From Tropicibacter sp. R16_0 (GTDB lineage: Bacteria > Pseudomonadota > Alphaproteobacteria > Rhodobacterales > Rhodobacteraceae), in the NCBI RefSeq assembly GCF_017743935.1, contig NZ_JAGHRE010000018.1, forward strand, positions 1 through 51,948: a DNA stretch of 51,948 nt, written 5' to 3'. Positions 1 to 51,948 of the stretch are shown piece after piece. The first letter of the stretch is position 1, and every line of letters starts with the position of its first letter. Position numbers and translations under genes: made by a program. A model generated the notes under the pieces. The model worked only from the letters and a program-made list of their open reading frames with translations, made no database searches and was not told the origin of the DNA.

Positions 1-782
1 CCGGGGGGCGGGGCAGGTGGGGTCAGGTCCACATAGCGCGCGGCCCAGGCTGAAATGACATCGGCGGCATATTCGGCATCGGCGGCCCGGGTGATCAGGT
101 GGTCGGCATCGTCAAGTGTGACAAAGCTTTTGGGGTGTTTGGCGGCCAGAAAGATCTCGGCCGCGTTGTCGATGCTGACGGTGTCATCAAGCGGGGCGTG
201 CAGGACCAACAGAGCGGCATGCAATTCGGCAATGGCCGGTTTCAGCTCGGCGCCGGAAATGTCATGCACAAAGTCGCGCCCGATGCGGAAGGGGCGCCCG
301 GCAAGGCACACCTCGGCCGATCCTTGTTCTTCGATTTCGGGCAGGGCGGCATCGAAATGATGCGAGACATGGCTCGGATCAGCGGGCGCGCCCAAAGTCA
401 CCACACCTTTGACGGACGGGATGCCCGCTCGGGCCCGCAGCACCGCAGCGCCGCCCAGGGAATGCCCGATGAGCAAGGCAGGGGCCATCCTGCGCGACGC
501 CAGATACTGCGCCGCTGCAATCAGATCCTGCACGTTTGAGGTAAAGGTTGTGTTGGCAAACTCACCTTCGGAATGTCCAAGCCCGGTAAAATCGAACCGC
601 AACACGGCGATCCCCATGGCAGACAGGCGCGCGGCGATGCGGCGGGCGGCGGGGATGTCCTTGGAGCAGGTGAAGCAATGGGCAAACAGCGCCGTCGCCA
701 GGACGGGCCCATCCGGCAGATCAAGCCGGGCGGCCAGTTGATTGCCATCGTGACCGGGAAAGTTGATGCGTTCAGTGGGCAT
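1..782 (-). CDS. alpha/beta hydrolase, N-terminal part of an alpha/beta hydrolase-OsmC fusion (partial)
   Basis: The gene reads leftward from an ATG at 782 and runs off the left edge, leaving about 260 residues. The N-terminus has the run ALFAHCFTCSKDI, then LRFDFTGLGHSEGEFANT, then the nucleophile elbow GHSLGG. Near residue 215 an acid segment (HAPLDDTV) appears, followed by a catalytic His in DADHLI, so the Ser-Asp-His triad is complete. This N-terminal pattern is typical of the bifunctional hydrolase/OsmC family, in which a C-terminal OsmC peroxiredoxin-like domain follows. That domain would lie beyond base 1 and is not visible. The substrate is unknown. An upstream AAAGAG is only a weak ribosome site. 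Confidence 0.85.
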   Translation of the reverse strand, partial: MPTERINFPGHDGNQLAARLDLPDGPVLATALFAHCFTCSKDIPAARRIAARLSAMGIAVLRFDFTGLGHSEGEFANTTFTSNVQDLIAAAQYLASRRMAPALLIGHSLGGAAVLRARAGIPSVKGVVTLGAPADPSHVSHHFDAALPEIEEQGSAEVCLAGRPFRIGRDFVHDISGAELKPAIAELHAALLVLHAPLDDTVSIDNAAEIFLAAKHPKSFVTLDDADHLITRAADAEYAADVISAWAARYVDLTPPAPPP

Positions 783-1065
783 ATCGGGCTCTTTGTCTTG
801 TACGGAAGGGTTGGCCCCAAGATGGGCCAGCGCAGCCCCTCGCGACAAGGTCTGTGACAGCCCGGTCACGGCATGGTGAGGGAAGCGGAGCCACAGTTTC
901 CCCACAATTGTTCTCAGTTTGACCGCAGTCTTCTCAAATTCTCTTCAATTTGTTCTGCCTATATCAAGTCTCAATCGAATACCTGAAATGTAGCGAAGAA
1001 CGACATGTAACCGACTGTGCGGCTTGGGGGCTGCGTGCTTGTCCAGGCAAGCGGAGGTGTCAGCA

Positions 1066-1935
1066 ATGCTGGACCTAGCGAGTGAACATGTAGTTGTGGC
1101 GCCCCCCTGGCGCGATCGGGTGAGTTTGGGTCTAAAGGGGAAGAACAACGCGGTTGCGCGGGCAATTGCCCGTGACACGGACGCGCGCGAGATGACCGTC
1201 TCGCTGATCAAGCAATCGGCCCGATCCGTCTGTGCGCAGGTGGATGTTGGCGAACGAAGCGCGTTTCTCAAGCTGTTTGATGGTTCCGAGCAGGCGGATC
1301 GCAAGGCCTACATGCGCGAAAAAATCAGCTTGTTGACCTTGCGGGACAGTGGGTTGGTGCCGCGTCTGCTGGCGTTCAGCGATCCGGGGCAATTCATTAT
1401 CACCGAATGGATCGGCAAGGGGCAGGTGCGCGATCGCCTGGACCGATTGAGCGCCGAGGACACGGGCGACAAACTGGGCCGTTGGTTGGCGCGCTACGAC
1501 GCCGTCAGCCCGGCAGAATCCGCCTGTGGCAATTGGTATTCCTACCTGAACCGCTTTGGATCAGAGATTGATTTGCAAGCGGTTGAGACCGCGCAGGATC
1601 TGCTGTTGGAAATCCCGCTGTGCGGCCGTTCCCTGGCGCGCAACGACGCGGCGCTTGGTAATTTCATGCTGACCCACAAGGGTGACATCATCGCTTGTGA
1701 CTTTGAGGCGGCGACCATGCGCCCGCGGGGGTGGGACTATCTTCAGCTCTATCGTGCGCTGATCTTGCGCTTTGCCGACCGCGCGGCGGATGCGGTTGAG
1801 GCATTCGCCGCAGGCTATGCCGCCGAACACAAGGGTGCCTTGATTGCGGATGAACTGAACGTTGTCGCGGGCATCCTCTTTTGTGCTGAAGCCGTGGCAG
1901 GTCGCAAGGATCGCGAGGCTCTGGCATGGCTGTAG
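1066..1935 (+). CDS. phosphotransferase-like kinase-fold protein (APH/choline kinase type)
   Basis: A 289-residue protein. The start at 1066 is chosen because GGAGG lies 8 nt upstream. The C-terminal half has a Brenner-like segment RNDAALGNFML followed by CDFEAATMRPRGWDY. This matches the HxDxxxxN and DxE/DFG pattern of aminoglycoside phosphotransferase and choline/lipopolysaccharide kinases, with the usual His replaced by Arg. The substrate cannot be told. Its 3' end overlaps the downstream Hint gene by 10 nt, so the two are cotranscribed and probably translationally coupled. A role in modifying a cell-surface or secreted component is only inference from that pairing. Confidence 0.6.
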   Translation: MLDLASEHVVVAPPWRDRVSLGLKGKNNAVARAIARDTDAREMTVSLIKQSARSVCAQVDVGERSAFLKLFDGSEQADRKAYMREKISLLTLRDSGLVPRLLAFSDPGQFIITEWIGKGQVRDRLDRLSAEDTGDKLGRWLARYDAVSPAESACGNWYSYLNRFGSEIDLQAVETAQDLLLEIPLCGRSLARNDAALGNFMLTHKGDIIACDFEAATMRPRGWDYLQLYRALILRFADRAADAVEAFAAGYAAEHKGALIADELNVVAGILFCAEAVAGRKDREALAWL

Positions 1936-2930
1936 AAGTCCTTACGATCTTTTTGGACGATGATGAGGAAAAGGTCAAAGGCAAGGACCTGATCTCAGGC
2001 GACGAGGACGACAATCAGATCGTGACCGTTTTGGATGGTGGCGATCTGGGAGACGAGGGCACCTATGTGTTCGAGTTCTGGGGCAAGGGAACACCGACTG
2101 AACCTGGTGCCGGGCCCGGTGGAGATGACCAGTTTTCATTTGACCTTTCCGGGTTCGACGATGATTTCGATATTGAGATCAAGAGCTTTGACGAAGGCGA
2201 TTGCTTTATCTTCACCAACTTCGACAGCTATAGCGTGGTCGGCAATGTTTGGACGTTCGACTACACAGGTTCGGACGGGCAACCACATACGGTTTCTATC
2301 GATGCGGAATCCACCAATGGCACGGGCGTGGCCTGCATTGTGGTCTGCTTTGCCAAAGGCACCAAGATCCGCGTGCCTGCGGGGCAAATGGCGATCGAGG
2401 ATTTGCAGGTCGGCGACATGGTCCATTGTGGCGATGGCATGCAGCGTCCCATCCGCTGGATCGGCAGCCGTGCCATTGATCAGGAAACACTAGACCTCCA
2501 CCCCGAATTGCGCCCGGTGCAGATCAAGACAGGAGCGCTGGAACCCGGCTATCCCGCCCGCGATCTATACCTTTCGCCCCAGCATCGCGTGTTGCTGCGC
2601 GACTGGCGGGCCGAGTTGTTGTTTGGTGAGGACGAAGTCCTGGCAACCGCATCGTCATTGATCAACGACAGCACCATACGGCCGGACATGGAGTGCACGC
2701 AGGTCGAGTATTTTCACCTGCTGTTGGATGGGCATCAGACCGTCTTTGCCAACGGGGTCGAGTGTGAAACGCTGATGCCGGCAGAGATGGCGCAGAACGC
2801 CTTGCCTGCCGAAGCCCGGACCGAGATTTGTGCGATCTTCCCGGAACTGGCCACGGACCTTGGATCGTTTGGTCCGCTTTATCGCATGGCCCTGAAACCC
2901 ACCGAGATCAGGGCCATGATGGCGCTTTAG
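1926..2930 (+). CDS. Hint-domain protein (Hint_2 type)
   Basis: A 334-residue protein. The first 135 residues are strongly acidic, with many Asp/Glu-Asp runs, and may bind calcium. A Hedgehog/intein (Hint) domain starts at Cys141 in CFAKGTKI. It continues with AIEDLQVGDMV, RPIRWIGSR, and the HINT histidine block LSPQHRVLLRDW, and ends near HQTVFANGVECETLMP. This is the stand-alone Hint_2 family common in Roseobacter genomes, often near RTX proteins. The catalytic Cys is present, so autoproteolysis or self-cleavage is possible, but no intein extein pair is seen. GAGG lies 7 nt before the ATG, inside the upstream kinase-like gene. No signal peptide is visible. Confidence 0.85.
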   Translation: MAVEVLTIFLDDDEEKVKGKDLISGDEDDNQIVTVLDGGDLGDEGTYVFEFWGKGTPTEPGAGPGGDDQFSFDLSGFDDDFDIEIKSFDEGDCFIFTNFDSYSVVGNVWTFDYTGSDGQPHTVSIDAESTNGTGVACIVVCFAKGTKIRVPAGQMAIEDLQVGDMVHCGDGMQRPIRWIGSRAIDQETLDLHPELRPVQIKTGALEPGYPARDLYLSPQHRVLLRDWRAELLFGEDEVLATASSLINDSTIRPDMECTQVEYFHLLLDGHQTVFANGVECETLMPAEMAQNALPAEARTEICAIFPELATDLGSFGPLYRMALKPTEIRAMMAL

Positions 2931-2934
2931 GCGC

Positions 2935-4275
2935 TTACTGCCCCATCAGAACCGGATCAAAGGGGTATTTGGTCAGGTTTTCATAACCGTCTTCGGTGAT
3001 GAGAACCTGATCCTCAAGCTTGATCGAGAAGGCCCCGCCAACGGCACCCACGCAGGCCTCGACACAGAGAACCATGCCAGGTTCCAGCGGATAGTCATAG
3101 GCCCCTTCGACGGCTGCGTCAGGGTAGGCGACCAACGGCCATTCATCGCACAGACCCACGCCATGCATCAGGCAGCCGTATTTCTGGGCCTGAAACTGGT
3201 CGTCCAGCACATGCGCATTTGCCGTGAGTTCAGGGATCATCACACCGGGTTTCAGCATCTCCATGTTGGTCATGATGTGCTCATGGGCGTGCTGCATGGC
3301 ATAGACCATTTCGGCCGGTGGTTTTTCGTCGCCAATCCACCAGCTGCGCGAAATGTCGATGCAGATGCCGTAAGAGCCCACGAGGTCGGTGTCGAACGAG
3401 ATGATCTCGTTCTGTTGCGTGATCCGCGGGCCGCATTCCTGGAACCAGGGGTTGGTGCGCTGACCCGACGCCAACAGGCGGGTTTCGATCCATTCGCCGC
3501 CACGGCGAATGTTTTCCGCATGCAACACGGCCCAGATGTCATCTTCGCTGGTCTTTCCGTCACCGACATTGGCGCGAGCAAAGTCCTCCATGGCGCGCAC
3601 CGATGTCTCGCAAGCGTGGTTGGCGCAGCGCATGGCCAGAATCTCGTCCGGGCCTTTGACGGCGCGGGCCTTTTCGGTGAGCTCTTCACCCTCCATGATC
3701 TCGAACCCCTGCGCCTCGAGCGCACGCAGGCCGTGCAGCATGATCTTGTCCACGGCCAGCCGCATGTTGCCGCCACCGTGTTCCTGGATCAGTTCGCGCA
3801 CCTCGTTCGACAGCTTGTCGGCGGCGACGTCGACCTTGTCGCCACGGTCGAAATAGAACAGATCCGCGCCGGATCGCTGTTCCCGAACAAGTGGGTTGAA
3901 GGTGCTCAGGAACGGCGATTGCTTGTAATCCCAGATCACCATGTAACCATCGGCACAAAGCAGCAGCGCGCGGAACGGGTTATGCGTGTTCCACAGCTGC
4001 ATGTTGGTGCTGTCGGTGGCATAGCGGATGTTGAGCGGATCAAACAGCAGCACGCCGCCATAGCCCCGGTCGACCACATGCTGGGTCAGCCGCTTCCAGC
4101 GGTGTTCGCGCATCCGCTCGAGGTTGGGTAGGATCAGCCCGGCGGCCTCCCACTCGGCAAAGGCCAATTGCGTCGGGCCGATCTCGACCCGGTCGTTGTC
4201 GTTGGGGGTTCCATCGCCCAGGGTCGTGCCCTTGTTGGGGTCGATCTTGCGTCGGTCTCGGTAATGCTGGTTCAC
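2935..4275 (-). CDS. dddP: dimethylsulfoniopropionate (DMSP) lyase DddP
   Basis: A 446-residue M24/creatinase-fold enzyme that cleaves DMSP to dimethyl sulfide and acrylate in the cytoplasm. The start is the GTG at 4275: it gives the family N-terminus MNQHY and has GGGAG 7 nt upstream. Counting from it, all six metal ligands known for DddP fall in place: D295, D297, D307, H371, E406 and E421, with the proposed catalytic base at D377. The length equals that of characterised DddP proteins, so the gene looks intact. It converges on the Hint gene with only 4 nt between the stop codons. No regulator gene (DddZ or similar) is adjacent. Confidence 0.97.
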   Translation of the reverse strand: MNQHYRDRRKIDPNKGTTLGDGTPNDNDRVEIGPTQLAFAEWEAAGLILPNLERMREHRWKRLTQHVVDRGYGGVLLFDPLNIRYATDSTNMQLWNTHNPFRALLLCADGYMVIWDYKQSPFLSTFNPLVREQRSGADLFYFDRGDKVDVAADKLSNEVRELIQEHGGGNMRLAVDKIMLHGLRALEAQGFEIMEGEELTEKARAVKGPDEILAMRCANHACETSVRAMEDFARANVGDGKTSEDDIWAVLHAENIRRGGEWIETRLLASGQRTNPWFQECGPRITQQNEIISFDTDLVGSYGICIDISRSWWIGDEKPPAEMVYAMQHAHEHIMTNMEMLKPGVMIPELTANAHVLDDQFQAQKYGCLMHGVGLCDEWPLVAYPDAAVEGAYDYPLEPGMVLCVEACVGAVGGAFSIKLEDQVLITEDGYENLTKYPFDPVLMGQ

Positions 4276-4389
4276 TGACTGGCTCCCTGTCTCTTGGCGA
4301 TCACTGTGCCATCCGGGGTGACGCCGTGTCCTATCGGAAAGCGACCGACACATGTGTCGTTTTTCGTCAGCAGGTGCTAGGGCGGGGGT

Positions 4390-5139
4390 ATGAGAGAGAT
4401 CCTGCAGACATCGATTCCCTATGATTTTCAAACCGACAAGCCCTTGCCGGGGATTGCACCCATCGGCGCGGAGGGGTGGCTGCATCAGGATGAGGCCTTT
4501 GCCGGGCAGATGGCCTATCGGGACGCGCTTTTGACCCACAAGCGGGACAGGGTGCTTGCATTGGATCACCAGGCAGTTCCCGCCGCACAAGAGTTGTTGG
4601 GTGAGGTGCTGGCTCAAACCTATCCAGGGCAGATCAGTCAGGTCGATCGCCCTGATGGCGTGACCGTGCCCATCGACCGTGAGGATCCCTTGGGCACCTT
4701 GGGGCGCATCGTGCAGGAAGATTTTTGTATTTTGCAAAAAATCGGCGACGAACATGTGATGACCGGCGCCGTTTTGTGTTTTCCCGCCAGCTGGACCTTG
4801 TCCGAGAAATTCATGCGTCCGCTGATCGGCATTCACGACACCGTCGACTCATACGACGCGGGCATCGCCAAACGGGTGCAGCGCCTGTTCGATGGCGTCA
4901 AGTCCGGCCGCCCGATGTGGCGGTTCAATGCCCTGTGGTATGTGGACCCCGATCTGCACCAGCCGCGCAGCATTCATGACAGACGGGACAAACCTGATCC
5001 GGCCAAAGCTGATTACTTTCGGTCCGAGCGTCAGTGCATCCTGCGATTGCCGCAAAGCAACGCGGTCGTGTTTTCAATCCATACCTATATTTTGGCAAGG
5101 AAAGACGTGCCAAACGACGAAAACTCCGCGACCTGTTAG
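4390..5139 (+). CDS. DUF3445 / heme-dependent oxidative N-demethylase-like protein
   Basis: A 249-residue protein divergent from dddP. It matches the DUF3445 family, to which the alpha subunit of heme-dependent oxidative N-demethylase belongs. Typical blocks are VQEDFCIL, TGAVLCFPASW and then IHDTVDSYD, with a C-terminal region rich in RSERQCILRLP and VVFSIHTY. Family members bind heme in a PAS-like fold and may demethylate small methylamines. The nearness to dddP suggests use of methylated osmolytes, but this is inference. The gene ends inside a bidirectional terminator. Confidence 0.7.
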   Translation: MREILQTSIPYDFQTDKPLPGIAPIGAEGWLHQDEAFAGQMAYRDALLTHKRDRVLALDHQAVPAAQELLGEVLAQTYPGQISQVDRPDGVTVPIDREDPLGTLGRIVQEDFCILQKIGDEHVMTGAVLCFPASWTLSEKFMRPLIGIHDTVDSYDAGIAKRVQRLFDGVKSGRPMWRFNALWYVDPDLHQPRSIHDRRDKPDPAKADYFRSERQCILRLPQSNAVVFSIHTYILARKDVPNDENSATC

Positions 5140-5152
5140 GGTGCGGAGTTTT
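5120..5152. terminator. bidirectional rho-independent terminator between convergent genes
   Basis: AAAACTCCGC (5120-5129) and GCGGAGTTTT (5143-5152) form a perfect 10-bp stem with a 13-nt loop and A/T flanks on both sides. The stop codon of the rightward gene lies in the loop. The leftward neighbour ends at 5171. Confidence 0.75.
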
Positions 5153-5170
5153 GCAATTTCAGGGCTTCAA

Positions 5171-6082
5171 TCACATCGGCAAGATCGACATAACGCTTGC
5201 CATGGCGCCAGAGCTTTGCAGGAACACCAGTGCGCCAGTCAACGACAGCACCTGCGTGTTCAGGCGAAAATCTTCGCCGCGGGCCAGGTTGACCGCCGCC
5301 AGGGACAACGCCACCGGAGCCGAGACAAAAGCCAGCGTGCCGGTCATCGCCCAGCTGGTCAGACGACGGATGTCGCTCTGCGCGCGCTCTTCGGGCGACA
5401 TGCCGTCCAGCTCGTCCGGATGCGGATCGCTGCGGAACGCCAGGGCCAGGGCCTCTTCGTCTGTCAATTCGATCAAGCCGAATTCACCGCCGTGGGGCGT
5501 TTGACCTGCAATCGTGTCATAGCGCATTGCCAGATCGGGCGCTGTTTCATCGATTGGTGCAAAACGATCGCCATTTTCATAGATGATTTCCTGACGTCCG
5601 CGGACGCGCCGGGGCGAGACATTTGCGAAGGCCCCCAGAAACTGCTCGATGGTCAGCGAGACGTTGGGATCCAGCCATTCGATATGCTCGGATGCATAGA
5701 GGTCAACCATGCGATAGAGCATGACAACCAGCATCAATTCGGTGACATCGCGGTCGTCGTGCTGCTCGGACACGGGGGTGAGCGCGATCACCAAACGGTT
5801 GCGTACGCGTTGGCGGGTATCTTTTTTGCCGCGGTTCAACCCGGCGGCATCATCCAGACGCGCAGTATGATCGACGCACACGGGGTTCGGATCGAGCGAC
5901 AGCTTTACGTGAAACTGGCTTGTGACGATCCGGGCCTCGTGCGGGCCAGAAAGAGTTTGACGTTCGACTGAGTGGCCGTAGTCCTCGAGCGTCGCAGTAA
6001 CAATGCGACTGAACCGGTCCAATGAGCCGTCTTGGTTACCCAGGAATACTAGTCCACCGTGATACTTGCCTGTCTGTGTCAC
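5171..6082 (-). CDS. hypothetical protein with two C-terminal membrane segments
   Basis: A 303-residue protein, not recognised. The GTG at 6082 is taken as the start because GGAGG sits 9 nt upstream; an earlier in-frame ATG at 6121 has no ribosome site. The N-terminal 220 residues look soluble and mixed alpha/beta (GKYHGGLVFLGNQDG, then HEARIVTSQFHVKLSL). Two hydrophobic segments follow near the C-terminus (around SWAMTGTLAFVSAPVALSLA and LSLTGALVFLQSSGAMASVM), suggesting a membrane-anchored protein with a large cytoplasmic domain. No catalytic motif was seen. Confidence 0.7.
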   Translation of the reverse strand: MTQTGKYHGGLVFLGNQDGSLDRFSRIVTATLEDYGHSVERQTLSGPHEARIVTSQFHVKLSLDPNPVCVDHTARLDDAAGLNRGKKDTRQRVRNRLVIALTPVSEQHDDRDVTELMLVVMLYRMVDLYASEHIEWLDPNVSLTIEQFLGAFANVSPRRVRGRQEIIYENGDRFAPIDETAPDLAMRYDTIAGQTPHGGEFGLIELTDEEALALAFRSDPHPDELDGMSPEERAQSDIRRLTSWAMTGTLAFVSAPVALSLAAVNLARGEDFRLNTQVLSLTGALVFLQSSGAMASVMSILPM

Positions 6083-6294
6083 AGTGAGAATCCTCCGTTG
6101 TGTGTGTGTTCTCGAGATCAAATCTACTCACCGATCAGGGAGAAATTTTGACCCAAACAGACAGATCACGGGGCAATCTTGGGTTTTGTTAAAGATTGAT
6201 GACGGATCGGAAACCAGTGTTTTTATGGAAAATTCGTTGAAATTTGACGGAATTGGGGCGACCAGAGGGCGAACGCGGGGCTGCGATGCGACCT

Positions 6295-7095
6295 CTAGTT
6301 GTCTATTCGGGCCCCCATGATCGCAATCGACTTTTGGTAAACAGTGGCAGCATTCCATTGCTTTATCACAGCAAAATTGGGTTCTCCGGGCTGATACCCT
6401 TTGCCCGGCTTCCATCCCTTCTGTCGAAGGAAGTTCGCCGTAGAGGCGAGTGCATCCGTCAGGTTGTAGAAATCGACCCTGCCATCTCCGGTTGCATCGA
6501 CCCCATAGGTCAGGGCGTTGCCCGGCAAGAATTGCGTGTGCCCCAACTCCCCATGTTTGGCACCTTTGGTGGCGCCGGTGATCGCGCCCTGGTCCACCAG
6601 TTTCAGCGCGCCGATGGCGTGCGGGACGAAGAAATCCGATCTGCGGCAGTCGTAGGCCAACGTTGTGATGGCCGATACAACTTGGCTGTCGCCCATGAAA
6701 TTGCCAAAACCGGTTTCCATCCCGTGAATGGCAATCAAAACGCCGGCGGGCACACCGTATTGCCGTTCCAGCGTTGCATAGAACTGTGCATTACGGGCTT
6801 TGCGTTTGCGACCCTGCGCCACGATCGTATCGGCACCGCGGATCTGCATGAACTTGTCCAGCGAATATCGAAAGCTCTTCTGGTTGCGGTCCGCAGCAAT
6901 GGTGCGGGTCGCATAGCGGGCCTGGGACAGCGCCTGCAGGCCGCGCTTGCGCACGCCTGCCTTGCGCGCCTCTTTGGCAAAGTCCTTTTTCCAGGCCTCA
7001 AAGCCTGAGCCCGTATTGCCACAGGGCGCGGCCAGCAGGGGCTGTCCCAGAAATCCAAGGGCGACGAGGGCGGGGACCAAAATGGATCGTGGCAT
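6295..7095 (-). CDS. lytic murein transglycosylase, MltB/SLT_2 type (GH103)
   Basis: A 266-residue protein with a Sec signal peptide (hydrophobic run LVPALVALGFLGQPLLA, cleavage before APCG). The catalytic segment IAIHGMETGFGN places the general acid Glu at E127. GELGHTQFLP, then DGRVDFYNLTDALASTANFL, are the other conserved blocks of this family. It cleaves the MurNAc-GlcNAc bond of peptidoglycan in the periplasm to give anhydro-muropeptides. No C-terminal peptidoglycan-binding domain is present, so this is the short form. Confidence 0.92.
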   Translation of the reverse strand: MPRSILVPALVALGFLGQPLLAAPCGNTGSGFEAWKKDFAKEARKAGVRKRGLQALSQARYATRTIAADRNQKSFRYSLDKFMQIRGADTIVAQGRKRKARNAQFYATLERQYGVPAGVLIAIHGMETGFGNFMGDSQVVSAITTLAYDCRRSDFFVPHAIGALKLVDQGAITGATKGAKHGELGHTQFLPGNALTYGVDATGDGRVDFYNLTDALASTANFLRQKGWKPGKGYQPGEPNFAVIKQWNAATVYQKSIAIMGARIDN

Positions 7096-7152
7096 GGCGT
7101 AACTCTCACTTCTTCAAATCCATGCGCCAGGGGGCGACCCCTGGCAGCAATC

Positions 7153-7992
7153 TCAAGGCAGCGTCGGCGCCACCATGTGCAGGGCATCCAGGGCAAAGCC
7201 GGGTTCGACGCCGGGCAGGGCGGTCTGAAAAATGTCGGCCATTGCACCGGAGCCGTAAAGATCGGACAGGACAGAGTCGACCAGCAGGCGGAAATCCGCA
7301 TCCCCGCGCGCCATGGCAAGCCCGTGTTTCTCGACGGTCATGATCTCGCCCGAGATCTTGAAGTCATTGCCCATTCCTGCAGCGATGAAGTTCACCAGCA
7401 AGATGGACTGATCCGCGAAATAGGCCGAAATCTCGCCGTTCTTCAGTGCGGTGATCCCGGCAGGATGGGTGTCAAAGCGAACCATCTGCGCCTCGACCCC
7501 GGCCGCGCTGAACGAATTTTTCACCGCCGTTTCGGTTGTGGTGGCGCTGCGCATGCCGATTTTCTTGCCTGCCAGCTGTCGCAGATCCCCGCTTGCATCA
7601 CGGGGCAGCAAGACGTCGGTGCCGTCGATGTAGGTGGGGATCGAAAAATCGACCTGCTCGCGGCGGCTGAGCGTGATGGTGGCCGCGCCGCACAACAGAT
7701 CGATCTCGCCACTGGCAACCTTGTCGAACCTGTTCTTCGAATCGACCGGGATGAAGGTGGCGTTCATCTCATCCAGCTCCAGCCGGTCGGCGATGGCCTG
7801 GGCGATCTGATCACAGATGATGGGCGAGTAGCCCGCAGGTTTGTCGTTGTTGTCCAGATAAGACAGCGGGGCGGCATCGGTGCGGAACCCGATGTTGAAC
7901 TGTTTGGTTTCTTTGATCCGGTCTAGGGTCTGGGCCGTGGCTGCCCCGGCGACCAGTGTGGCGGTCGCCAAAGCGAGGGAAAACAGGCGCAT
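7153..7992 (-). CDS. amino acid ABC transporter substrate-binding protein (SBP_bac_3)
   Basis: A 279-residue periplasmic protein starting at the ATG at 7992, which has GGAAG 5 nt upstream and leads directly into the signal peptide MRLFSLALATATLVAGAATAQ. The fold blocks are GFRTDAAPLSYLDNN, GYSPIICDQIAQAI, KVASGEIDLLCGAATITLSRR and QVDFSIPTY, typical of the polar amino acid (glutamate/glutamine/cystine-type) binding family. No permease or ATPase gene is next to it, so it may be an orphan receptor or serve a remote transporter. The ligand is not predictable from sequence alone. Confidence 0.9.
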   Translation of the reverse strand: MRLFSLALATATLVAGAATAQTLDRIKETKQFNIGFRTDAAPLSYLDNNDKPAGYSPIICDQIAQAIADRLELDEMNATFIPVDSKNRFDKVASGEIDLLCGAATITLSRREQVDFSIPTYIDGTDVLLPRDASGDLRQLAGKKIGMRSATTTETAVKNSFSAAGVEAQMVRFDTHPAGITALKNGEISAYFADQSILLVNFIAAGMGNDFKISGEIMTVEKHGLAMARGDADFRLLVDSVLSDLYGSGAMADIFQTALPGVEPGFALDALHMVAPTLP

Positions 7993-8088
7993 GAAAACTT
8001 CCTTTGTGTTCAAACTGCTCCAAGCCTAGCGGCAGAGGTCCGGAACACAAAGGGGAATATGAATGCATGCACCGTCAATTTGGCGCGC

Positions 8089-8913
8089 TCAGCCCATGCC
8101 GAGTTGCGCCTTCAACGCGCCGATGAAGGCCGCATCCTCTTGTGCCTTGCGGGCGGCCATATAGGTTTCCGCATCGGCACCGGCGGTATAGCGCAGCGTG
8201 GCCGTGCCGTCGGTAACAGCGGTCCAGATGACCTCGGCCACCAGATCGGGATCCGAACCCGCATCGCCAGAGCCCAGTTGCGCAAAGGCCGTCATCAGCG
8301 CCTGAACCGTAGGCGCATAGTCCGGCAGATCATCGCTTTGGGCAAAGTCAAACGAGCGGCCGCCGAAGTCGGTGCGGATCATGCCGGGTTCGATGATTTT
8401 CATGCGTATGCCCAGAGGCTCCAGCTCATAGTGCAGGGCCTCGCTGAGACCTTCGACCGCGAATTTGGTGCCGTGATAGAGCGTGCCCAACGGGAAGGTC
8501 ATCTTGCCGCCGATTGAGCTGACGTTGACGATGGTGCCGGATCGTGCCGCGCGCATGTGGTGAAGAACGGCTTTGGTGACCTCAAGCAGGCCGATGACAT
8601 TGGTGTCGAACTGGCGGCGGATGCGGTCCATGTCAAACGCCTCGAGTGGTCCGTAGGCGCCATATCCGGCGTTGTTGAGCAAGACGTCGATTGCGCCAAA
8701 ACGGTCAATTGCGGCCTCAGTCGTGGCCTGGATCGAGGCGCTGTCAGTGACGTCGAGGCGGGAGACCAGAGTGTTGTCGAGTGCCGCGAGCTCGGCACCC
8801 GCTTGTGGATTGCGCATCGTGGCAACAACGTTCCAGCCGCGGGACTGAAAGAGTTTTGCGGTCTCGAGGCCGATGCCCGAAGAAGCTCCGGTGATGAGGA
8901 TCGTCTGTGTCAT
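8089..8913 (-). CDS. SDR family oxidoreductase
   Basis: A 274-residue classical short-chain dehydrogenase. The nucleotide-binding motif TGASSGIG lies at the N-terminus, NNAG follows near residue 83, and the active-site Ser and YHGTK (Tyr-x3-Lys) lie near residues 135-155. The ATG at 8913 is used because the Rossmann strand MTQTILITGASSGIG begins there; the reading frame continues upstream without a family match. The preference for NADP(H) is suggested by the basic residues after the second strand (ATMRNPQ). The substrate is unknown. Confidence 0.9.
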   Translation of the reverse strand: MTQTILITGASSGIGLETAKLFQSRGWNVVATMRNPQAGAELAALDNTLVSRLDVTDSASIQATTEAAIDRFGAIDVLLNNAGYGAYGPLEAFDMDRIRRQFDTNVIGLLEVTKAVLHHMRAARSGTIVNVSSIGGKMTFPLGTLYHGTKFAVEGLSEALHYELEPLGIRMKIIEPGMIRTDFGGRSFDFAQSDDLPDYAPTVQALMTAFAQLGSGDAGSDPDLVAEVIWTAVTDGTATLRYTAGADAETYMAARKAQEDAAFIGALKAQLGMG

Positions 8914-9062
8914 GTGGAAGTCTCGTTTGGTTGCTGTGCCAAAGAGATGGTTGTCTTGGTGTGGCTGCGCAAATGCAGATCGTGCCAACCGGCATGCGGA
9001 CCGTGCCATTTTCGAAAGCTAAACTGCGCGGCCTTTCGGCCTTGCGTCCTGCGGACGGCAGG

Positions 9063-9103
9063 GGGCCAGGCTCATTCGGGCAAAGCCCGCATGAGCCTGG
9101 CCC
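9063..9103. repeat. long imperfect hairpin (REP-like palindrome)
   Basis: GGGCCAGGCTCAT (9063-9075) pairs with its reverse complement at 9091-9103. Inside it CGGGC/GCCCG closes a 3-nt AAA loop. The stem therefore has 13 bp, one mismatch, and 5 more bp. It lacks a T-tract, so it is not a standard terminator. It lies between the SDR and glnA genes. Confidence 0.55.
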
Positions 9104-9165
9104 AACGGGAGGAGATGTCCCGCAAGGGGCATCGACGACGGGCGGGAGCACGTCCGAGGCCAAAG

Positions 9166-9190
9166 AAAAAGGGCGCCCCAAAAGGCGCCC
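9166..9190 (-). terminator. rho-independent terminator of the glnB-glnA unit
   Basis: Read leftward, GGGCGCC (from 9190) and GGCGCCC (to 9171) form a 7-bp GC stem followed by TTTTT (9170-9166). It lies 25 nt past the glnA stop. Confidence 0.8.
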
Positions 9191-9214
9191 TTGATCGTGG
9201 TGATCCGGTGAGGA

Positions 9215-10621
9215 TCAGCAGCTGTAGTACATGCCGTATTCAACGGGGTGCGGCGTGTGCTCGTAGGTTTCGACCTCTTCCATCTTCAGCTCGATGTAGC
9301 CTTCGATCTGGTCCTTGGTGAACACGTCGCCCTGCAGCAGGAAGTCGTGATCGGATGCCAGGGCTTCCAGGGCTTCGCGCAAGCTGCCGCAGACGGTCGG
9401 GATGCCGGCCAGCTCTTCGGCGGGCAGGTCGTAGAGGTTCTTGTCCATGGCTTCGCCCGGATCGATCTTGTTCTTGATGCCGTCCAGGCCGGCCATCAGC
9501 AAGGCGGCAAACGCCAGATAGGGGTTCGCTGCCGGATCGGGGAAGCGGGCCTCGACGCGCTTGGCTTTGGGCGATTCAGTCCACGGAATACGGACACAAC
9601 CCGAACGGTTGCGGGCCGAGTAGGCGCGCAGAACGGGGGCTTCAAAACCCGGGATCAGACGCTTGTAGCTGTTGGTCGAGGGGTTGGTGAAGGCGTTCAG
9701 CGTCTTTGCGTGTTTCAGGATGCCGCCGATGAAGTACAGCGCTTCGCTCGACAGATCCGCATACTTGTCGCCTGCAAAGAGCGGCTTGCCGTCTTTCCAG
9801 ATCGACATGTTCACGTGCATGCCGGTGCCGTTGTCGCCGTAGATGGGCTTCGGCATGAAGGTTGCCGATTTACCATAGGCGTGCGCCACGTTGTGGATCA
9901 CATATTTGTACTTCTGCAGTTCGTCGGCCTGTTTGGTCAGGCTGTCAAAGATCAGACCCAGCTCGTGCTGGCAGGAGGCAACCTCGTGGTGGTGCTTGTC
10001 CACTTTCATGCCCAGACGCTTCATGGTCGACAGCATTTCCGAACGCAGATCCTGGCTCTCGTCGATCGGGTTGACGGGGAAGTAACCGCCTTTGACGCCC
10101 GGACGGTGGCCCATGTTGCCCATCTCGTACTCGGTGTCGGTGTTCCACGACGCGTCGGTTGCGTCCACTTCGAACGACACCTTGTTGATGGTGTTCGAGA
10201 AGCGCACATCGTCAAACAGGAAGAATTCCGCCTCGGGGCCCATATAGGCCACATCACCGATGCCCGATGCTTTCAGATAGGCTTCGGCCTTTTCGGCGGT
10301 GCCGCGCGGGTCACGCTCGTACGCTTCGCCGGTGTCGGGTTCGACGATCGAGCAGTGAATGCAGATGGTCTTTTCCGCATAGAACGGATCCACATAGGCC
10401 GACGTGGTGTCGGGGATCAGTTTCATGTCCGAGTTTTCGATCGACTTCCAGCCCGCGATGGACGACCCGTCGAACATGAAGCCTTCTTCGAGGAAGTCTT
10501 CGTCAACCAGGTCCACGTCCACGGTGACGTGCTGCAGCTTGCCGCGCGTATCGGTGAAACGGATATCGACATAAGCCGCGTCTTCGTCGCGGATCATCTG
10601 GAGAACTGCGTCTGCGCTCAT
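9215..10621 (-). CDS. glnA: glutamine synthetase type I
   Basis: A 468-residue enzyme that makes glutamine from glutamate, ammonia and ATP as a dodecamer in the cytoplasm. The length is that of bacterial GSI-beta. The blocks [32 protein letters not shown] and [10 protein letters not shown] are all present. The adenylylation tyrosine is Y397 in NLYDLPAEE, so the enzyme should be controlled by GlnE. AAGGA lies 8 nt before the ATG. It follows glnB by 41 nt in the same direction, the usual alphaproteobacterial order. Confidence 0.98.
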
Positions 10622-10662
10622 TCCCTTTGTCCTTCTGATAAGTGTCTGTTTGCGTTGTTGAG

Positions 10663-11031
<369 letters not shown>

Positions 11032-11126
11032 TCAGATCACGTCTAAGTTTTGCTCACAATCGGATTGCGCTTTGGCGGCTGTTGCGGTGCAGCAAATGTG
11101 CGGGGTGTGTCAAATTTTGAGCATGT

Positions 11127-11143
11127 TGCACAAAAAATGCGCA
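11127..11143. promoter_or_regulatory. NtrC-like dyad upstream of glnB
   Basis: TGCACA, five A residues, then TGCGCA form a near-perfect dyad with the spacing of NtrC sites (TGCACC-N5-GGTGCA type). It lies about 125 nt upstream of the glnB start and also just before the divergent nnr gene. The resemblance is partial and no binding can be shown from sequence. Confidence 0.3.
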
Positions 11144-11169
11144 GAATTGAATCGAGCTGGGTTTGAGCC

Positions 11170-12846
11170 ATGACGGAATTGCTGACAGCGGCGCAGATGC
11201 GGGCCATCGAACAGGCCGCCATCGACTCGGGTGAGGTTACCGGCTTGGAACTGATGGAACGGGCCGGGCGCGGTGTGGTCGAGGCGATTTTCGAGGAATG
11301 GCCTGAGCTGGCAGAAGAACACCACGGGCTGACGCCCGATCTGGCAACGGATTGGGGGCCAGCACCGCAGCCGTTGGAGGCTTTCGATGCGGAGCCACGA
11401 CCCTTGCAGGCGGTGGTTTTGTGCGGGCCGGGGAACAATGGCGGCGACGGGTTCGTTGTGGCGCGTCTGTTGAAGGAGCGGGGGTGGGGTGTTGAGGTGT
11501 TTCTTTATGGGGATGCCGAGAGACTGCCGCCGGATGCGCGGGCGAACTACGAGAGGTGGGTGCAACTGGGAGGAGTTCAGGTATTTGAGACATTCGAACC
11601 GGAGAATTGGGAACGGGAAGCCGATGTAAAAACCGATTGCGACTTGATAATCGATGCGGTTTTTGGAACCGGGCTAGTTCGCCGTATTAGTGCGGACATG
11701 TGGCTGCATGAAAAAATTGCCGTTCTCACAACAGAAGTTGCAAATGCCCGCCGCGTGGCAATTGATCTACCCTCTGGGTTATGCGCTGACTCAGGTAGGC
11801 CCCTAGTTGATACCGAGGACGAGATTGGTCAGGGGAGATTGGGATTTGAACTGACTGTCAGCTTTCATCGAGAGAAGATCGGGCACCGGGTTTCGGATGG
11901 CGCTGCCTTCTGTGGAAAAACAGTCCTCAAGAGTATCGGGTTGGATGAGCTACCGTCTAGCCGTGCTAAGACACGGGCAATCGGCGGAGAGATCGTGCGC
12001 TCGGCTTACCCCAGCTTTGTGGGAAAATCATTCGTTGATCACAAATTCTCCCATGGTCACGCCCTGATCCTTACGGGCGGCGCAGGCAGAACCGGAGCAG
12101 CCAGGCTCTCGGCTCGGGGCGCGCTTAGGATCGGGGCGGGGTTGGTGACCTTAGGCGTGCCGCCGTCTGCACAGATGGAGGTCGCGTCGCAGATCTCCGC
12201 TTTGATGATGAGCCGCGTCGAAGGGGGCGAAGGGCTGAAGGCCGTCCTGGAGGACGTGCGCCTCAATGCGCTTTGCCTCGGGCCGGGGATGGGGCAGGCG
12301 CGGGCTCGGGAAATGGTGCCAGTGGCGTTGGCAGCAAAACGTGCGACGGTGTTGGATGCGGATGCTTTGTCGGCATTTGCGGATGAGCCTGATGCTCTGT
12401 TTGCGCCTTTGCACGAGGAGTGTGTGCTTACTCCGCATGGGGGCGAGTTTGCACGGCTGTTCCCGGATATTGCCGCCAAACTGAACGAAACGCCGACCAA
12501 AGGCCCGGCTTATTCCAAGGTGGACGCCACGCGCGAGGCGGCCAAGCGGGCAGGGTGCGTTGTGCTGTTCAAGGGGCCGGATACTGTGATCGCGGACCCT
12601 GAGGGGCGCTGTTCGGTCAGCTCGGCGCATTATGATCGCGCGGCGCCTTGGCTGGCGACCGCTGGGTCCGGAGATGCGCTGGCGGGGTTCATCACCGGGC
12701 TGTTGGCGCGCGGGTTTGCGCCAATGCAAGCGGCCGAGACAGCCGCCTGGTTGCACGTGGAATGCGCATTGGAGTTTGGCCCCGGCCTGATTGCCGAGGA
12801 TCTGCCCGAGCAGCTTCCGGCGGTGTTCCGAAAGCTAGGGGTTTAA
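11170..12846 (+). CDS. nnr: bifunctional NAD(P)H-hydrate epimerase / ADP-dependent NAD(P)H-hydrate dehydratase
   Basis: A 558-residue metabolite-repair enzyme. The N-terminal YjeF epimerase domain has LTAAQMRAIEQ, LMERAGRG and the loop CGPGNNGGDGFVVARLL, then the active-site block DLIIDAVFGTGL. The C-terminal ribokinase-like dehydratase has GHALILTGGAGRTGAARL, VLTPHGGEFARLF, FKGPDTVIADP and the ATP-site run TAGSGDALAGFITGLLA. Together they reconvert damaged NADHX/NADPHX. Bases 11590-12060 are clearly less GC-rich than the rest of the gene. It converges on the small Hint gene with a 4-nt overlap of their 3' ends. Confidence 0.95.
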   Translation: MTELLTAAQMRAIEQAAIDSGEVTGLELMERAGRGVVEAIFEEWPELAEEHHGLTPDLATDWGPAPQPLEAFDAEPRPLQAVVLCGPGNNGGDGFVVARLLKERGWGVEVFLYGDAERLPPDARANYERWVQLGGVQVFETFEPENWEREADVKTDCDLIIDAVFGTGLVRRISADMWLHEKIAVLTTEVANARRVAIDLPSGLCADSGRPLVDTEDEIGQGRLGFELTVSFHREKIGHRVSDGAAFCGKTVLKSIGLDELPSSRAKTRAIGGEIVRSAYPSFVGKSFVDHKFSHGHALILTGGAGRTGAARLSARGALRIGAGLVTLGVPPSAQMEVASQISALMMSRVEGGEGLKAVLEDVRLNALCLGPGMGQARAREMVPVALAAKRATVLDADALSAFADEPDALFAPLHEECVLTPHGGEFARLFPDIAAKLNETPTKGPAYSKVDATREAAKRAGCVVLFKGPDTVIADPEGRCSVSSAHYDRAAPWLATAGSGDALAGFITGLLARGFAPMQAAETAAWLHVECALEFGPGLIAEDLPEQLPAVFRKLGV

Positions 12847-13352
12847 GCGGCGGGGCGCACTTCTGCAGCCAGAGTTTGCGCGCCCAATTCCAGCCCACCG
12901 GCATACAGGATGTGAGAGCTGTCGAAGTGCAGCTGGAACAGCTCCATCTCTTGCTCGCCCAGGTCGCGGATGAATTCGCCGTCCAGCAGGGCGTCGGCCC
13001 GTACCATCGCCTGGGGCGCACCGAACATGGCTTTGGCGCGCCAGTCACGGATCAGAACGGGCTGGCCTGCGGGCAGGATCAGATCCTGATCCGGGCGGGT
13101 GTCGCCCAGCGATCCGGCAGCAAAGGAAATCGCTCGCGTGGTTTGCCGACTGCGGGTGACGCCCAGAACTTTCACAAAGCCCGCGTCGCGGGTGATGATC
13201 TTGTCGCCCGCCGAGATGAACTCGACCGGCATTTCGCCGTCCTGGGTCAACAGGATGGTTCCGGACAGAAATCCGATGTCATCCATCGGATTGGAGAAGG
13301 GGTGCGATAGCGGGGTTTGCCCACCTGCACGCCCGACCGTATTCGGTTTCAT
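12843..13352 (-). CDS. small Hint-domain protein lacking the catalytic Cys
   Basis: A 169-residue protein of the Hint_2 family. The blocks GTILLTQDGEMPVEFISAGDKIITRDAGF, here split as GTILLTQDGE and VEFISAGDKIITRDAG, match the Hint start. LILPAGQPVLIRDWRAKAMFG corresponds to the HINT His block, with the His missing. The usual Cys1 is replaced in GFLSGT. Self-splicing is therefore unlikely and the domain may be structural. The exact start is uncertain: the ATG at 13352 has only a weak GAG upstream, and an internal ATG (MDDIGFLSG) is possible. It is the last host gene before the tRNA and prophage. Confidence 0.75.
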   Translation of the reverse strand: MKPNTVGRAGGQTPLSHPFSNPMDDIGFLSGTILLTQDGEMPVEFISAGDKIITRDAGFVKVLGVTRSRQTTRAISFAAGSLGDTRPDQDLILPAGQPVLIRDWRAKAMFGAPQAMVRADALLDGEFIRDLGEQEMELFQLHFDSSHILYAGGLELGAQTLAAEVRPAA

Positions 13353-13586
13353 GGCGTTTCTCGCTCGGTTGCCTCATTATTTTGCCATTCAGAATATGGC
13401 AAAATCGTGCACAAGTCGCGGCTTTTTTTGACAAAGGCGCGTGGGGGCAGTGTCGACCACGCAGTTGGCGGACGGGAAACGAACGAAAACTGTGATGGCG
13501 GCACTTGCCCCTGGTTCTGCGGATGTGTATCAGTCGCCGAGTCTCCTCAAGGCAGGCCCGGATGGCCGCTGCGATGAGCTTTGGAT

Positions 13587-13671
13587 GCGGGTGTGGCGGA
13601 ATTGGTAGACGCACCAGATTTAGGTTCTGGCGCCGCAAGGTGTGGGAGTTCGAGTCTCCCCACCCGCACCA
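13587..13671 (+). tRNA. tRNA-Leu(UAG)
   Basis: An 85-nt cloverleaf. The acceptor stem GCGGGTG pairs with CACCCGC, the discriminator A is at 13668, and CCA is encoded. The anticodon stem CCAGA/TCTGG encloses loop TTTAGGT with anticodon TAG. A long variable arm (about 13631-13646) and the TPsiC arm GGGAGTTCGAGTCTCCC mark it as a class II leucine tRNA. The integrase gene begins 142 nt downstream, so its 3' end is the likely attachment site. Confidence 0.97.
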
Positions 13672-13812
13672 CAGAAAGTTCAAGCATGTTCTGTTTTGAG
13701 CTCAAGTCCCTAAAATTTATGGGCTCTTTCTGCACCGCGAGCTTTTTTGTCTCGCTTGCGTGTGTAGAATTGTGCAACGCTTTACACACATTTCGCGCAT
13801 TGTGTGTAATTC

Positions 13813-14775
13813 ATGGCCTCAATTACCAAGACACCCAAAGGATACAGGGCTTTTGTTGCCCGTAAAGGGATTCGCAAATCCAAAGTTCTGCCCACGAAAA
13901 AGGAGGCTCGCGATTGGGCGGCGCGGGCAGAGTACGAGATCCTGAACGGCGACAAGATCGCAGCCAAGATGAAGCTGTCCGAGCTGTTCGACAAGTACGC
14001 CAGAGAAGTAAGCCCCAAAAAGAGGGGCGCCAGGTGGGAGACACTAAGGCTGGAGAATTTTTGCCGGGACAGCCTGTCAAACGTTTCTCTCGACGCGCTT
14101 TCGCCCAACGATTTCGCTTCCTGGAGAGATCAGCGGTTGCGTGAAGTTGCGCCTGCGACAGTGGCGCGAGAAATGCAATTGATGTCATCTGTCCTCAATG
14201 TGGCTCGCAAGGAATGGGGATACATTGGGGTGAACCCCCTAAGCGACGTCGCCAAGCCTAAGAAGCCTCCGCCACGGGATCGCCTGCCGACAGAGGATGA
14301 AATTGAAAGGCTGCGGCACTGTGCTGGGGAGGATCTATCAAAGGCCACGACCCGAGCGTTCCATGCTTTCCTCTTCGCTCTGGCAACGGCTATGCGGGCC
14401 GGTGAAATAGCGGGTTTGGAATGGAATAGGGTCGATCTGGAGCGTCGTGTCGCAAAGCTCACTCACACCAAGAACGGACGCCCGCGAGAGGTTCCACTGT
14501 CGTCAGAGGCAGTGCGATTGTTACGAATGTTGCCCGAGCTTGATCCAGTTTTCGGGCTGTCCAGCAGACAATTGGATGTGCTGTTTAGGAAGTCTCGAGA
14601 CAAGGCACAAATCGAGGACTTACATTTCCACGATTCCCGACATGCTGCGATCACTGCGCTGGCAAAAAAGTTGGATGTTCTGGCGTTGGCTCGAATGGTG
14701 GGCCACTCTGATCTGCGGATGCTGCAGATCTACTACAACGAAAGTGCCGAGGATCTGGCAAAGCGATTAGACTAG
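13813..14775 (+). CDS. int: prophage tyrosine integrase
   Basis: A 320-residue tyrosine recombinase with the full catalytic set: R195 in TAMRAGEI, K220 in HTKNG, H273 and R276 in HFHDSRHAA, H298 in VGHSD, and nucleophile Y307. An N-terminal arm-binding segment (KTPKGYRAFVARKGIRK) and a core-binding domain precede the catalytic domain. It would carry out site-specific integration at the adjacent tRNA-Leu. The start lacks a visible ribosome site (TGTGTAATTC before the ATG), so weak or leaderless translation is possible. Confidence 0.95.
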   Translation: MASITKTPKGYRAFVARKGIRKSKVLPTKKEARDWAARAEYEILNGDKIAAKMKLSELFDKYAREVSPKKRGARWETLRLENFCRDSLSNVSLDALSPNDFASWRDQRLREVAPATVAREMQLMSSVLNVARKEWGYIGVNPLSDVAKPKKPPPRDRLPTEDEIERLRHCAGEDLSKATTRAFHAFLFALATAMRAGEIAGLEWNRVDLERRVAKLTHTKNGRPREVPLSSEAVRLLRMLPELDPVFGLSSRQLDVLFRKSRDKAQIEDLHFHDSRHAAITALAKKLDVLALARMVGHSDLRMLQIYYNESAEDLAKRLD

Positions 14776-15035
14776 AGTATGGGCCTATGAACAGGGTGAG
14801 AATCAAAAGCAGCTATCGCCGGGATACGGCGACTTTCTATCGTTCTATTCCAGGCATAGTCGGTCGTTGCCAGCCTTAAAACATACCATTCTGATCGGCA
14901 CTTGGGACGAAGACCAGACGTCCGCTTCGCAAGCGTGGCTCGCAACGCGACCAATGAGGGTGGATTCGCATCGATATCATGGGCGAATAAGCGTGCCTGT
15001 TTGCAAATTCGCAGAGGTAGAGCGGAAACCATTGG

Positions 15036-18000
15036 CTACTTTTCAATTTCTGAGAGGTAGTTGTGCTTGAGCAGGTAAGCGTAGTCTTCCGCAGAAATCG
15101 AACCTCGCACAAGACTGTGCGCGTGGTTTATTGCAATATGATCCTTAATCGGATCGAGAAGACCTTTCGTGGTTGCGTCTCGTAGGAGCACCACCCATGT
15201 GCCGCTAGGTAAGCCCGGAAAATTTTGGAGGATGTTTCCGTGACAAAGGCATGAATAGAATAAATCAAGAAACACTAACCACTTTGACGTCAAGCGATCT
15301 TTGCCCTTTGAAATATTACCGAAAAGAATTGCACAAGCATCCTTTTCACTCTGGGAGGGGGTGCCATTACTAAGTAGGTTTTGGAAAACGGCCAAAGTTG
15401 ATTTTTCAAAGATGCTCACCAAGTTCGCTGGAATTGGATCGGCTAGCACCCGGCTAACTCGGCTCAATCGGAATATCGCATCTTCATGCTCTGCGTGGAC
15501 TCCAGCCCAAGCCATGATATGAGCGGCAATGTCCAGACGTAAATCTGAGCGCGACGATAGCGCTTTTGAAACGAATACAGCTGATTCGAGCCTCCAGTTC
15601 TCGAGAAACCATGCCTCACAGTGCGACTGGATTTCTTCGTAAGGAAGTTCGGCATCCAGCCAGGCTTTGTAGACGAAGTCTGCCTCCCGCGATTGACCGT
15701 GCTCTTCCACCCAGAGGTGAAGTTTTTCACGAACTGTCTCCACTTCGCCCTTGGCGCCCAGCCAGGCTTTGTAGACGTACGACGCCTCCAGCGATCGACC
15801 GTGCTCTTCCATCCAGAGGAGTAACTTTTCGCGGACTATCTCCGCTTCGCCATCGGCGTCCAACCAAGCGTTATAGACGCGCGATGCGTCCAGCGATCGA
15901 CCGTGCTCTTCCAACCAGAGGAGTAACTTTTCACGGACTGCCTTCACTTCTCCCGTGGCGTCCAACCAGGCTTTGTAGACGTACGACGCCTCCAGCAATT
16001 GACAGTGCTCTTCCACCCACAGCAGTAATTTTTCGCGGACTGCCTCAATTCCCCCTTTGGCGATTAGCCAAGCTTTGTAGACGTGCGACGCTGTCTGGGA
16101 TTGACCATGCACTTCCATCCAGAGGATCAACCCTTCACGGACTGTTTCCACTCCCCCATTGGCCTCTAGCCAAGCCCTGTATACGTGCGACGCTGTCGGT
16201 GATTGACCGTGCTCTTCCACCCAGAGGTGAAGTTTTTCTCGAACTGTCTCCACTTCGCCCTTGGCGTCCAGCCAGGCTTTGTAGACGTACGACGCCTCCA
16301 GCAATTGACCGTGCTCTGCCACCCACAGGAACAGTTTTTCACGAACAGCCTCTAAATCGCCCGTGGCGTCCAGCCAAGCCTTGTAGACGAACTGTGCATC
16401 AGGTGATTGACCATGCTCTTGCAGCCACAGGAGTAATTCTTCGCGAATTGCATCCTCTTCGCCTGCAGCGTCCAGCCAGGCATTGTAGACGAAGTCTGCC
16501 ACCGGCGATTGACCATGTTCTTCCACCCAGAGGAGCAGTTTTTCGCGAACAGCGTCCACTTCGCCCGTGGCGTCTAGCCAGGCTTTGTAGACATACTGTG
16601 CGTCATGCGATTGACCATGCCTTTCCAACCAGAGAAACATTTTTTCCCGGATTGTCTCCACTTCCCCCTTGGCGTCCAGCCAAGCTTTGTAGACGTGCGA
16701 TGCTTTTAATGCATTGTCGTTCTGTGCAATCCAGGGCACCAAATGCGGTAGAACGTCATCTGTCGGTGTTCCCAATGTCAACAGAGATACGATCAAGTAA
16801 TGAGTGTGGAGAGCCACCGGAGCTGCTTGAATTCGCTCAATGACATCGTCGTGAAATCGCTGGGGATCAAATGTATAGGCACAGCGCAAGACCATGTTGC
16901 TGTGGTGTCGAAGGGCAACTGCGCTTCCAAGAGGAGCGCTCAATGCCGAAACAGCCAAACTTCGGTCAATTTCGAATTGACCTTTCGTAGCCGCCCATTC
17001 AGCTGCAAGCGCAAGGGCGACATGGGTCTCTGGCGCTTCAGCTATTCGAATTCTCAGGACATTGGAGGATGCCAGTAAAGCTATTAATTCTGCGTGATTT
17101 AGTAAGCGGCTTTTTGTAAAACTAGGCAAAGCAGCAAGTGTTTTGCCACTATCATAGGCCATCAAGGCTTCAATCAAAGACTTGCCTGAAAGCCTCTCGA
17201 ACACAGGATGATCACCCAGTCGATCCAAAGCAGCCAAGCAACGGTCAAGCCGATCTTCTTTCAAAGCCGCAACTACGATGTCGTTGAGCCGATCTTGTTC
17301 AGTTCCAGGCATCGCGGACAAGTGGCGAGAGAGAATCGCGTCTGTAAGAATGTCATGTGCTGCTGAATATGTTTCTCCCTCAGATTCAATCCATCTGTCG
17401 GCTTTCAGAATGTCGAAAACATCGCGCTTCAAATCTGTACTAGCACGAAATAGGGCGGCCTCAGCTATCGACATCGGCATTTGCACAGCCAACTCAGCCA
17501 GTAGACTTTGAACAGGTTGCCCTGGAAATCGATCTTCTATCGCCTTTAGTCGATTGGAAGACCAACCAGTGAAATCCTTCACTGAAGCCAAATTTCCGAA
17601 TTGCAAGTCAAACTGCGTGCGATCCTTTTTGTATAGGAACCCTGCAAATGCTGCCATCACCGGCAGTCCTTTGCAGCTCTTTGCCACATGTTCGGCGTGT
17701 GGAATACAGAAATGACCGACGATCTTATCTACGAGCCAGTCAGTATATCCATCACGTTCCTTTTCCGGAAGAAGGCCCGTAGTTTCCGCTTGGAGGTCGC
17801 TTAGAAGATCCGTTACTTTTTGAAGGGAACTTGATCGGGTCGATGCTATGATCGCAACTTGATGCCCACCATCAGATACAAGTCTTGTTGCAGCTTCTGC
17901 CAGCCGATCAAGCCCCTCAAAGGCCTCCGCATAGTCGATGAAGAGAAGCAGTTTTGCAGCAGTGGCATGGCTTTGGCAAATTGAATCCAGTTCGACAACG

Positions 18001-18860
18001 CTTGCCTTTCGATCAAGGCGGATAGGCCACCACCCTAAATCTCGCGCTTTTTCGCACAGTTCAATCGAAAGGCGCGTCTTGCCAACCCCGCCTGGCCCAA
18101 ATATCACTTGTGCCTTAGCATCGTTTCCTTGTGACAAGAATTTTAGGATAGTGTCAAATTCCGAGGCAGATCTCAGCTTTGTTTCCATCAGATGGGAATC
18201 ACGAGAGAAATAGGGTAGATTTCGATTTGCCAAAAATTGTTTGAAACCCGTTTCGGCGCCGAAACTTGCAGAAATCTCACCATAGCCATGCGGGAAACCA
18301 CCAAACCAGCGGTAGAAAAGAGGCGCAAACATCGCGCTCTTTCCTGCGATGTCGTCCCAGTATCTTAAGTCCACTTCAACACTTTTGAGGTGGCTCAACT
18401 CGTCATGTTTATTGGATATATTGCTAAAAAAACCCGAAATTTCTGCGCGCAATTTGTTTCGCGCGTCTGCACTTGGACAGATTGAAGATGAGATAAACGT
18501 GTACGTCTTCAGGTCACCCTCAGATTTAAGCCAAGGCCTATACTTCTTGCGGCGGTTCTCATCCCCGCGAGCCAATCTAAGCAAGTTGTTGTCAAGATGG
18601 CGTTTCACCTCGCCCCAGCGCTCTTCAGCAGTCGACTTAGTTTCGGCTCCTATGAACTTACACTCAACAATGTGCTCTAACTTTTGGCCAGCATCGGTTA
18701 GGTCGATCGCGCCGTCGGCACCACGAGCAAGTCCCCGGACCAGCCTTTTCTCAGGTTCCTCCAAGCGAAGAAACTCATCAACAAATTGTTCGAACGCGGC
18801 ACCGTCATCCTCCCTGCTGACTATGCGATCATCGAAGCGCTTTCCAATGAAATCAGGCAT
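15036..18860 (-). CDS. STAND NTPase with N-terminal PD-(D/E)xK nuclease and 34-residue C-terminal repeats (Avs-like defence candidate)
   Basis: A 1274-residue protein. Residues 1-130 look like a Mrr-type restriction endonuclease domain: D53 in GADGAID, then E66-C67-K68 in VECKF. A P-loop NTPase follows with Walker A GPGGVGKT (255-262, K261) and Walker B LLLFIDYAEA (D309). Helical repeats cover the rest, including ten tandem 34-residue units at 732-1071. Nuclease, STAND ATPase and repeat sensor is the plan of Avs-type anti-phage proteins, where a phage protein binds the repeats and oligomerisation activates the nuclease. Its place between int and the excisionase-like gene, on the opposite strand, is typical of prophage defence cargo. 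No partner gene is adjacent. A possible promoter lies at 18891-18919. Confidence 0.8.
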   Translation of the reverse strand: MPDFIGKRFDDRIVSREDDGAAFEQFVDEFLRLEEPEKRLVRGLARGADGAIDLTDAGQKLEHIVECKFIGAETKSTAEERWGEVKRHLDNNLLRLARGDENRRKKYRPWLKSEGDLKTYTFISSSICPSADARNKLRAEISGFFSNISNKHDELSHLKSVEVDLRYWDDIAGKSAMFAPLFYRWFGGFPHGYGEISASFGAETGFKQFLANRNLPYFSRDSHLMETKLRSASEFDTILKFLSQGNDAKAQVIFGPGGVGKTRLSIELCEKARDLGWWPIRLDRKASVVELDSICQSHATAAKLLLFIDYAEAFEGLDRLAEAATRLVSDGGHQVAIIASTRSSSLQKVTDLLSDLQAETTGLLPEKERDGYTDWLVDKIVGHFCIPHAEHVAKSCKGLPVMAAFAGFLYKKDRTQFDLQFGNLASVKDFTGWSSNRLKAIEDRFPGQPVQSLLAELAVQMPMSIAEAALFRASTDLKRDVFDILKADRWIESEGETYSAAHDILTDAILSRHLSAMPGTEQDRLNDIVVAALKEDRLDRCLAALDRLGDHPVFERLSGKSLIEALMAYDSGKTLAALPSFTKSRLLNHAELIALLASSNVLRIRIAEAPETHVALALAAEWAATKGQFEIDRSLAVSALSAPLGSAVALRHHSNMVLRCAYTFDPQRFHDDVIERIQAAPVALHTHYLIVSLLTLGTPTDDVLPHLVPWIAQNDNALKASHVYKAWLDAKGEVETIREKMFLWLERHGQSHDAQYVYKAWLDATGEVDAVREKLLLWVEEHGQSPVADFVYNAWLDAAGEEDAIREELLLWLQEHGQSPDAQFVYKAWLDATGDLEAVREKLFLWVAEHGQLLEASYVYKAWLDAKGEVETVREKLHLWVEEHGQSPTASHVYRAWLEANGGVETVREGLILWMEVHGQSQTASHVYKAWLIAKGGIEAVREKLLLWVEEHCQLLEASYVYKAWLDATGEVKAVREKLLLWLEEHGRSLDASRVYNAWLDADGEAEIVREKLLLWMEEHGRSLEASYVYKAWLGAKGEVETVREKLHLWVEEHGQSREADFVYKAWLDAELPYEEIQSHCEAWFLENWRLESAVFVSKALSSRSDLRLDIAAHIMAWAGVHAEHEDAIFRLSRVSRVLADPIPANLVSIFEKSTLAVFQNLLSNGTPSQSEKDACAILFGNISKGKDRLTSKWLVFLDLFYSCLCHGNILQNFPGLPSGTWVVLLRDATTKGLLDPIKDHIAINHAHSLVRGSISAEDYAYLLKHNYLSEIEK
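15648..16667 (-). repeat. ten tandem 102-bp coding repeats
   Basis: Ten contiguous units of exactly 102 bp (34 codons) inside the STAND gene. The consensus begins GEVETVREKLLLWVEEHGQS, then xxASxVYKAWLDA plus one variable residue. Partial units flank both ends. Most changes between units fall at residues 3-6, 21-25 and 34, while VREKLxLW and VYxAWL are nearly fixed. TPR-like helical hairpins of 34 residues are likely. Confidence 0.95.
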
Positions 18861-18890
18861 CTTTAGAGACTTTCGAATTTGATTTTATTG

Positions 18891-18919
18891 AGTTTAAATC
18901 ATTGGTGTTTTGTGAACAA
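18891..18919 (-). promoter_or_regulatory. possible sigma-70 promoter of the STAND gene
   Basis: Read leftward, TTGTTC (18919-18914) and TAAACT (18896-18891) are 17 nt apart and would give a short leader of about 24 nt before the ATG. The matches are only 3/6 and 4/6. Confidence 0.3.
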
Positions 18920-19347
18920 TAACGAGAAAAATTTTGGGGGTAAGCAGAAATCCGTGTTGCTATTGAGGGGGCAGTTACGTGGTCCCGAACTTGGTAGGCC
19001 TCCGAAGCTACCTAACCGTTTACTCTGTCCTGCGTTGCTGCCAAATGGCTGCACTCGAAATCAAAGGCTACAACTAACAGCCGGTTTGGTGAAGCCGCAT
19101 TGCGGAATCAAAGCAACAGTTGGATGGATGCTCGAGGGCACACTCTGAACTTTGCAAAGCCGATTGTCTGAGAATTGCTGTCACGAGTCACCACTCAATG
19201 GTGGGGTGCGGGCCATAGGATGGAAGGGTTGTTTCCCGGGTGATGGACTCGTGTCACGGTATTGCCTGCTAAATTCGACGGAAGGAATTTGCACCGGACG
19301 GCAAACTGTTTCACTGGGACGAGCAGTCTTGGAGGCCGGTCCCGTGG
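18920..19347. other. non-coding stretch between STAND gene and excisionase-like gene
   Basis: About 430 bp with no supported gene. Short reading frames here have no ribosome sites and no family resemblance. No RNA gene, palindrome array or tRNA fragment was recognised. Confidence 0.5.
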
Positions 19348-19578
19348 CTAGGCGATGTCTGGGTTTTTGACCAATTTGCCATTGGTTTCGAGCTGCCCAT
19401 TCCTGATCCACCGACGAACTGTTGCGACTGAACGGTCAACGCGGCTCGCATAGTCCCGGACGGTAATCCAGCGAGGAGGCGGTGTAATCGACGCCTTGGT
19501 CAGAAGCCGCTCTACCTGATCCAGCTTCTTCATTACGGCTTCCACGTCAGCCTTGGTTGCGATTTGGTCTGGGGTCAT
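19348..19578 (-). CDS. helix-turn-helix protein, excisionase candidate
   Basis: A 76-residue protein starting at 19578, where ATGA overlaps the stop of the upstream methyltransferase-like gene. A short N-terminal coiled helix (VEAVMKKLDQVERLL) is followed by a MerR/excisionase-type HTH (WITVRDYASRVDRSVATVRRW, with the recognition helix at the end). The size, domain and position as the last gene of the leftward operon, facing int, fit a recombination directionality factor. A small transcription regulator is the alternative. Confidence 0.6.
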   Translation of the reverse strand: MTPDQIATKADVEAVMKKLDQVERLLTKASITPPPRWITVRDYASRVDRSVATVRRWIRNGQLETNGKLVKNPDIA

Positions 19579-20261
19579 GCGGCGGTCCTCGTAGCGTGGT
19601 TGGCCCATTGAGCGGCCGCGGCATCCATCATCCCGGGGAACGATCGGCTGCGCAGTCGGGCGCGCTCTGGTCCTGGGGGCATGCGGTGGACGCGGTTCCA
19701 GCGTTTCCATTCGTCTGAGCCGCGCGCAGGCTCTGGCAGGCGGTTCGTCTCCATCAGCTCGGGCAGGCCGCGCAGATACCAGCCGGTTTCCTTGTAAGCT
19801 GGTTCTCCGAACCAGAAGGGCTGCACCAATTGGGGCTTGGGAAGATCCGCCGGCATGCGGTCCTTGGCAAGGTCATTCATCACCGGGTTCTCGATGGCGA
19901 CACGCTCGATTGGAGCGTTCCAGCAGGTGGTGAAAATGTCGACGCCCAATTCGAACTCGGCCCGCAGGATCTCGACCGTCTTGCCCTTGGGGAGGCGCTT
20001 GGGCGGCGTCCACTTGCCGGGGCCGCTCATCCACTGCCGCCCGGATCTGCAAAGACGGGTGCAGGGCGGGTGCATCACCGCAAGCAAATCCCAGCCTTCG
20101 TGCAGGATACCGTCCCGAACATCACAGATGATATGGCGGTTCGATCCGTCCTCGGCTGGCGCCAGGTCACAGGATGTCGTGTCAAACCCGTGGGCCTCAA
20201 AAGCGCGGCGAGCGATGCCAGACGTTTCGCAGGCGACAAGAGCGCGAAGCGAACGGCTCAT
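19575..20261 (-). CDS. phage DNA (cytosine) methyltransferase-like protein
   Basis: A 228-residue protein. ACETSGIARRAFEAHGFD looks like the SAM-binding FxGxG-type start of a C5-methylase, then SCDLAP, then DLLAVMHPPCTRLCRSG, with a PPC motif comparable to the catalytic PCQ loop. IERVAIENPVM corresponds to the ENV motif. The target-recognition part is very short. Such compact proteins are frequent in phages and are usually annotated as DNA methylases. It could protect phage DNA from host restriction. It overlaps both neighbours by 4 nt. Confidence 0.55.
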   Translation of the reverse strand: MSRSLRALVACETSGIARRAFEAHGFDTTSCDLAPAEDGSNRHIICDVRDGILHEGWDLLAVMHPPCTRLCRSGRQWMSGPGKWTPPKRLPKGKTVEILRAEFELGVDIFTTCWNAPIERVAIENPVMNDLAKDRMPADLPKPQLVQPFWFGEPAYKETGWYLRGLPELMETNRLPEPARGSDEWKRWNRVHRMPPGPERARLRSRSFPGMMDAAAAQWANHATRTAA

Positions 20262-20539
20262 GGGTGGTAATCCCTTGGCTTTGGGATGACGCCGCGCCAG
20301 GCGTCGTATTCGGTGCGCAGGACTGCCAGCTTTTCGCGGGCGGTCTCGTTGGTTTCGAACTCGCGGCGGCTGTCGATGCCGCAGAACTTGCGCAGGTATT
20401 CAGCGGTGGCGCTGTGGCCGAATGTTCCCCTGGGAAACCCGCATTCCAACGCTGCGAAATCCTGGAAATGCCTCGTGTTGCAGAGGATGCCTGCCTGCGA
20501 CTGAGCAGGCAGGTCGCTGAATGGGGTGCGGACGCTCAT
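20258..20539 (-). CDS. hypothetical phage protein
   Basis: A 93-residue soluble protein, not recognised. It begins with MSVRTPFSDLPAQSQAG and has a hydrophilic, Glu/Arg-rich C-terminal helix (ETNETAREKLAVLRTEYDAW). Both ends overlap neighbours by ATGA, so it belongs to the leftward operon. Cysteines occur at three spaced positions, but they form no clear zinc motif. Confidence 0.6.
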   Translation of the reverse strand: MSVRTPFSDLPAQSQAGILCNTRHFQDFAALECGFPRGTFGHSATAEYLRKFCGIDSRREFETNETAREKLAVLRTEYDAWRGVIPKPRDYHP

Positions 20540-20973
20540 GAGACCGCCTCGGCCGCAATTTGGTCCGTTGCCAGGATGGCGGGGAAGTCATCAGCCCATT
20601 CGCGCAGATCGCGCAGCGCTAGCAGGACTGTCAGGGTCAAGGCGATGACCGCGAAGAGCAGCGCCCACAGTGTGATGGCTGTCAGCCTGGGCCAGACCCT
20701 TTGGTTTTCGGGCAAGCCGGGGCAGTCAGGGCGCACAGTGCCGCCGGGGCAGGCGCAGCGGGGCCATTCGGGGCAATCAAAGGCCTTGGGCGCGCGCGGT
20801 TTGCTTTCGTGAGTGGTGGGCTTTGTCGCGCGCGCCCCGTGCAGGGGATGCCTGTGGTCCCCTCGTGTCATTCGGAAAAAGAGGCCGGAGACGGCACGCA
20901 GCGCGCCCCCGGCCAGTTTGGCGGTCCGATTGGAACCACTCAGGGAGGTATGGGTGTAGGGGCTTTGCATCAC
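20536..20973 (-). CDS. hypothetical phage membrane protein
   Basis: A 145-residue protein. A basic N-terminal half with a CPEWPRCACPGG segment leads to one strong transmembrane helix (LTAITLWALLFAVIALTLTV) and an acidic tail. The true start may be later than 20973, because the first 35 residues are compositionally odd, but the 4-nt overlap with the upstream gene supports the longest form. Function unknown. Confidence 0.5.
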   Translation of the reverse strand: MMQSPYTHTSLSGSNRTAKLAGGALRAVSGLFFRMTRGDHRHPLHGARATKPTTHESKPRAPKAFDCPEWPRCACPGGTVRPDCPGLPENQRVWPRLTAITLWALLFAVIALTLTVLLALRDLREWADDFPAILATDQIAAEAVS

Positions 20974-21281
20974 GGCAGCACCCGATGGCCGATTGCGGCC
21001 TCGGACAGGATCAGCGGGTCGGGGCGGGTCTTGCCGAGCTCGACTGCGCGGGCATGAATGCGCGCGCGAATGGCGCCCAAGGGGCTGACCTTGGGGGTTT
21101 CGATCAAATGTTGTGGGGTGCCGATGCGGGCCTTGCGGTCATCGGAGATTGGATGGCCCTGTTCCTCTTTCGCGGCTTCCCAGGCGTCGGTGTTGAGCGC
21201 GGGGTGAAAGTGGGTCTTGGGGTTGCCGACGATCTCGGCGGCGGATTTGAAAACGTCTGAGTGCTGCAAGGATGCCTCCAT
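20970..21281 (-). CDS. hypothetical phage protein, first gene of the leftward operon
   Basis: A 103-residue soluble protein, not recognised. It starts 23 nt from a pair of operator-like repeats (21304-21336) and so should be directly controlled by the CI-type repressor. It overlaps the next gene by 4 nt. Confidence 0.6.
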   Translation of the reverse strand: MEASLQHSDVFKSAAEIVGNPKTHFHPALNTDAWEAAKEEQGHPISDDRKARIGTPQHLIETPKVSPLGAIRARIHARAVELGKTRPDPLILSEAAIGHRVLP

Positions 21282-21303
21282 CGGTTGGATGGAGGCAAAG
21301 TGC

Positions 21304-21336
21304 GCATAATGCGTACGCTAGTCAAGCGCAAATTGC
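21304..21336. promoter_or_regulatory. operator pair for the leftward operon
   Basis: GCATAATGC (21304-21312) and GCAAATTGC (21328-21336), both GCA-N3-TGC palindromes, start exactly 24 bp apart between the repressor gene and the leftward operon. The same pair with the same 24-bp spacing occurs at 21850 and 21874. A further palindrome GCGTACGC lies at 21311-21318. Confidence 0.65.
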
Positions 21337-21345
21337 ATACGATTC

Positions 21346-21810
21346 TTATTCAATCATTTGGCGGGCTAGGTTGATACGCCGAATAAGCTCGTCAATTCCA
21401 TCTTTGTCGACGGTTGCCGCGAGCTGGATTGTGTCGCCGACAATTGCGAGCTTGATGGTGCCCTTGGCATCCTCGGGCGAATTCTGTGGCTTCTCAGGCT
21501 CGTCCAGTAAGACGGATACGTCTATTCTGGGGGTCCGGCTTTCTCCAAATCCAGGCATGCTCTCTCCCTGAGCAGTGTCGCTCCCAACGCCTAAGGCGAG
21601 GACTCTGCTGGATTCTATGCCGCATTCGTTAAGAATTGGTTCTAATTTTAAGATTAGGTCGTAAGGCAGGAAGTCCTTTTTATACCTGTTCTCATAGTGG
21701 GTGTAAGTTGATGGACTTGGCATCTCCAGTGCCTCGGCCATCTTTCGAATGCTGATCCCGGCTTCCTCGCGGAGGGCTTTCAGCTTTGTTCCTGCGGTCT
21801 GCTTTTCCAT
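21346..21810 (-). CDS. CI-type repressor (XRE HTH)
   Basis: A 154-residue protein with an N-terminal XRE helix-turn-helix (LKALREEAGISIRKMAEALEM, whose last part is the recognition helix) and a flexible middle. The C-terminal domain (KLAIVGDTIQLAATVDKDGIDELIRRINLAR) may dimerise. No LexA-type Ala-Gly cleavage site or Ser/Lys dyad is seen, so induction would not use RecA-stimulated self-cleavage in the lambda way. It is divergent from the Cro-like gene, with operators in between. Confidence 0.75.
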   Translation of the reverse strand: MEKQTAGTKLKALREEAGISIRKMAEALEMPSPSTYTHYENRYKKDFLPYDLILKLEPILNECGIESSRVLALGVGSDTAQGESMPGFGESRTPRIDVSVLLDEPEKPQNSPEDAKGTIKLAIVGDTIQLAATVDKDGIDELIRRINLARQMIE

Positions 21811-21821
21811 GTTTTCAATAT

Positions 21822-21882
21822 GCGCACGTTATAACATGCGCGTCCGTACGCAAAATGCAATTGACGTTTGATTGCAAAATGC
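21822..21882. promoter_or_regulatory. repressor/Cro operator region
   Basis: The 85-bp divergent gap holds a 20-bp near-perfect palindrome, GCGCACGTTATAACATGCGC (21822-21841), and two identical GCAAAATGC boxes (21850-21858 and 21874-21882) spaced 24 bp apart. A possible leftward -10 TATAAC lies inside the palindrome. This should control both the repressor and the early rightward promoter. Confidence 0.65.
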
Positions 21883-21895
21883 GCACAAACGCTGC

Positions 21896-22126
21896 ATGAC
21901 CTATGTTGAAAAGATCGTTGGTCGCTTCGGCGGAGTGCGTCCCATGGCGGAGAAGATCGGCTATCCGGTATCCACCGTGATGAGTTGGAAATCGCGGGGT
22001 AGTATTCCAGACGAACACAAGCCCAAAGTGTTGCATTTCGCACGCGAGAATGACCTTGAGCTGACGGAAGTAGACTTCTTCCCAAATGATCAGCTGTCCT
22101 GTGTCCGTGCCGGGGATGCCGCCTGA
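21896..22126 (+). CDS. Cro-like HTH regulator
   Basis: A 76-residue protein. RFGGVRPMAEKIGYPVSTVMSWKSRG is a YdaS/Cro-type HTH (helix 2 RPMAEKIG, recognition helix STVMSWKSRG). The start at 21896 is chosen because it begins just before the domain and after the operators. It shares one base (TGATG) with the next gene. It most likely represses the CI-type gene and opens lytic growth. Confidence 0.75.
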   Translation: MTYVEKIVGRFGGVRPMAEKIGYPVSTVMSWKSRGSIPDEHKPKVLHFARENDLELTEVDFFPNDQLSCVRAGDAA

Positions 22127-22482
22127 TGTCTTTGTCATCGCTTCCTCGTGTGTTGTCTTCTGGGGTCAAGTTTCTCCTGAACGGGCGCGAAAAGTCTTTC
22201 ATCGTGAACCGGGTCGAGGCGCGCGATCTGGCGCGGTCGCGGTTTGGCGATGCGCTGCGCGAGGCGTTTCCGGGCGCCAGTGACACCGAAACGGCGCGAC
22301 AGGCGTCCAAGGTTCTGGGGCGGTCGGAGCGGCAAGTCCTGAATTGGTTGTCTGGTGAAAGCAGCCCCGTGATCGAGGACGTCTATACCGTCTGCGCGAT
22401 CCTGGGCGTGTTCCGCACTATGGAAATTCTGACGCGCGATCAAACCCGTAACGACATTCTGAACAGGATCGGGCAGGGATGA
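22126..22482 (+). CDS. second HTH protein, CII-like position
   Basis: A 118-residue protein with an HTH in the second half (ARQASKVLGRSERQVLNWLSGE) and a following helical block. It is the second gene of the early operon, the place of cII in lambdoid phages. An activator or early regulator is inferred. The ends overlap the neighbours by 1 and 4 nt. Confidence 0.6.
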   Translation: MSLSSLPRVLSSGVKFLLNGREKSFIVNRVEARDLARSRFGDALREAFPGASDTETARQASKVLGRSERQVLNWLSGESSPVIEDVYTVCAILGVFRTMEILTRDQTRNDILNRIGQG

Positions 22483-22823
22483 GCGTGATGGCAACCGAGT
22501 TCAATTCGCTGCTGCACAGCGACCTGACGGCCGCCGGGGCCGAGGCCGTGACGGGCCATTTCGTCTGGATCGCGACGGTCAGCCTGGCGCATTTCGGGAT
22601 CGGCATGCTGTTGAGCGCCGTGGTCCTGTTCCGCGACCTGTCGGTTGGCTGGCTGTGGGCCGGGATGGCGGCGATCGTTCTGAAAGAAGTTGCAGGCGAT
22701 CTGACAAACGCCGGGTTTTCCGCCTTCGTGATCCTAGACAGCCTGTGGGATCTGTTCTGCTACTTGGCCGGGTTCTTTGTCCAGTGGGGACTGGTACTGA
22801 GTGTCGTGGAGGGCAGGAAGTGA
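22479..22823 (+). CDS. phage membrane protein, two to three TM segments
   Basis: A 114-residue hydrophobic protein. Membrane segments lie near FVWIATVSLAHFGIGMLLSA, LWAGMAAIVLKEVA and the last 40 residues (ILDSLWDLFCYLAGFFVQWG). It resembles small phage membrane proteins that sit in early operons. Its 3' third (22705-22823) is present again at 23520-23638, after the inserted cargo gene. The start overlaps the upstream stop by 4 nt. Confidence 0.65.
   Translation: MSVMATEFNSLLHSDLTAAGAEAVTGHFVWIATVSLAHFGIGMLLSAVVLFRDLSVGWLWAGMAAIVLKEVAGDLTNAGFSAFVILDSLWDLFCYLAGFFVQWGLVLSVVEGRK
22705..22823 (+). repeat. direct repeat copy 1 (3' end of the membrane gene)
   Basis: About 119 bp nearly 90% identical to 23520-23638, beginning CAAACGCCGGGTTTTC in both. 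The differences are mostly synonymous. Confidence 0.9.
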
Positions 22824-22828
22824 TGTGC

Positions 22829-23437
22829 CTACCACTTGCAAGCCTTTCTGAGCGGTTCGATCGCTTCGTCGAGGCCAGAAATCACAAACTTCGCCGTTTG
22901 CGGGTTGCTTCCAAAAGGGGTGAACCGGGTGAGGAACGTATCTGCCGTCAGCATTTGCTTGATTACCGGAATGGAAGATCTGCCGTTCCAAAGACCGAGG
23001 GAGCGGTTGTTCGTGCTTTCGTCAAAGTTGCGGCTGTTGGTTTTGTTGTCATCGATCCGATATTCAACTCTTCCGTACCCACCGTGACCAGAAGCCAAGT
23101 GGCAGGACGTCGCAATAATAAGGCTAGTTGTGTTCTCTCGGCAACGCAGAATGAGTGTCGCCTCTCTTGGGCTACCGTAGCCGCACGTCAATGGCTTTTC
23201 CGAGTCAACTCTCAGGTATACATCTGTGGTGTCTTCGAATTCGGATTTTTCCGTCCGGATTTTCCAGTTGCTGTTTTCGATAGTATCGGTTTCAACGGTA
23301 GGTGTTCTTCCGCTTGCTTTGTCATAGCAAGCAAGACGGTCAAGATCGTTGTCGATCGCTTTGCAATCCTGAGCTTGGGCTGTAAAAGCCGCGAAGGACG
23401 CAATAGCTGCACCGGCCAACATGCAAATCCGGTTCAT
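22829..23437 (-). CDS. VasI/TagO-like secreted protein (cargo gene)
   Basis: A 202-residue protein with a signal peptide (MLAGAAIASFAAFTAQAQ) and GAGGA 7 nt before the ATG. DRLACYD follows, then the VasI/TagO pattern: W-x-SEFEDTTDVYL, LILRCRENTT, VEYRID, FTPFG, KFVISGLDEAIEPLRKAC. This family was named for type VI secretion but also occurs in prophages as a single gene. In the phage it would act in the periplasm, perhaps against superinfection (inference). It runs against the early operon and interrupts it. A palindrome ATCAACGGTTGAT (23461-23473) upstream may be its own control site. Confidence 0.7.
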   Translation of the reverse strand: MNRICMLAGAAIASFAAFTAQAQDCKAIDNDLDRLACYDKASGRTPTVETDTIENSNWKIRTEKSEFEDTTDVYLRVDSEKPLTCGYGSPREATLILRCRENTTSLIIATSCHLASGHGGYGRVEYRIDDNKTNSRNFDESTNNRSLGLWNGRSSIPVIKQMLTADTFLTRFTPFGSNPQTAKFVISGLDEAIEPLRKACKW

Positions 23438-23519
23438 CGAGATTCCTCACAAACTAATCAATCAACGGTTGATTACTGCCATACACAGAAATTGAAGTCT
23501 AGTGTTGCAGGATGTCTGC

Positions 23520-23638
23520 CAAACGCCGGGTTTTCGGCCTTCGTGATCCTCGACAGCCTGTGGGATCTGTTCTGCTACCTCGCCGGGTTCTTCGTCCAGT
23601 GGGGGCTGTTGCTGAGCGTCGGGGGCGATGATCGATGA
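23520..23638 (+). pseudogene. remnant 3' end of the membrane-protein gene (repeat copy 2)
   Basis: Encodes NAGFSAFVILDSLWDLFCY and the following membrane segment, ending SVGGDDR. It has no start codon of its own. Its stop overlaps the next gene's ATG by 4 nt, so this copy sits in the original operon context and copy 1 is the relocated or restored one. Confidence 0.8.
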
Positions 23639-23889
23639 AGGATGTCGACACGTTTCCGCTCGCACACTTCGAACTGGCCTTTCGGTCTAGCGACTGCGAT
23701 GGGCTCTGGTTCGGATTGAGTTTTCCGCAGGCCGCGCGGCCAAAGGATCGCGGGCCGCTGTGTTCCGGGCCGGTGCCCAGCGACTTGCCAGAACAGCTCA
23801 GAGCCATGGCTGATCACGTTGAAGCGCTGCAGGCGAGGTTGGCATTGTCGTCGTCGGATTGCTCTGGTGCAACCGAGGTGCGTGGATGA
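23635..23889 (+). CDS. hypothetical phage protein
   Basis: An 84-residue protein, not recognised. It has aromatic-rich FELAFRSSDCDGLWFGLSF and a C-terminal helix (LPEQLRAMADHVEALQARLA). Overlapping start and stop codons with both neighbours place it in the early operon. Confidence 0.6.
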   Translation: MKDVDTFPLAHFELAFRSSDCDGLWFGLSFPQAARPKDRGPLCSGPVPSDLPEQLRAMADHVEALQARLALSSSDCSGATEVRG

Positions 23890-24533
23890 GCCATCACGCG
23901 ACGAGTTGGGCCATTCGGCAGCGGGGTTTGAAGCCTGCGACGAAGCTCGTCCTTTGGCAGCTTTGTGACCGGTACCATCCGGATCATGGCTGCTTTCCGT
24001 CTCAGGAAACCCTGGCAGATGATTGCGAGATGTCGCGGGCGTCGGTGAACCGGCATCTTGATGAGCTTGAACGCCTGGGTCTGATCCGCCGAATTCAGAG
24101 GTCCGAGAAGAAGACAAATCGCCAGAAATCCACCCTCTACATCCTCGGTTTTCAGCCTGAAATCCGGGTCGAGAATGCGGGTGAAGCTGAGGGCGAAGAA
24201 ACGCAAAAGCTGTGTCGCAAAATGAGACACGGAGCCGTGTCTCAAAAATCGCAAAAGCCGTGTCTCAAAAAACGCGAAAGCCGTGTCTCAAATTGCGACA
24301 CTAACCTTGTAAAGGAACCAGTAATAGAACGCGCGCGCGAACCGAAACCGTTTTTCACCGACGATGAACGGTTCGAAGCACGGCAGATTTCGGAACATTT
24401 GAGATTGGGGAAATCGGTTCGGTTCGAAGCGGTCGGGCGGCGGGTGTTGGAATGTTTGATTGCTGAGAATGGGCTGAGTGAGACGCAGACGGCGAAGTGC
24501 CAGGAATTGCTGAGGAAGGAGCAGGGGATATGA
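23886..24533 (+). CDS. winged-helix replication initiator candidate
   Basis: A 215-residue protein beginning MSHHATSWAIRQRGLKP at 23886, chosen for its 4-nt ATGA overlap. Residues 10-80 form an HTH_36-type winged helix (LVLWQLCDRYHPDHGCFPSQ, ETLADDCEMSRASVNRHLDE, LERLGLIRRI), as in many phage O-type and RepA-like initiators. The middle (about 105-140) is a Lys/Arg/Ser linker encoded by the 24210-24289 iterons. The C-terminal helical domain may contact the next gene's product. This mirrors lambda O, whose gene contains ori. Confidence 0.7.
   Translation: MSHHATSWAIRQRGLKPATKLVLWQLCDRYHPDHGCFPSQETLADDCEMSRASVNRHLDELERLGLIRRIQRSEKKTNRQKSTLYILGFQPEIRVENAGEAEGEETQKLCRKMRHGAVSQKSQKPCLKKRESRVSNCDTNLVKEPVIERAREPKPFFTDDERFEARQISEHLRLGKSVRFEAVGRRVLECLIAENGLSETQTAKCQELLRKEQGI
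24210..24289 (+). repeat. iterons, candidate phage replication origin
   Basis: CCGTGTCTC occurs at 24235, 24258 and 24281, an exact 23-bp period, each followed by CAAA or AAAA; 24258 and 24281 are preceded by CGCAAAAG or CGCGAAAG. A degenerate copy CTGTGTCGC is at 24210 and an inverted copy GAGACACGG at 24224-24232. As 23 is not a multiple of three, each copy is read in a different frame, so the repeat is kept at the DNA level. Confidence 0.7.
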
Positions 24534-25117
24534 ACGGGCAGCAGGTAAGCACGGAAACCAGCCGCGACCGGGTGCGGCGCATGGTGATCACGCCGTTGGC
24601 GGACAGCGGGTTCCGGTTCAAACGCGGGACGCCGGATGAACAGCAGCGCAAGGTTCTGGACCGGATGGCCGATGCGTTGGGCTACATGTCCGACCGGGGG
24701 TTGTCGGCCTTGCAGGCGACCCTGGCGACCAAGGGCGAGGGGTCGGCCAAGTGTTTTTGGCCCTGCATGGCCACAGTCATCGGATGCGCCGAAGCCTTTG
24801 AACCGCGTCCGCTGGAAGAGTTGCCGGCCGTGGCGCGCTGGTTCGGTTCTCAGGCCGGGATCGAGGCAGCTCGGGCTGGGCGGCTGGTGGCCGAGTACGA
24901 GTTCTGGCGTAGGAAGAAACGCCCGCCCATGAACGTCCAAGAGCGCAAGGTGGTGTCGGATCGGGCGGCGACCTGGTCGGCGCGGGCGGATCGCGTTCGG
25001 GATCGCATCGACCGCGGTTTCGCACCGTTCGGCGACGATGGCGAGTGGCTGCGCTGGTACGACGCCACAAAGGCGCGCGCTGCGGCGTTGGTTGGCAAAG
25101 CGGGGCGGGTGGAATGA
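24530..25117 (+). CDS. hypothetical phage protein downstream of the initiator
   Basis: A 195-residue protein starting at 24530 in an ATGA overlap. It has a mixed helical fold (LDRMADALGYMSDRGLSALQ, then AGRLVAEYEFWRRKKRPP). It shows no Walker motif, so it is not an obvious DnaC/lambda P ATPase, though the place after the initiator is where a helicase loader is expected. Function unknown. Confidence 0.6.
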   Translation: MNGQQVSTETSRDRVRRMVITPLADSGFRFKRGTPDEQQRKVLDRMADALGYMSDRGLSALQATLATKGEGSAKCFWPCMATVIGCAEAFEPRPLEELPAVARWFGSQAGIEAARAGRLVAEYEFWRRKKRPPMNVQERKVVSDRAATWSARADRVRDRIDRGFAPFGDDGEWLRWYDATKARAAALVGKAGRVE

Positions 25118-25887
25118 AGCACTGGCAGACGATTGTTGTGGACCGGGCTGGTGTCGCTCGCGCCAAGGATCTGCGGGCGCTGCACGAACCGGAACGGATC
25201 GCGGATGTGCGGTCAATTGGGTTTGTGCCTGATGACGTCGGCGATGAGGTGGTAGAGGCTCCAGCTCGTGGACCGGTCCGGATGTTTGAGGGGCGGGCGA
25301 TGGTCCGCACTGAAACAGGTGGCTTCGCCAGCGTGAAGACCGGCTACGCCGGGCGCAAGACGTTGCAGAGGGCCGATAGCTTTGATGTGATGGCAGCAAA
25401 GGCTGCGCGCCATGGTCGGCCGTCGCCTTTCACGCCGTCGCAGATTGCCATGGGGCGGTTCTATCGGGACTTGGTTGAAAAGCATGCGAGCGCCGGTGTG
25501 AAGTGTTCTTCGCTGGAAAGCCTGTCACAGCGCAGCGCAGGCAGCGGTAGCGATTACATGGATGCAGTGCTGCGGGATCGCGAACGCATCGGTGGGCTGC
25601 GCATGCGCATCGGCAGCGGCTCGGCCATGGTGGTTCGACGCAACCGCCCATCGGCGCGGGGGTCGCGCGTGACCATCACGGATCGGCGGTTGGTTGACAT
25701 CGTTTGCCTTGAAGACGGCACCATCACGGACGTGCTGCGCGCGCATGGGTGGGCGATCAAAGGCGAGCTGGTGAAGTCGCTTGTTCAGGCTCTGGCAAAG
25801 GCGCTGGACCGGATGATGGGGCCAGTGCAGCGCGGCGGTACTTCGGTCGCGCAATTTGGTACGAGGGGTGTGCCGCGTTGGGACTGA
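25114..25887 (+). CDS. hypothetical protein, last early gene; possible late regulator
   Basis: A 257-residue protein starting at 25114 in an ATGA overlap. The C-terminal 150 residues (FTPSQIAMGRFYRDLVEKHA, LQALAKALDRMMG) resemble in layout the DUF6456-type phage regulators seen at the end of early operons in alphaproteobacterial phages. This is a loose likeness. Being last before the late leader, it is the best local candidate for an antiterminator or late activator (inference from position). Confidence 0.55.
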   Translation: MKHWQTIVVDRAGVARAKDLRALHEPERIADVRSIGFVPDDVGDEVVEAPARGPVRMFEGRAMVRTETGGFASVKTGYAGRKTLQRADSFDVMAAKAARHGRPSPFTPSQIAMGRFYRDLVEKHASAGVKCSSLESLSQRSAGSGSDYMDAVLRDRERIGGLRMRIGSGSAMVVRRNRPSARGSRVTITDRRLVDIVCLEDGTITDVLRAHGWAIKGELVKSLVQALAKALDRMMGPVQRGGTSVAQFGTRGVPRWD

Positions 25888-25890
25888 CGT

Positions 25891-26541
25891 TTAGCCAGCT
25901 TCGCGTTTGAAGTCCGCGACGATTTCTTCCAGTGCATCCATGGCGGCGCGCGCAAGAGATCTTGGCGATCCGTACATGATTGTCCGCCCGCGAATAGTCG
26001 ATGGGAATGGCACTGTCGTCTTCTTTTCTGGATTTGCAATGGGGCCCAGCTTAACCTCGGCAGGGTGTTCGCGAAGTGCAGCTGGACGTTCGCCTTTGAG
26101 GTTGCTGACTTTCCCACCAGATTGATCAAATGAAATCTCATCGCCGACAATTGGTTTTCCGTTCTGCGTCAGGTTTCTAACTGTGACGTCCGTCATGTGT
26201 CCACCGGTCAGTACTAGCGCGCCGTCACCAAAAACGACTTTGGGGTCATGGTAGCTTCCAAATGACACCAGCCCGTGCTGGCTGATGTTTCTGGCTTCGC
26301 GCAGGTAACGCAGTCCTTCGTCGTCCTTGGTCGATTGATTTTTGAGGCGATATGCCCAAGATTTTGTAGATGTCTCGCACAATCCTGCAGAGATCAGGCG
26401 ATCAATCGTTTTTCCATAGTTGTCGACATATGCTTCCCAAGCGACACGCAGTGCTTCACCAGACTCAGCGCTCATGGTCTCTTCACATGCTTTGTTTGTG
26501 TAGAACAGGCAGCGGCGTATTTCGTCAATGTGCTGGCTCAA
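25891..26541 (-). CDS. HEPN-like protein (prophage cargo)
   Basis: A 216-residue protein starting with TTG at 26541. The helical N-terminal half ends in YLREARNISQHG, with R84-x4-H89, the RX4-6H signature of HEPN ribonucleases. The C-terminal half is soluble beta-rich (VVFGDGALVLTGGHMTDVTV) and unrecognised. HEPN proteins often act as abortive-infection RNases. The gene lies opposite to the operons, between early and late regions, as cargo genes do. An alternative ATG start at 26475 would remove 22 residues. A structural protein without RNase activity is also possible. Confidence 0.45.
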   Translation of the reverse strand: MSQHIDEIRRCLFYTNKACEETMSAESGEALRVAWEAYVDNYGKTIDRLISAGLCETSTKSWAYRLKNQSTKDDEGLRYLREARNISQHGLVSFGSYHDPKVVFGDGALVLTGGHMTDVTVRNLTQNGKPIVGDEISFDQSGGKVSNLKGERPAALREHPAEVKLGPIANPEKKTTVPFPSTIRGRTIMYGSPRSLARAAMDALEEIVADFKREAG

Positions 26542-26952
26542 TGATTTATTCCCGAGGTTTGCAGCCGAAAGATAGGTTTGAATGAAGCGTCGTTTTTCGG
26601 AAGCTTTGACAACAGGTTGCTCATCTGTCTAGGGAAATTGCAACTCTATACTTTCTGATGAGGGGAATGAAGGGCGCCTGGCGGCGAGTTTTTGTTGGAT
26701 AGTGTAACTTTCAAAAAAAAGAAGTTTAAGTATTCATCAACCTACGATGACGTTCGTAAGTTGTTGTTTTTGAAAGTTGCATACCTCTAATGAGGCCTGT
26801 TTTTTGAAGTCTGGCTGGACTCTCTTTACGTGTATAAGGATGATCGGAGGACTTGACACAAGCAGTTTGCTGTGGACTCGTATAGAAAAACTGGCTGGAA
26901 GACTTAACTTCTTTTCGCATCCATTAGTAATTTGTCAAAGACTGTTGGAACT
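26542..26952. other. AT-rich intergenic region between divergent cargo genes
   Basis: About 410 bp, clearly more AT-rich than the rest of the phage. It must hold the promoters of the HEPN-like gene and of the secreted protein gene. TTGACA (26853) and TATAGA (26881) are both present but 22 nt apart, too far for a normal promoter. No small gene is supported. Confidence 0.4.
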
Positions 26953-29112
26953 ATGAGATTTTGTACAATTTTTGCTTCACTTTTTCTTGTATTGCCTACT
27001 TTTAGTGCGGCCAATGTAACAGTTGATGCTGTCTGTCAAATTGTAGGATGCGAAGGGGACCAAACGCATCAAAGTGCAGTACAATCAGCTCTGACACCAT
27101 CCTACTACGTCGTAAACAGAGGTCATGTTGGTGTTTGCGATCGATTGAAAAAGGCGAACCGCCTCTACAGTTGCACTGATGAGCAAGAGACTAAACTCGG
27201 GTGCTTGATGGGCACTATGAATAGAGCAAAGCGGAAGAAATTTTGTTCAACCAACAGCGCACCTGGTGGTGATGTTGTGGTGGTTGGGCCAAATACATCT
27301 GCGGGCGCTGGTAAGACCGAACCATCTATCGAAGAGACAACGAACGCAACACCATTGTCGGGTGCTGGATACGTTCGAGTAAGGTATGCGTTCGTCAATT
27401 CCAACACGGGTCGCAGGATTGATCGATTCCGAGCGCCTGAATGGGAATCTCTTTCCAAACGCGGTCTGGGAAATTGGTTGCGATACCTCCTTGCGGAACA
27501 TGAACGAGATGCAGCCTTGTTTCTACGGATCTATGAGGAAAACAAAGCCGTCATCGACCATCCGGTCTTTTTCTGGTCTAGGAATGATGAGTTCAAGACA
27601 ACAGCGCAGGATTTCAAGATAGACTACAATGGGTACCTTGGTGGGTATCAGAAGGCCAATGAAACCGTTACTTTTGGGATAGTGGTGAAAGCAACAAGCG
27701 CGACGCAAACTCGCACAGAAGAAGTTGCAAATCTGATAAGTACCCTCAATGCCATCAGGGCGGGCCAACTGAGCAAGTTCAAATTGAATGACAAAACTGC
27801 CTCTGAGGACGATGGGGTCAAGGTCGAGGACGTTAACAGCGTTGTAGACTATGAAGCTTTCCGAAAGCACTACGAAGACATCGACGCAAGGTTGGGGAGC
27901 TTCAAGAGCGAATATGATCTCGATAAAAGATGGACCCTGTCGCGCAGCAATTCTTTCCACTACAGTGAAGTCTTGTTCAACTTTGACGAGATGCAATCTC
28001 AAACAGGGCTGCCCCCGCTTGCTATCAAAATTGAACTTGAGTACGTGGAATCCCTTTTGAAAGACGAAAGTGTGGGTAATGTACCGAACACTAAGATTTA
28101 TGTTGGCGGTACATCGGTAAACTCGATGAACCAGTTCATCCGCACGGATCCAAAGACGGAGAATGAGTGGAACAACCTGGGCGCGTCTCCAGAGAACCTT
28201 AGCAGAGCGTGCAAAGAGGCCAATACAGTTCTAAAGGCCCAACTTCAACCGGTCGATCAATTCATCGCGATCTCCAGCTTATTGCATGAGCGTGCTACCG
28301 AAGTCAAAAGGATCGGCTGGACCAAAGAGATTGAAGCCAGTTGTTTTGCGCCTGCTGACTTGCTCTCAGTGAAGAATGATTTCTCTGACGTATATGCAAA
28401 GTACAGCTTTCCTCTTACGATAGCGAAGCCTTCAGATCTGCCCTTGTACACGGCCAAAGATAGAACCCTGGGTAACAAAAAGTACAAAAACTCCAAGGCG
28501 AAGAAGGAGGACGTTGTAGAGTACGTAAACTCCCTCCTGAAGCAATCAGCTCAGGGACAACTCAACATCCAGAACGAGCTATTGGCTAATGCGTTGATAA
28601 CCGCAGTAGATGAACATCTGTTCGCCGGGCAGGCGGGCAGTTTCGAGATTTGTGATCGAAATAGCGCAATTCGTAAGCGCAGTTTCTTTGATGGAGTATG
28701 TGAGAAGTATACATCCAGTGAGTTTTTGAGGCTATTGCAACGTGAACCGGTTGCGTTGGGAAATGACAAGAAAGGGGAGCTGGTTGGGACTGGTTGCTAT
28801 TTCCATTTCAGGCCTCAGGTTATTGGGGCACAGGCAAGCGGCTTCAGTGACGGTAAAGGTAACGTCGCAACGCCGAATAGAATAGTTTCGCTGGCATACT
28901 TGAAAGGCGAACTAACCCAAATTGACTGGGTGTTCCAAAACTACAAGGGCGATCCGGTACTTGCGAAAGCTACGTTTACACCTGCGGGTCCGGATGAAGA
29001 GATGTTCTTCAAAAACAATAAGGGCGCTGGATGTGGAGACAACTTTGAGCGCATTATCTATGCGCGAAACAATGGTTCTGATCAAGTTGTGGCTGACGCT
29101 GGTTCACAGTAA
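26953..29112 (+). CDS. large secreted protein of unknown function (cargo)
   Basis: A 719-residue protein. The ATG at 26953 is chosen as it leads into a signal peptide (MRFCTIFASLFLVLPTFSAA); a TTG 21 nt earlier is in frame. A Cys-rich N-terminal module follows (residues about 30-105, at least six Cys), then a Gly/Thr linker, then a long, mostly helical and acidic middle. A C-terminal region has two more Cys pairs (around FEICDRNSA...VCEKY and GCYFHF...GAGCGDNFE). Disulfides imply a periplasmic or outer location. No known family was recognised. The gene is AT-richer than the phage and lies between terminators of early and late operons. Confidence 0.75.
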   Translation: MRFCTIFASLFLVLPTFSAANVTVDAVCQIVGCEGDQTHQSAVQSALTPSYYVVNRGHVGVCDRLKKANRLYSCTDEQETKLGCLMGTMNRAKRKKFCSTNSAPGGDVVVVGPNTSAGAGKTEPSIEETTNATPLSGAGYVRVRYAFVNSNTGRRIDRFRAPEWESLSKRGLGNWLRYLLAEHERDAALFLRIYEENKAVIDHPVFFWSRNDEFKTTAQDFKIDYNGYLGGYQKANETVTFGIVVKATSATQTRTEEVANLISTLNAIRAGQLSKFKLNDKTASEDDGVKVEDVNSVVDYEAFRKHYEDIDARLGSFKSEYDLDKRWTLSRSNSFHYSEVLFNFDEMQSQTGLPPLAIKIELEYVESLLKDESVGNVPNTKIYVGGTSVNSMNQFIRTDPKTENEWNNLGASPENLSRACKEANTVLKAQLQPVDQFIAISSLLHERATEVKRIGWTKEIEASCFAPADLLSVKNDFSDVYAKYSFPLTIAKPSDLPLYTAKDRTLGNKKYKNSKAKKEDVVEYVNSLLKQSAQGQLNIQNELLANALITAVDEHLFAGQAGSFEICDRNSAIRKRSFFDGVCEKYTSSEFLRLLQREPVALGNDKKGELVGTGCYFHFRPQVIGAQASGFSDGKGNVATPNRIVSLAYLKGELTQIDWVFQNYKGDPVLAKATFTPAGPDEEMFFKNNKGAGCGDNFERIIYARNNGSDQVVADAGSQ

Positions 29113-29202
29113 GTCCAAGCGGGTAATCGGTTAAAATCCATTGTTCCCAATATTCTTCGTGTTTTTTATCAGTGAATTAGTCCAGCCTCTGGAAGAAGAG
29201 CA

Positions 29203-29232
29203 TTGACGGTTAGTCCATCGGAAGACTATGAA
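29203..29232 (+). promoter_or_regulatory. candidate late promoter (pR'-like)
   Basis: TTGACG (29203-29208) and TATGAA (29227-29232) are 18 nt apart and match the sigma-70 boxes 5/6 and 4/6. The start would be near 29239, about 10 nt before a strong terminator. Confidence 0.5.
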
Positions 29233-29247
29233 TTATGCATCATCTAC

Positions 29248-29280
29248 AAAAGCGCCCGCGGGAAACCGGCGGGCGCTTTT
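29248..29280 (+). terminator. leader terminator before the late operon
   Basis: AGCGCCCGC (29251-29259) pairs with GCGGGCGCT (29269-29277), with AAAA before and TTTT after. It lies 40 nt before the first late gene. Read with the promoter at 29203, it would stop a leader of about 40 nt. Confidence 0.8.
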
Positions 29281-29319
29281 GCGTTGGGTCTTTTGATAGC
29301 TGCGGTTGGTGCGAGGTTT

Positions 29320-29736
29320 ATGGTGCCGAAAAAGCCATGTGTTCATCTTGGCTGTAGTCGTCTGGTTGATGTTGGCGATACTTACTGTGCGGATCACGCT
29401 GTTCAGGAGAAGCGCGAGCGGGATCGGTCATCCCAACAACGGCGGCGGACCGATCGACCAAGTCGGAAATGGTATTCCAAGGCGGCTTGGCGCGGAAAGA
29501 ACGGGCGCAGGACACTGCAGCTTGAGAAAGAGCCGATCTGTCGTCTGTGCCCTGATCATTCGAAGCAGTTGGCGACTGTGGCTGACCACGTAACACCGCA
29601 TCGAGATGACTATGCGTTGTTCTGGTTTGGCGAACTGCAGTCGCTCTGCAAGTCCTGTCACGACATCAAGAAACAGCGCGAGGAACGTCGCTCCCAAGGA
29701 GGGGGGGATGGAAAAGTCCACGGGCCTCGAAACTGA
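29320..29736 (+). CDS. phage HNH endonuclease
   Basis: A 138-residue protein starting at 29320 (GAGG just upstream). An N-terminal CxxxxC...CxxH zinc segment (CVHLGCSRLVDVGDTYCADH) precedes an HNH domain with CRLCPDH, the ADHVTPH motif and LCKSCHDIKK. HNH proteins next to terminase assist cos or headful cleavage in HK97-type phages. First gene of the late operon. Confidence 0.9.
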   Translation: MVPKKPCVHLGCSRLVDVGDTYCADHAVQEKRERDRSSQQRRRTDRPSRKWYSKAAWRGKNGRRTLQLEKEPICRLCPDHSKQLATVADHVTPHRDDYALFWFGELQSLCKSCHDIKKQREERRSQGGGDGKVHGPRN

Positions 29737-29787
29737 AACCGGCGGGGGTAATCAGATTTTTCCGCGTGTAATTTTATAGGGGGGGGT

Positions 29788-30237
29788 ATGCCTGATCTGA
29801 ACAGTCTCGAGCAGTTGATTGCCCTCTTGGGTGGTTGGCCTGAACACTTTGGCGCTGAAGAGGAAAAACACGCGTTGGCGATGTTGACCGCAACAAAGCG
29901 CGAGAAAGTGATCGATGAGCCGGTTTTCCGACTGGTCTGTCTATGGGGGCTGCATATGGCGGCGCATGATCGCCTGTCGCGCAAAATTGACGAGGCCGAC
30001 TTCACCGCGACCAAGGACAAATACCTGTCCGGCGACGAACAGCGCCGGGCGTTTCACGAAAACAAGATCATGGGTCTGCAGCGTGAGCTGCTGGCGACAC
30101 CCTATGCGCGTTCCAAGAATGGCAATGGGGCGCAAACCAGCTTCCTGGACGATTTGTTGGGAGGTGCCGACACCCAGCCGAAAGGCAACGTCACGCCGTT
30201 TCAGACCTTCCAGCGTAGAGGTCGCGGCGGTCAATGA
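29788..30237 (+). CDS. terminase small subunit
   Basis: A 149-residue protein preceded by a G-rich ribosome site and overlapping TerL by 4 nt. It is largely helical, with a run like KREKVIDEPVFRLVCLWGLH and the C-terminal tail GNVTPFQTFQRRGRGG. The position and size fit the DNA-recognising subunit of the packaging motor. The sequence family is only loosely P27-like. Confidence 0.75.
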   Translation: MPDLNSLEQLIALLGGWPEHFGAEEEKHALAMLTATKREKVIDEPVFRLVCLWGLHMAAHDRLSRKIDEADFTATKDKYLSGDEQRRAFHENKIMGLQRELLATPYARSKNGNGAQTSFLDDLLGGADTQPKGNVTPFQTFQRRGRGGQ

Positions 30238-32033
30238 GCGCGGCGGCAGCAGTGCAGGTCGAGACACCGATTGTGGATCGCGCGCTCGATTGGGTCGAGG
30301 ACGTTCTGTCGAACAAACAGCCAAGCTGCAAACGGGTAAAGCAGGCTTGCAAGCGGTTCCGGGCCGATCTGAAACGCGCATGCACAGACCAGTTTCCTCA
30401 TGTCTTCGACTTGGAGGCGGCGGAACACATGTGCGCCTTCATGGAGGCGCTGCCGCACATCGAAGGCGCTTGGGCGGCGCGCGGTGAAACCATCACTCTG
30501 CTGGGGTGGCAGGCGTTTCTGATCAGCCAGATCGGCGGTTGGCGTCACATGGTCACCGGCGTTCGCCGGTTCCGTACCGCCTATGTCGAGGTGCCACGAA
30601 AGAACGGCAAATCAACCTTGCTGGCTGGCGTTGGCCTCTATTTCCTGACGGTGGATGGTGAGCCGGGCGCCAAGGTTTATTCCGCAGCCGCTTCGACCCA
30701 TCAGGCGCGGATTGTCTTTGATGCGGCGCGCGTCATGGCCCTGTCGGGTCAGGTTGGTGGCATGGCCTTGGACGAGGTTCTCGGGCTGCAAGTCGAAGAA
30801 CACAAGATCAAGACCGGAGATCCTGCGGCGCTGTTCCAGGCGGTCGCCAGCCAGACAAAGTCGAAGGATGGCAAGAACCCGCATTGCGCCATTGTCGATG
30901 AATTGCATGAGCACGAAAAACGCGACGTGTGGGATTCAATGGCCAGCGCCCTGGGGGCCCGCGAACAGCCGCTGCTGATTGCGATCACCACGGCAGGCTA
31001 TAACACGGCGGGGATCTGCTATGAGCAGCGTAAGTATCTGCAGCGAATTCTGGATGGCACGTTCGAGGATGACAGCTATTTCGGACTGATCTTCGAAGCC
31101 GATGAAGGTGATGACCCGAGCGATCCGATCGCCTGGGAAAAAGCCAACCCGTCCCTGCATGCGGCCAAATCGCTGCAATACATGCAGGACGAATGGAAGA
31201 AAGCAGCGGCCAGCCCGGCGGCGATGGGTGAGTTCCTACGCAAGCATTTGGACATCTGGACCAGCGTGGGTGCGTCCGCCATCGACATGGAAGGATGGCG
31301 CGCTGGTGAAGACACGTCGCTCAGGATCGAAGATTTTGCCGGGCGGCGCTGTTACATCGGCGTTGACCTGGCGACCCGCCATGACCCGTCAAGCGTGGTG
31401 GTGGTTTTTCCAGACGAAAGTGACCCGGCAAAGGGGCCGATGACCGCCTTCAGTTGGCATTGTCTGCCGCAGAAAGTGGTGGACGCGGCTGGCAATGACC
31501 ACCTTTGGGGGTGGGCCAGCAAGGGCTTGATCACGACAACGCCCGGCGCGGAACTGGATCTGCGGTTGGTCGAAGCGCTGGTGATGCAGCTCTGTGGTCA
31601 TGGTGCGGACCATGATCCGCGCAACGAATGGGGCTGGGGCGATCTGCCCGCATTCGACGTGGAAATGGTGGTCTATGACGCGCAGTTTGCACAACAGATG
31701 GCGGCGACCTGGGATGCGGCCGGAATTTTGGCGGTGGAACTGCGCAAGCGCGCGGCAAACACAAATGAGCCGTTCAATAAGCTGATTGCTGCGGTGGATG
31801 ATCACAGGTTTCTGCACGATGGCAATCAGGTGCTGACCTGGATGGCGGGCAACACGCTGCTCAAGCAGGTGCCAGGCGGCGACTACATATTTCCGGCCAA
31901 GCTGGCACCAGAAGACAAGATCGACGGCATTGATGCTGCGATCAACGCGATTTGGCCGCTGTGTCAGGCAGAGGAAGACGATGACAGCAAAGAGCGTCGC
32001 AGCAGCTTCTTTGCATCGCTAGGAGCAACTTGA
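30234..32033 (+). CDS. terminase large subunit (Terminase_1)
   Basis: A 599-residue packaging motor. Walker A is PRKNGKST (121-128) and Walker B is CAIVDELHEH with D222-E223. The nuclease domain begins with YIGVDLATRHDPSSVV and has the later acidic blocks MVVYDAQFA and AVDDHRF. The length is standard for HK97-type TerL. It pumps DNA into the prohead and cuts it. Confidence 0.95.
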   Translation: MSAAAAVQVETPIVDRALDWVEDVLSNKQPSCKRVKQACKRFRADLKRACTDQFPHVFDLEAAEHMCAFMEALPHIEGAWAARGETITLLGWQAFLISQIGGWRHMVTGVRRFRTAYVEVPRKNGKSTLLAGVGLYFLTVDGEPGAKVYSAAASTHQARIVFDAARVMALSGQVGGMALDEVLGLQVEEHKIKTGDPAALFQAVASQTKSKDGKNPHCAIVDELHEHEKRDVWDSMASALGAREQPLLIAITTAGYNTAGICYEQRKYLQRILDGTFEDDSYFGLIFEADEGDDPSDPIAWEKANPSLHAAKSLQYMQDEWKKAAASPAAMGEFLRKHLDIWTSVGASAIDMEGWRAGEDTSLRIEDFAGRRCYIGVDLATRHDPSSVVVVFPDESDPAKGPMTAFSWHCLPQKVVDAAGNDHLWGWASKGLITTTPGAELDLRLVEALVMQLCGHGADHDPRNEWGWGDLPAFDVEMVVYDAQFAQQMAATWDAAGILAVELRKRAANTNEPFNKLIAAVDDHRFLHDGNQVLTWMAGNTLLKQVPGGDYIFPAKLAPEDKIDGIDAAINAIWPLCQAEEDDDSKERRSSFFASLGAT

Positions 32034-33238
32034 TGGGAATTTTGCACAAGGCGCTGGCTGCATTTGGTCTGCAGGTGAAATCGTCTGACTCGGTAAAATG
32101 GACGGACAGGCGCGGCCATTCGGACGTGTCGGTCGAGCGCGTCACGCCACGATCCAGCATGGGGCTTTCAGCAGTCTGGGCCTGCTCGAACCTGATCAGT
32201 GGTACCTTGTCGTCGCTGCCGTTTGAAATTGTACAGCGGGATGACGCGGGATTTCCGAAAGTGGCGGGCGCGCATCCGCTTCACAAGGTGATCTATGAGA
32301 GCCCGAACTTCGATCAGACAGCACTGGATTTCTGGGATTTCATGAACCTTTCGCTTGAGTTGCGGGGCAACTGCTATGCGGATGTGTCGCGGGACAGTCG
32401 CGGCGTGATCAAAGCGCTTTATCCGATTCAACCGGATGCAGTCTCTGTGCGGCGTCTGAATAATGGCCGGATCGAGTATCGCTGGACCAGCGAGGGAAAA
32501 GCGTTCACCCGGTTGGATCGCGACGTGTTTCATGTGCGCGGTCCGGGTGGCAATGCACTTGGGGGAATGTCCACACTGCAATTTGGCAGCCGAACGTTTA
32601 CGGCAGCGCTGGCCGCAGAGCAGGCCGCGGCCAGCACCTTTGAAAATGGGATGCGTCCTGGTGGGGTGCTCACCTTCACCGACTGGCTGAGTGAAACTGA
32701 GCGTGCAGTCGTTGATGGCATTGCGGAGAAGTACATTGGTGCCGCGAACAGCGGTAAGCCCTTCATTGCTGAGGGCGGCATGGAATTCTCGCCGATCAGT
32801 GTTTCGCCCGAAGATGCACAGATGCTGGAAACCCGGCAGTTTTCAGTCGAAGAGATTTGCCGGTTCTTTCAGGTGCCACCGGCCTTGATTGGTCATGCCG
32901 GTTCATCAACTGCCTGGCCAACCAGCGTTGACCAGCAAGTTCTGATGTTCACCAAGTTCTATCTGCGGAGGCGCGTGAAGCGGATTGAACAGGCCGTGCG
33001 CAAGCAGCTTCTCACGCCACAGGATCGGGCAGCGGGGTTCTCGGCGCGTATCAACATGGACGGGCTGTTGCGCGGAGATCCCGCCAGCAGGGCGGCGTAC
33101 TATCAGATCATGAGCCAGATCGGTGGCCTGACCATCAATGAGGTTCGGGCTTTGGAGAACCAGCCTCCGGTCGAGGGCGGCGATGTGGTGCGCATGCAGA
33201 TGCAGAATATTCCGATCAATGAAACAGGAGAAGCGTGA
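32033..33238 (+). CDS. HK97-family portal protein
   Basis: A 401-residue protein starting at the ATG at 32033 (one-base overlap with the TerL stop). SAVWACSNLISGTLSSLPF, FELRGNCYADVSRD-type and VPPALIGHAGSSTAW blocks are typical of gp3-type portals. The dodecameric ring joins head and tail and is the DNA channel. Confidence 0.93.
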   Translation: MGILHKALAAFGLQVKSSDSVKWTDRRGHSDVSVERVTPRSSMGLSAVWACSNLISGTLSSLPFEIVQRDDAGFPKVAGAHPLHKVIYESPNFDQTALDFWDFMNLSLELRGNCYADVSRDSRGVIKALYPIQPDAVSVRRLNNGRIEYRWTSEGKAFTRLDRDVFHVRGPGGNALGGMSTLQFGSRTFTAALAAEQAAASTFENGMRPGGVLTFTDWLSETERAVVDGIAEKYIGAANSGKPFIAEGGMEFSPISVSPEDAQMLETRQFSVEEICRFFQVPPALIGHAGSSTAWPTSVDQQVLMFTKFYLRRRVKRIEQAVRKQLLTPQDRAAGFSARINMDGLLRGDPASRAAYYQIMSQIGGLTINEVRALENQPPVEGGDVVRMQMQNIPINETGEA

Positions 33239-33897
33239 TGACGTTGGAGACCAAGGAAATGGCTGTCGATCTGAAAAGCGTTTCAGAGAACGGTGCAATC
33301 GAAGGCTATGCCAGCCTGTTCGGGGAAGTGGATGGCGGCGGTGATATGGTCGCCAGCGGGGCGTACAAGGCGAGCCTTGCGAAATTGGCCTCTGACGAGC
33401 GGAAAGTGAAAATGCTGTGGCAGCATGATCCGGGAAAGCCAATTGGTGTTTGGGAAGAGGTTCGCGAGGACGACAAGGGCCTGTGGGTTAAGGGGCGCAT
33501 TCTGAGCGAAGTCACCAAGGGGCGCGAAGCGATTGCCCTGATCAAGGCGGGATCGGTGGATGGTCTTTCGATTGGGTACCGGACGATAAAGGCCCACAAA
33601 GAAGACAATGGCGTCCGGGTGTTGACCGAGCTGGACCTGTGGGAGGTTTCGCTGGTGACGTTCCCGATGCTGACGAGCGCGCGTGTGTCGGCCAAGACGG
33701 ACGTGCCGGAAGAGGTGTTGAACAAGCTCAAGGCCGGGGATCGGCTGACTGAGCGGGAGTTCGGTAAACTGGTCAAGGGAGTTGGCCTTTCGAACTCACA
33801 GGCGGAGCGTGCCGCGCGTGTCCACTTGAAAGGGCAGGGGGATCCTGCCGATGCGGAGACTGAGGCGGTGGCGTTCTTCACTGCTCTCAACGGGTGA
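33238..33897 (+). CDS. HK97-family prohead protease (S78)
   Basis: A 219-residue protein starting at 33238 (TGATG overlap). IEGYASLFGEVDGGGD, MLWQHDPGKPIG (active His), GSVDGLSIGYR (active Ser) and the strand LWEVSLVTFPM are the family blocks. It matures the capsid by removing the delta domain. The C-terminal extension after residue 160 is charged. Confidence 0.93.
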   Translation: MTLETKEMAVDLKSVSENGAIEGYASLFGEVDGGGDMVASGAYKASLAKLASDERKVKMLWQHDPGKPIGVWEEVREDDKGLWVKGRILSEVTKGREAIALIKAGSVDGLSIGYRTIKAHKEDNGVRVLTELDLWEVSLVTFPMLTSARVSAKTDVPEEVLNKLKAGDRLTEREFGKLVKGVGLSNSQAERAARVHLKGQGDPADAETEAVAFFTALNG

Positions 33898-33935
33898 AAA
33901 ACCCTCCAATCTGAACAGAAATCAGGAGAGATCCC

Positions 33936-35135
33936 ATGTCGGGTGAAACGAAATCGGCTGCCGAGCTGGCAGCGGAAACCAAAGCTGCGTTCGACAAGCA
34001 GTTCGACAAGCTGAAAGAGATCGCAGAGGATGCGGTTGGCAAGGCTGAGGCTGGCGAGAAACTGAGCCAGACGGCGAAGGATGACGCGGACGAGGCGTTG
34101 ACCGGAATGAATGATGTCAAAGCCAAGCTGGAAGAGCTGGAGCAGAAGCTGGATCGCGGCGGCGATGATGGCGCGGATCAGCAAAAGTCGGTTGGTGCGC
34201 AGTTTGTCGAATGCGACGAATTCAAAACCTTTCAGGACAATCCGCGCAAGGGCGACAGTGCCTCCCTGGAAGTCAAGGCGGACCTGACCACCACAACCGG
34301 AGGCGCGGGTGGACTTGGCGCTGCTGTGCATTCAACACATCTGCCAGGCATTCAGCCGCTGCCACAGCGCCGGATGACGATCCGTGGCCTTCTGATGCCT
34401 GGTCAGACCGATAGTTCGCTGATCGACTATGACCGCGAGACCGGGTTTGCGAACAACGCCGACATGGTGGCCGAGGGCGGTTTGAAACCGCAATCCGACT
34501 TCTCCATCGAAGAAGTGCAGACCCGCACCAAAGTAATCGCGCATTGGATGCGTACCTCGAAACAGACCCTGTCCGATGTGGCTCAGATCCGGTCCATCAT
34601 CGACAATCGCCTGCTCTATGGATTGGCATTCAAAGAAGAGCTGCAGTTGCTCTTTGGCGACGGGACCGGCGAAAACCTGAACGGTATTGTTCCGCAGGCC
34701 ACTGCCTATGCGGCTCCGGCTGGTTTCCCGGCAGGCACATCCATTGATCAGATCCGCTATATGGCGCTTCAAGCGGTTCTGGCCGAGTATCCCGCTACGG
34801 GCATTGTTCTGCACCCAACCGATTGGGCGTTTATTGAAACCCTGAAAGACAGCGAAGGCCGCTACATCATCGGCAATCCGCAGGGAAGTCTTGCACCTAC
34901 GCTTTGGGGCCTGCCTGTTGTGGCCACGCCTGCAATGATCGTGGACAAGGTGCTGGTAGGTGCGTTCGACATGGGGGCTCAGATTTTCGACCAGTGGGCT
35001 TCCCGCATCGAGACCGGTTTCCAGAATGATGACTTCACCCGGAACAAGGTGACCATCCTCGCGGAAGAGCGATTGGCGCTGGCTGTTTATCGTCCTGAGA
35101 CCTTCATCTACGGCGATTTTGACCGCGTGGCCTGA
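33936..35135 (+). CDS. major capsid protein (HK97 gp5 type)
   Basis: A 399-residue protein. Residues 1-100 are a helical, charged scaffold (delta) domain. The mature part has GGLKPQSDFSIEEVQTRTKV, IDNRLLYGLAFKEELQLLFG, then PTDWAFIETLKDSEGRYI and GLPVVATPAM, all standard capsid-fold blocks. A stem-loop follows at 35160. Confidence 0.95.
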   Translation: MSGETKSAAELAAETKAAFDKQFDKLKEIAEDAVGKAEAGEKLSQTAKDDADEALTGMNDVKAKLEELEQKLDRGGDDGADQQKSVGAQFVECDEFKTFQDNPRKGDSASLEVKADLTTTTGGAGGLGAAVHSTHLPGIQPLPQRRMTIRGLLMPGQTDSSLIDYDRETGFANNADMVAEGGLKPQSDFSIEEVQTRTKVIAHWMRTSKQTLSDVAQIRSIIDNRLLYGLAFKEELQLLFGDGTGENLNGIVPQATAYAAPAGFPAGTSIDQIRYMALQAVLAEYPATGIVLHPTDWAFIETLKDSEGRYIIGNPQGSLAPTLWGLPVVATPAMIVDKVLVGAFDMGAQIFDQWASRIETGFQNDDFTRNKVTILAEERLALAVYRPETFIYGDFDRVA

Positions 35136-35159
35136 TCCGCCGCCGGGGCAAACAAACGA

Positions 35160-35180
35160 GGGGCGTTCGCGCCCCTTTTT
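35160..35180 (+). terminator. internal terminator after the capsid gene
   Basis: GGGGCG, TTCG tetraloop, CGCCCC, then TTTTT. A stable short hairpin placed 24 nt past the capsid stop, which would reduce but not stop readthrough into connector genes. Confidence 0.75.
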
Positions 35181-35200
35181 CTTTGAGAAAGGACAATCCG

Positions 35201-35440
35201 ATGGAATACAAAGTCATGCGCCCGCATCAGGGTGACAAGTGGTATGACGTGGGTGATCCCCGCGACGCCAAGCCGAACAGCGTTGCGCATCTGGTCGCGA
35301 GCGGCACTCTGGTCGATCCGTCCGCTGATGATGGCGCGGCTCAGTCCGAGGGCGAGAAGTCCGAACCCACGGTCGAGAACAAATCCGACACGCCTGCGTC
35401 CAACAAGGCGCAGAAGCCTGAAAACGCCAAGACGACTTAA
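35201..35440 (+). CDS. small hydrophilic head-region protein
   Basis: A 79-residue protein starting at the ATG at 35201 (AAGGA 8 nt upstream). The N-terminal part (YKVMRPHQGDKWYDVGDPRD) is folded-looking. The C-terminal 40 residues are Ser/Glu/Lys/Pro-rich and likely disordered. Position after the capsid gene suggests a head accessory role. Not recognised. Confidence 0.6.
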   Translation: MEYKVMRPHQGDKWYDVGDPRDAKPNSVAHLVASGTLVDPSADDGAAQSEGEKSEPTVENKSDTPASNKAQKPENAKTT

Positions 35441-35453
35441 GTGGGGCTGAGCG

Positions 35454-36044
35454 ATGTGGTTGGAACGGCAGAGCGGCGCGACTTTGGATCTGGTGAGTCT
35501 CGATGAGGCCCGCGATCATCTTCGGATCATCGGTGGGGATCATGACGCCGACATTCAGCAAGCCATCGCCGCGGCCTCTGCGTTCCTCGATGTGGACGAA
35601 GACGGGTTTGGCGGATTGGGCTTTCCAATGGTGGCACAACACTGGTCTGTGAAGGCCAGCGGGTTCACTCCGAAGCTTCTGCGACTGCCGTTCCCGCGTA
35701 TCTCTTCCGTCGATGAGATGCGCTACCTGCCCATGGTCGGCGGGGTCCAGGTTGTTCCGTCCGAACACTACGTGGTGAGGCGCGCGGGACGGCTTTCTCA
35801 AGTGGCGCTGTTACCTTCATTTGAGTGTCCGCCGTTGGCTGATCGACCCGATGCCGTCGAGGTTCGGTTCACAGCAGGGTGGGCCGATGTCGCCTCGGTT
35901 CCCACGGACATCAAGCAAGCGGCAAAGCTCTTGATGGCGCATTTCTTTGAGAACCGTCAGGCGGAAATTGAGGGCGCAATAACTTCGGAACTTCAGCTGG
36001 GTGTCGACCGGTTGACTGCCCGATACCGTAGATTTGCCGTTTAG
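35454..36044 (+). CDS. head-tail connector, gp6-like
   Basis: A 196-residue protein. LDEARDHLRIIGGDHDADI is the hallmark of phage gp6-like adaptors. The second half, with GYTIAPADV-like text replaced by RFTAGWADVASVPTDIKQAA, also fits. It forms the ring beneath the portal. Confidence 0.85.
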   Translation: MWLERQSGATLDLVSLDEARDHLRIIGGDHDADIQQAIAAASAFLDVDEDGFGGLGFPMVAQHWSVKASGFTPKLLRLPFPRISSVDEMRYLPMVGGVQVVPSEHYVVRRAGRLSQVALLPSFECPPLADRPDAVEVRFTAGWADVASVPTDIKQAAKLLMAHFFENRQAEIEGAITSELQLGVDRLTARYRRFAV

Positions 36045-36068
36045 TTTGGCGTTTTGGGGGCTGATTTT

Positions 36069-36389
36069 ATGAACATCGGAAACCTCGACCGCAAGATATC
36101 CCTGCGAACTCGGCAGGCAGGCAAGAATGCTTTGGGCGAACCGCTCAAGGGTTTTGATGACGGCCCCAAGGTTTGGGCGGCTTACTCGCCTGTCAGCGAC
36201 AGTGAACGGATGCGGGGCGGGCATGTCGAAGGCGTCAGCGCTGCGCGGTTTGTGGTGCGATACAGCGCGAGCATGGCCGGGGTCACGGGCGATGACCGGC
36301 TGATGTTCGACGGTCGCGAATGGCAGATCACAGGGGTGAAGGCCCTTGGGCGCCGTCGCTGGATCGAGATTTCCGCCTGGACGAAGTGA
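36069..36389 (+). CDS. head closure / stopper protein
   Basis: A 106-residue protein starting at 36069. NIGNLDRKISLRTRQ, then VWAAYSPVSDSERMRG, and FDGREWQITGVKALGRRRW are typical of the phage head-tail adaptor family (SPP1 gp16/HK97 gp9 type). It plugs the channel before the tail is attached. Confidence 0.85.
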   Translation: MNIGNLDRKISLRTRQAGKNALGEPLKGFDDGPKVWAAYSPVSDSERMRGGHVEGVSAARFVVRYSASMAGVTGDDRLMFDGREWQITGVKALGRRRWIEISAWTK

Positions 36390-36395
36390 GGGCCA

Positions 36396-36869
36396 ATGTC
36401 AGTCAAGATGAAGATCGAGGGCGCGGGCGACATCGAACGCGCGCTGGCCGGTATGAAGCGGGGCACCGCCAAGGGGGTGATGCGCCGGGCGATGAAGAAA
36501 TCCCTGCGGCCCGTGGCACATGATGCAGCGGCGTCCCCCTTTGAGATCGCGATCACCAGCAAGCTGACGCCACGCCAGAAGGCGCAGGCGCGTGGGGATC
36601 AGGGACGCAGCAAAGTCGCGCTCTATGTCGGGCCGGTGGACGATGAGCGGCGCGGGGCACCGCATGCCCATCTGATCGAGTTTGGCACCGGGCCCCGTCA
36701 TCACAAGTCGGGCAAGTTCACGGGCGCGGTTATGGCTGACCCTTTCATGCGGCCCGCCTGGGACAAGAATCGGGCGCGCATGTTGAAGATCCTGCGCGCA
36801 GAGGTCTGGTCAGAGATCGAAAAGACCCTGGCGCGGGCGGCGCGCCGGGCAACGAAGGCGGCGAGCTGA
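36396..36869 (+). CDS. HK97 gp10-like tail-connector protein
   Basis: A 157-residue basic protein. IEGAGDIERALAGM, then the later VGPVDDERRGAPHAHLIEFGTGPR and DPFMRPAWDKNRARML are the marks of this family. It takes part in the head-tail joint. It shares one base with the next gene. Confidence 0.88.
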   Translation: MSVKMKIEGAGDIERALAGMKRGTAKGVMRRAMKKSLRPVAHDAAASPFEIAITSKLTPRQKAQARGDQGRSKVALYVGPVDDERRGAPHAHLIEFGTGPRHHKSGKFTGAVMADPFMRPAWDKNRARMLKILRAEVWSEIEKTLARAARRATKAAS

Positions 36870-37228
36870 TGGAGGAGACGCTTTTCCAGGTTCTGTCGCC
36901 GCTGGGTCATCCGGTGGTGTGGGGGGCGTTTGACCAGCAACAGCCGTATCCCCAGATCTCGTTGCAGCAGATCAGCGGGCCGGGAAAGCACACGCTGACC
37001 GGGCGTGGTGGGATCGAGACCGCGCGGGTGCAGATCAACGTGGATGCCGAGACTTATCTGGAAGCGCGCAACACGGCCGCTCAGATCGTGCAGGCCCTGG
37101 AGGCCATTCGAAACACTGGCGGCATTGTCCGCTGTTATGAACTTAACCGGCGGGCGGCGCATTCGGCGGCTGACGGTGACGTAATCCGGCGGTTCTCGCT
37201 GGACTTCAAGGTGCGGTACCGCGCCTGA
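36869..37228 (+). CDS. tail terminator / DUF3168 protein
   Basis: A 119-residue protein. PYPQISLQQISGPGK, INVDAETYLEARNTAAQIVQ and a final FSLDFKVRYRA strand match the DUF3168 (SPP1 gp17-like) tail-completion family. Start overlaps the upstream stop (TGATG). Confidence 0.85.
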   Translation: MEETLFQVLSPLGHPVVWGAFDQQQPYPQISLQQISGPGKHTLTGRGGIETARVQINVDAETYLEARNTAAQIVQALEAIRNTGGIVRCYELNRRAAHSAADGDVIRRFSLDFKVRYRA

Positions 37229-37276
37229 CCACTGGCCGGGGGACCGGCTTTCTTAACATCATGAAAGGAACAAGGT

Positions 37277-37717
37277 ATGGCAGAAAATGTCATTCCCGGC
37301 GATCTCGTTACGGTCAAATGGTCCGCAACCGAAGGTGGCCCGTACACGACAATCAAAGGGTGCAAGACAGTCGGCATTCCTGAGATCTCGCAGGAATACC
37401 GCGACCGCACATCGCTGGACAGCCCCGATCGTTTCAAAGAATACGGCCTGGGTTTGAAAGACACCGGCGAACTGACCCTGAGCTGCTACTATTCGCAGGC
37501 GCTCTATGAAGAAGCGGCAGGGTTCAACGCGAGCGGGAAACCCGTTTTCTTCGAGGTGCAATTGCCACCGGAAACCGGCTCGGGCACGGGCGACAAGTTC
37601 GAATACAAGGCCTTTGTCACCCCGTCGCTGCCGACTGCGGACTATGACGGCGATATCATGACAGATATCAAGCTGCGTCCGACCGGTGAGATCACCTGGA
37701 CGAAGGGAGCCGTCTGA
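37277..37717 (+). CDS. major tail tube protein
   Basis: A 146-residue beta-rich protein. VTVKWSATEGGPYTTIKGCK, FKEYGLGLKDTGELTLSCYY and a final LRPTGEITW fit the phage tail tube family, as in GTA gp9. It has its own ribosome site (AAGGAAC) and is likely made in large amounts. Confidence 0.88.
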   Translation: MAENVIPGDLVTVKWSATEGGPYTTIKGCKTVGIPEISQEYRDRTSLDSPDRFKEYGLGLKDTGELTLSCYYSQALYEEAAGFNASGKPVFFEVQLPPETGSGTGDKFEYKAFVTPSLPTADYDGDIMTDIKLRPTGEITWTKGAV

Positions 37718-38109
37718 TGATCGGCTCTGTTCCCCTAAAGCTGGGCGGCAACAAGACCCACAAGCTGAAACTGTCAACGCGAGCCCAATACCGCCTGGAG
37801 CAGGAGTTTGATGGTCAATCCATCGACAAGGTGTTGCAGGCGTTTATGGATGGTTCCAAGGGCGTCGGCATGGTTCTTGCGATGATCAAGGCCTGTGCCA
37901 ACGATGGTGCAGGGTTTCATGATCCGTCCGAAGTGGACGACGATGGGCCAAGCGCCGAAGACCAGGCCCTTGACCTGGTGGAAAGCGCTGGTGGTCCCAG
38001 TGCTGTCGTCCCGGTTCTGAGCAAGGCTGTGGCGGCGGCATTCCAGCAATCTGACACCCCCGATAAAGGGGGAGATGAGGGAAACGGAACGGCCAGTCCG
38101 AGCGACTGA
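37717..38109 (+). CDS. tail assembly chaperone, upstream frame (GTA gp10-like)
   Basis: A 130-residue protein. LGGNKTHKLKLSTRAQYRLE, then SAGGPSAVVPVLSKAVAAAF are family marks of the gene transfer agent gp10-type protein, equal in role to lambda gpG. It overlaps the tail tube stop by 1 nt. The reading frame ends at 38109, but a -1 slip at 38079-38085 would extend it into the next frame to make a G-T-type fusion. Confidence 0.8.
   Translation: MIGSVPLKLGGNKTHKLKLSTRAQYRLEQEFDGQSIDKVLQAFMDGSKGVGMVLAMIKACANDGAGFHDPSEVDDDGPSAEDQALDLVESAGGPSAVVPVLSKAVAAAFQQSDTPDKGGDEGNGTASPSD
38079..38085 (+). promoter_or_regulatory. programmed -1 ribosomal frameshift site (G GGA AAC)
   Basis: In the frame of the upstream chaperone gene the bases read G GGA AAC, a perfect X XXY YYZ heptamer. 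The -1 frame has a stop (TGA) at 38076-38078, just before the site, and is then open to 38423. A small hairpin CAGTC/GACTG (38094-38108) starts 8 nt after the heptamer. Confidence 0.8.
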
Positions 38110-38423
38110 GCTGGGATGAGCTGATCGCGGTGTGGGTCGAGTTTGGCCTGCACCACCGCGATTTCTGGGACATCACCATCCGCGAATACAGTCTGATCAT
38201 CGGGGCCCGCCGAAAGGCCAAGGATGCCGAGGTTCAGGCTCAAAGGGTGTTGAACCAGGAGCTGGGGACTATGATCCAGTTCGCGTTTCACGATCCAAAG
38301 AACATGCCCGACTTCGCCAAGGCTGGTGAGACTGGGCCTCGGTCCAAGCCTATGAGCAATCAGGAGGCTCGGGCCAAACTTCACGCCTATTTCAGCAGCG
38401 TTGCTGCACAGGCAAATTCCTAA
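38085..38423 (+). CDS. tail assembly chaperone extension (T part of the frameshift fusion)
   Basis: 112 residues read in the -1 frame after the slip, beginning RNGQSERLSWDELIAVWVEF and continuing LHHRDFWDITIREYSL, which is the pattern of GTA gp10.1-like proteins and small tail chaperones. Fusion length would be 235 residues. No good ribosome site precedes the internal GTG at 38130, supporting translation by frameshift rather than independent start. Confidence 0.75.
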   Translation, partial: RNGQSERLSWDELIAVWVEFGLHHRDFWDITIREYSLIIGARRKAKDAEVQAQRVLNQELGTMIQFAFHDPKNMPDFAKAGETGPRSKPMSNQEARAKLHAYFSSVAAQANS

Positions 38424-38446
38424 CTTTCGAACAGGTGAACTGAGCG

Positions 38447-41400
38447 ATGTCAGCCGTCATTGGCGCTCTGCGGGGCGTTCTCTCTCTCGACTCTGCTGCC
38501 TTTGAAACCGGCGCGAAGCGGTCCATGGCAACCATGGGCACTGTCGAACGCCGCATGGTGCGGTTTGCCGGAAAGATGGAAGGGGCCGGGCGGCGTTTGT
38601 CGCTCGGCTTCACAGCGCCCATGGCGGCGATGGCGGCGGTCGCCCTCAAATCGAGCCTCTCGGTTGTGGATTCTCAGGCCAAGATGGCCCAATCGCTCGG
38701 GACCACGGTTAAATCCATGCAGGTGCTGGATCGCGCTGCGGATCTGTCGGGCGTCTCGATTGGTGAAGTTGAGCAAGCCACGATCCAACTGACCAAGCGA
38801 TTGAGCCAAGTCGAGAGCGGCGGGGCCAAAGGTGCGGCCAAGGCTCTGGAGCGCCTGCATCTGTCTGCACAGGACCTGCACAAATTGCCGCTTGATGAAC
38901 GTCTGGCGGCCATCCAGACGGCAATGAGCCGTTATGTTCCCGAAGCAGAACGCGCAGCGATTGCATCTGAGCTGTTCGGGAGCCGGGCAGGTGTAGTGTT
39001 CAGCCGGATCGATGCCAGCGCGTTGCGGGTGGCGTCCGAGGATGTCGCCCGGTTCGGCGTGGCTGTTTCCGAGGTGGATGCTGACCAGATCGAACGGACC
39101 AATGATGCCGTGTCGCGCCTTGGACTGGCGGGCCGTGGCGTTGCCAATCAGATCACCGTGGCGTTGGCCCCGGCCATTGAGGGGATTTCAGATCGCATCG
39201 CCTTGGCAGGGGAGTGGTTTGCGGGGTTGAACGACAAGGCCAAGCAATCCATCGCCATCGCGGGGACTTTGACGGCGACGGTCGGCCCCTTGGCGCTCGG
39301 TCTTGGTGCCGTTCTGAAGGTCGCGGCTCCTCTGGTTGGGGTCGTCGCATCTTTGGCAACGCCGGTTGGGGCGGTTGTTGCGGGCCTGGCATTGGCGGCG
39401 ACGGTTGGGACCGCATTTGCCGGATCGATGCGAGACACGACGTCCTTTGCCGAAGCGCATGCTCTGGCGATGGACAATGTGACCTATGCCATGGGGGATC
39501 AGTATCGTGCGACGGCTCGTTTGGCCGATGCCTTGCGCGAGGGGGGGCCAGTTACGCTGGCCACTATCGAGGCCAAGATGGCCGAGGCCGAGGCGCGCCA
39601 GGCGGTGACCGCAGCACTGGTGCGCGAGCGACAGGAGAAAGAGCTTGAGGCGCTTGGATATTACCAAGTGTTGGAGGCGATAGGGCAATATCAGGCCGCT
39701 CTAACGAGCATGCGCGCGCCGGGTGATGATCTCGAACAAATGCCGGTCAAGCTGCGCGCGGCCTATGAGGAAACAGAGCAGGCGTTGGTGCGGGCGTTGA
39801 CCGAGCAGCGGCGGCTGTTGGACGGGGTGCGCAGTCAAACCCATCTGACCAAGGAAGAGCAGGCCAACCTCGAACAGATCGCGGCAAATATCGCGGAGTT
39901 GCAACGGCGCTGGAACACGCTCAATGGGATCACTTCTGAGAACGTGGATCTGACCGAACGCAATGTGGTGGCGGCTGGCAACCTTGCGGGCAACCTCGGC
40001 CAAGCCGCGGGGCAGGCGGCAAACCTCAAAAGCTTCCTGTCTGGTCTGCCGGGCGCATTGGCGAGCGCCGATGCCAAGATTGCGGGCTTGCGGGCGGGGA
40101 TCTCGGCGCTGGCGTCGGGCGGTGGTGAGATGAGCGCCAATGTTGCCAAATACCGTGCTGAGTTGGAGGCCTCACTACCTGCGCTAGACAGTATGCATGA
40201 CGGGCAGCGGAGGCAGGTGCAGGCGGGGATCGATCAGCGCGTCCAGCAGTATGAGCTGGAACAGCAACTGACGAAGGAATACCAGGACCGCACAGCGGCG
40301 CTCAATAAGCTGAACACGGCCAGCGGCGGCAGCGGCGGGGCCAAAAAGGTCGAGAGCCAGTTGACGCGAGAGATCGCTCAACGCCGCACCCTGTTGGGAC
40401 TGGCTGGCAAAGAACGCCAGATGTATCAGGCGGTCTTGTCGGTGCAGCAGCGTCTCGGAACCGAGGCGGGTAAGTACTCGCAGGCACAGATCAAGGCGCT
40501 GGCCGGTCAGGTGGTGGCGCTGGATGATGCCGAGGCCGCGACGCGGCGCGTGGCTGATCAGCAGTCCCGGTGGGCCGACAACATCACGCGCACGGCCTTT
40601 GAGGGCGGTAGCCTTGGCGATACCATTAAGGGCATGCTGAAAGACGTCGCATTTCAGCTCGCCAATACCAAGTTCACCCTTCCGATCATTGCCTCGGTCA
40701 CCGGCTTTCTGGGTTTGGATCGCTTGGCGTTGGGCGGCACGGCTGGGGCCGTCCTTAGCGACGGCGGCGGTGGCGGTGGCTTGCTGGGCGGGCTGTTGGG
40801 ATCGCAGGCCAGTGGTCTGCTTGGCGGCGGTGGTTTCCTGGGGGGCGGTGGCCTTCTGGGTGGCATTGGCAGAGGGCTGGGCGGTGTGTTGTCTGGCGGT
40901 GGCCTGGGTGCTTCTTTCGCGAACCTTGGCGGGTTGGTTTCCGGCTCTGTTGGCGGTCTTGGGGCAATTGGTGCAGCCCTGCCTGCTGTCGGTGCGCTGC
41001 TGGCCGGGGTCTACGCTCTTTCGAAAGCCTTTTCGCGCAAATACGCGGGCACCGCTTTGCGTGGGACCCTCGGCGTCGATGGTTTCGACGGTACTCAATT
41101 CGATTTTTATAAGGGGGGTGCGTTCCGCAGCAACAAGGCCGTTTACAAGCCGGTCCCGGATGAGATCCAGACGAGCCTGGACAAGACCATGCGTGGCGTC
41201 ACCACGGGTTTGAAGGCCATGGCCTTGACCCTGGGGCTCAGCTCGTCTGCGCTCGCCGAGTTCAACGATGAACAGTTCACGCTCTGGACGCACGGGAAGA
41301 CACAAGCGCAGATACAGCAGGAACTGAGCGGGCACATCGACGCCGCATCCGAGAAGATGGCCGCATTGGTTCTGGGCACCGATGCCTTTTCTCGAACGGG

Positions 41401-44203
41401 TGAGAGCGCGCAAGAAACACTCAAGCGGCTGTCGGACAGCCTGAGTGCGGCCAATGATATGGCTGATCTTCTGGGCCATCGCGCCTTTGCGGTCTCTCTG
41501 GCTGGTGCAGATGCAGCATCGCATCTGTCCGATGCGTTCGGCGGGATCGAGGCCATGAGCGCGGCGACCTCGGCCTATTTGCAGGCGGTCTACTCCGAGA
41601 GCGAGCGCAGCGAGATCACGCTGCGACGGTTGCGGGATACCTTTGGAGATCTCGGTCTCGTCATGCCGGAAAGCCGGGCGCAGTTGCGGGCAATGGTTGA
41701 GGGCTTTGACACCACCACGGAGGCCGGGCGCAACGCCTACGCCGAAGTCATCAAGCTGTCGGGTGCTCTGGACAGTGTTCTGCCCAAAGTCGAGGCGCTG
41801 ACGATTTCCGTGACGGGGCTGGTCGATCAGATCGGGGGTGCCGTCGGGGCGCAATTGGATGATGCCCGCAAAATGGTGACCGAGAGCAAATCGGCGGCGT
41901 CCTTGTGGTACCGCGTGTCGGAAACTCTGCGGGACTTTCTGCGCCAGTTGGTTGGTTCGACCCTTGGCGGCGCAGGTCGGGATCAGGCCGCTGCGGCCAA
42001 TCGGGCGTCTTTGGATGCAGTCTTGCAAAAGGCGCGCAGCGGGGATGCAGAGGCTGCGCGCGATGTTCCGGGGCTGGTGAACGCCTATTTGACCAATGCA
42101 CGGGCTACCTCGCGCAGCGATCTGGAATACCGCCGAATTGCGGGGCAGTTGCAGGGAGAGGTCAAGTTTCTGGCTGGCCTGGCTGAGCTGGAAGGGGCCA
42201 ACCAGGACGTTCTGCAGGGGCTCTACCGGCAGCAGGTGGATGTGCTGACCGGGTTGAGCAACTTCCTGCAACTCGAAGGGCTGACGAATGAGCAGATCGG
42301 GAAGCTTGATGTGTCCATTCAGGACCTGGCCCGCGACTTCGATGGGACCATGGCGGACTTTCAGGCCTCGCTGTCGGGGCTGGAAGGAGCCATCAAGGAG
42401 GCCGAGGCGTTTTCCTATGATGCGCTCAAACAGCGATTGCAGGTCGCGGTGGATCTGCTGCCCCAAGTGGACATCCCGGACTATCTCAAAGCCCTGATCC
42501 GCAACGCCGAAACGGGGCTGACCTCGACCATTGATTTTGTCGTGCGCTCGGATCTGCCTGCGCCGGACAAATGGTTGGCGCTGAATACAGCCTCGGAACA
42601 CATCAAGGCCATCAGCTTTGTGCTTGATGGCAACGACATCGCGCCGGAAACGCGGGCCCTGGCGTTGGCGACGAGTGGCGATCTGCGCCGAACCCTTCAA
42701 TTTGTGGTTGGCGCTGATCTGGATGAGCAGACACGTCGCCTCGCTTTGGTCGGCAATTCCGAGCTTGTGCGCACAGTCAATGCGGCGCTGTCGTCAGGCG
42801 CAGATCCGCGCGCCGTGCGCCTCGCGTTGCAGAATGTCGGGACCTTTGACGTCGCGGTGCGGGCGGCGCTGAGCCAGTCTGTCGGATGGGATGTTCGCAA
42901 GTTGGTGCTGGGGGGCGTCCAGACGCTATCTATTTCGGTCCTGGCGGCTCTGTCCGAGGAGATTCCACCCGGCTTGCGGCGTGCCGTGCTGTCCGAGCAA
43001 GGACGGTTGGCTCTGAACATCGAAGCGATTTTGAATGCCGGGGTCTCGGAACCGGTGCGCGCGTTGCTGCTCAAAGCGAACACGGCGGCTCTGCGGGCGG
43101 TCACGATTGAAGCGGTTTATGGTGCCTCACTGAACAGCGCCGATCTGGAGCTGCTGCGGGAAACCAGCACCACGGCCAAGCGCGTCATCAACGCACAGCT
43201 CAACAGCCTGGAGTTCACCACCACAGAGGCGGCTCTTCTTCGGCAGCTCAACCTCGGGACCGGAACGGTGCAGCGGGTGATCAAGGGGCTGGTGGATACT
43301 GGATCGTTGACGTCTGATCAAAAGGCCCTGCTGGCCTCGATCAGTGGGGCCAGCTCGGGGACGATTACCCTGGGCGGGTCGTTTCGGTTTGACCCGTCTG
43401 CGGGGTTTTCGAGCTGGTTTGGCACAACGTTGCAGTCGGGCATTGCGGTCCCCATGACTGACCTGACCGGTGCTCTTGGTGCGCTGCGCAAGGCGATCAC
43501 GGATCAGCCAAAGCAGGCTGCGCTGGACAGCTATGCAGCCGGGATGCTGCGCAACGACAAGGGGCAGTACATCGCGACCGAGCAACAGCTCAAAAAGCTG
43601 GCTGAGCTGGCGGGTGTCAATTCCACCGGAACGGCGAACCAGTTGGCCTATCGGGTCAAATCATTCAGTGCCAGCGACAAGCTGGATGACATCTATGTGG
43701 ACCGCTCGGGCTATCAGACGCGCCAGGCGCTTTTGGGTCTGGTCGGCTCGGCCGGTCTCAAGGTCAAACCAGCGGCCTATCTGAATGCCTATGGTGACGT
43801 GCAGCGCGCAGGCGTTGGCGCGCAGCGGCACTTTGATCAGTACGGGCAGGACGAGATCGCGAGCGGGCGGCGGGTGTTCAAGCCGGGTGCGCTTGATTGG
43901 TCATCCATCGGGCTGAATGTGCCCGGCTATGCGGCGGGCGGGGCGCACCAGGGCGGCTGGCGTATCGTCGGTGAAACCGGGTGGGAGTTGGAGCACACCG
44001 GCCCCAGCCGCGTGATCAGCAACTCAGACGCTTCGGCCATGCTCGATCAGCGAAACGTGGTCAGCGTGTTGGATCTGCTTCGTCGCGATTTTGCTCAGGC
44101 AATCGCCCGTCTGGGCCAGATCAATGACCGGGTGCGGTCAAGCGACAAGACACTGCAAAAGCTGGATCTGGATGGGGTCAAGCAGAGAGACGCTGCATCA
44201 TGA
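38447..44203 (+). CDS. tail tape measure protein
   Basis: A 1918-residue protein, which sets tail length and helps DNA entry. Residues 1-240 are the PhageMin_Tail region (QAKMAQSLGTTVKSMQVLDR, then AERAAIASELFGSRAG). Hydrophobic helices lie near 270-330 and a Gly-rich hydrophobic part near 765-865. Long helices follow. Residues about 1342-1646 form some ten 27-residue repeats. The C-terminus has AYLNAYGDVQRAGVGAQRHF, like short motifs in RTX/S-layer proteins, and GWRIVGETGWELEHTGPSRV, common in tape measure ends. The large size predicts a long tail. The stop overlaps the next start (ATGA). Confidence 0.92.
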   Translation: MSAVIGALRGVLSLDSAAFETGAKRSMATMGTVERRMVRFAGKMEGAGRRLSLGFTAPMAAMAAVALKSSLSVVDSQAKMAQSLGTTVKSMQVLDRAADLSGVSIGEVEQATIQLTKRLSQVESGGAKGAAKALERLHLSAQDLHKLPLDERLAAIQTAMSRYVPEAERAAIASELFGSRAGVVFSRIDASALRVASEDVARFGVAVSEVDADQIERTNDAVSRLGLAGRGVANQITVALAPAIEGISDRIALAGEWFAGLNDKAKQSIAIAGTLTATVGPLALGLGAVLKVAAPLVGVVASLATPVGAVVAGLALAATVGTAFAGSMRDTTSFAEAHALAMDNVTYAMGDQYRATARLADALREGGPVTLATIEAKMAEAEARQAVTAALVRERQEKELEALGYYQVLEAIGQYQAALTSMRAPGDDLEQMPVKLRAAYEETEQALVRALTEQRRLLDGVRSQTHLTKEEQANLEQIAANIAELQRRWNTLNGITSENVDLTERNVVAAGNLAGNLGQAAGQAANLKSFLSGLPGALASADAKIAGLRAGISALASGGGEMSANVAKYRAELEASLPALDSMHDGQRRQVQAGIDQRVQQYELEQQLTKEYQDRTAALNKLNTASGGSGGAKKVESQLTREIAQRRTLLGLAGKERQMYQAVLSVQQRLGTEAGKYSQAQIKALAGQVVALDDAEAATRRVADQQSRWADNITRTAFEGGSLGDTIKGMLKDVAFQLANTKFTLPIIASVTGFLGLDRLALGGTAGAVLSDGGGGGGLLGGLLGSQASGLLGGGGFLGGGGLLGGIGRGLGGVLSGGGLGASFANLGGLVSGSVGGLGAIGAALPAVGALLAGVYALSKAFSRKYAGTALRGTLGVDGFDGTQFDFYKGGAFRSNKAVYKPVPDEIQTSLDKTMRGVTTGLKAMALTLGLSSSALAEFNDEQFTLWTHGKTQAQIQQELSGHIDAASEKMAALVLGTDAFSRTGESAQETLKRLSDSLSAANDMADLLGHRAFAVSLAGADAASHLSDAFGGIEAMSAATSAYLQAVYSESERSEITLRRLRDTFGDLGLVMPESRAQLRAMVEGFDTTTEAGRNAYAEVIKLSGALDSVLPKVEALTISVTGLVDQIGGAVGAQLDDARKMVTESKSAASLWYRVSETLRDFLRQLVGSTLGGAGRDQAAAANRASLDAVLQKARSGDAEAARDVPGLVNAYLTNARATSRSDLEYRRIAGQLQGEVKFLAGLAELEGANQDVLQGLYRQQVDVLTGLSNFLQLEGLTNEQIGKLDVSIQDLARDFDGTMADFQASLSGLEGAIKEAEAFSYDALKQRLQVAVDLLPQVDIPDYLKALIRNAETGLTSTIDFVVRSDLPAPDKWLALNTASEHIKAISFVLDGNDIAPETRALALATSGDLRRTLQFVVGADLDEQTRRLALVGNSELVRTVNAALSSGADPRAVRLALQNVGTFDVAVRAALSQSVGWDVRKLVLGGVQTLSISVLAALSEEIPPGLRRAVLSEQGRLALNIEAILNAGVSEPVRALLLKANTAALRAVTIEAVYGASLNSADLELLRETSTTAKRVINAQLNSLEFTTTEAALLRQLNLGTGTVQRVIKGLVDTGSLTSDQKALLASISGASSGTITLGGSFRFDPSAGFSSWFGTTLQSGIAVPMTDLTGALGALRKAITDQPKQAALDSYAAGMLRNDKGQYIATEQQLKKLAELAGVNSTGTANQLAYRVKSFSASDKLDDIYVDRSGYQTRQALLGLVGSAGLKVKPAAYLNAYGDVQRAGVGAQRHFDQYGQDEIASGRRVFKPGALDWSSIGLNVPGYAAGGAHQGGWRIVGETGWELEHTGPSRVISNSDASAMLDQRNVVSVLDLLRRDFAQAIARLGQINDRVRSSDKTLQKLDLDGVKQRDAAS
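42470..43384 (+). repeat. 27-residue repeat array within the tape measure gene
   Basis: About ten units, mostly 27 residues (two are 29-32). Typical units are PETRALALATSGDLRRTLQF plus VVGADLD, then EQTRRLALVGNSELVRTVNA plus ALSSGAD. The pattern is x-x-x-R-x-L-A-L, a short loop, an amphipathic strand or helix, then an acidic turn. Confidence 0.8.
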
Positions 44204-45132
44204 ATATCATCGAAGCCATGGTCGTTTCCGAGGCGAGCATAACCTACAGCAACCTGCCTGCCCTGGATCATCCCGCTTATGTCGCCGGGGTTGCCTATGC
44301 CAAAGGGGATCGGATCTGCGCCGCCAAGCCCTACAAGGTCGGGGTTGTCGATCTGATTGGGCAGCATGTGTTTGAATCGTTGCAGGACAACAACCAGGGC
44401 AATGATCCGTCAGCCGATGATGGGTCGAATTGGTTGGTCATCGGGCCCACAAACCGCCTGCGCGCCTTTGACGGCACCATTGGATCCGGCACAAGCCACG
44501 CGGGTTCCGTGGAATTCAAGGTTCAGACGGATCGCACCTGCGATGCGCTTGCGTTCTTTGGGCTGCGGGGCGGGACGGTTCGGGTGCGCGTGTACACCAG
44601 CCAGGACGCGCTGATCTGGGACAAGACGTTTTCTCTGTTCGATCCGATCGAGGTCAGCAATCAGTTTGATTTCTGGTTTGCAGAACGGGAGTTCGCGCGG
44701 GTCTACCTGGTGACCGGATTGCCGCGCGGCGGGAACCGGTTTGTTCATGTCACGGTGGATGCAGGAACCGGAACAGCGGAAATCGGCGCGATGGTGTTGG
44801 GCACTCAGGCGAACCTGGGCATCACCCGGCCTGGCACCACGGTGGACTTCCGGGATTTCTCCGAACTCAACGAAGACGAATATGGAAACATCGCACCGGT
44901 GGCGCGGCAAAAGATACGCCTGGTGAACTATCGCTTCAGCTACGAGACCGAGAACACCGAGCGCATTTTGCGGCGTGTCATGAGGAACAGCGGGCGCTTG
45001 GTTGTCGCCTATCAGGCGCTCGGCACCGAGCGCTACGGGACGCTTGTTTACGGTTTGATCAATGATCTGGAACTGCCCGGTGAGGCGGTTTTCTCGGATG
45101 GGCAATTGGAAATGAGAGGGGTGGTCGAGTGA
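44200..45132 (+). CDS. phage tail tip protein
   Basis: A 310-residue protein, first gene after the tape measure. The N-terminal YSNLPALDHPAYVAGVAYAKG segment and the following beta-sandwich look like a carbohydrate-binding module. The C-terminal half (PGTTVDFRDFSELNEDEYGN, then IRLVNYRFSYETENTERILR) is conserved among Rhodobacterales siphoviruses. A distal tail or receptor-binding role is inferred from position. Confidence 0.65.
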   Translation: MNIIEAMVVSEASITYSNLPALDHPAYVAGVAYAKGDRICAAKPYKVGVVDLIGQHVFESLQDNNQGNDPSADDGSNWLVIGPTNRLRAFDGTIGSGTSHAGSVEFKVQTDRTCDALAFFGLRGGTVRVRVYTSQDALIWDKTFSLFDPIEVSNQFDFWFAEREFARVYLVTGLPRGGNRFVHVTVDAGTGTAEIGAMVLGTQANLGITRPGTTVDFRDFSELNEDEYGNIAPVARQKIRLVNYRFSYETENTERILRRVMRNSGRLVVAYQALGTERYGTLVYGLINDLELPGEAVFSDGQLEMRGVVE

Positions 45133-45968
45133 GCATCATCAATGCGTTTGGCGGCGTTTTGCCGGATGAAAATGATCCTGAATTCAACAACCGGATGCGG
45201 GATCTGCTGGAATGGTTGTTGGGATTGCCGGGGCAGTTCAACGGGCTGACGGCGAGCGAGTTCTTTCAGGTTGTCGAAAACGCCTTGGACCAGACGCCGG
45301 GCCGTCTGTTGCGTGTCGGCTCGTTCGGGCTTGGCGCGACGGACAGCATCGAGGGGCGTCTATTGGATGGGCGCGTGCCATTGGGGGCTGGGTTCTATTC
45401 TGGCGCAGGCGGCTCGTCTGACCTGGCCACCTTTCCCGATAGCTCGTCACGTTATGGTCCAATCATCAACGCCACCCGTCGCAATGGTCCGGACGTCTAT
45501 ACGATCCGGCGGGTGTTCTTTTCCGGCAACCGACCGATTGTCATGGGCAGCGCCGACAATGGTGCCACCTGGTCGGGGCCAAATTCGCTTTATGGGACTG
45601 ACGATGTTGTCGGTTCTGTGTCGCAATCCGGGGGGACAATCACCGGTGCCGTGATCGAGCGGGGCAGCAATGCCAATGGCGAGTATGTGCGCTTTGCAGA
45701 CGGCACTCAGATCTGCTGGCATGTGCTGGATCTCGTGGGGGGTGGGGATGTCACGATCTCAGCCAACTGGACTTTCCCGGCGGGCTTCACTGGTGATCCT
45801 GTTGTGCATCTGACCTCTAAAGCCCCGCCGCCATCGGGCACCCGTGAACGCAGCTACTGGACCGGCAGCGGGGCTTTATCTCGCAGCCTGAACGTTTCCA
45901 TGAACGCGGTCTGGCCTGCAAACACGTCTGAATCTCATCAAGTTTGGGCCGTTGGCCGCTGGTACTAA
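45129..45968 (+). CDS. tail fibre-like protein
   Basis: A 279-residue protein starting with GTG at 45129 (GTGA overlap). A short N-terminal helix region (NNRMRDLLEWLLGLPGQFNG) would attach to the tail. The middle carries FYSGAGGSSDLATFPDSSSR, RNGPDVYTIRRVFFSGN and VIERGSNANGEYVRFADGTQ, typical of fibre repeats, and the C-terminus is beta-rich. It is likely the host-recognition protein. Confidence 0.7.
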   Translation: MSIINAFGGVLPDENDPEFNNRMRDLLEWLLGLPGQFNGLTASEFFQVVENALDQTPGRLLRVGSFGLGATDSIEGRLLDGRVPLGAGFYSGAGGSSDLATFPDSSSRYGPIINATRRNGPDVYTIRRVFFSGNRPIVMGSADNGATWSGPNSLYGTDDVVGSVSQSGGTITGAVIERGSNANGEYVRFADGTQICWHVLDLVGGGDVTISANWTFPAGFTGDPVVHLTSKAPPPSGTRERSYWTGSGALSRSLNVSMNAVWPANTSESHQVWAVGRWY

Positions 45969-45980
45969 GAAAGGACCGAG

Positions 45981-46316
45981 ATGCACATAGCCTTTACCCC
46001 AATCCGTCACGACAAACCGCTTACGGCTGCGGTTGCGGGAGATGTCCTTACCCTCAATGGGGAGGCCTTCGATTTTGCTGCGCTGCCCGAAGGGGCAACC
46101 CTGCCGCGCGATGCCGTGTCCTGCGATTGGCTGGCCTCTGAAGTTGAACGCATCGAAGGGCAAATCCACCTGACCTTGCTTTTGCCTCATGGCCCAAACG
46201 CGCCTGACGAGACGCGCTTCCCGGCGTCAATCATCGTCACGGGCGGTATTGTCCCAATTCCCGTTCACAATGTGGTCGCGGGGAATGATCTGCCCGACGA
46301 GGAGGATGACGCATGA
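45981..46316 (+). CDS. hypothetical tail-module protein
   Basis: A 111-residue soluble protein with AAGGA before the ATG. HIAFTPIRHDKPLTAAVAGD, then LTLNGEAFDFAALPEGATLP, recall small phage proteins found next to tail fibre genes. Function unknown. Overlaps the next gene by 4 nt. Confidence 0.65.
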   Translation: MHIAFTPIRHDKPLTAAVAGDVLTLNGEAFDFAALPEGATLPRDAVSCDWLASEVERIEGQIHLTLLLPHGPNAPDETRFPASIIVTGGIVPIPVHNVVAGNDLPDEEDDA

Positions 46317-46642
46317 GCAACATCGACCTGAGCCAAATCATCACCGCTGACGCCAAACAGTCCAAGCGTCGCGACCGTCGCACAACGCTGGTTAAGGCCG
46401 AGTGCCGTCGCCGGATCTTTGCAGCCGCATCGGACACGGCCCAAACCAACATCACTGCCGCAAGCTCGGCGGATCTGTTGGATGCTCAGCAAAAGGTAGC
46501 CTGGGTGGCTGCTCTGGGGTGGGTTCAAGCCATGCGCGCGGCCTGCCTGCCGCTGATCGAAGATCCGCAGGCTGACGTCACACACGACAGCGCATGGCCA
46601 GATCTGCCCGAAGGCGTTGCCGAGCTGATCGAGCAGTTCTGA
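46313..46642 (+). CDS. hypothetical tail-module protein, fibre-assembly type
   Basis: A 109-residue helical protein. DAKQSKRRDRRTTLVKAECR and the WVAALGWVQAMRAACLPLIED segment resemble proteins that follow tail fibre genes and help their folding. This role is inferred from position. Confidence 0.55.
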   Translation: MSNIDLSQIITADAKQSKRRDRRTTLVKAECRRRIFAAASDTAQTNITAASSADLLDAQQKVAWVAALGWVQAMRAACLPLIEDPQADVTHDSAWPDLPEGVAELIEQF

Positions 46643-46645
46643 ACC

Positions 46646-46918
46646 ATGAACGGAGCAATGCAAGACAGGCCCGTGGAAGCACCTTTCTCGGAAAATGAGC
46701 GCGCGGCGTTGCACTCTTTGGCCGAGATGTTCCAAGACAAGAAGAGCCGGGATGAATTGCGTCGCCTAGTCCACGAAGGCACGACCCTGCGCGAGATCAT
46801 TCTTGCCTACAAAACGAACCGCCGGGTGGTCTCGACGCTGAAGACAGTCGGTGGATTGATCATACTTTTGGGGGGTTCTGTTGCTGCCCTCAAGGGCCTC
46901 GGCCTCTGGCCAAAGTAG
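46646..46918 (+). CDS. putative holin-like membrane protein
   Basis: A 90-residue protein. A hydrophilic helical N-terminus (ENERAALHSLAEMFQDKKSR) leads to one transmembrane helix close to the C-terminus (VGGLIILLGGSVAALKGLGL). This is the design of DUF-type phage holin/antiholin proteins and lies just before the endolysin. Alternative: an endolysin-associated membrane anchor. Confidence 0.6.
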   Translation: MNGAMQDRPVEAPFSENERAALHSLAEMFQDKKSRDELRRLVHEGTTLREIILAYKTNRRVVSTLKTVGGLIILLGGSVAALKGLGLWPK

Positions 46919-46967
46919 GCGCACCGGCTCGCTCACCAACGATCCCCAGAAAACCCGTGAAACCTAA

Positions 46968-46987
46968 ACCCCGCCTACGGGGTCTTT
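46968..46987 (+). terminator. terminator-like hairpin before the endolysin gene
   Basis: ACCCCG and CGGGGT (46968-46973 and 46978-46983) enclose loop CCTA and are followed by CTTTT. A weak intrinsic terminator or RNA stabiliser. Confidence 0.5.
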
Positions 46988-47003
46988 TGCATTGGAGGAA
47001 CCA

Positions 47004-47735
47004 ATGACGACGCTTTCCTATGATGTGCGCTGGCTGCAGCGCGCGCTTCAAACGCTTGGCTTTGATCCTGGTCCGATCGATGGGATCAAAGGCCCTGCAA
47101 CAGATCGGGCCGTGATTGCCTTCAAGTGGTCAGAGGGGCTGCGCCCGCGCGCCTATGTCGGGCCGATTGCTCTGGCCCGCTTGCGGGGTGCCGTGTCCGA
47201 AGCTGAGCCCGTAAAGTTCGGGCCAGAAACCGCCCCGGAACCGCCATGGCTGGTCGAGATCGGCAAAGTCATGGGACTGCATGAAGTCCGCGACAATGCT
47301 GAGCTGCGCGCCTGGCTGGCTTCTGACGGATCGACCTTGGGGGATCCGGCCCGGTTCCCGTGGTGTGGCGATGCCGCGATCACGGCGCTGGAGCTGGCGC
47401 TGCCGGATGAACCCCTGCCGCCCAACATCGAGCGCAATCCTTATTGGGCGCGCAACTTTGCGGACTACGGCGTCAAATGCGGGCGGGTCTATGGCGCGGT
47501 CGCGTCGTTCACGCGCGGCAAGGGCGGGCATGTCGGTTTCGCCGTTGGCTATGACCCGAAAACCCATCGCTACCGAATTCGGGGCGGCAATCAGTCGAAC
47601 ATGGTCCGCGATAGCTGGCTGGCAGGCAGCCGGTTGCTGGCCTTGCGCTGGCCGTCGACCTGGCCTGCAGCCCATCAACGCCCGCTGCCGGTCATGAATT
47701 CGGCGGGCCAAATTCTTTCCACCAACGAGGCCTGA
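47004..47735 (+). CDS. endolysin with peptidoglycan-binding and CHAP-like amidase domains
   Basis: A 243-residue protein starting at 47004 (GGAGG 7 nt upstream). Residues 1-62 are a peptidoglycan-binding module ([20 protein letters not shown]). Residues 80-220 are a TIGR02594/CHAP-like cysteine peptidase with C121 in FPWCGDAA and H176 in [12 protein letters not shown]. It would cleave peptidoglycan cross-links after release through a holin. No signal peptide is present. Confidence 0.88.
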
Positions 47736-47763
47736 GCCTCAACAATCCGAAAGGGAAAATACC

Positions 47764-47979
47764 ATGCAACACATTCTTGATGCGGTGAATGCCGCACCTG
47801 CCTGGCTTCATGCAGTGACCGGCCTTGTGACCGCGGCAACAGCCGTCACAGCACTGACGCCCACGCGGTCTGATGACAAGGTCATCGGTGTGACGCTGCG
47901 CGTCCTGAACCTGCTGGCAGGCAATGTCGGCCGGAATCGTAACGCCGACGATGCAACGGGCAATCCGGGCCGCTTTTGA
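47764..47979 (+). CDS. small holin-like protein
   Basis: A 71-residue protein with a central membrane-spanning stretch ([19 protein letters not shown]) and a charged Asn/Arg-rich tail. It follows the endolysin by 28 nt. With the 90-residue protein upstream, it may form a holin pair. Confidence 0.65.
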
Positions 47980-47994
47980 CCAATCCTTCGTGGT

Positions 47995-48039
47995 GTGTGA
48001 CCTCTCTCTTCGATTATGTCGAGCGCTTAGAGGTCACAC
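47995..48039. repeat. 11-bp inverted repeat at the end of the lysis module
   Basis: GTGTGACCTCT (47995-48005) and AGAGGTCACAC (48029-48039) are perfect complements separated by 23 bp. It lies between the phage lysis genes and the leftward cargo gene. No T-tract follows on either strand. Confidence 0.6.
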
Positions 48040-48074
48040 CCCTGTGCTATTGTGGCTTGCGGTTCTAGTGGCTT

Positions 48075-48737
48075 CTATCCTGAGATTTCTGGAGGCACCG
48101 GCGCTGGTTTGGTGGTCTCACCTGGCGTTGGTGCAATCAGTGCACGGGTCGGTTCCGGCGAAAAGCTGCTGCAAACGAGGGGTTGAACGTTGATGAAGGT
48201 AGCGCCGAAAATCAAGAGCGGTGGAAGAACCTCTGTTATCCAGAGCATTCCAAAATCCTGAACTGCCAATCTAGGATATCGCCTTTCTTGTGCTCGGATC
48301 GCTGTCTCTCTTTCCCCTTGGATCTCATTTCGTCGCTTTGTTTCCTCGTCCAAGAGATCACTTGGCTTCTCCGAGAAACCTCGATTTTTCATCCGTGATC
48401 GGACGTGCGTTTCCAGATTTTTGTGCTGAAGAGCGGCAAGATCGTTGATTTCTTCCATGCGGGTTTCGGCTTCGCTCTTCCTTTCCCTAACGAAAGAATG
48501 CCATCGGTTAGCGCCCACTTCGGACCTGATTCTGACAACGAAGATCACAAAATAGATCCACATGAGGATACTGAACGCTCGCACCAAATCAGTATCAGTT
48601 AGATGAACGTTCAAGCCTAAAATGCTTGTCGTGGTAAATCCGGAAGAACACTGTGAAATAAGGAGTTGTGAGATCGAGCAGATTGCGAGAGCGCGCCCCG
48701 CTTTTCTATGATCGTTGTGATCGAGTAATGCAACCAA
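48075..48737 (-). CDS. membrane protein of unknown function (cargo)
   Basis: A 220-residue protein. The TTG at 48737 is used, as AGGGGA lies 6 nt upstream; the frame is open to 48812. Three likely membrane helices (around LAICSISQLLISQ, FSILMWIYFVIFVV and ITEVLPPLLIFGATF) flank a charged coiled-coil-like cytoplasmic part of about 90 residues (RMEEINDLAALQHKN, RNEIQGERETAIRAQ). Not recognised. Lower GC than the phage and opposite strand mark it as cargo; a superinfection-exclusion role is possible but not shown. Confidence 0.6.
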   Translation of the reverse strand: MVALLDHNDHRKAGRALAICSISQLLISQCSSGFTTTSILGLNVHLTDTDLVRAFSILMWIYFVIFVVRIRSEVGANRWHSFVRERKSEAETRMEEINDLAALQHKNLETHVRSRMKNRGFSEKPSDLLDEETKRRNEIQGERETAIRAQERRYPRLAVQDFGMLWITEVLPPLLIFGATFINVQPLVCSSFSPEPTRALIAPTPGETTKPAPVPPEISG

Positions 48738-48890
48738 AGTACTTCCCCTGCTAATAACACTGGCGGGGGCAGCGGTGCTACCAACACCGCCACCGTGCAG
48801 CCATAGTTTCAATCAAGCTGCACCGACATGACACCAGATAATGTCGCCCGACTCTCGCGAGAGCGGTAGACTGATATTCTGGAATCAACC

Positions 48891-49275
48891 ATGACGACAA
48901 TGAAAAAAGTGCCGGCCGCTGCGCCGGTCGCCCTGTGGCTGGGTGGAAAGAAGGCATTGAGCGCCCACATCATCGAGGGGATCGAGGCCGTCGAACATAG
49001 GGCCTATATCGAACCCTTCATCGGCATGGGCGGTGTTTTCCTGCGCCGCACCTGGAAGCCGGTTCTGGAGGTGGCGAACGACTTCAACGGTGAGATCACC
49101 AACCTGTTCCGGATCCTGCAGCAGCACTATCCGCAGTTGATGGACGTCATGCGGTTTCAGATCGCGTCCAGGCGCGAGTTCGAGCGCCTCCGTGCGGTTG
49201 ATCCGTCCACGCTGACAGATCTACAGCGGGCCGCGCGGTTCCTCTATCTGCAACGGCAGGCGTTCGGGGGCATGC
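48891..49275 (+). pseudogene. truncated Dam-type DNA adenine methylase
   Basis: About 128 residues match the start of a D12-class (Dam) N6-adenine methylase: GKKALSAHIIEGI, then the SAM motif FIGMGGVFLR, NDFNGEITNLFRILQ, and RAARFLYLQRQAFGG. Homology stops there; the expected GRFGV-type block and the catalytic DPPY motif are absent. The frame runs on to 49424 in unrelated sequence that is antisense to the next gene. The protein is probably inactive. Confidence 0.8.
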
Positions 49276-49290
49276 GCGGTCACTTGGCTT

Positions 49291-50418
49291 TCATGTTGAG
49301 TTGCCGCGTTCTGAGCGTCTTTCGGCTTCAGTTTTGTATCGGTCGATTGTGTCTAACGCCTCTTGAGGGGACTCCATCTTTTTGGCGATTGAAACAAGCT
49401 TCCGGCGCAGTTGGCTCTTTCTAAGCGATTTTTCATAGGGGGTATCTGTATATTTCAGGACGAGCAGGGCGAGGGTGGAAACAATTGTAAATGTCACAAG
49501 AGTTATGTGTAGGTCGGTCTTGTTTAAAATCAGCTGGATGTTGAGAGTTAGGCCGATTGAAACAACGAGGATAGGTGTCCATTCGGCAAATATTTTCATC
49601 TCCAAATTGCTAAATTTTGAAGCTTGCTCCTCGTCGTGAGCAAATCTTTCTGGCAGAAGCGTCTCTTGGTATTCAAGAGTGTTTGCGTAGTTTTTAATTG
49701 AATTTTCCAGCCCTTGGATTTTTTGAAACGTGAGGGGTACATCCGCTTCTTTAAGTCCTTCGTGGGACGATAGACTCTTTGTGGAGAGTTCTTTTATAGC
49801 TTCGTGATGTACGCCTAGGTCAATCCCAGGGAACTGTGTGTTGTATTCATAGAGTTTTCTGAGAATCTTCTCCGACTCAGCAGAGGGTAAGCCCGCGCTA
49901 TTCCCTGGAAACAGTCCTGCTCCCGTCTTCCCTATTTCATGGAGTATATCTCTTCCGACTTCGACGCAGTCTTTGAACTCTTTGATCAAGAGATTATAAC
50001 CTTGCATCGCCGAATGCAATTTCGCCAGTAGGTCTCTGTTTTCTTCGAGGTTGATCCTGGACAGATTCCTTTTGAATGTATCGTTCTCTTCAAAAACGGG
50101 TTCGAAAATCTCTTCGATTTTGGAGGCATATTTTTTGGTGTATTCATTCAAGCTTTCAAATGACTTGTTTCGCTCGTTTCGATGAATCGGTATCCAAACG
50201 ATGGTCCTTACCATGAGGTAGCAGAGAGCAAAAAAGAGCACTATGGCGAAAGCACTTGTGGGTACCTCTGTGTAACCAGATTTGGAGAAATCCAAGAACC
50301 CGATGCTCTCTAAGTCGAGGCTTGGAGTGTAGGTGAATATGATGAGAGAAATGGCGGTGAAGACTATTGAGGTTCTTCTCGTTGAGTCAAGTGAACTGTC
50401 GTCGAGTCTTGAAAGCAT
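49291..50418 (-). CDS. membrane protein with long coiled-coil region (cargo)
   Basis: A 375-residue protein starting at the ATG at 50418. Two membrane helices occur near the N-terminus (TSIVFTAISLIIFTYTPSLD and FAIVLFFALCYLMVRTIVW), then about 200 residues of mostly helical, charged sequence. Two more helices follow (AEWTPILVVSIGLTLNIQLI and LVTFTIVSTLALLVLKY), with a basic C-terminal tail. Not recognised. Low GC. Its stop lies just next to the break in the Dam gene, so its arrival probably removed the 3' half of that gene. Confidence 0.7.
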   Translation of the reverse strand: MLSRLDDSSLDSTRRTSIVFTAISLIIFTYTPSLDLESIGFLDFSKSGYTEVPTSAFAIVLFFALCYLMVRTIVWIPIHRNERNKSFESLNEYTKKYASKIEEIFEPVFEENDTFKRNLSRINLEENRDLLAKLHSAMQGYNLLIKEFKDCVEVGRDILHEIGKTGAGLFPGNSAGLPSAESEKILRKLYEYNTQFPGIDLGVHHEAIKELSTKSLSSHEGLKEADVPLTFQKIQGLENSIKNYANTLEYQETLLPERFAHDEEQASKFSNLEMKIFAEWTPILVVSIGLTLNIQLILNKTDLHITLVTFTIVSTLALLVLKYTDTPYEKSLRKSQLRRKLVSIAKKMESPQEALDTIDRYKTEAERRSERGNST

Positions 50419-50784
50419 AGGGCATAATCTTTGTTTTGGTCGGTTAGTCGCGCTTCGACGTTCTGATGATAGCTGCTCCAAGTGTGATGCGTATTAACCA
50501 TCAGCTAAGTTGCGAAGCTATCACGCAGAGGTTGTACAGACTCATGGGAAAAAGCGAAAGTTCTTCAGTGTTACTGATGACCCTTGAAGAGCCTCGGTGT
50601 AGAGAACGGTCGCAGAACATCAGAGAGTCGCATTACCGAAAGTCTTTTGACCAAGCCTCTTCAATCTGGCAGCAAGTATTCCGAAGTATAGTCGCTGGCG
50701 ACAGCTTGACGCGTTGCCTTACAAGTGCCGTTGGAGCCAAATCCGATTGGTTTAAGGCCGATATTTCCCAGAGCGAGAATGTTT
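50419..50784. other. AT-rich intergenic region at the probable right prophage edge
   Basis: About 365 bp with no supported gene. A duplicate of the tRNA-Leu 3' end or of the bases after it (13640-13812) was looked for and not seen. The upstream control region of the RTX gene must lie here. Confidence 0.4.
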
Positions 50785-51948
50785 ATGATATTCAATATCA
50801 ACGAAGTTGACCAAGCTGTATCCGGCAGTGAACAGAATGACACATTCTTATTGAACGCCGTAGAGGCATCCTTCCCGCGCTCTGCGAAGGGCTTCTTCGA
50901 CGGCGGAGCTGGTATAGACACCCTGGATGCAAGAAACATTTCCACAGGTCGAAGCTACACTGGTATCGACGATAATTCTTTTGTGGACCGAGAGAACGGT
51001 CTGCCAAATGTCTTTTCTATTGGTGATCTGGATTTCACCAATTTTGAAGTCATCTGGGGAAGTGCCGATCATGGAAATAGGTTTCTCCTACAACATCTGG
51101 AAAATGCCGTAACCCTTCATGGTTCGAGCGAAGTTGATCGGTTTTTCACTACGGCTGCGTTTGCTGACACAATGTATGGCTATGGCGGCGACGACGAGTT
51201 TCGTGTCCGCCCCGGCGATCGGGCCTATGGTGGCGCGGGCGATGACATTTTCGATTTGTCAGGTTCGTCAGACGTGAAGGGCGGGTATGCAGATGGTGGG
51301 GACGGGATCGATACGCTCGACTTGAGCTTTGGGTGGATTGTCGATTTGCGAGAGGAAACGGCCAGTTGGATCAGTGACTCTCCAGCGCGCACTTACGAAG
51401 TGTCGAGTATGGAAAATGTATCCGTCTATGCGTGGCGAGGTTATGAGACGCTCGTGGAGGGAACCGACACAGCAAACCTGTTTTCGGTCGATCCAAACTT
51501 CAATGATGGCAGTGTTGGGGTGGTCTTCGACGGGCGTGGGGGAAATGATGTTCTCAACGCCAGTGCGGGTAACGATACTCTCATGGGGAATGAGGGCTAT
51601 GACTGGATCATTCCGGGGCGTGGCAATGACACCGTGGACGGTGGCGTGGGGCGGGACATGGTGTCTTACTCGGACGCGCCGGAAGTGGCCGGGCGGGGGA
51701 CGAACTTCATGCTCGACCTCGATCTGGGCGCGGGCACGGCCGAGCTCTTTGGCGGCGAGACCGACCAGCTGATCAGCATCGAACGGGCCACCGGCTCGAT
51801 CTTTGCCGACGTCATGCGCGGCAGCGATGGCAACGACGAGATGCGCGGTCTGGGCGATTACGACTGGTTCATCGCGACGGCCGGCAACGACACGCTGGAC
51901 GGCGGCAACGGGCAGGACATGATCACCTTCCTCGAGGCAGCCTCCTCG
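50785..51948 (+). CDS. RTX-type calcium-binding repeat protein (partial)
   Basis: At least 388 residues, open at the right edge. Several nonapeptide-like GGxGxDxxx runs are present: YGGDDEFRV, GGAGDDIFD, GGDGIDTLD, GRGGNDVLN, GRGNDTVDG, GGNGQDMIT. Such proteins are exported by type I secretion and fold on binding calcium outside the cell. An ATG at 50779 is an alternative start. The 5' part is more AT-rich than the 3' part. Most likely a host gene flanking the prophage. Any C-terminal protease or Hint part would be beyond the window. Confidence 0.85.
   Translation, partial: MIFNINEVDQAVSGSEQNDTFLLNAVEASFPRSAKGFFDGGAGIDTLDARNISTGRSYTGIDDNSFVDRENGLPNVFSIGDLDFTNFEVIWGSADHGNRFLLQHLENAVTLHGSSEVDRFFTTAAFADTMYGYGGDDEFRVRPGDRAYGGAGDDIFDLSGSSDVKGGYADGGDGIDTLDLSFGWIVDLREETASWISDSPARTYEVSSMENVSVYAWRGYETLVEGTDTANLFSVDPNFNDGSVGVVFDGRGGNDVLNASAGNDTLMGNEGYDWIIPGRGNDTVDGGVGRDMVSYSDAPEVAGRGTNFMLDLDLGAGTAELFGGETDQLISIERATGSIFADVMRGSDGNDEMRGLGDYDWFIATAGNDTLDGGNGQDMITFLEAASS

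What the first reader, a model, noticed from the sequence alone, without database searches (positions are those of the whole stretch)
15036..18860. Prophage-borne STAND NTPase with nuclease head and ten near-identical 34-residue repeats
The sequence shows D53...E66-C67-K68 (PD-(D/E)xK), Walker A K261, Walker B D309 and ten contiguous 34-residue units. Known Avs/AVAST proteins share the nuclease-STAND-repeat plan and detect phage proteins such as portal or terminase. The near-identity and exact 102-bp length of the units here suggest copy number and identity can change by recombination, with variation concentrated at repeat positions 3-6, 21-25 and 34. That would be a way to alter recognition. 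It sits next to int in a prophage, so it may guard against competing phages. This is the best candidate in the window for an undescribed system.
Basis: partly seen in the sequence, partly recalled or inferred. Interest (0 to 1): 0.85.

Follow-up and report, generated by a model that had tools for sequence, protein, structure and literature searches.

The report
Prophage nuclease sensor with reshuffling repeats
A virus sleeping in a bacterial chromosome carries a gene built like bacterial immune alarm proteins (a DNA-cutting head, an energy-driven switch and a repeated arm that probably does the sensing), and in its relatives the arm has been repeatedly rebuilt by recombination, as is known for some fungal immune receptors.

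Summary
The gene is real: 1274 residues with an Mrr-like PD-(D/E)xK head, a STAND NTPase and ten in-register 34-residue helical repeats, on the minus strand between int and a Cox-like xis candidate in a prophage. The named catalytic and Walker residues are invariant in 10 of 10 aligned sequences (window and nine relatives). Foldseek ranks Avs4 bound to portal first, with SAMD9, Avs3 and Avs5 close behind, but Avs sequence models match weakly or not at all: it looks like Avs and is not shown to be Avs. 'Near-identical' is too strong for this copy (units 53-91% identical, mean 68), though close to true of two relatives (96%, 87%). Main new result: each repeat's closest relative lies in its own protein (41 of 41; shuffles at most 17), also at silent codons (40 of 41), without positional orthology; copy numbers are 10, 9, 8 and 5. 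The arrays evolve in concert, as in fungal hnwd receptors. Unit sequences do not diverge faster than the core, so speed is unknown. Variation favours one face of helix A, but positive selection is not shown. A resemblance to TAL-effector repeats is not established. No function has been tested.

The parts
15036..18860 (-). the whole gene, 1274 aa
   Evidence: relatives L002-L007
18261..18860 (-). Mrr-like PD-(D/E)xK nuclease head, about aa 1-200; D53 to K68 at 18657-18704
   Evidence: D53, E66, C67, K68 invariant in 10 of 10 aligned sequences; Pfam Mrr_cat matches 3 of 6 heads scanned (E 0.0015, 0.05, 0.2), all below the curated cut-off; the window's own head matches nothing; strand 63-68 of the model carries E66-K68, the stretch before it is of low confidence
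17316..18188 (-). STAND NTPase, about aa 225-515: Walker A with K261, Walker B with D309
   Evidence: nSTAND_NTPase5, AAA_16, nSTAND3 and others below the curated cut-off for the window protein; motifs invariant; fold
16704..17315 (-). helical connector, about aa 516-719
   Evidence: model
15684..16703 (-). probable sensor array: ten units of 34 aa (102 bp), aa 720-1059
   Evidence: in unit 1 of the model helix A = positions 1-10, helix B = 17-29
15036..15683 (-). C-terminal cap, aa 1060-1274 and stop; shared with L002, L004, L006
13587..13671 (+). tRNA-Leu beside the integrase (possible attachment site, by position only; no second copy of it found in the window)
13813..14775 (+). integrase of the prophage
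   Evidence: phrog_1 E 4.8e-62
19348..19710 (-). Cox/MerR-like excisionase candidate on the other side of the gene
   Evidence: phrog_575 E 2.7e-6
30234..35135 (+). terminase large subunit (30234-32033), portal (32030-33238) and major head protein (33936-35135)

Best explanation
It is a one-gene bacterial NLR-like (STAND) alarm carried as cargo by a temperate phage. At rest the helical repeat arm holds the NTPase off. When the arm binds a foreign protein (most likely one of a competing phage), ATP-driven oligomerisation brings the N-terminal Mrr-like nuclease heads together; they cut DNA and stop the infection or kill the cell. The arm is built of 34-residue two-helix units that are duplicated, lost and homogenised within each gene, so that arm length and the exposed face of helix A (positions 2, 3, 6, 10) differ between relatives while the order and motifs of head and switch are kept. 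Shown by sequence: domain order, invariant motifs, fold resemblance to Avs proteins, concerted evolution of the arrays, copy-number differences between relatives, one-sided variability. Inferred: defence, a protein ligand, oligomerisation, DNA cleavage, and that array turnover changes specificity. Not known: how fast the arrays turn over.
For: Invariant nuclease and Walker residues in 10 of 10 aligned sequences; Mrr_cat similarity in 3 of 6 heads; core model mean pLDDT 83 and Foldseek hits Avs4-portal 4.7e-9, SAMD9 2.7e-8, Avs3-terminase 2.7e-8, Avs5 9.3e-8; two-helix solenoid arm. The array begins at aa 720 in 7 of 7 (window and six close relatives) and holds 10, 9, 8 and 5 units in the four followed without a break in frame to the cap. 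Nearest unit in own array 41 of 41, shuffles mean 6.7, maximum 17; same-index units of different arrays no more alike (0.650) than different-index units (0.643), within arrays 0.791. Same-codon fraction within arrays 0.64-0.98 against 0.30-0.43 expected from own codon usage; 8 of 8 arrays above every one of 300 simulations. The four distant relatives found by the core in which I saw a nuclease head (L024, L025, L026, L031) all carry tandem arrays, of 34-aa units (L024) and periods of 114, 102 and 111 bp. Variability moment on helix A 0.47, 602 of 20000 permutations as large; non-silent to silent ratio higher at positions 2, 3, 6, 10 than elsewhere, Fisher p 8e-7, positions chosen after the fact. 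The gene lies in unlike settings: prophage, beside repC, among chromosomal genes.
Against: No test of function. PADLOC: nothing significant for the window protein (best E 0.0092); among the ten cores Avs4 matches 3 at best E 0.0013 and the candidate model PDC-S73 matches 2 at best 1.8e-5; where located these are P-loop stretches. No codon with a significant excess of non-silent change; omega 0.58 pooled and 0.43 in the window array, the lowest of eight. Units of different arrays are more alike than the cores in 6 of 15 pairs by DNA and in 13 of 15 by silent codons, so the arrays do not diverge faster than the core. TM-scores of the Avs matches are low (0.16-0.22 by query) with large rmsd. Ten flanking frames of six relatives (Pfam only) show no known defence gene.
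Confidence: 0.7

Rival explanations
1. Same immune protein, but array turnover is neutral: tandem DNA slips and converts, the arm tolerates many lengths, and recognition rests on the cap or on invariant residues.
For: No codon under significant positive selection, pooled omega 0.58; unit sequences do not diverge faster than the core; the cap is shared by L002, L004 and L006; tandem repeats slip anyway (general knowledge).
Against: In the homogenised array L003 the residual variation lies at positions 2, 3, 6, 10, 17, 33 and 34, in L005 at 2 and 29; the non-silent to silent ratio is higher at 2, 3, 6, 10; the distant relative L024 lacks most of the cap yet keeps the array.
Confidence: 0.3
2. 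A non-immune STAND regulator of the prophage or host, controlling lysis, excision or transcription, with the nuclease head regulatory.
For: Lies beside int and a xis candidate. A bacterial CARD-NLR-like system that controls gene transfer agents is in print (PMC13236601, search listing and start of abstract only).
Against: Nuclease residues invariant in 10 of 10; relatives also occur away from prophage genes among the flanking frames scanned; no DNA-binding domain among the Pfam matches.
Confidence: 0.1
3. The array reads nucleic acid, one unit per base, like TAL-effector repeats.
For: Same unit length; the array matches TAL-effector repeats in the PDB at 6.1e-19; 178 of 183 plasmid records hit by tblastn are Xanthomonas, whereas the one decoy tried there hit none of them.
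Against: One of three column-permuted decoys matched TAL repeats in the PDB at 2.1e-7 (not 67, 69), so such E-values are inflated by the shared period; unit 4 alone finds none at E up to 10; Pfam lists no TAL-effector model for the protein at E up to 1 (that Pfam has one is recalled); no TAL structure among the 50 rows listed of 793 for the arm; arrays are net acidic in 8 of 8 (-6 to -26).
Confidence: 0.04

Closest known systems
Avs4 and Avs3 (AVAST, antiviral STAND)
   Same: N-terminal nuclease, central STAND NTPase, C-terminal sensor (plan: PMC12931631, passages); among the best PDB fold matches of the core
   Different: No significant match of the window protein to their sequence models; arm of 34-residue units that evolve in concert; trigger unknown
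Mrr_cat-STAND-repeat proteins of the P4-like satellite hotspot (PMC9122126, passages)
   Same: Mrr-type nuclease, STAND, C-terminal repeats, beside int of a phage element
   Different: Different element and host; no sequence comparison made here; concerted evolution not mentioned in the passages seen
Podospora hnwd (het-d, het-e, het-r) NLRs with highly conserved WD repeats (PMC2873952, PMC4986451, PMC12222747, passages)
   Same: STAND receptor whose sensor repeats are alike within a gene and evolve in concert; copy-number change
   Different: Fungal; WD40 repeats, not helical units; positive selection and changed recognition are reported there, not shown here
STAND sensors diversified by retroelements in Thiohalocapsa (PMC10907252, passages)
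   Same: Bacterial STAND proteins with a route to sensor diversity
   Different: Targeted hypermutation of C-type lectin folds, not recombination of tandem helical units
TAL-effector repeats
   Same: 34-residue units in register
   Different: Array here is acidic; match partly reproduced by a decoy; homology not shown

Membership tests
STAND NTPases / bacterial NLR-like proteins | P-loop with Walker A and Walker B in an effector-NTPase-repeat order | tested here: met
   G255-x-G-G-x-G-K261 and D309-Y310-x-E312 in 10 of 10; AAA_16 and nSTAND3 in 7 of 7 members at E up to 0.1; fold search
STAND NTPases / bacterial NLR-like proteins | Match to a curated STAND family above its cut-off | tested here: not met
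   window protein: nSTAND_NTPase5 18.7 bits against 34; the others also below
Mrr-like PD-(D/E)xK nucleases | D-x(n)-(E/Q)-x-K motif (recalled) in the head | tested here: met
   D53 and E66-C-K68 invariant in 10 of 10
Mrr-like PD-(D/E)xK nucleases | Match to Pfam Mrr_cat above cut-off | tested here: inconclusive
   3 of 6 heads match below cut-off (best 19.1 against 21 bits); the window's own head not at all
Avs (AVAST) | Nuclease (types 1-4)-STAND-repeat plan and fold | tested here: met
   Foldseek; plan from PMC12931631 passages
Avs (AVAST) | Significant match to an Avs sequence model or solved Avs sequence | tested here: not met
   PADLOC: Avs4 in 3 of 10 cores, best 0.0013, not the window's; no Avs chain in PDB sequence searches at E up to 1 and 10
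Avs (AVAST) | Triggered by a phage protein such as portal or terminase; protects from phage | not testable with these tools
   needs an experiment
NLRs with highly internally conserved repeats | Units more alike within than between genes, also at silent sites | tested here: met
NLRs with highly internally conserved repeats | Positive selection at interface positions | tested here: inconclusive
   higher ratio at positions 2, 3, 6, 10 but no codon significant
TAL-effector-type repeats | Sequence match beyond what the shared period gives | tested here: inconclusive

The most novel reading that the evidence does not exclude
A family of nuclease-STAND alarms scattered through the proteobacteria renews its phage-sensing arm by recombination: whole 34- to 38-residue helical units are gained, lost and homogenised, with change focused on one face of helix A, so that what is recognised can shift. 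That would be a bacterial counterpart of the fungal hnwd receptors.
Probability: 0.3. Interest if true: 0.8.

Novelty: new variant of a known kind. Interest (0 to 1): 0.55.

Why it matters
How bacteria renew the specificity of inherited immune sensors is open. Here head and switch keep their motifs while the repeat array is rebuilt gene by gene, in a single gene that can be moved to a laboratory strain. It allows a direct test of whether repeat recombination changes recognition, and offers a bacterial parallel to fungal non-self receptors.

Tried and rejected
TAL-like DNA reading: considered because of a striking E-value, set aside after decoys, a single-unit test, charge and fold search. Positive selection per codon: none significant. 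Second attachment copy: none in the window (exact matches of 14 bases or more); a search of the own genome with tRNA-Leu and its flank gave three weaker matches on other contigs, not examined, and the contig ends at the window's last base. Phage records: no match at the limits used. Plasmid records: for the core only one Streptomyces NTPase stretch, E 2e-4; five Streptomyces records hit by the array were not looked at. Three further viral-contig scans with distant relatives or the array gave nothing new. Strain-level comparison of unit number was not possible: the only near copy found is a viral-contig record with 100% identity, probably this same prophage. Promoter scan: uninformative. Weak NTPase-only genome matches L011, L017-L020 and L028 were not examined for a nuclease head.
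Full report
What is there. The frame at 15036-18860 (-) encodes 1274 residues, and a search of the own genome with the protein found this one place. Pfam gives only weak NTPase matches for the window protein (nSTAND_NTPase5 E 0.0016, NB-ARC 0.0038, nSTAND3 0.014) besides chance-like matches in the repeats. PADLOC models give nothing significant for it.

Relatives. A scan of genome contigs gave six loci: Devosia L002 (a run of N lies in one unit), a Rhodospirillum MAG L004 and an Oceanicaulis MAG L006 run through the array to the cap; Rhizobium L005 is broken by N in the array; the contigs of Paenihalocynthiibacter L003 and Pleomorphomonas L007 end inside the array. Core residues 1-720 align at 59-72% identity to the window protein. 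Searches of genome sets, own genome counted: family, 5 of 394 with any match at 0.001 by the whole protein, of which 2 are full-length (own and G298, which is the L003 record by length and place); order, 2 of 292 at 1e-10, the same two; class, 8 of 385 at 0.001, with a full core in own and G427 (2e-187) and NTPase stretches in the rest, G443 among them; phylum, own and G1051 of 398 at 1e-8; relatives of G1051, G1051 and G993 of 120 at 1e-10; relatives of G427, G427, G443 and G652 of 143 at 1e-10. The family is sparse. In viral contigs only one record, 100% identical, was found; in phage records none.

Head and switch. In an alignment of ten cores, the window and nine relatives down to 24% identity, D53, E66, C67, K68, the G-x-G-G-x-G-K loop with K261 and D309-Y310-x-E312 are invariant. 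Mrr_cat matches 3 of 6 heads scanned, all below the curated cut-off and not the window's own. AlphaFold2 on that alignment gave mean pLDDT 83 and pTM 0.58; residues 42-46 and their surroundings are of low confidence. Foldseek against the PDB ranked Avs4 with portal first (4.7e-9), then human SAMD9, Avs3 with terminase and Avs5, followed by plant and human NLRs; TM-scores are low. Sequence searches of the PDB found no Avs chain. It resembles Avs in plan and fold; membership by sequence is not met.

The arm. Ten units of exactly 34 residues start at aa 720; in unit 1 of the model helix A covers positions 1-10 and helix B 17-29 (pLDDT 76, pTM 0.45). Fold search of the arm lists importins, HEAT/ARM-like and other solenoids, only three below 0.001. 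The array starts at aa 720 in 7 of 7 (window and six close relatives); the number of units before the cap is 10 (window), 9 (L002), 8 (L004) and 5 (L006). Units of the window copy are 53-91% identical (mean 68); within L005 the mean is 96% (4 units), within L003 87% (5 units), within L004 only 56% (8 units).

Concerted evolution. I took 41 units from six arrays (window 10, L002 9, L003 5, L004 8, L005 4, L006 5; left out: the single complete unit of L007, L005 units after the gap, and the distant arrays). For 41 of 41 the closest unit by DNA lies in the same array; label shuffles gave a mean of 6.7 and a maximum of 17. Units at the same index in different arrays are no more alike (0.650) than at different indices (0.643), against 0.791 within arrays. 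At silent sites, same-codon fractions within arrays are 0.64-0.98, above all 300 simulations from the gene's own codon usage in 8 of 8 arrays, and 40 of 41 units have their closest relative by silent codons at home. Protein constraint or codon bias does not explain this; duplication and conversion within arrays do. Against a picture of fast change: units of different arrays are more alike than the cores in 6 of 15 pairs by DNA and in 13 of 15 by silent codons, so the rate of turnover is not shown to be high. The four distant relatives found by the core in which I saw a nuclease head (L024, L025, L026, L031) all carry arrays: 34-aa units in L024 and periods of 114, 102 and 111 bp.

Where units vary. 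Mean entropy over eight arrays (L002's N-bearing unit and L024's last two units left out) is highest at positions 2, 6, 10, 3 and 33. On helix A the variable positions share one side (moment 0.47; 602 of 20000 permutations reach it), on helix B they do not (7514 of 20000). Parsimony counts give 96 non-silent to 20 silent changes at positions 2, 3, 6 and 10 against 254 to 178 elsewhere. These positions were picked after looking at variability, so the Fisher value is descriptive. No codon is significant alone; omega is 0.58 pooled and 0.43 in the window array. Diversifying selection is possible, not shown.

Setting. The gene lies between int (13813-14775) and a Cox-like excisionase candidate (19348-19710), with terminase, portal and head genes further on. 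The viral-contig record that matches it starts at int and is 38,136 bp, which takes it to the contig's last base (contig length 51948). Of 15 viral contigs with a related integrase, the other 14 were not returned as carriers of this gene. Ten int-adjacent frames from nine of them gave two DNA methylases, DUF5131, a PEP-CTERM protein, one weak helix-turn-helix and five without a Pfam match. Of the relatives, ten flanking frames from six loci were scanned with Pfam: mostly metabolic or transport proteins, repC beside L004, one DUF4942, one without a match. GC3 of the gene in L002-L007 is 0.57-0.65, mostly below its neighbours. This fits a mobile cargo gene. PMC9122126 (passages) reports STAND-repeat proteins with Mrr_cat heads in an int-adjacent hotspot.

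Known parallels. Concerted evolution of sensor repeats, with positive selection at four positions per unit, is reported for Podospora hnwd receptors, and spontaneous mutants with altered recognition mostly have rearranged arrays (PMC2873952, PMC4986451, passages). High internal identity is also reported for prokaryotic WD40 proteins (PMC5587647, passages). My searches showed no paper on concerted repeat evolution in bacterial STAND proteins; the library holds only open-licence papers, so this is weak.

TAL-like resemblance. The array alone matches TAL-effector repeats in the PDB at 6.1e-19. Of three decoys made by permuting columns equally in all units, one matched TAL repeats at 2.1e-7 and two did not. 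With tblastn on plasmids the same decoy found no Xanthomonas record, while the true array found 178 of 183. Unit 4 alone finds none. Ten units against ten units repeat one weak comparison ten times, so homology is neither shown nor excluded.

Verdict. Observation largely right, near-identity overstated. Best reading: a prophage-borne, single-gene, Avs-like nuclease alarm whose repeat array evolves in concert; new variant of a known kind.

Noticed in passing
L010 (G248:C71), 2873-3217: Another STAND protein, from a genome of the same bacterial family, ends in near-identical TPR-like units (105 bp, 92% matches), so similar arms may occur in other bacterial STAND proteins.
   Followed up: partly
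window 26932-29112 (+): A 726-residue frame in a low-GC stretch (0.46-0.48) of the prophage with no Pfam match at 0.01 and no PHROG match at 0.001.
   Followed up: no
window 24199-24292: Short tandem array, 23-bp unit, 4 copies.
   Followed up: no
window 48001-51000: Low-GC end of the prophage with a frame matching D12-class adenine methylase in part (48891-49424) and a 396-residue frame (49291-50481, -) with only a sub-threshold membrane-protein match.
   Followed up: no
L042-L054, just beyond int: The int-adjacent slot of related prophages holds unlike genes, among them two DNA methylases; a few frames have GC3 below 0.4.
   Followed up: partly
window 15566-16843 (+): A 425-residue frame open opposite the array, probably a by-product of the 102-bp period.
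   Followed up: no
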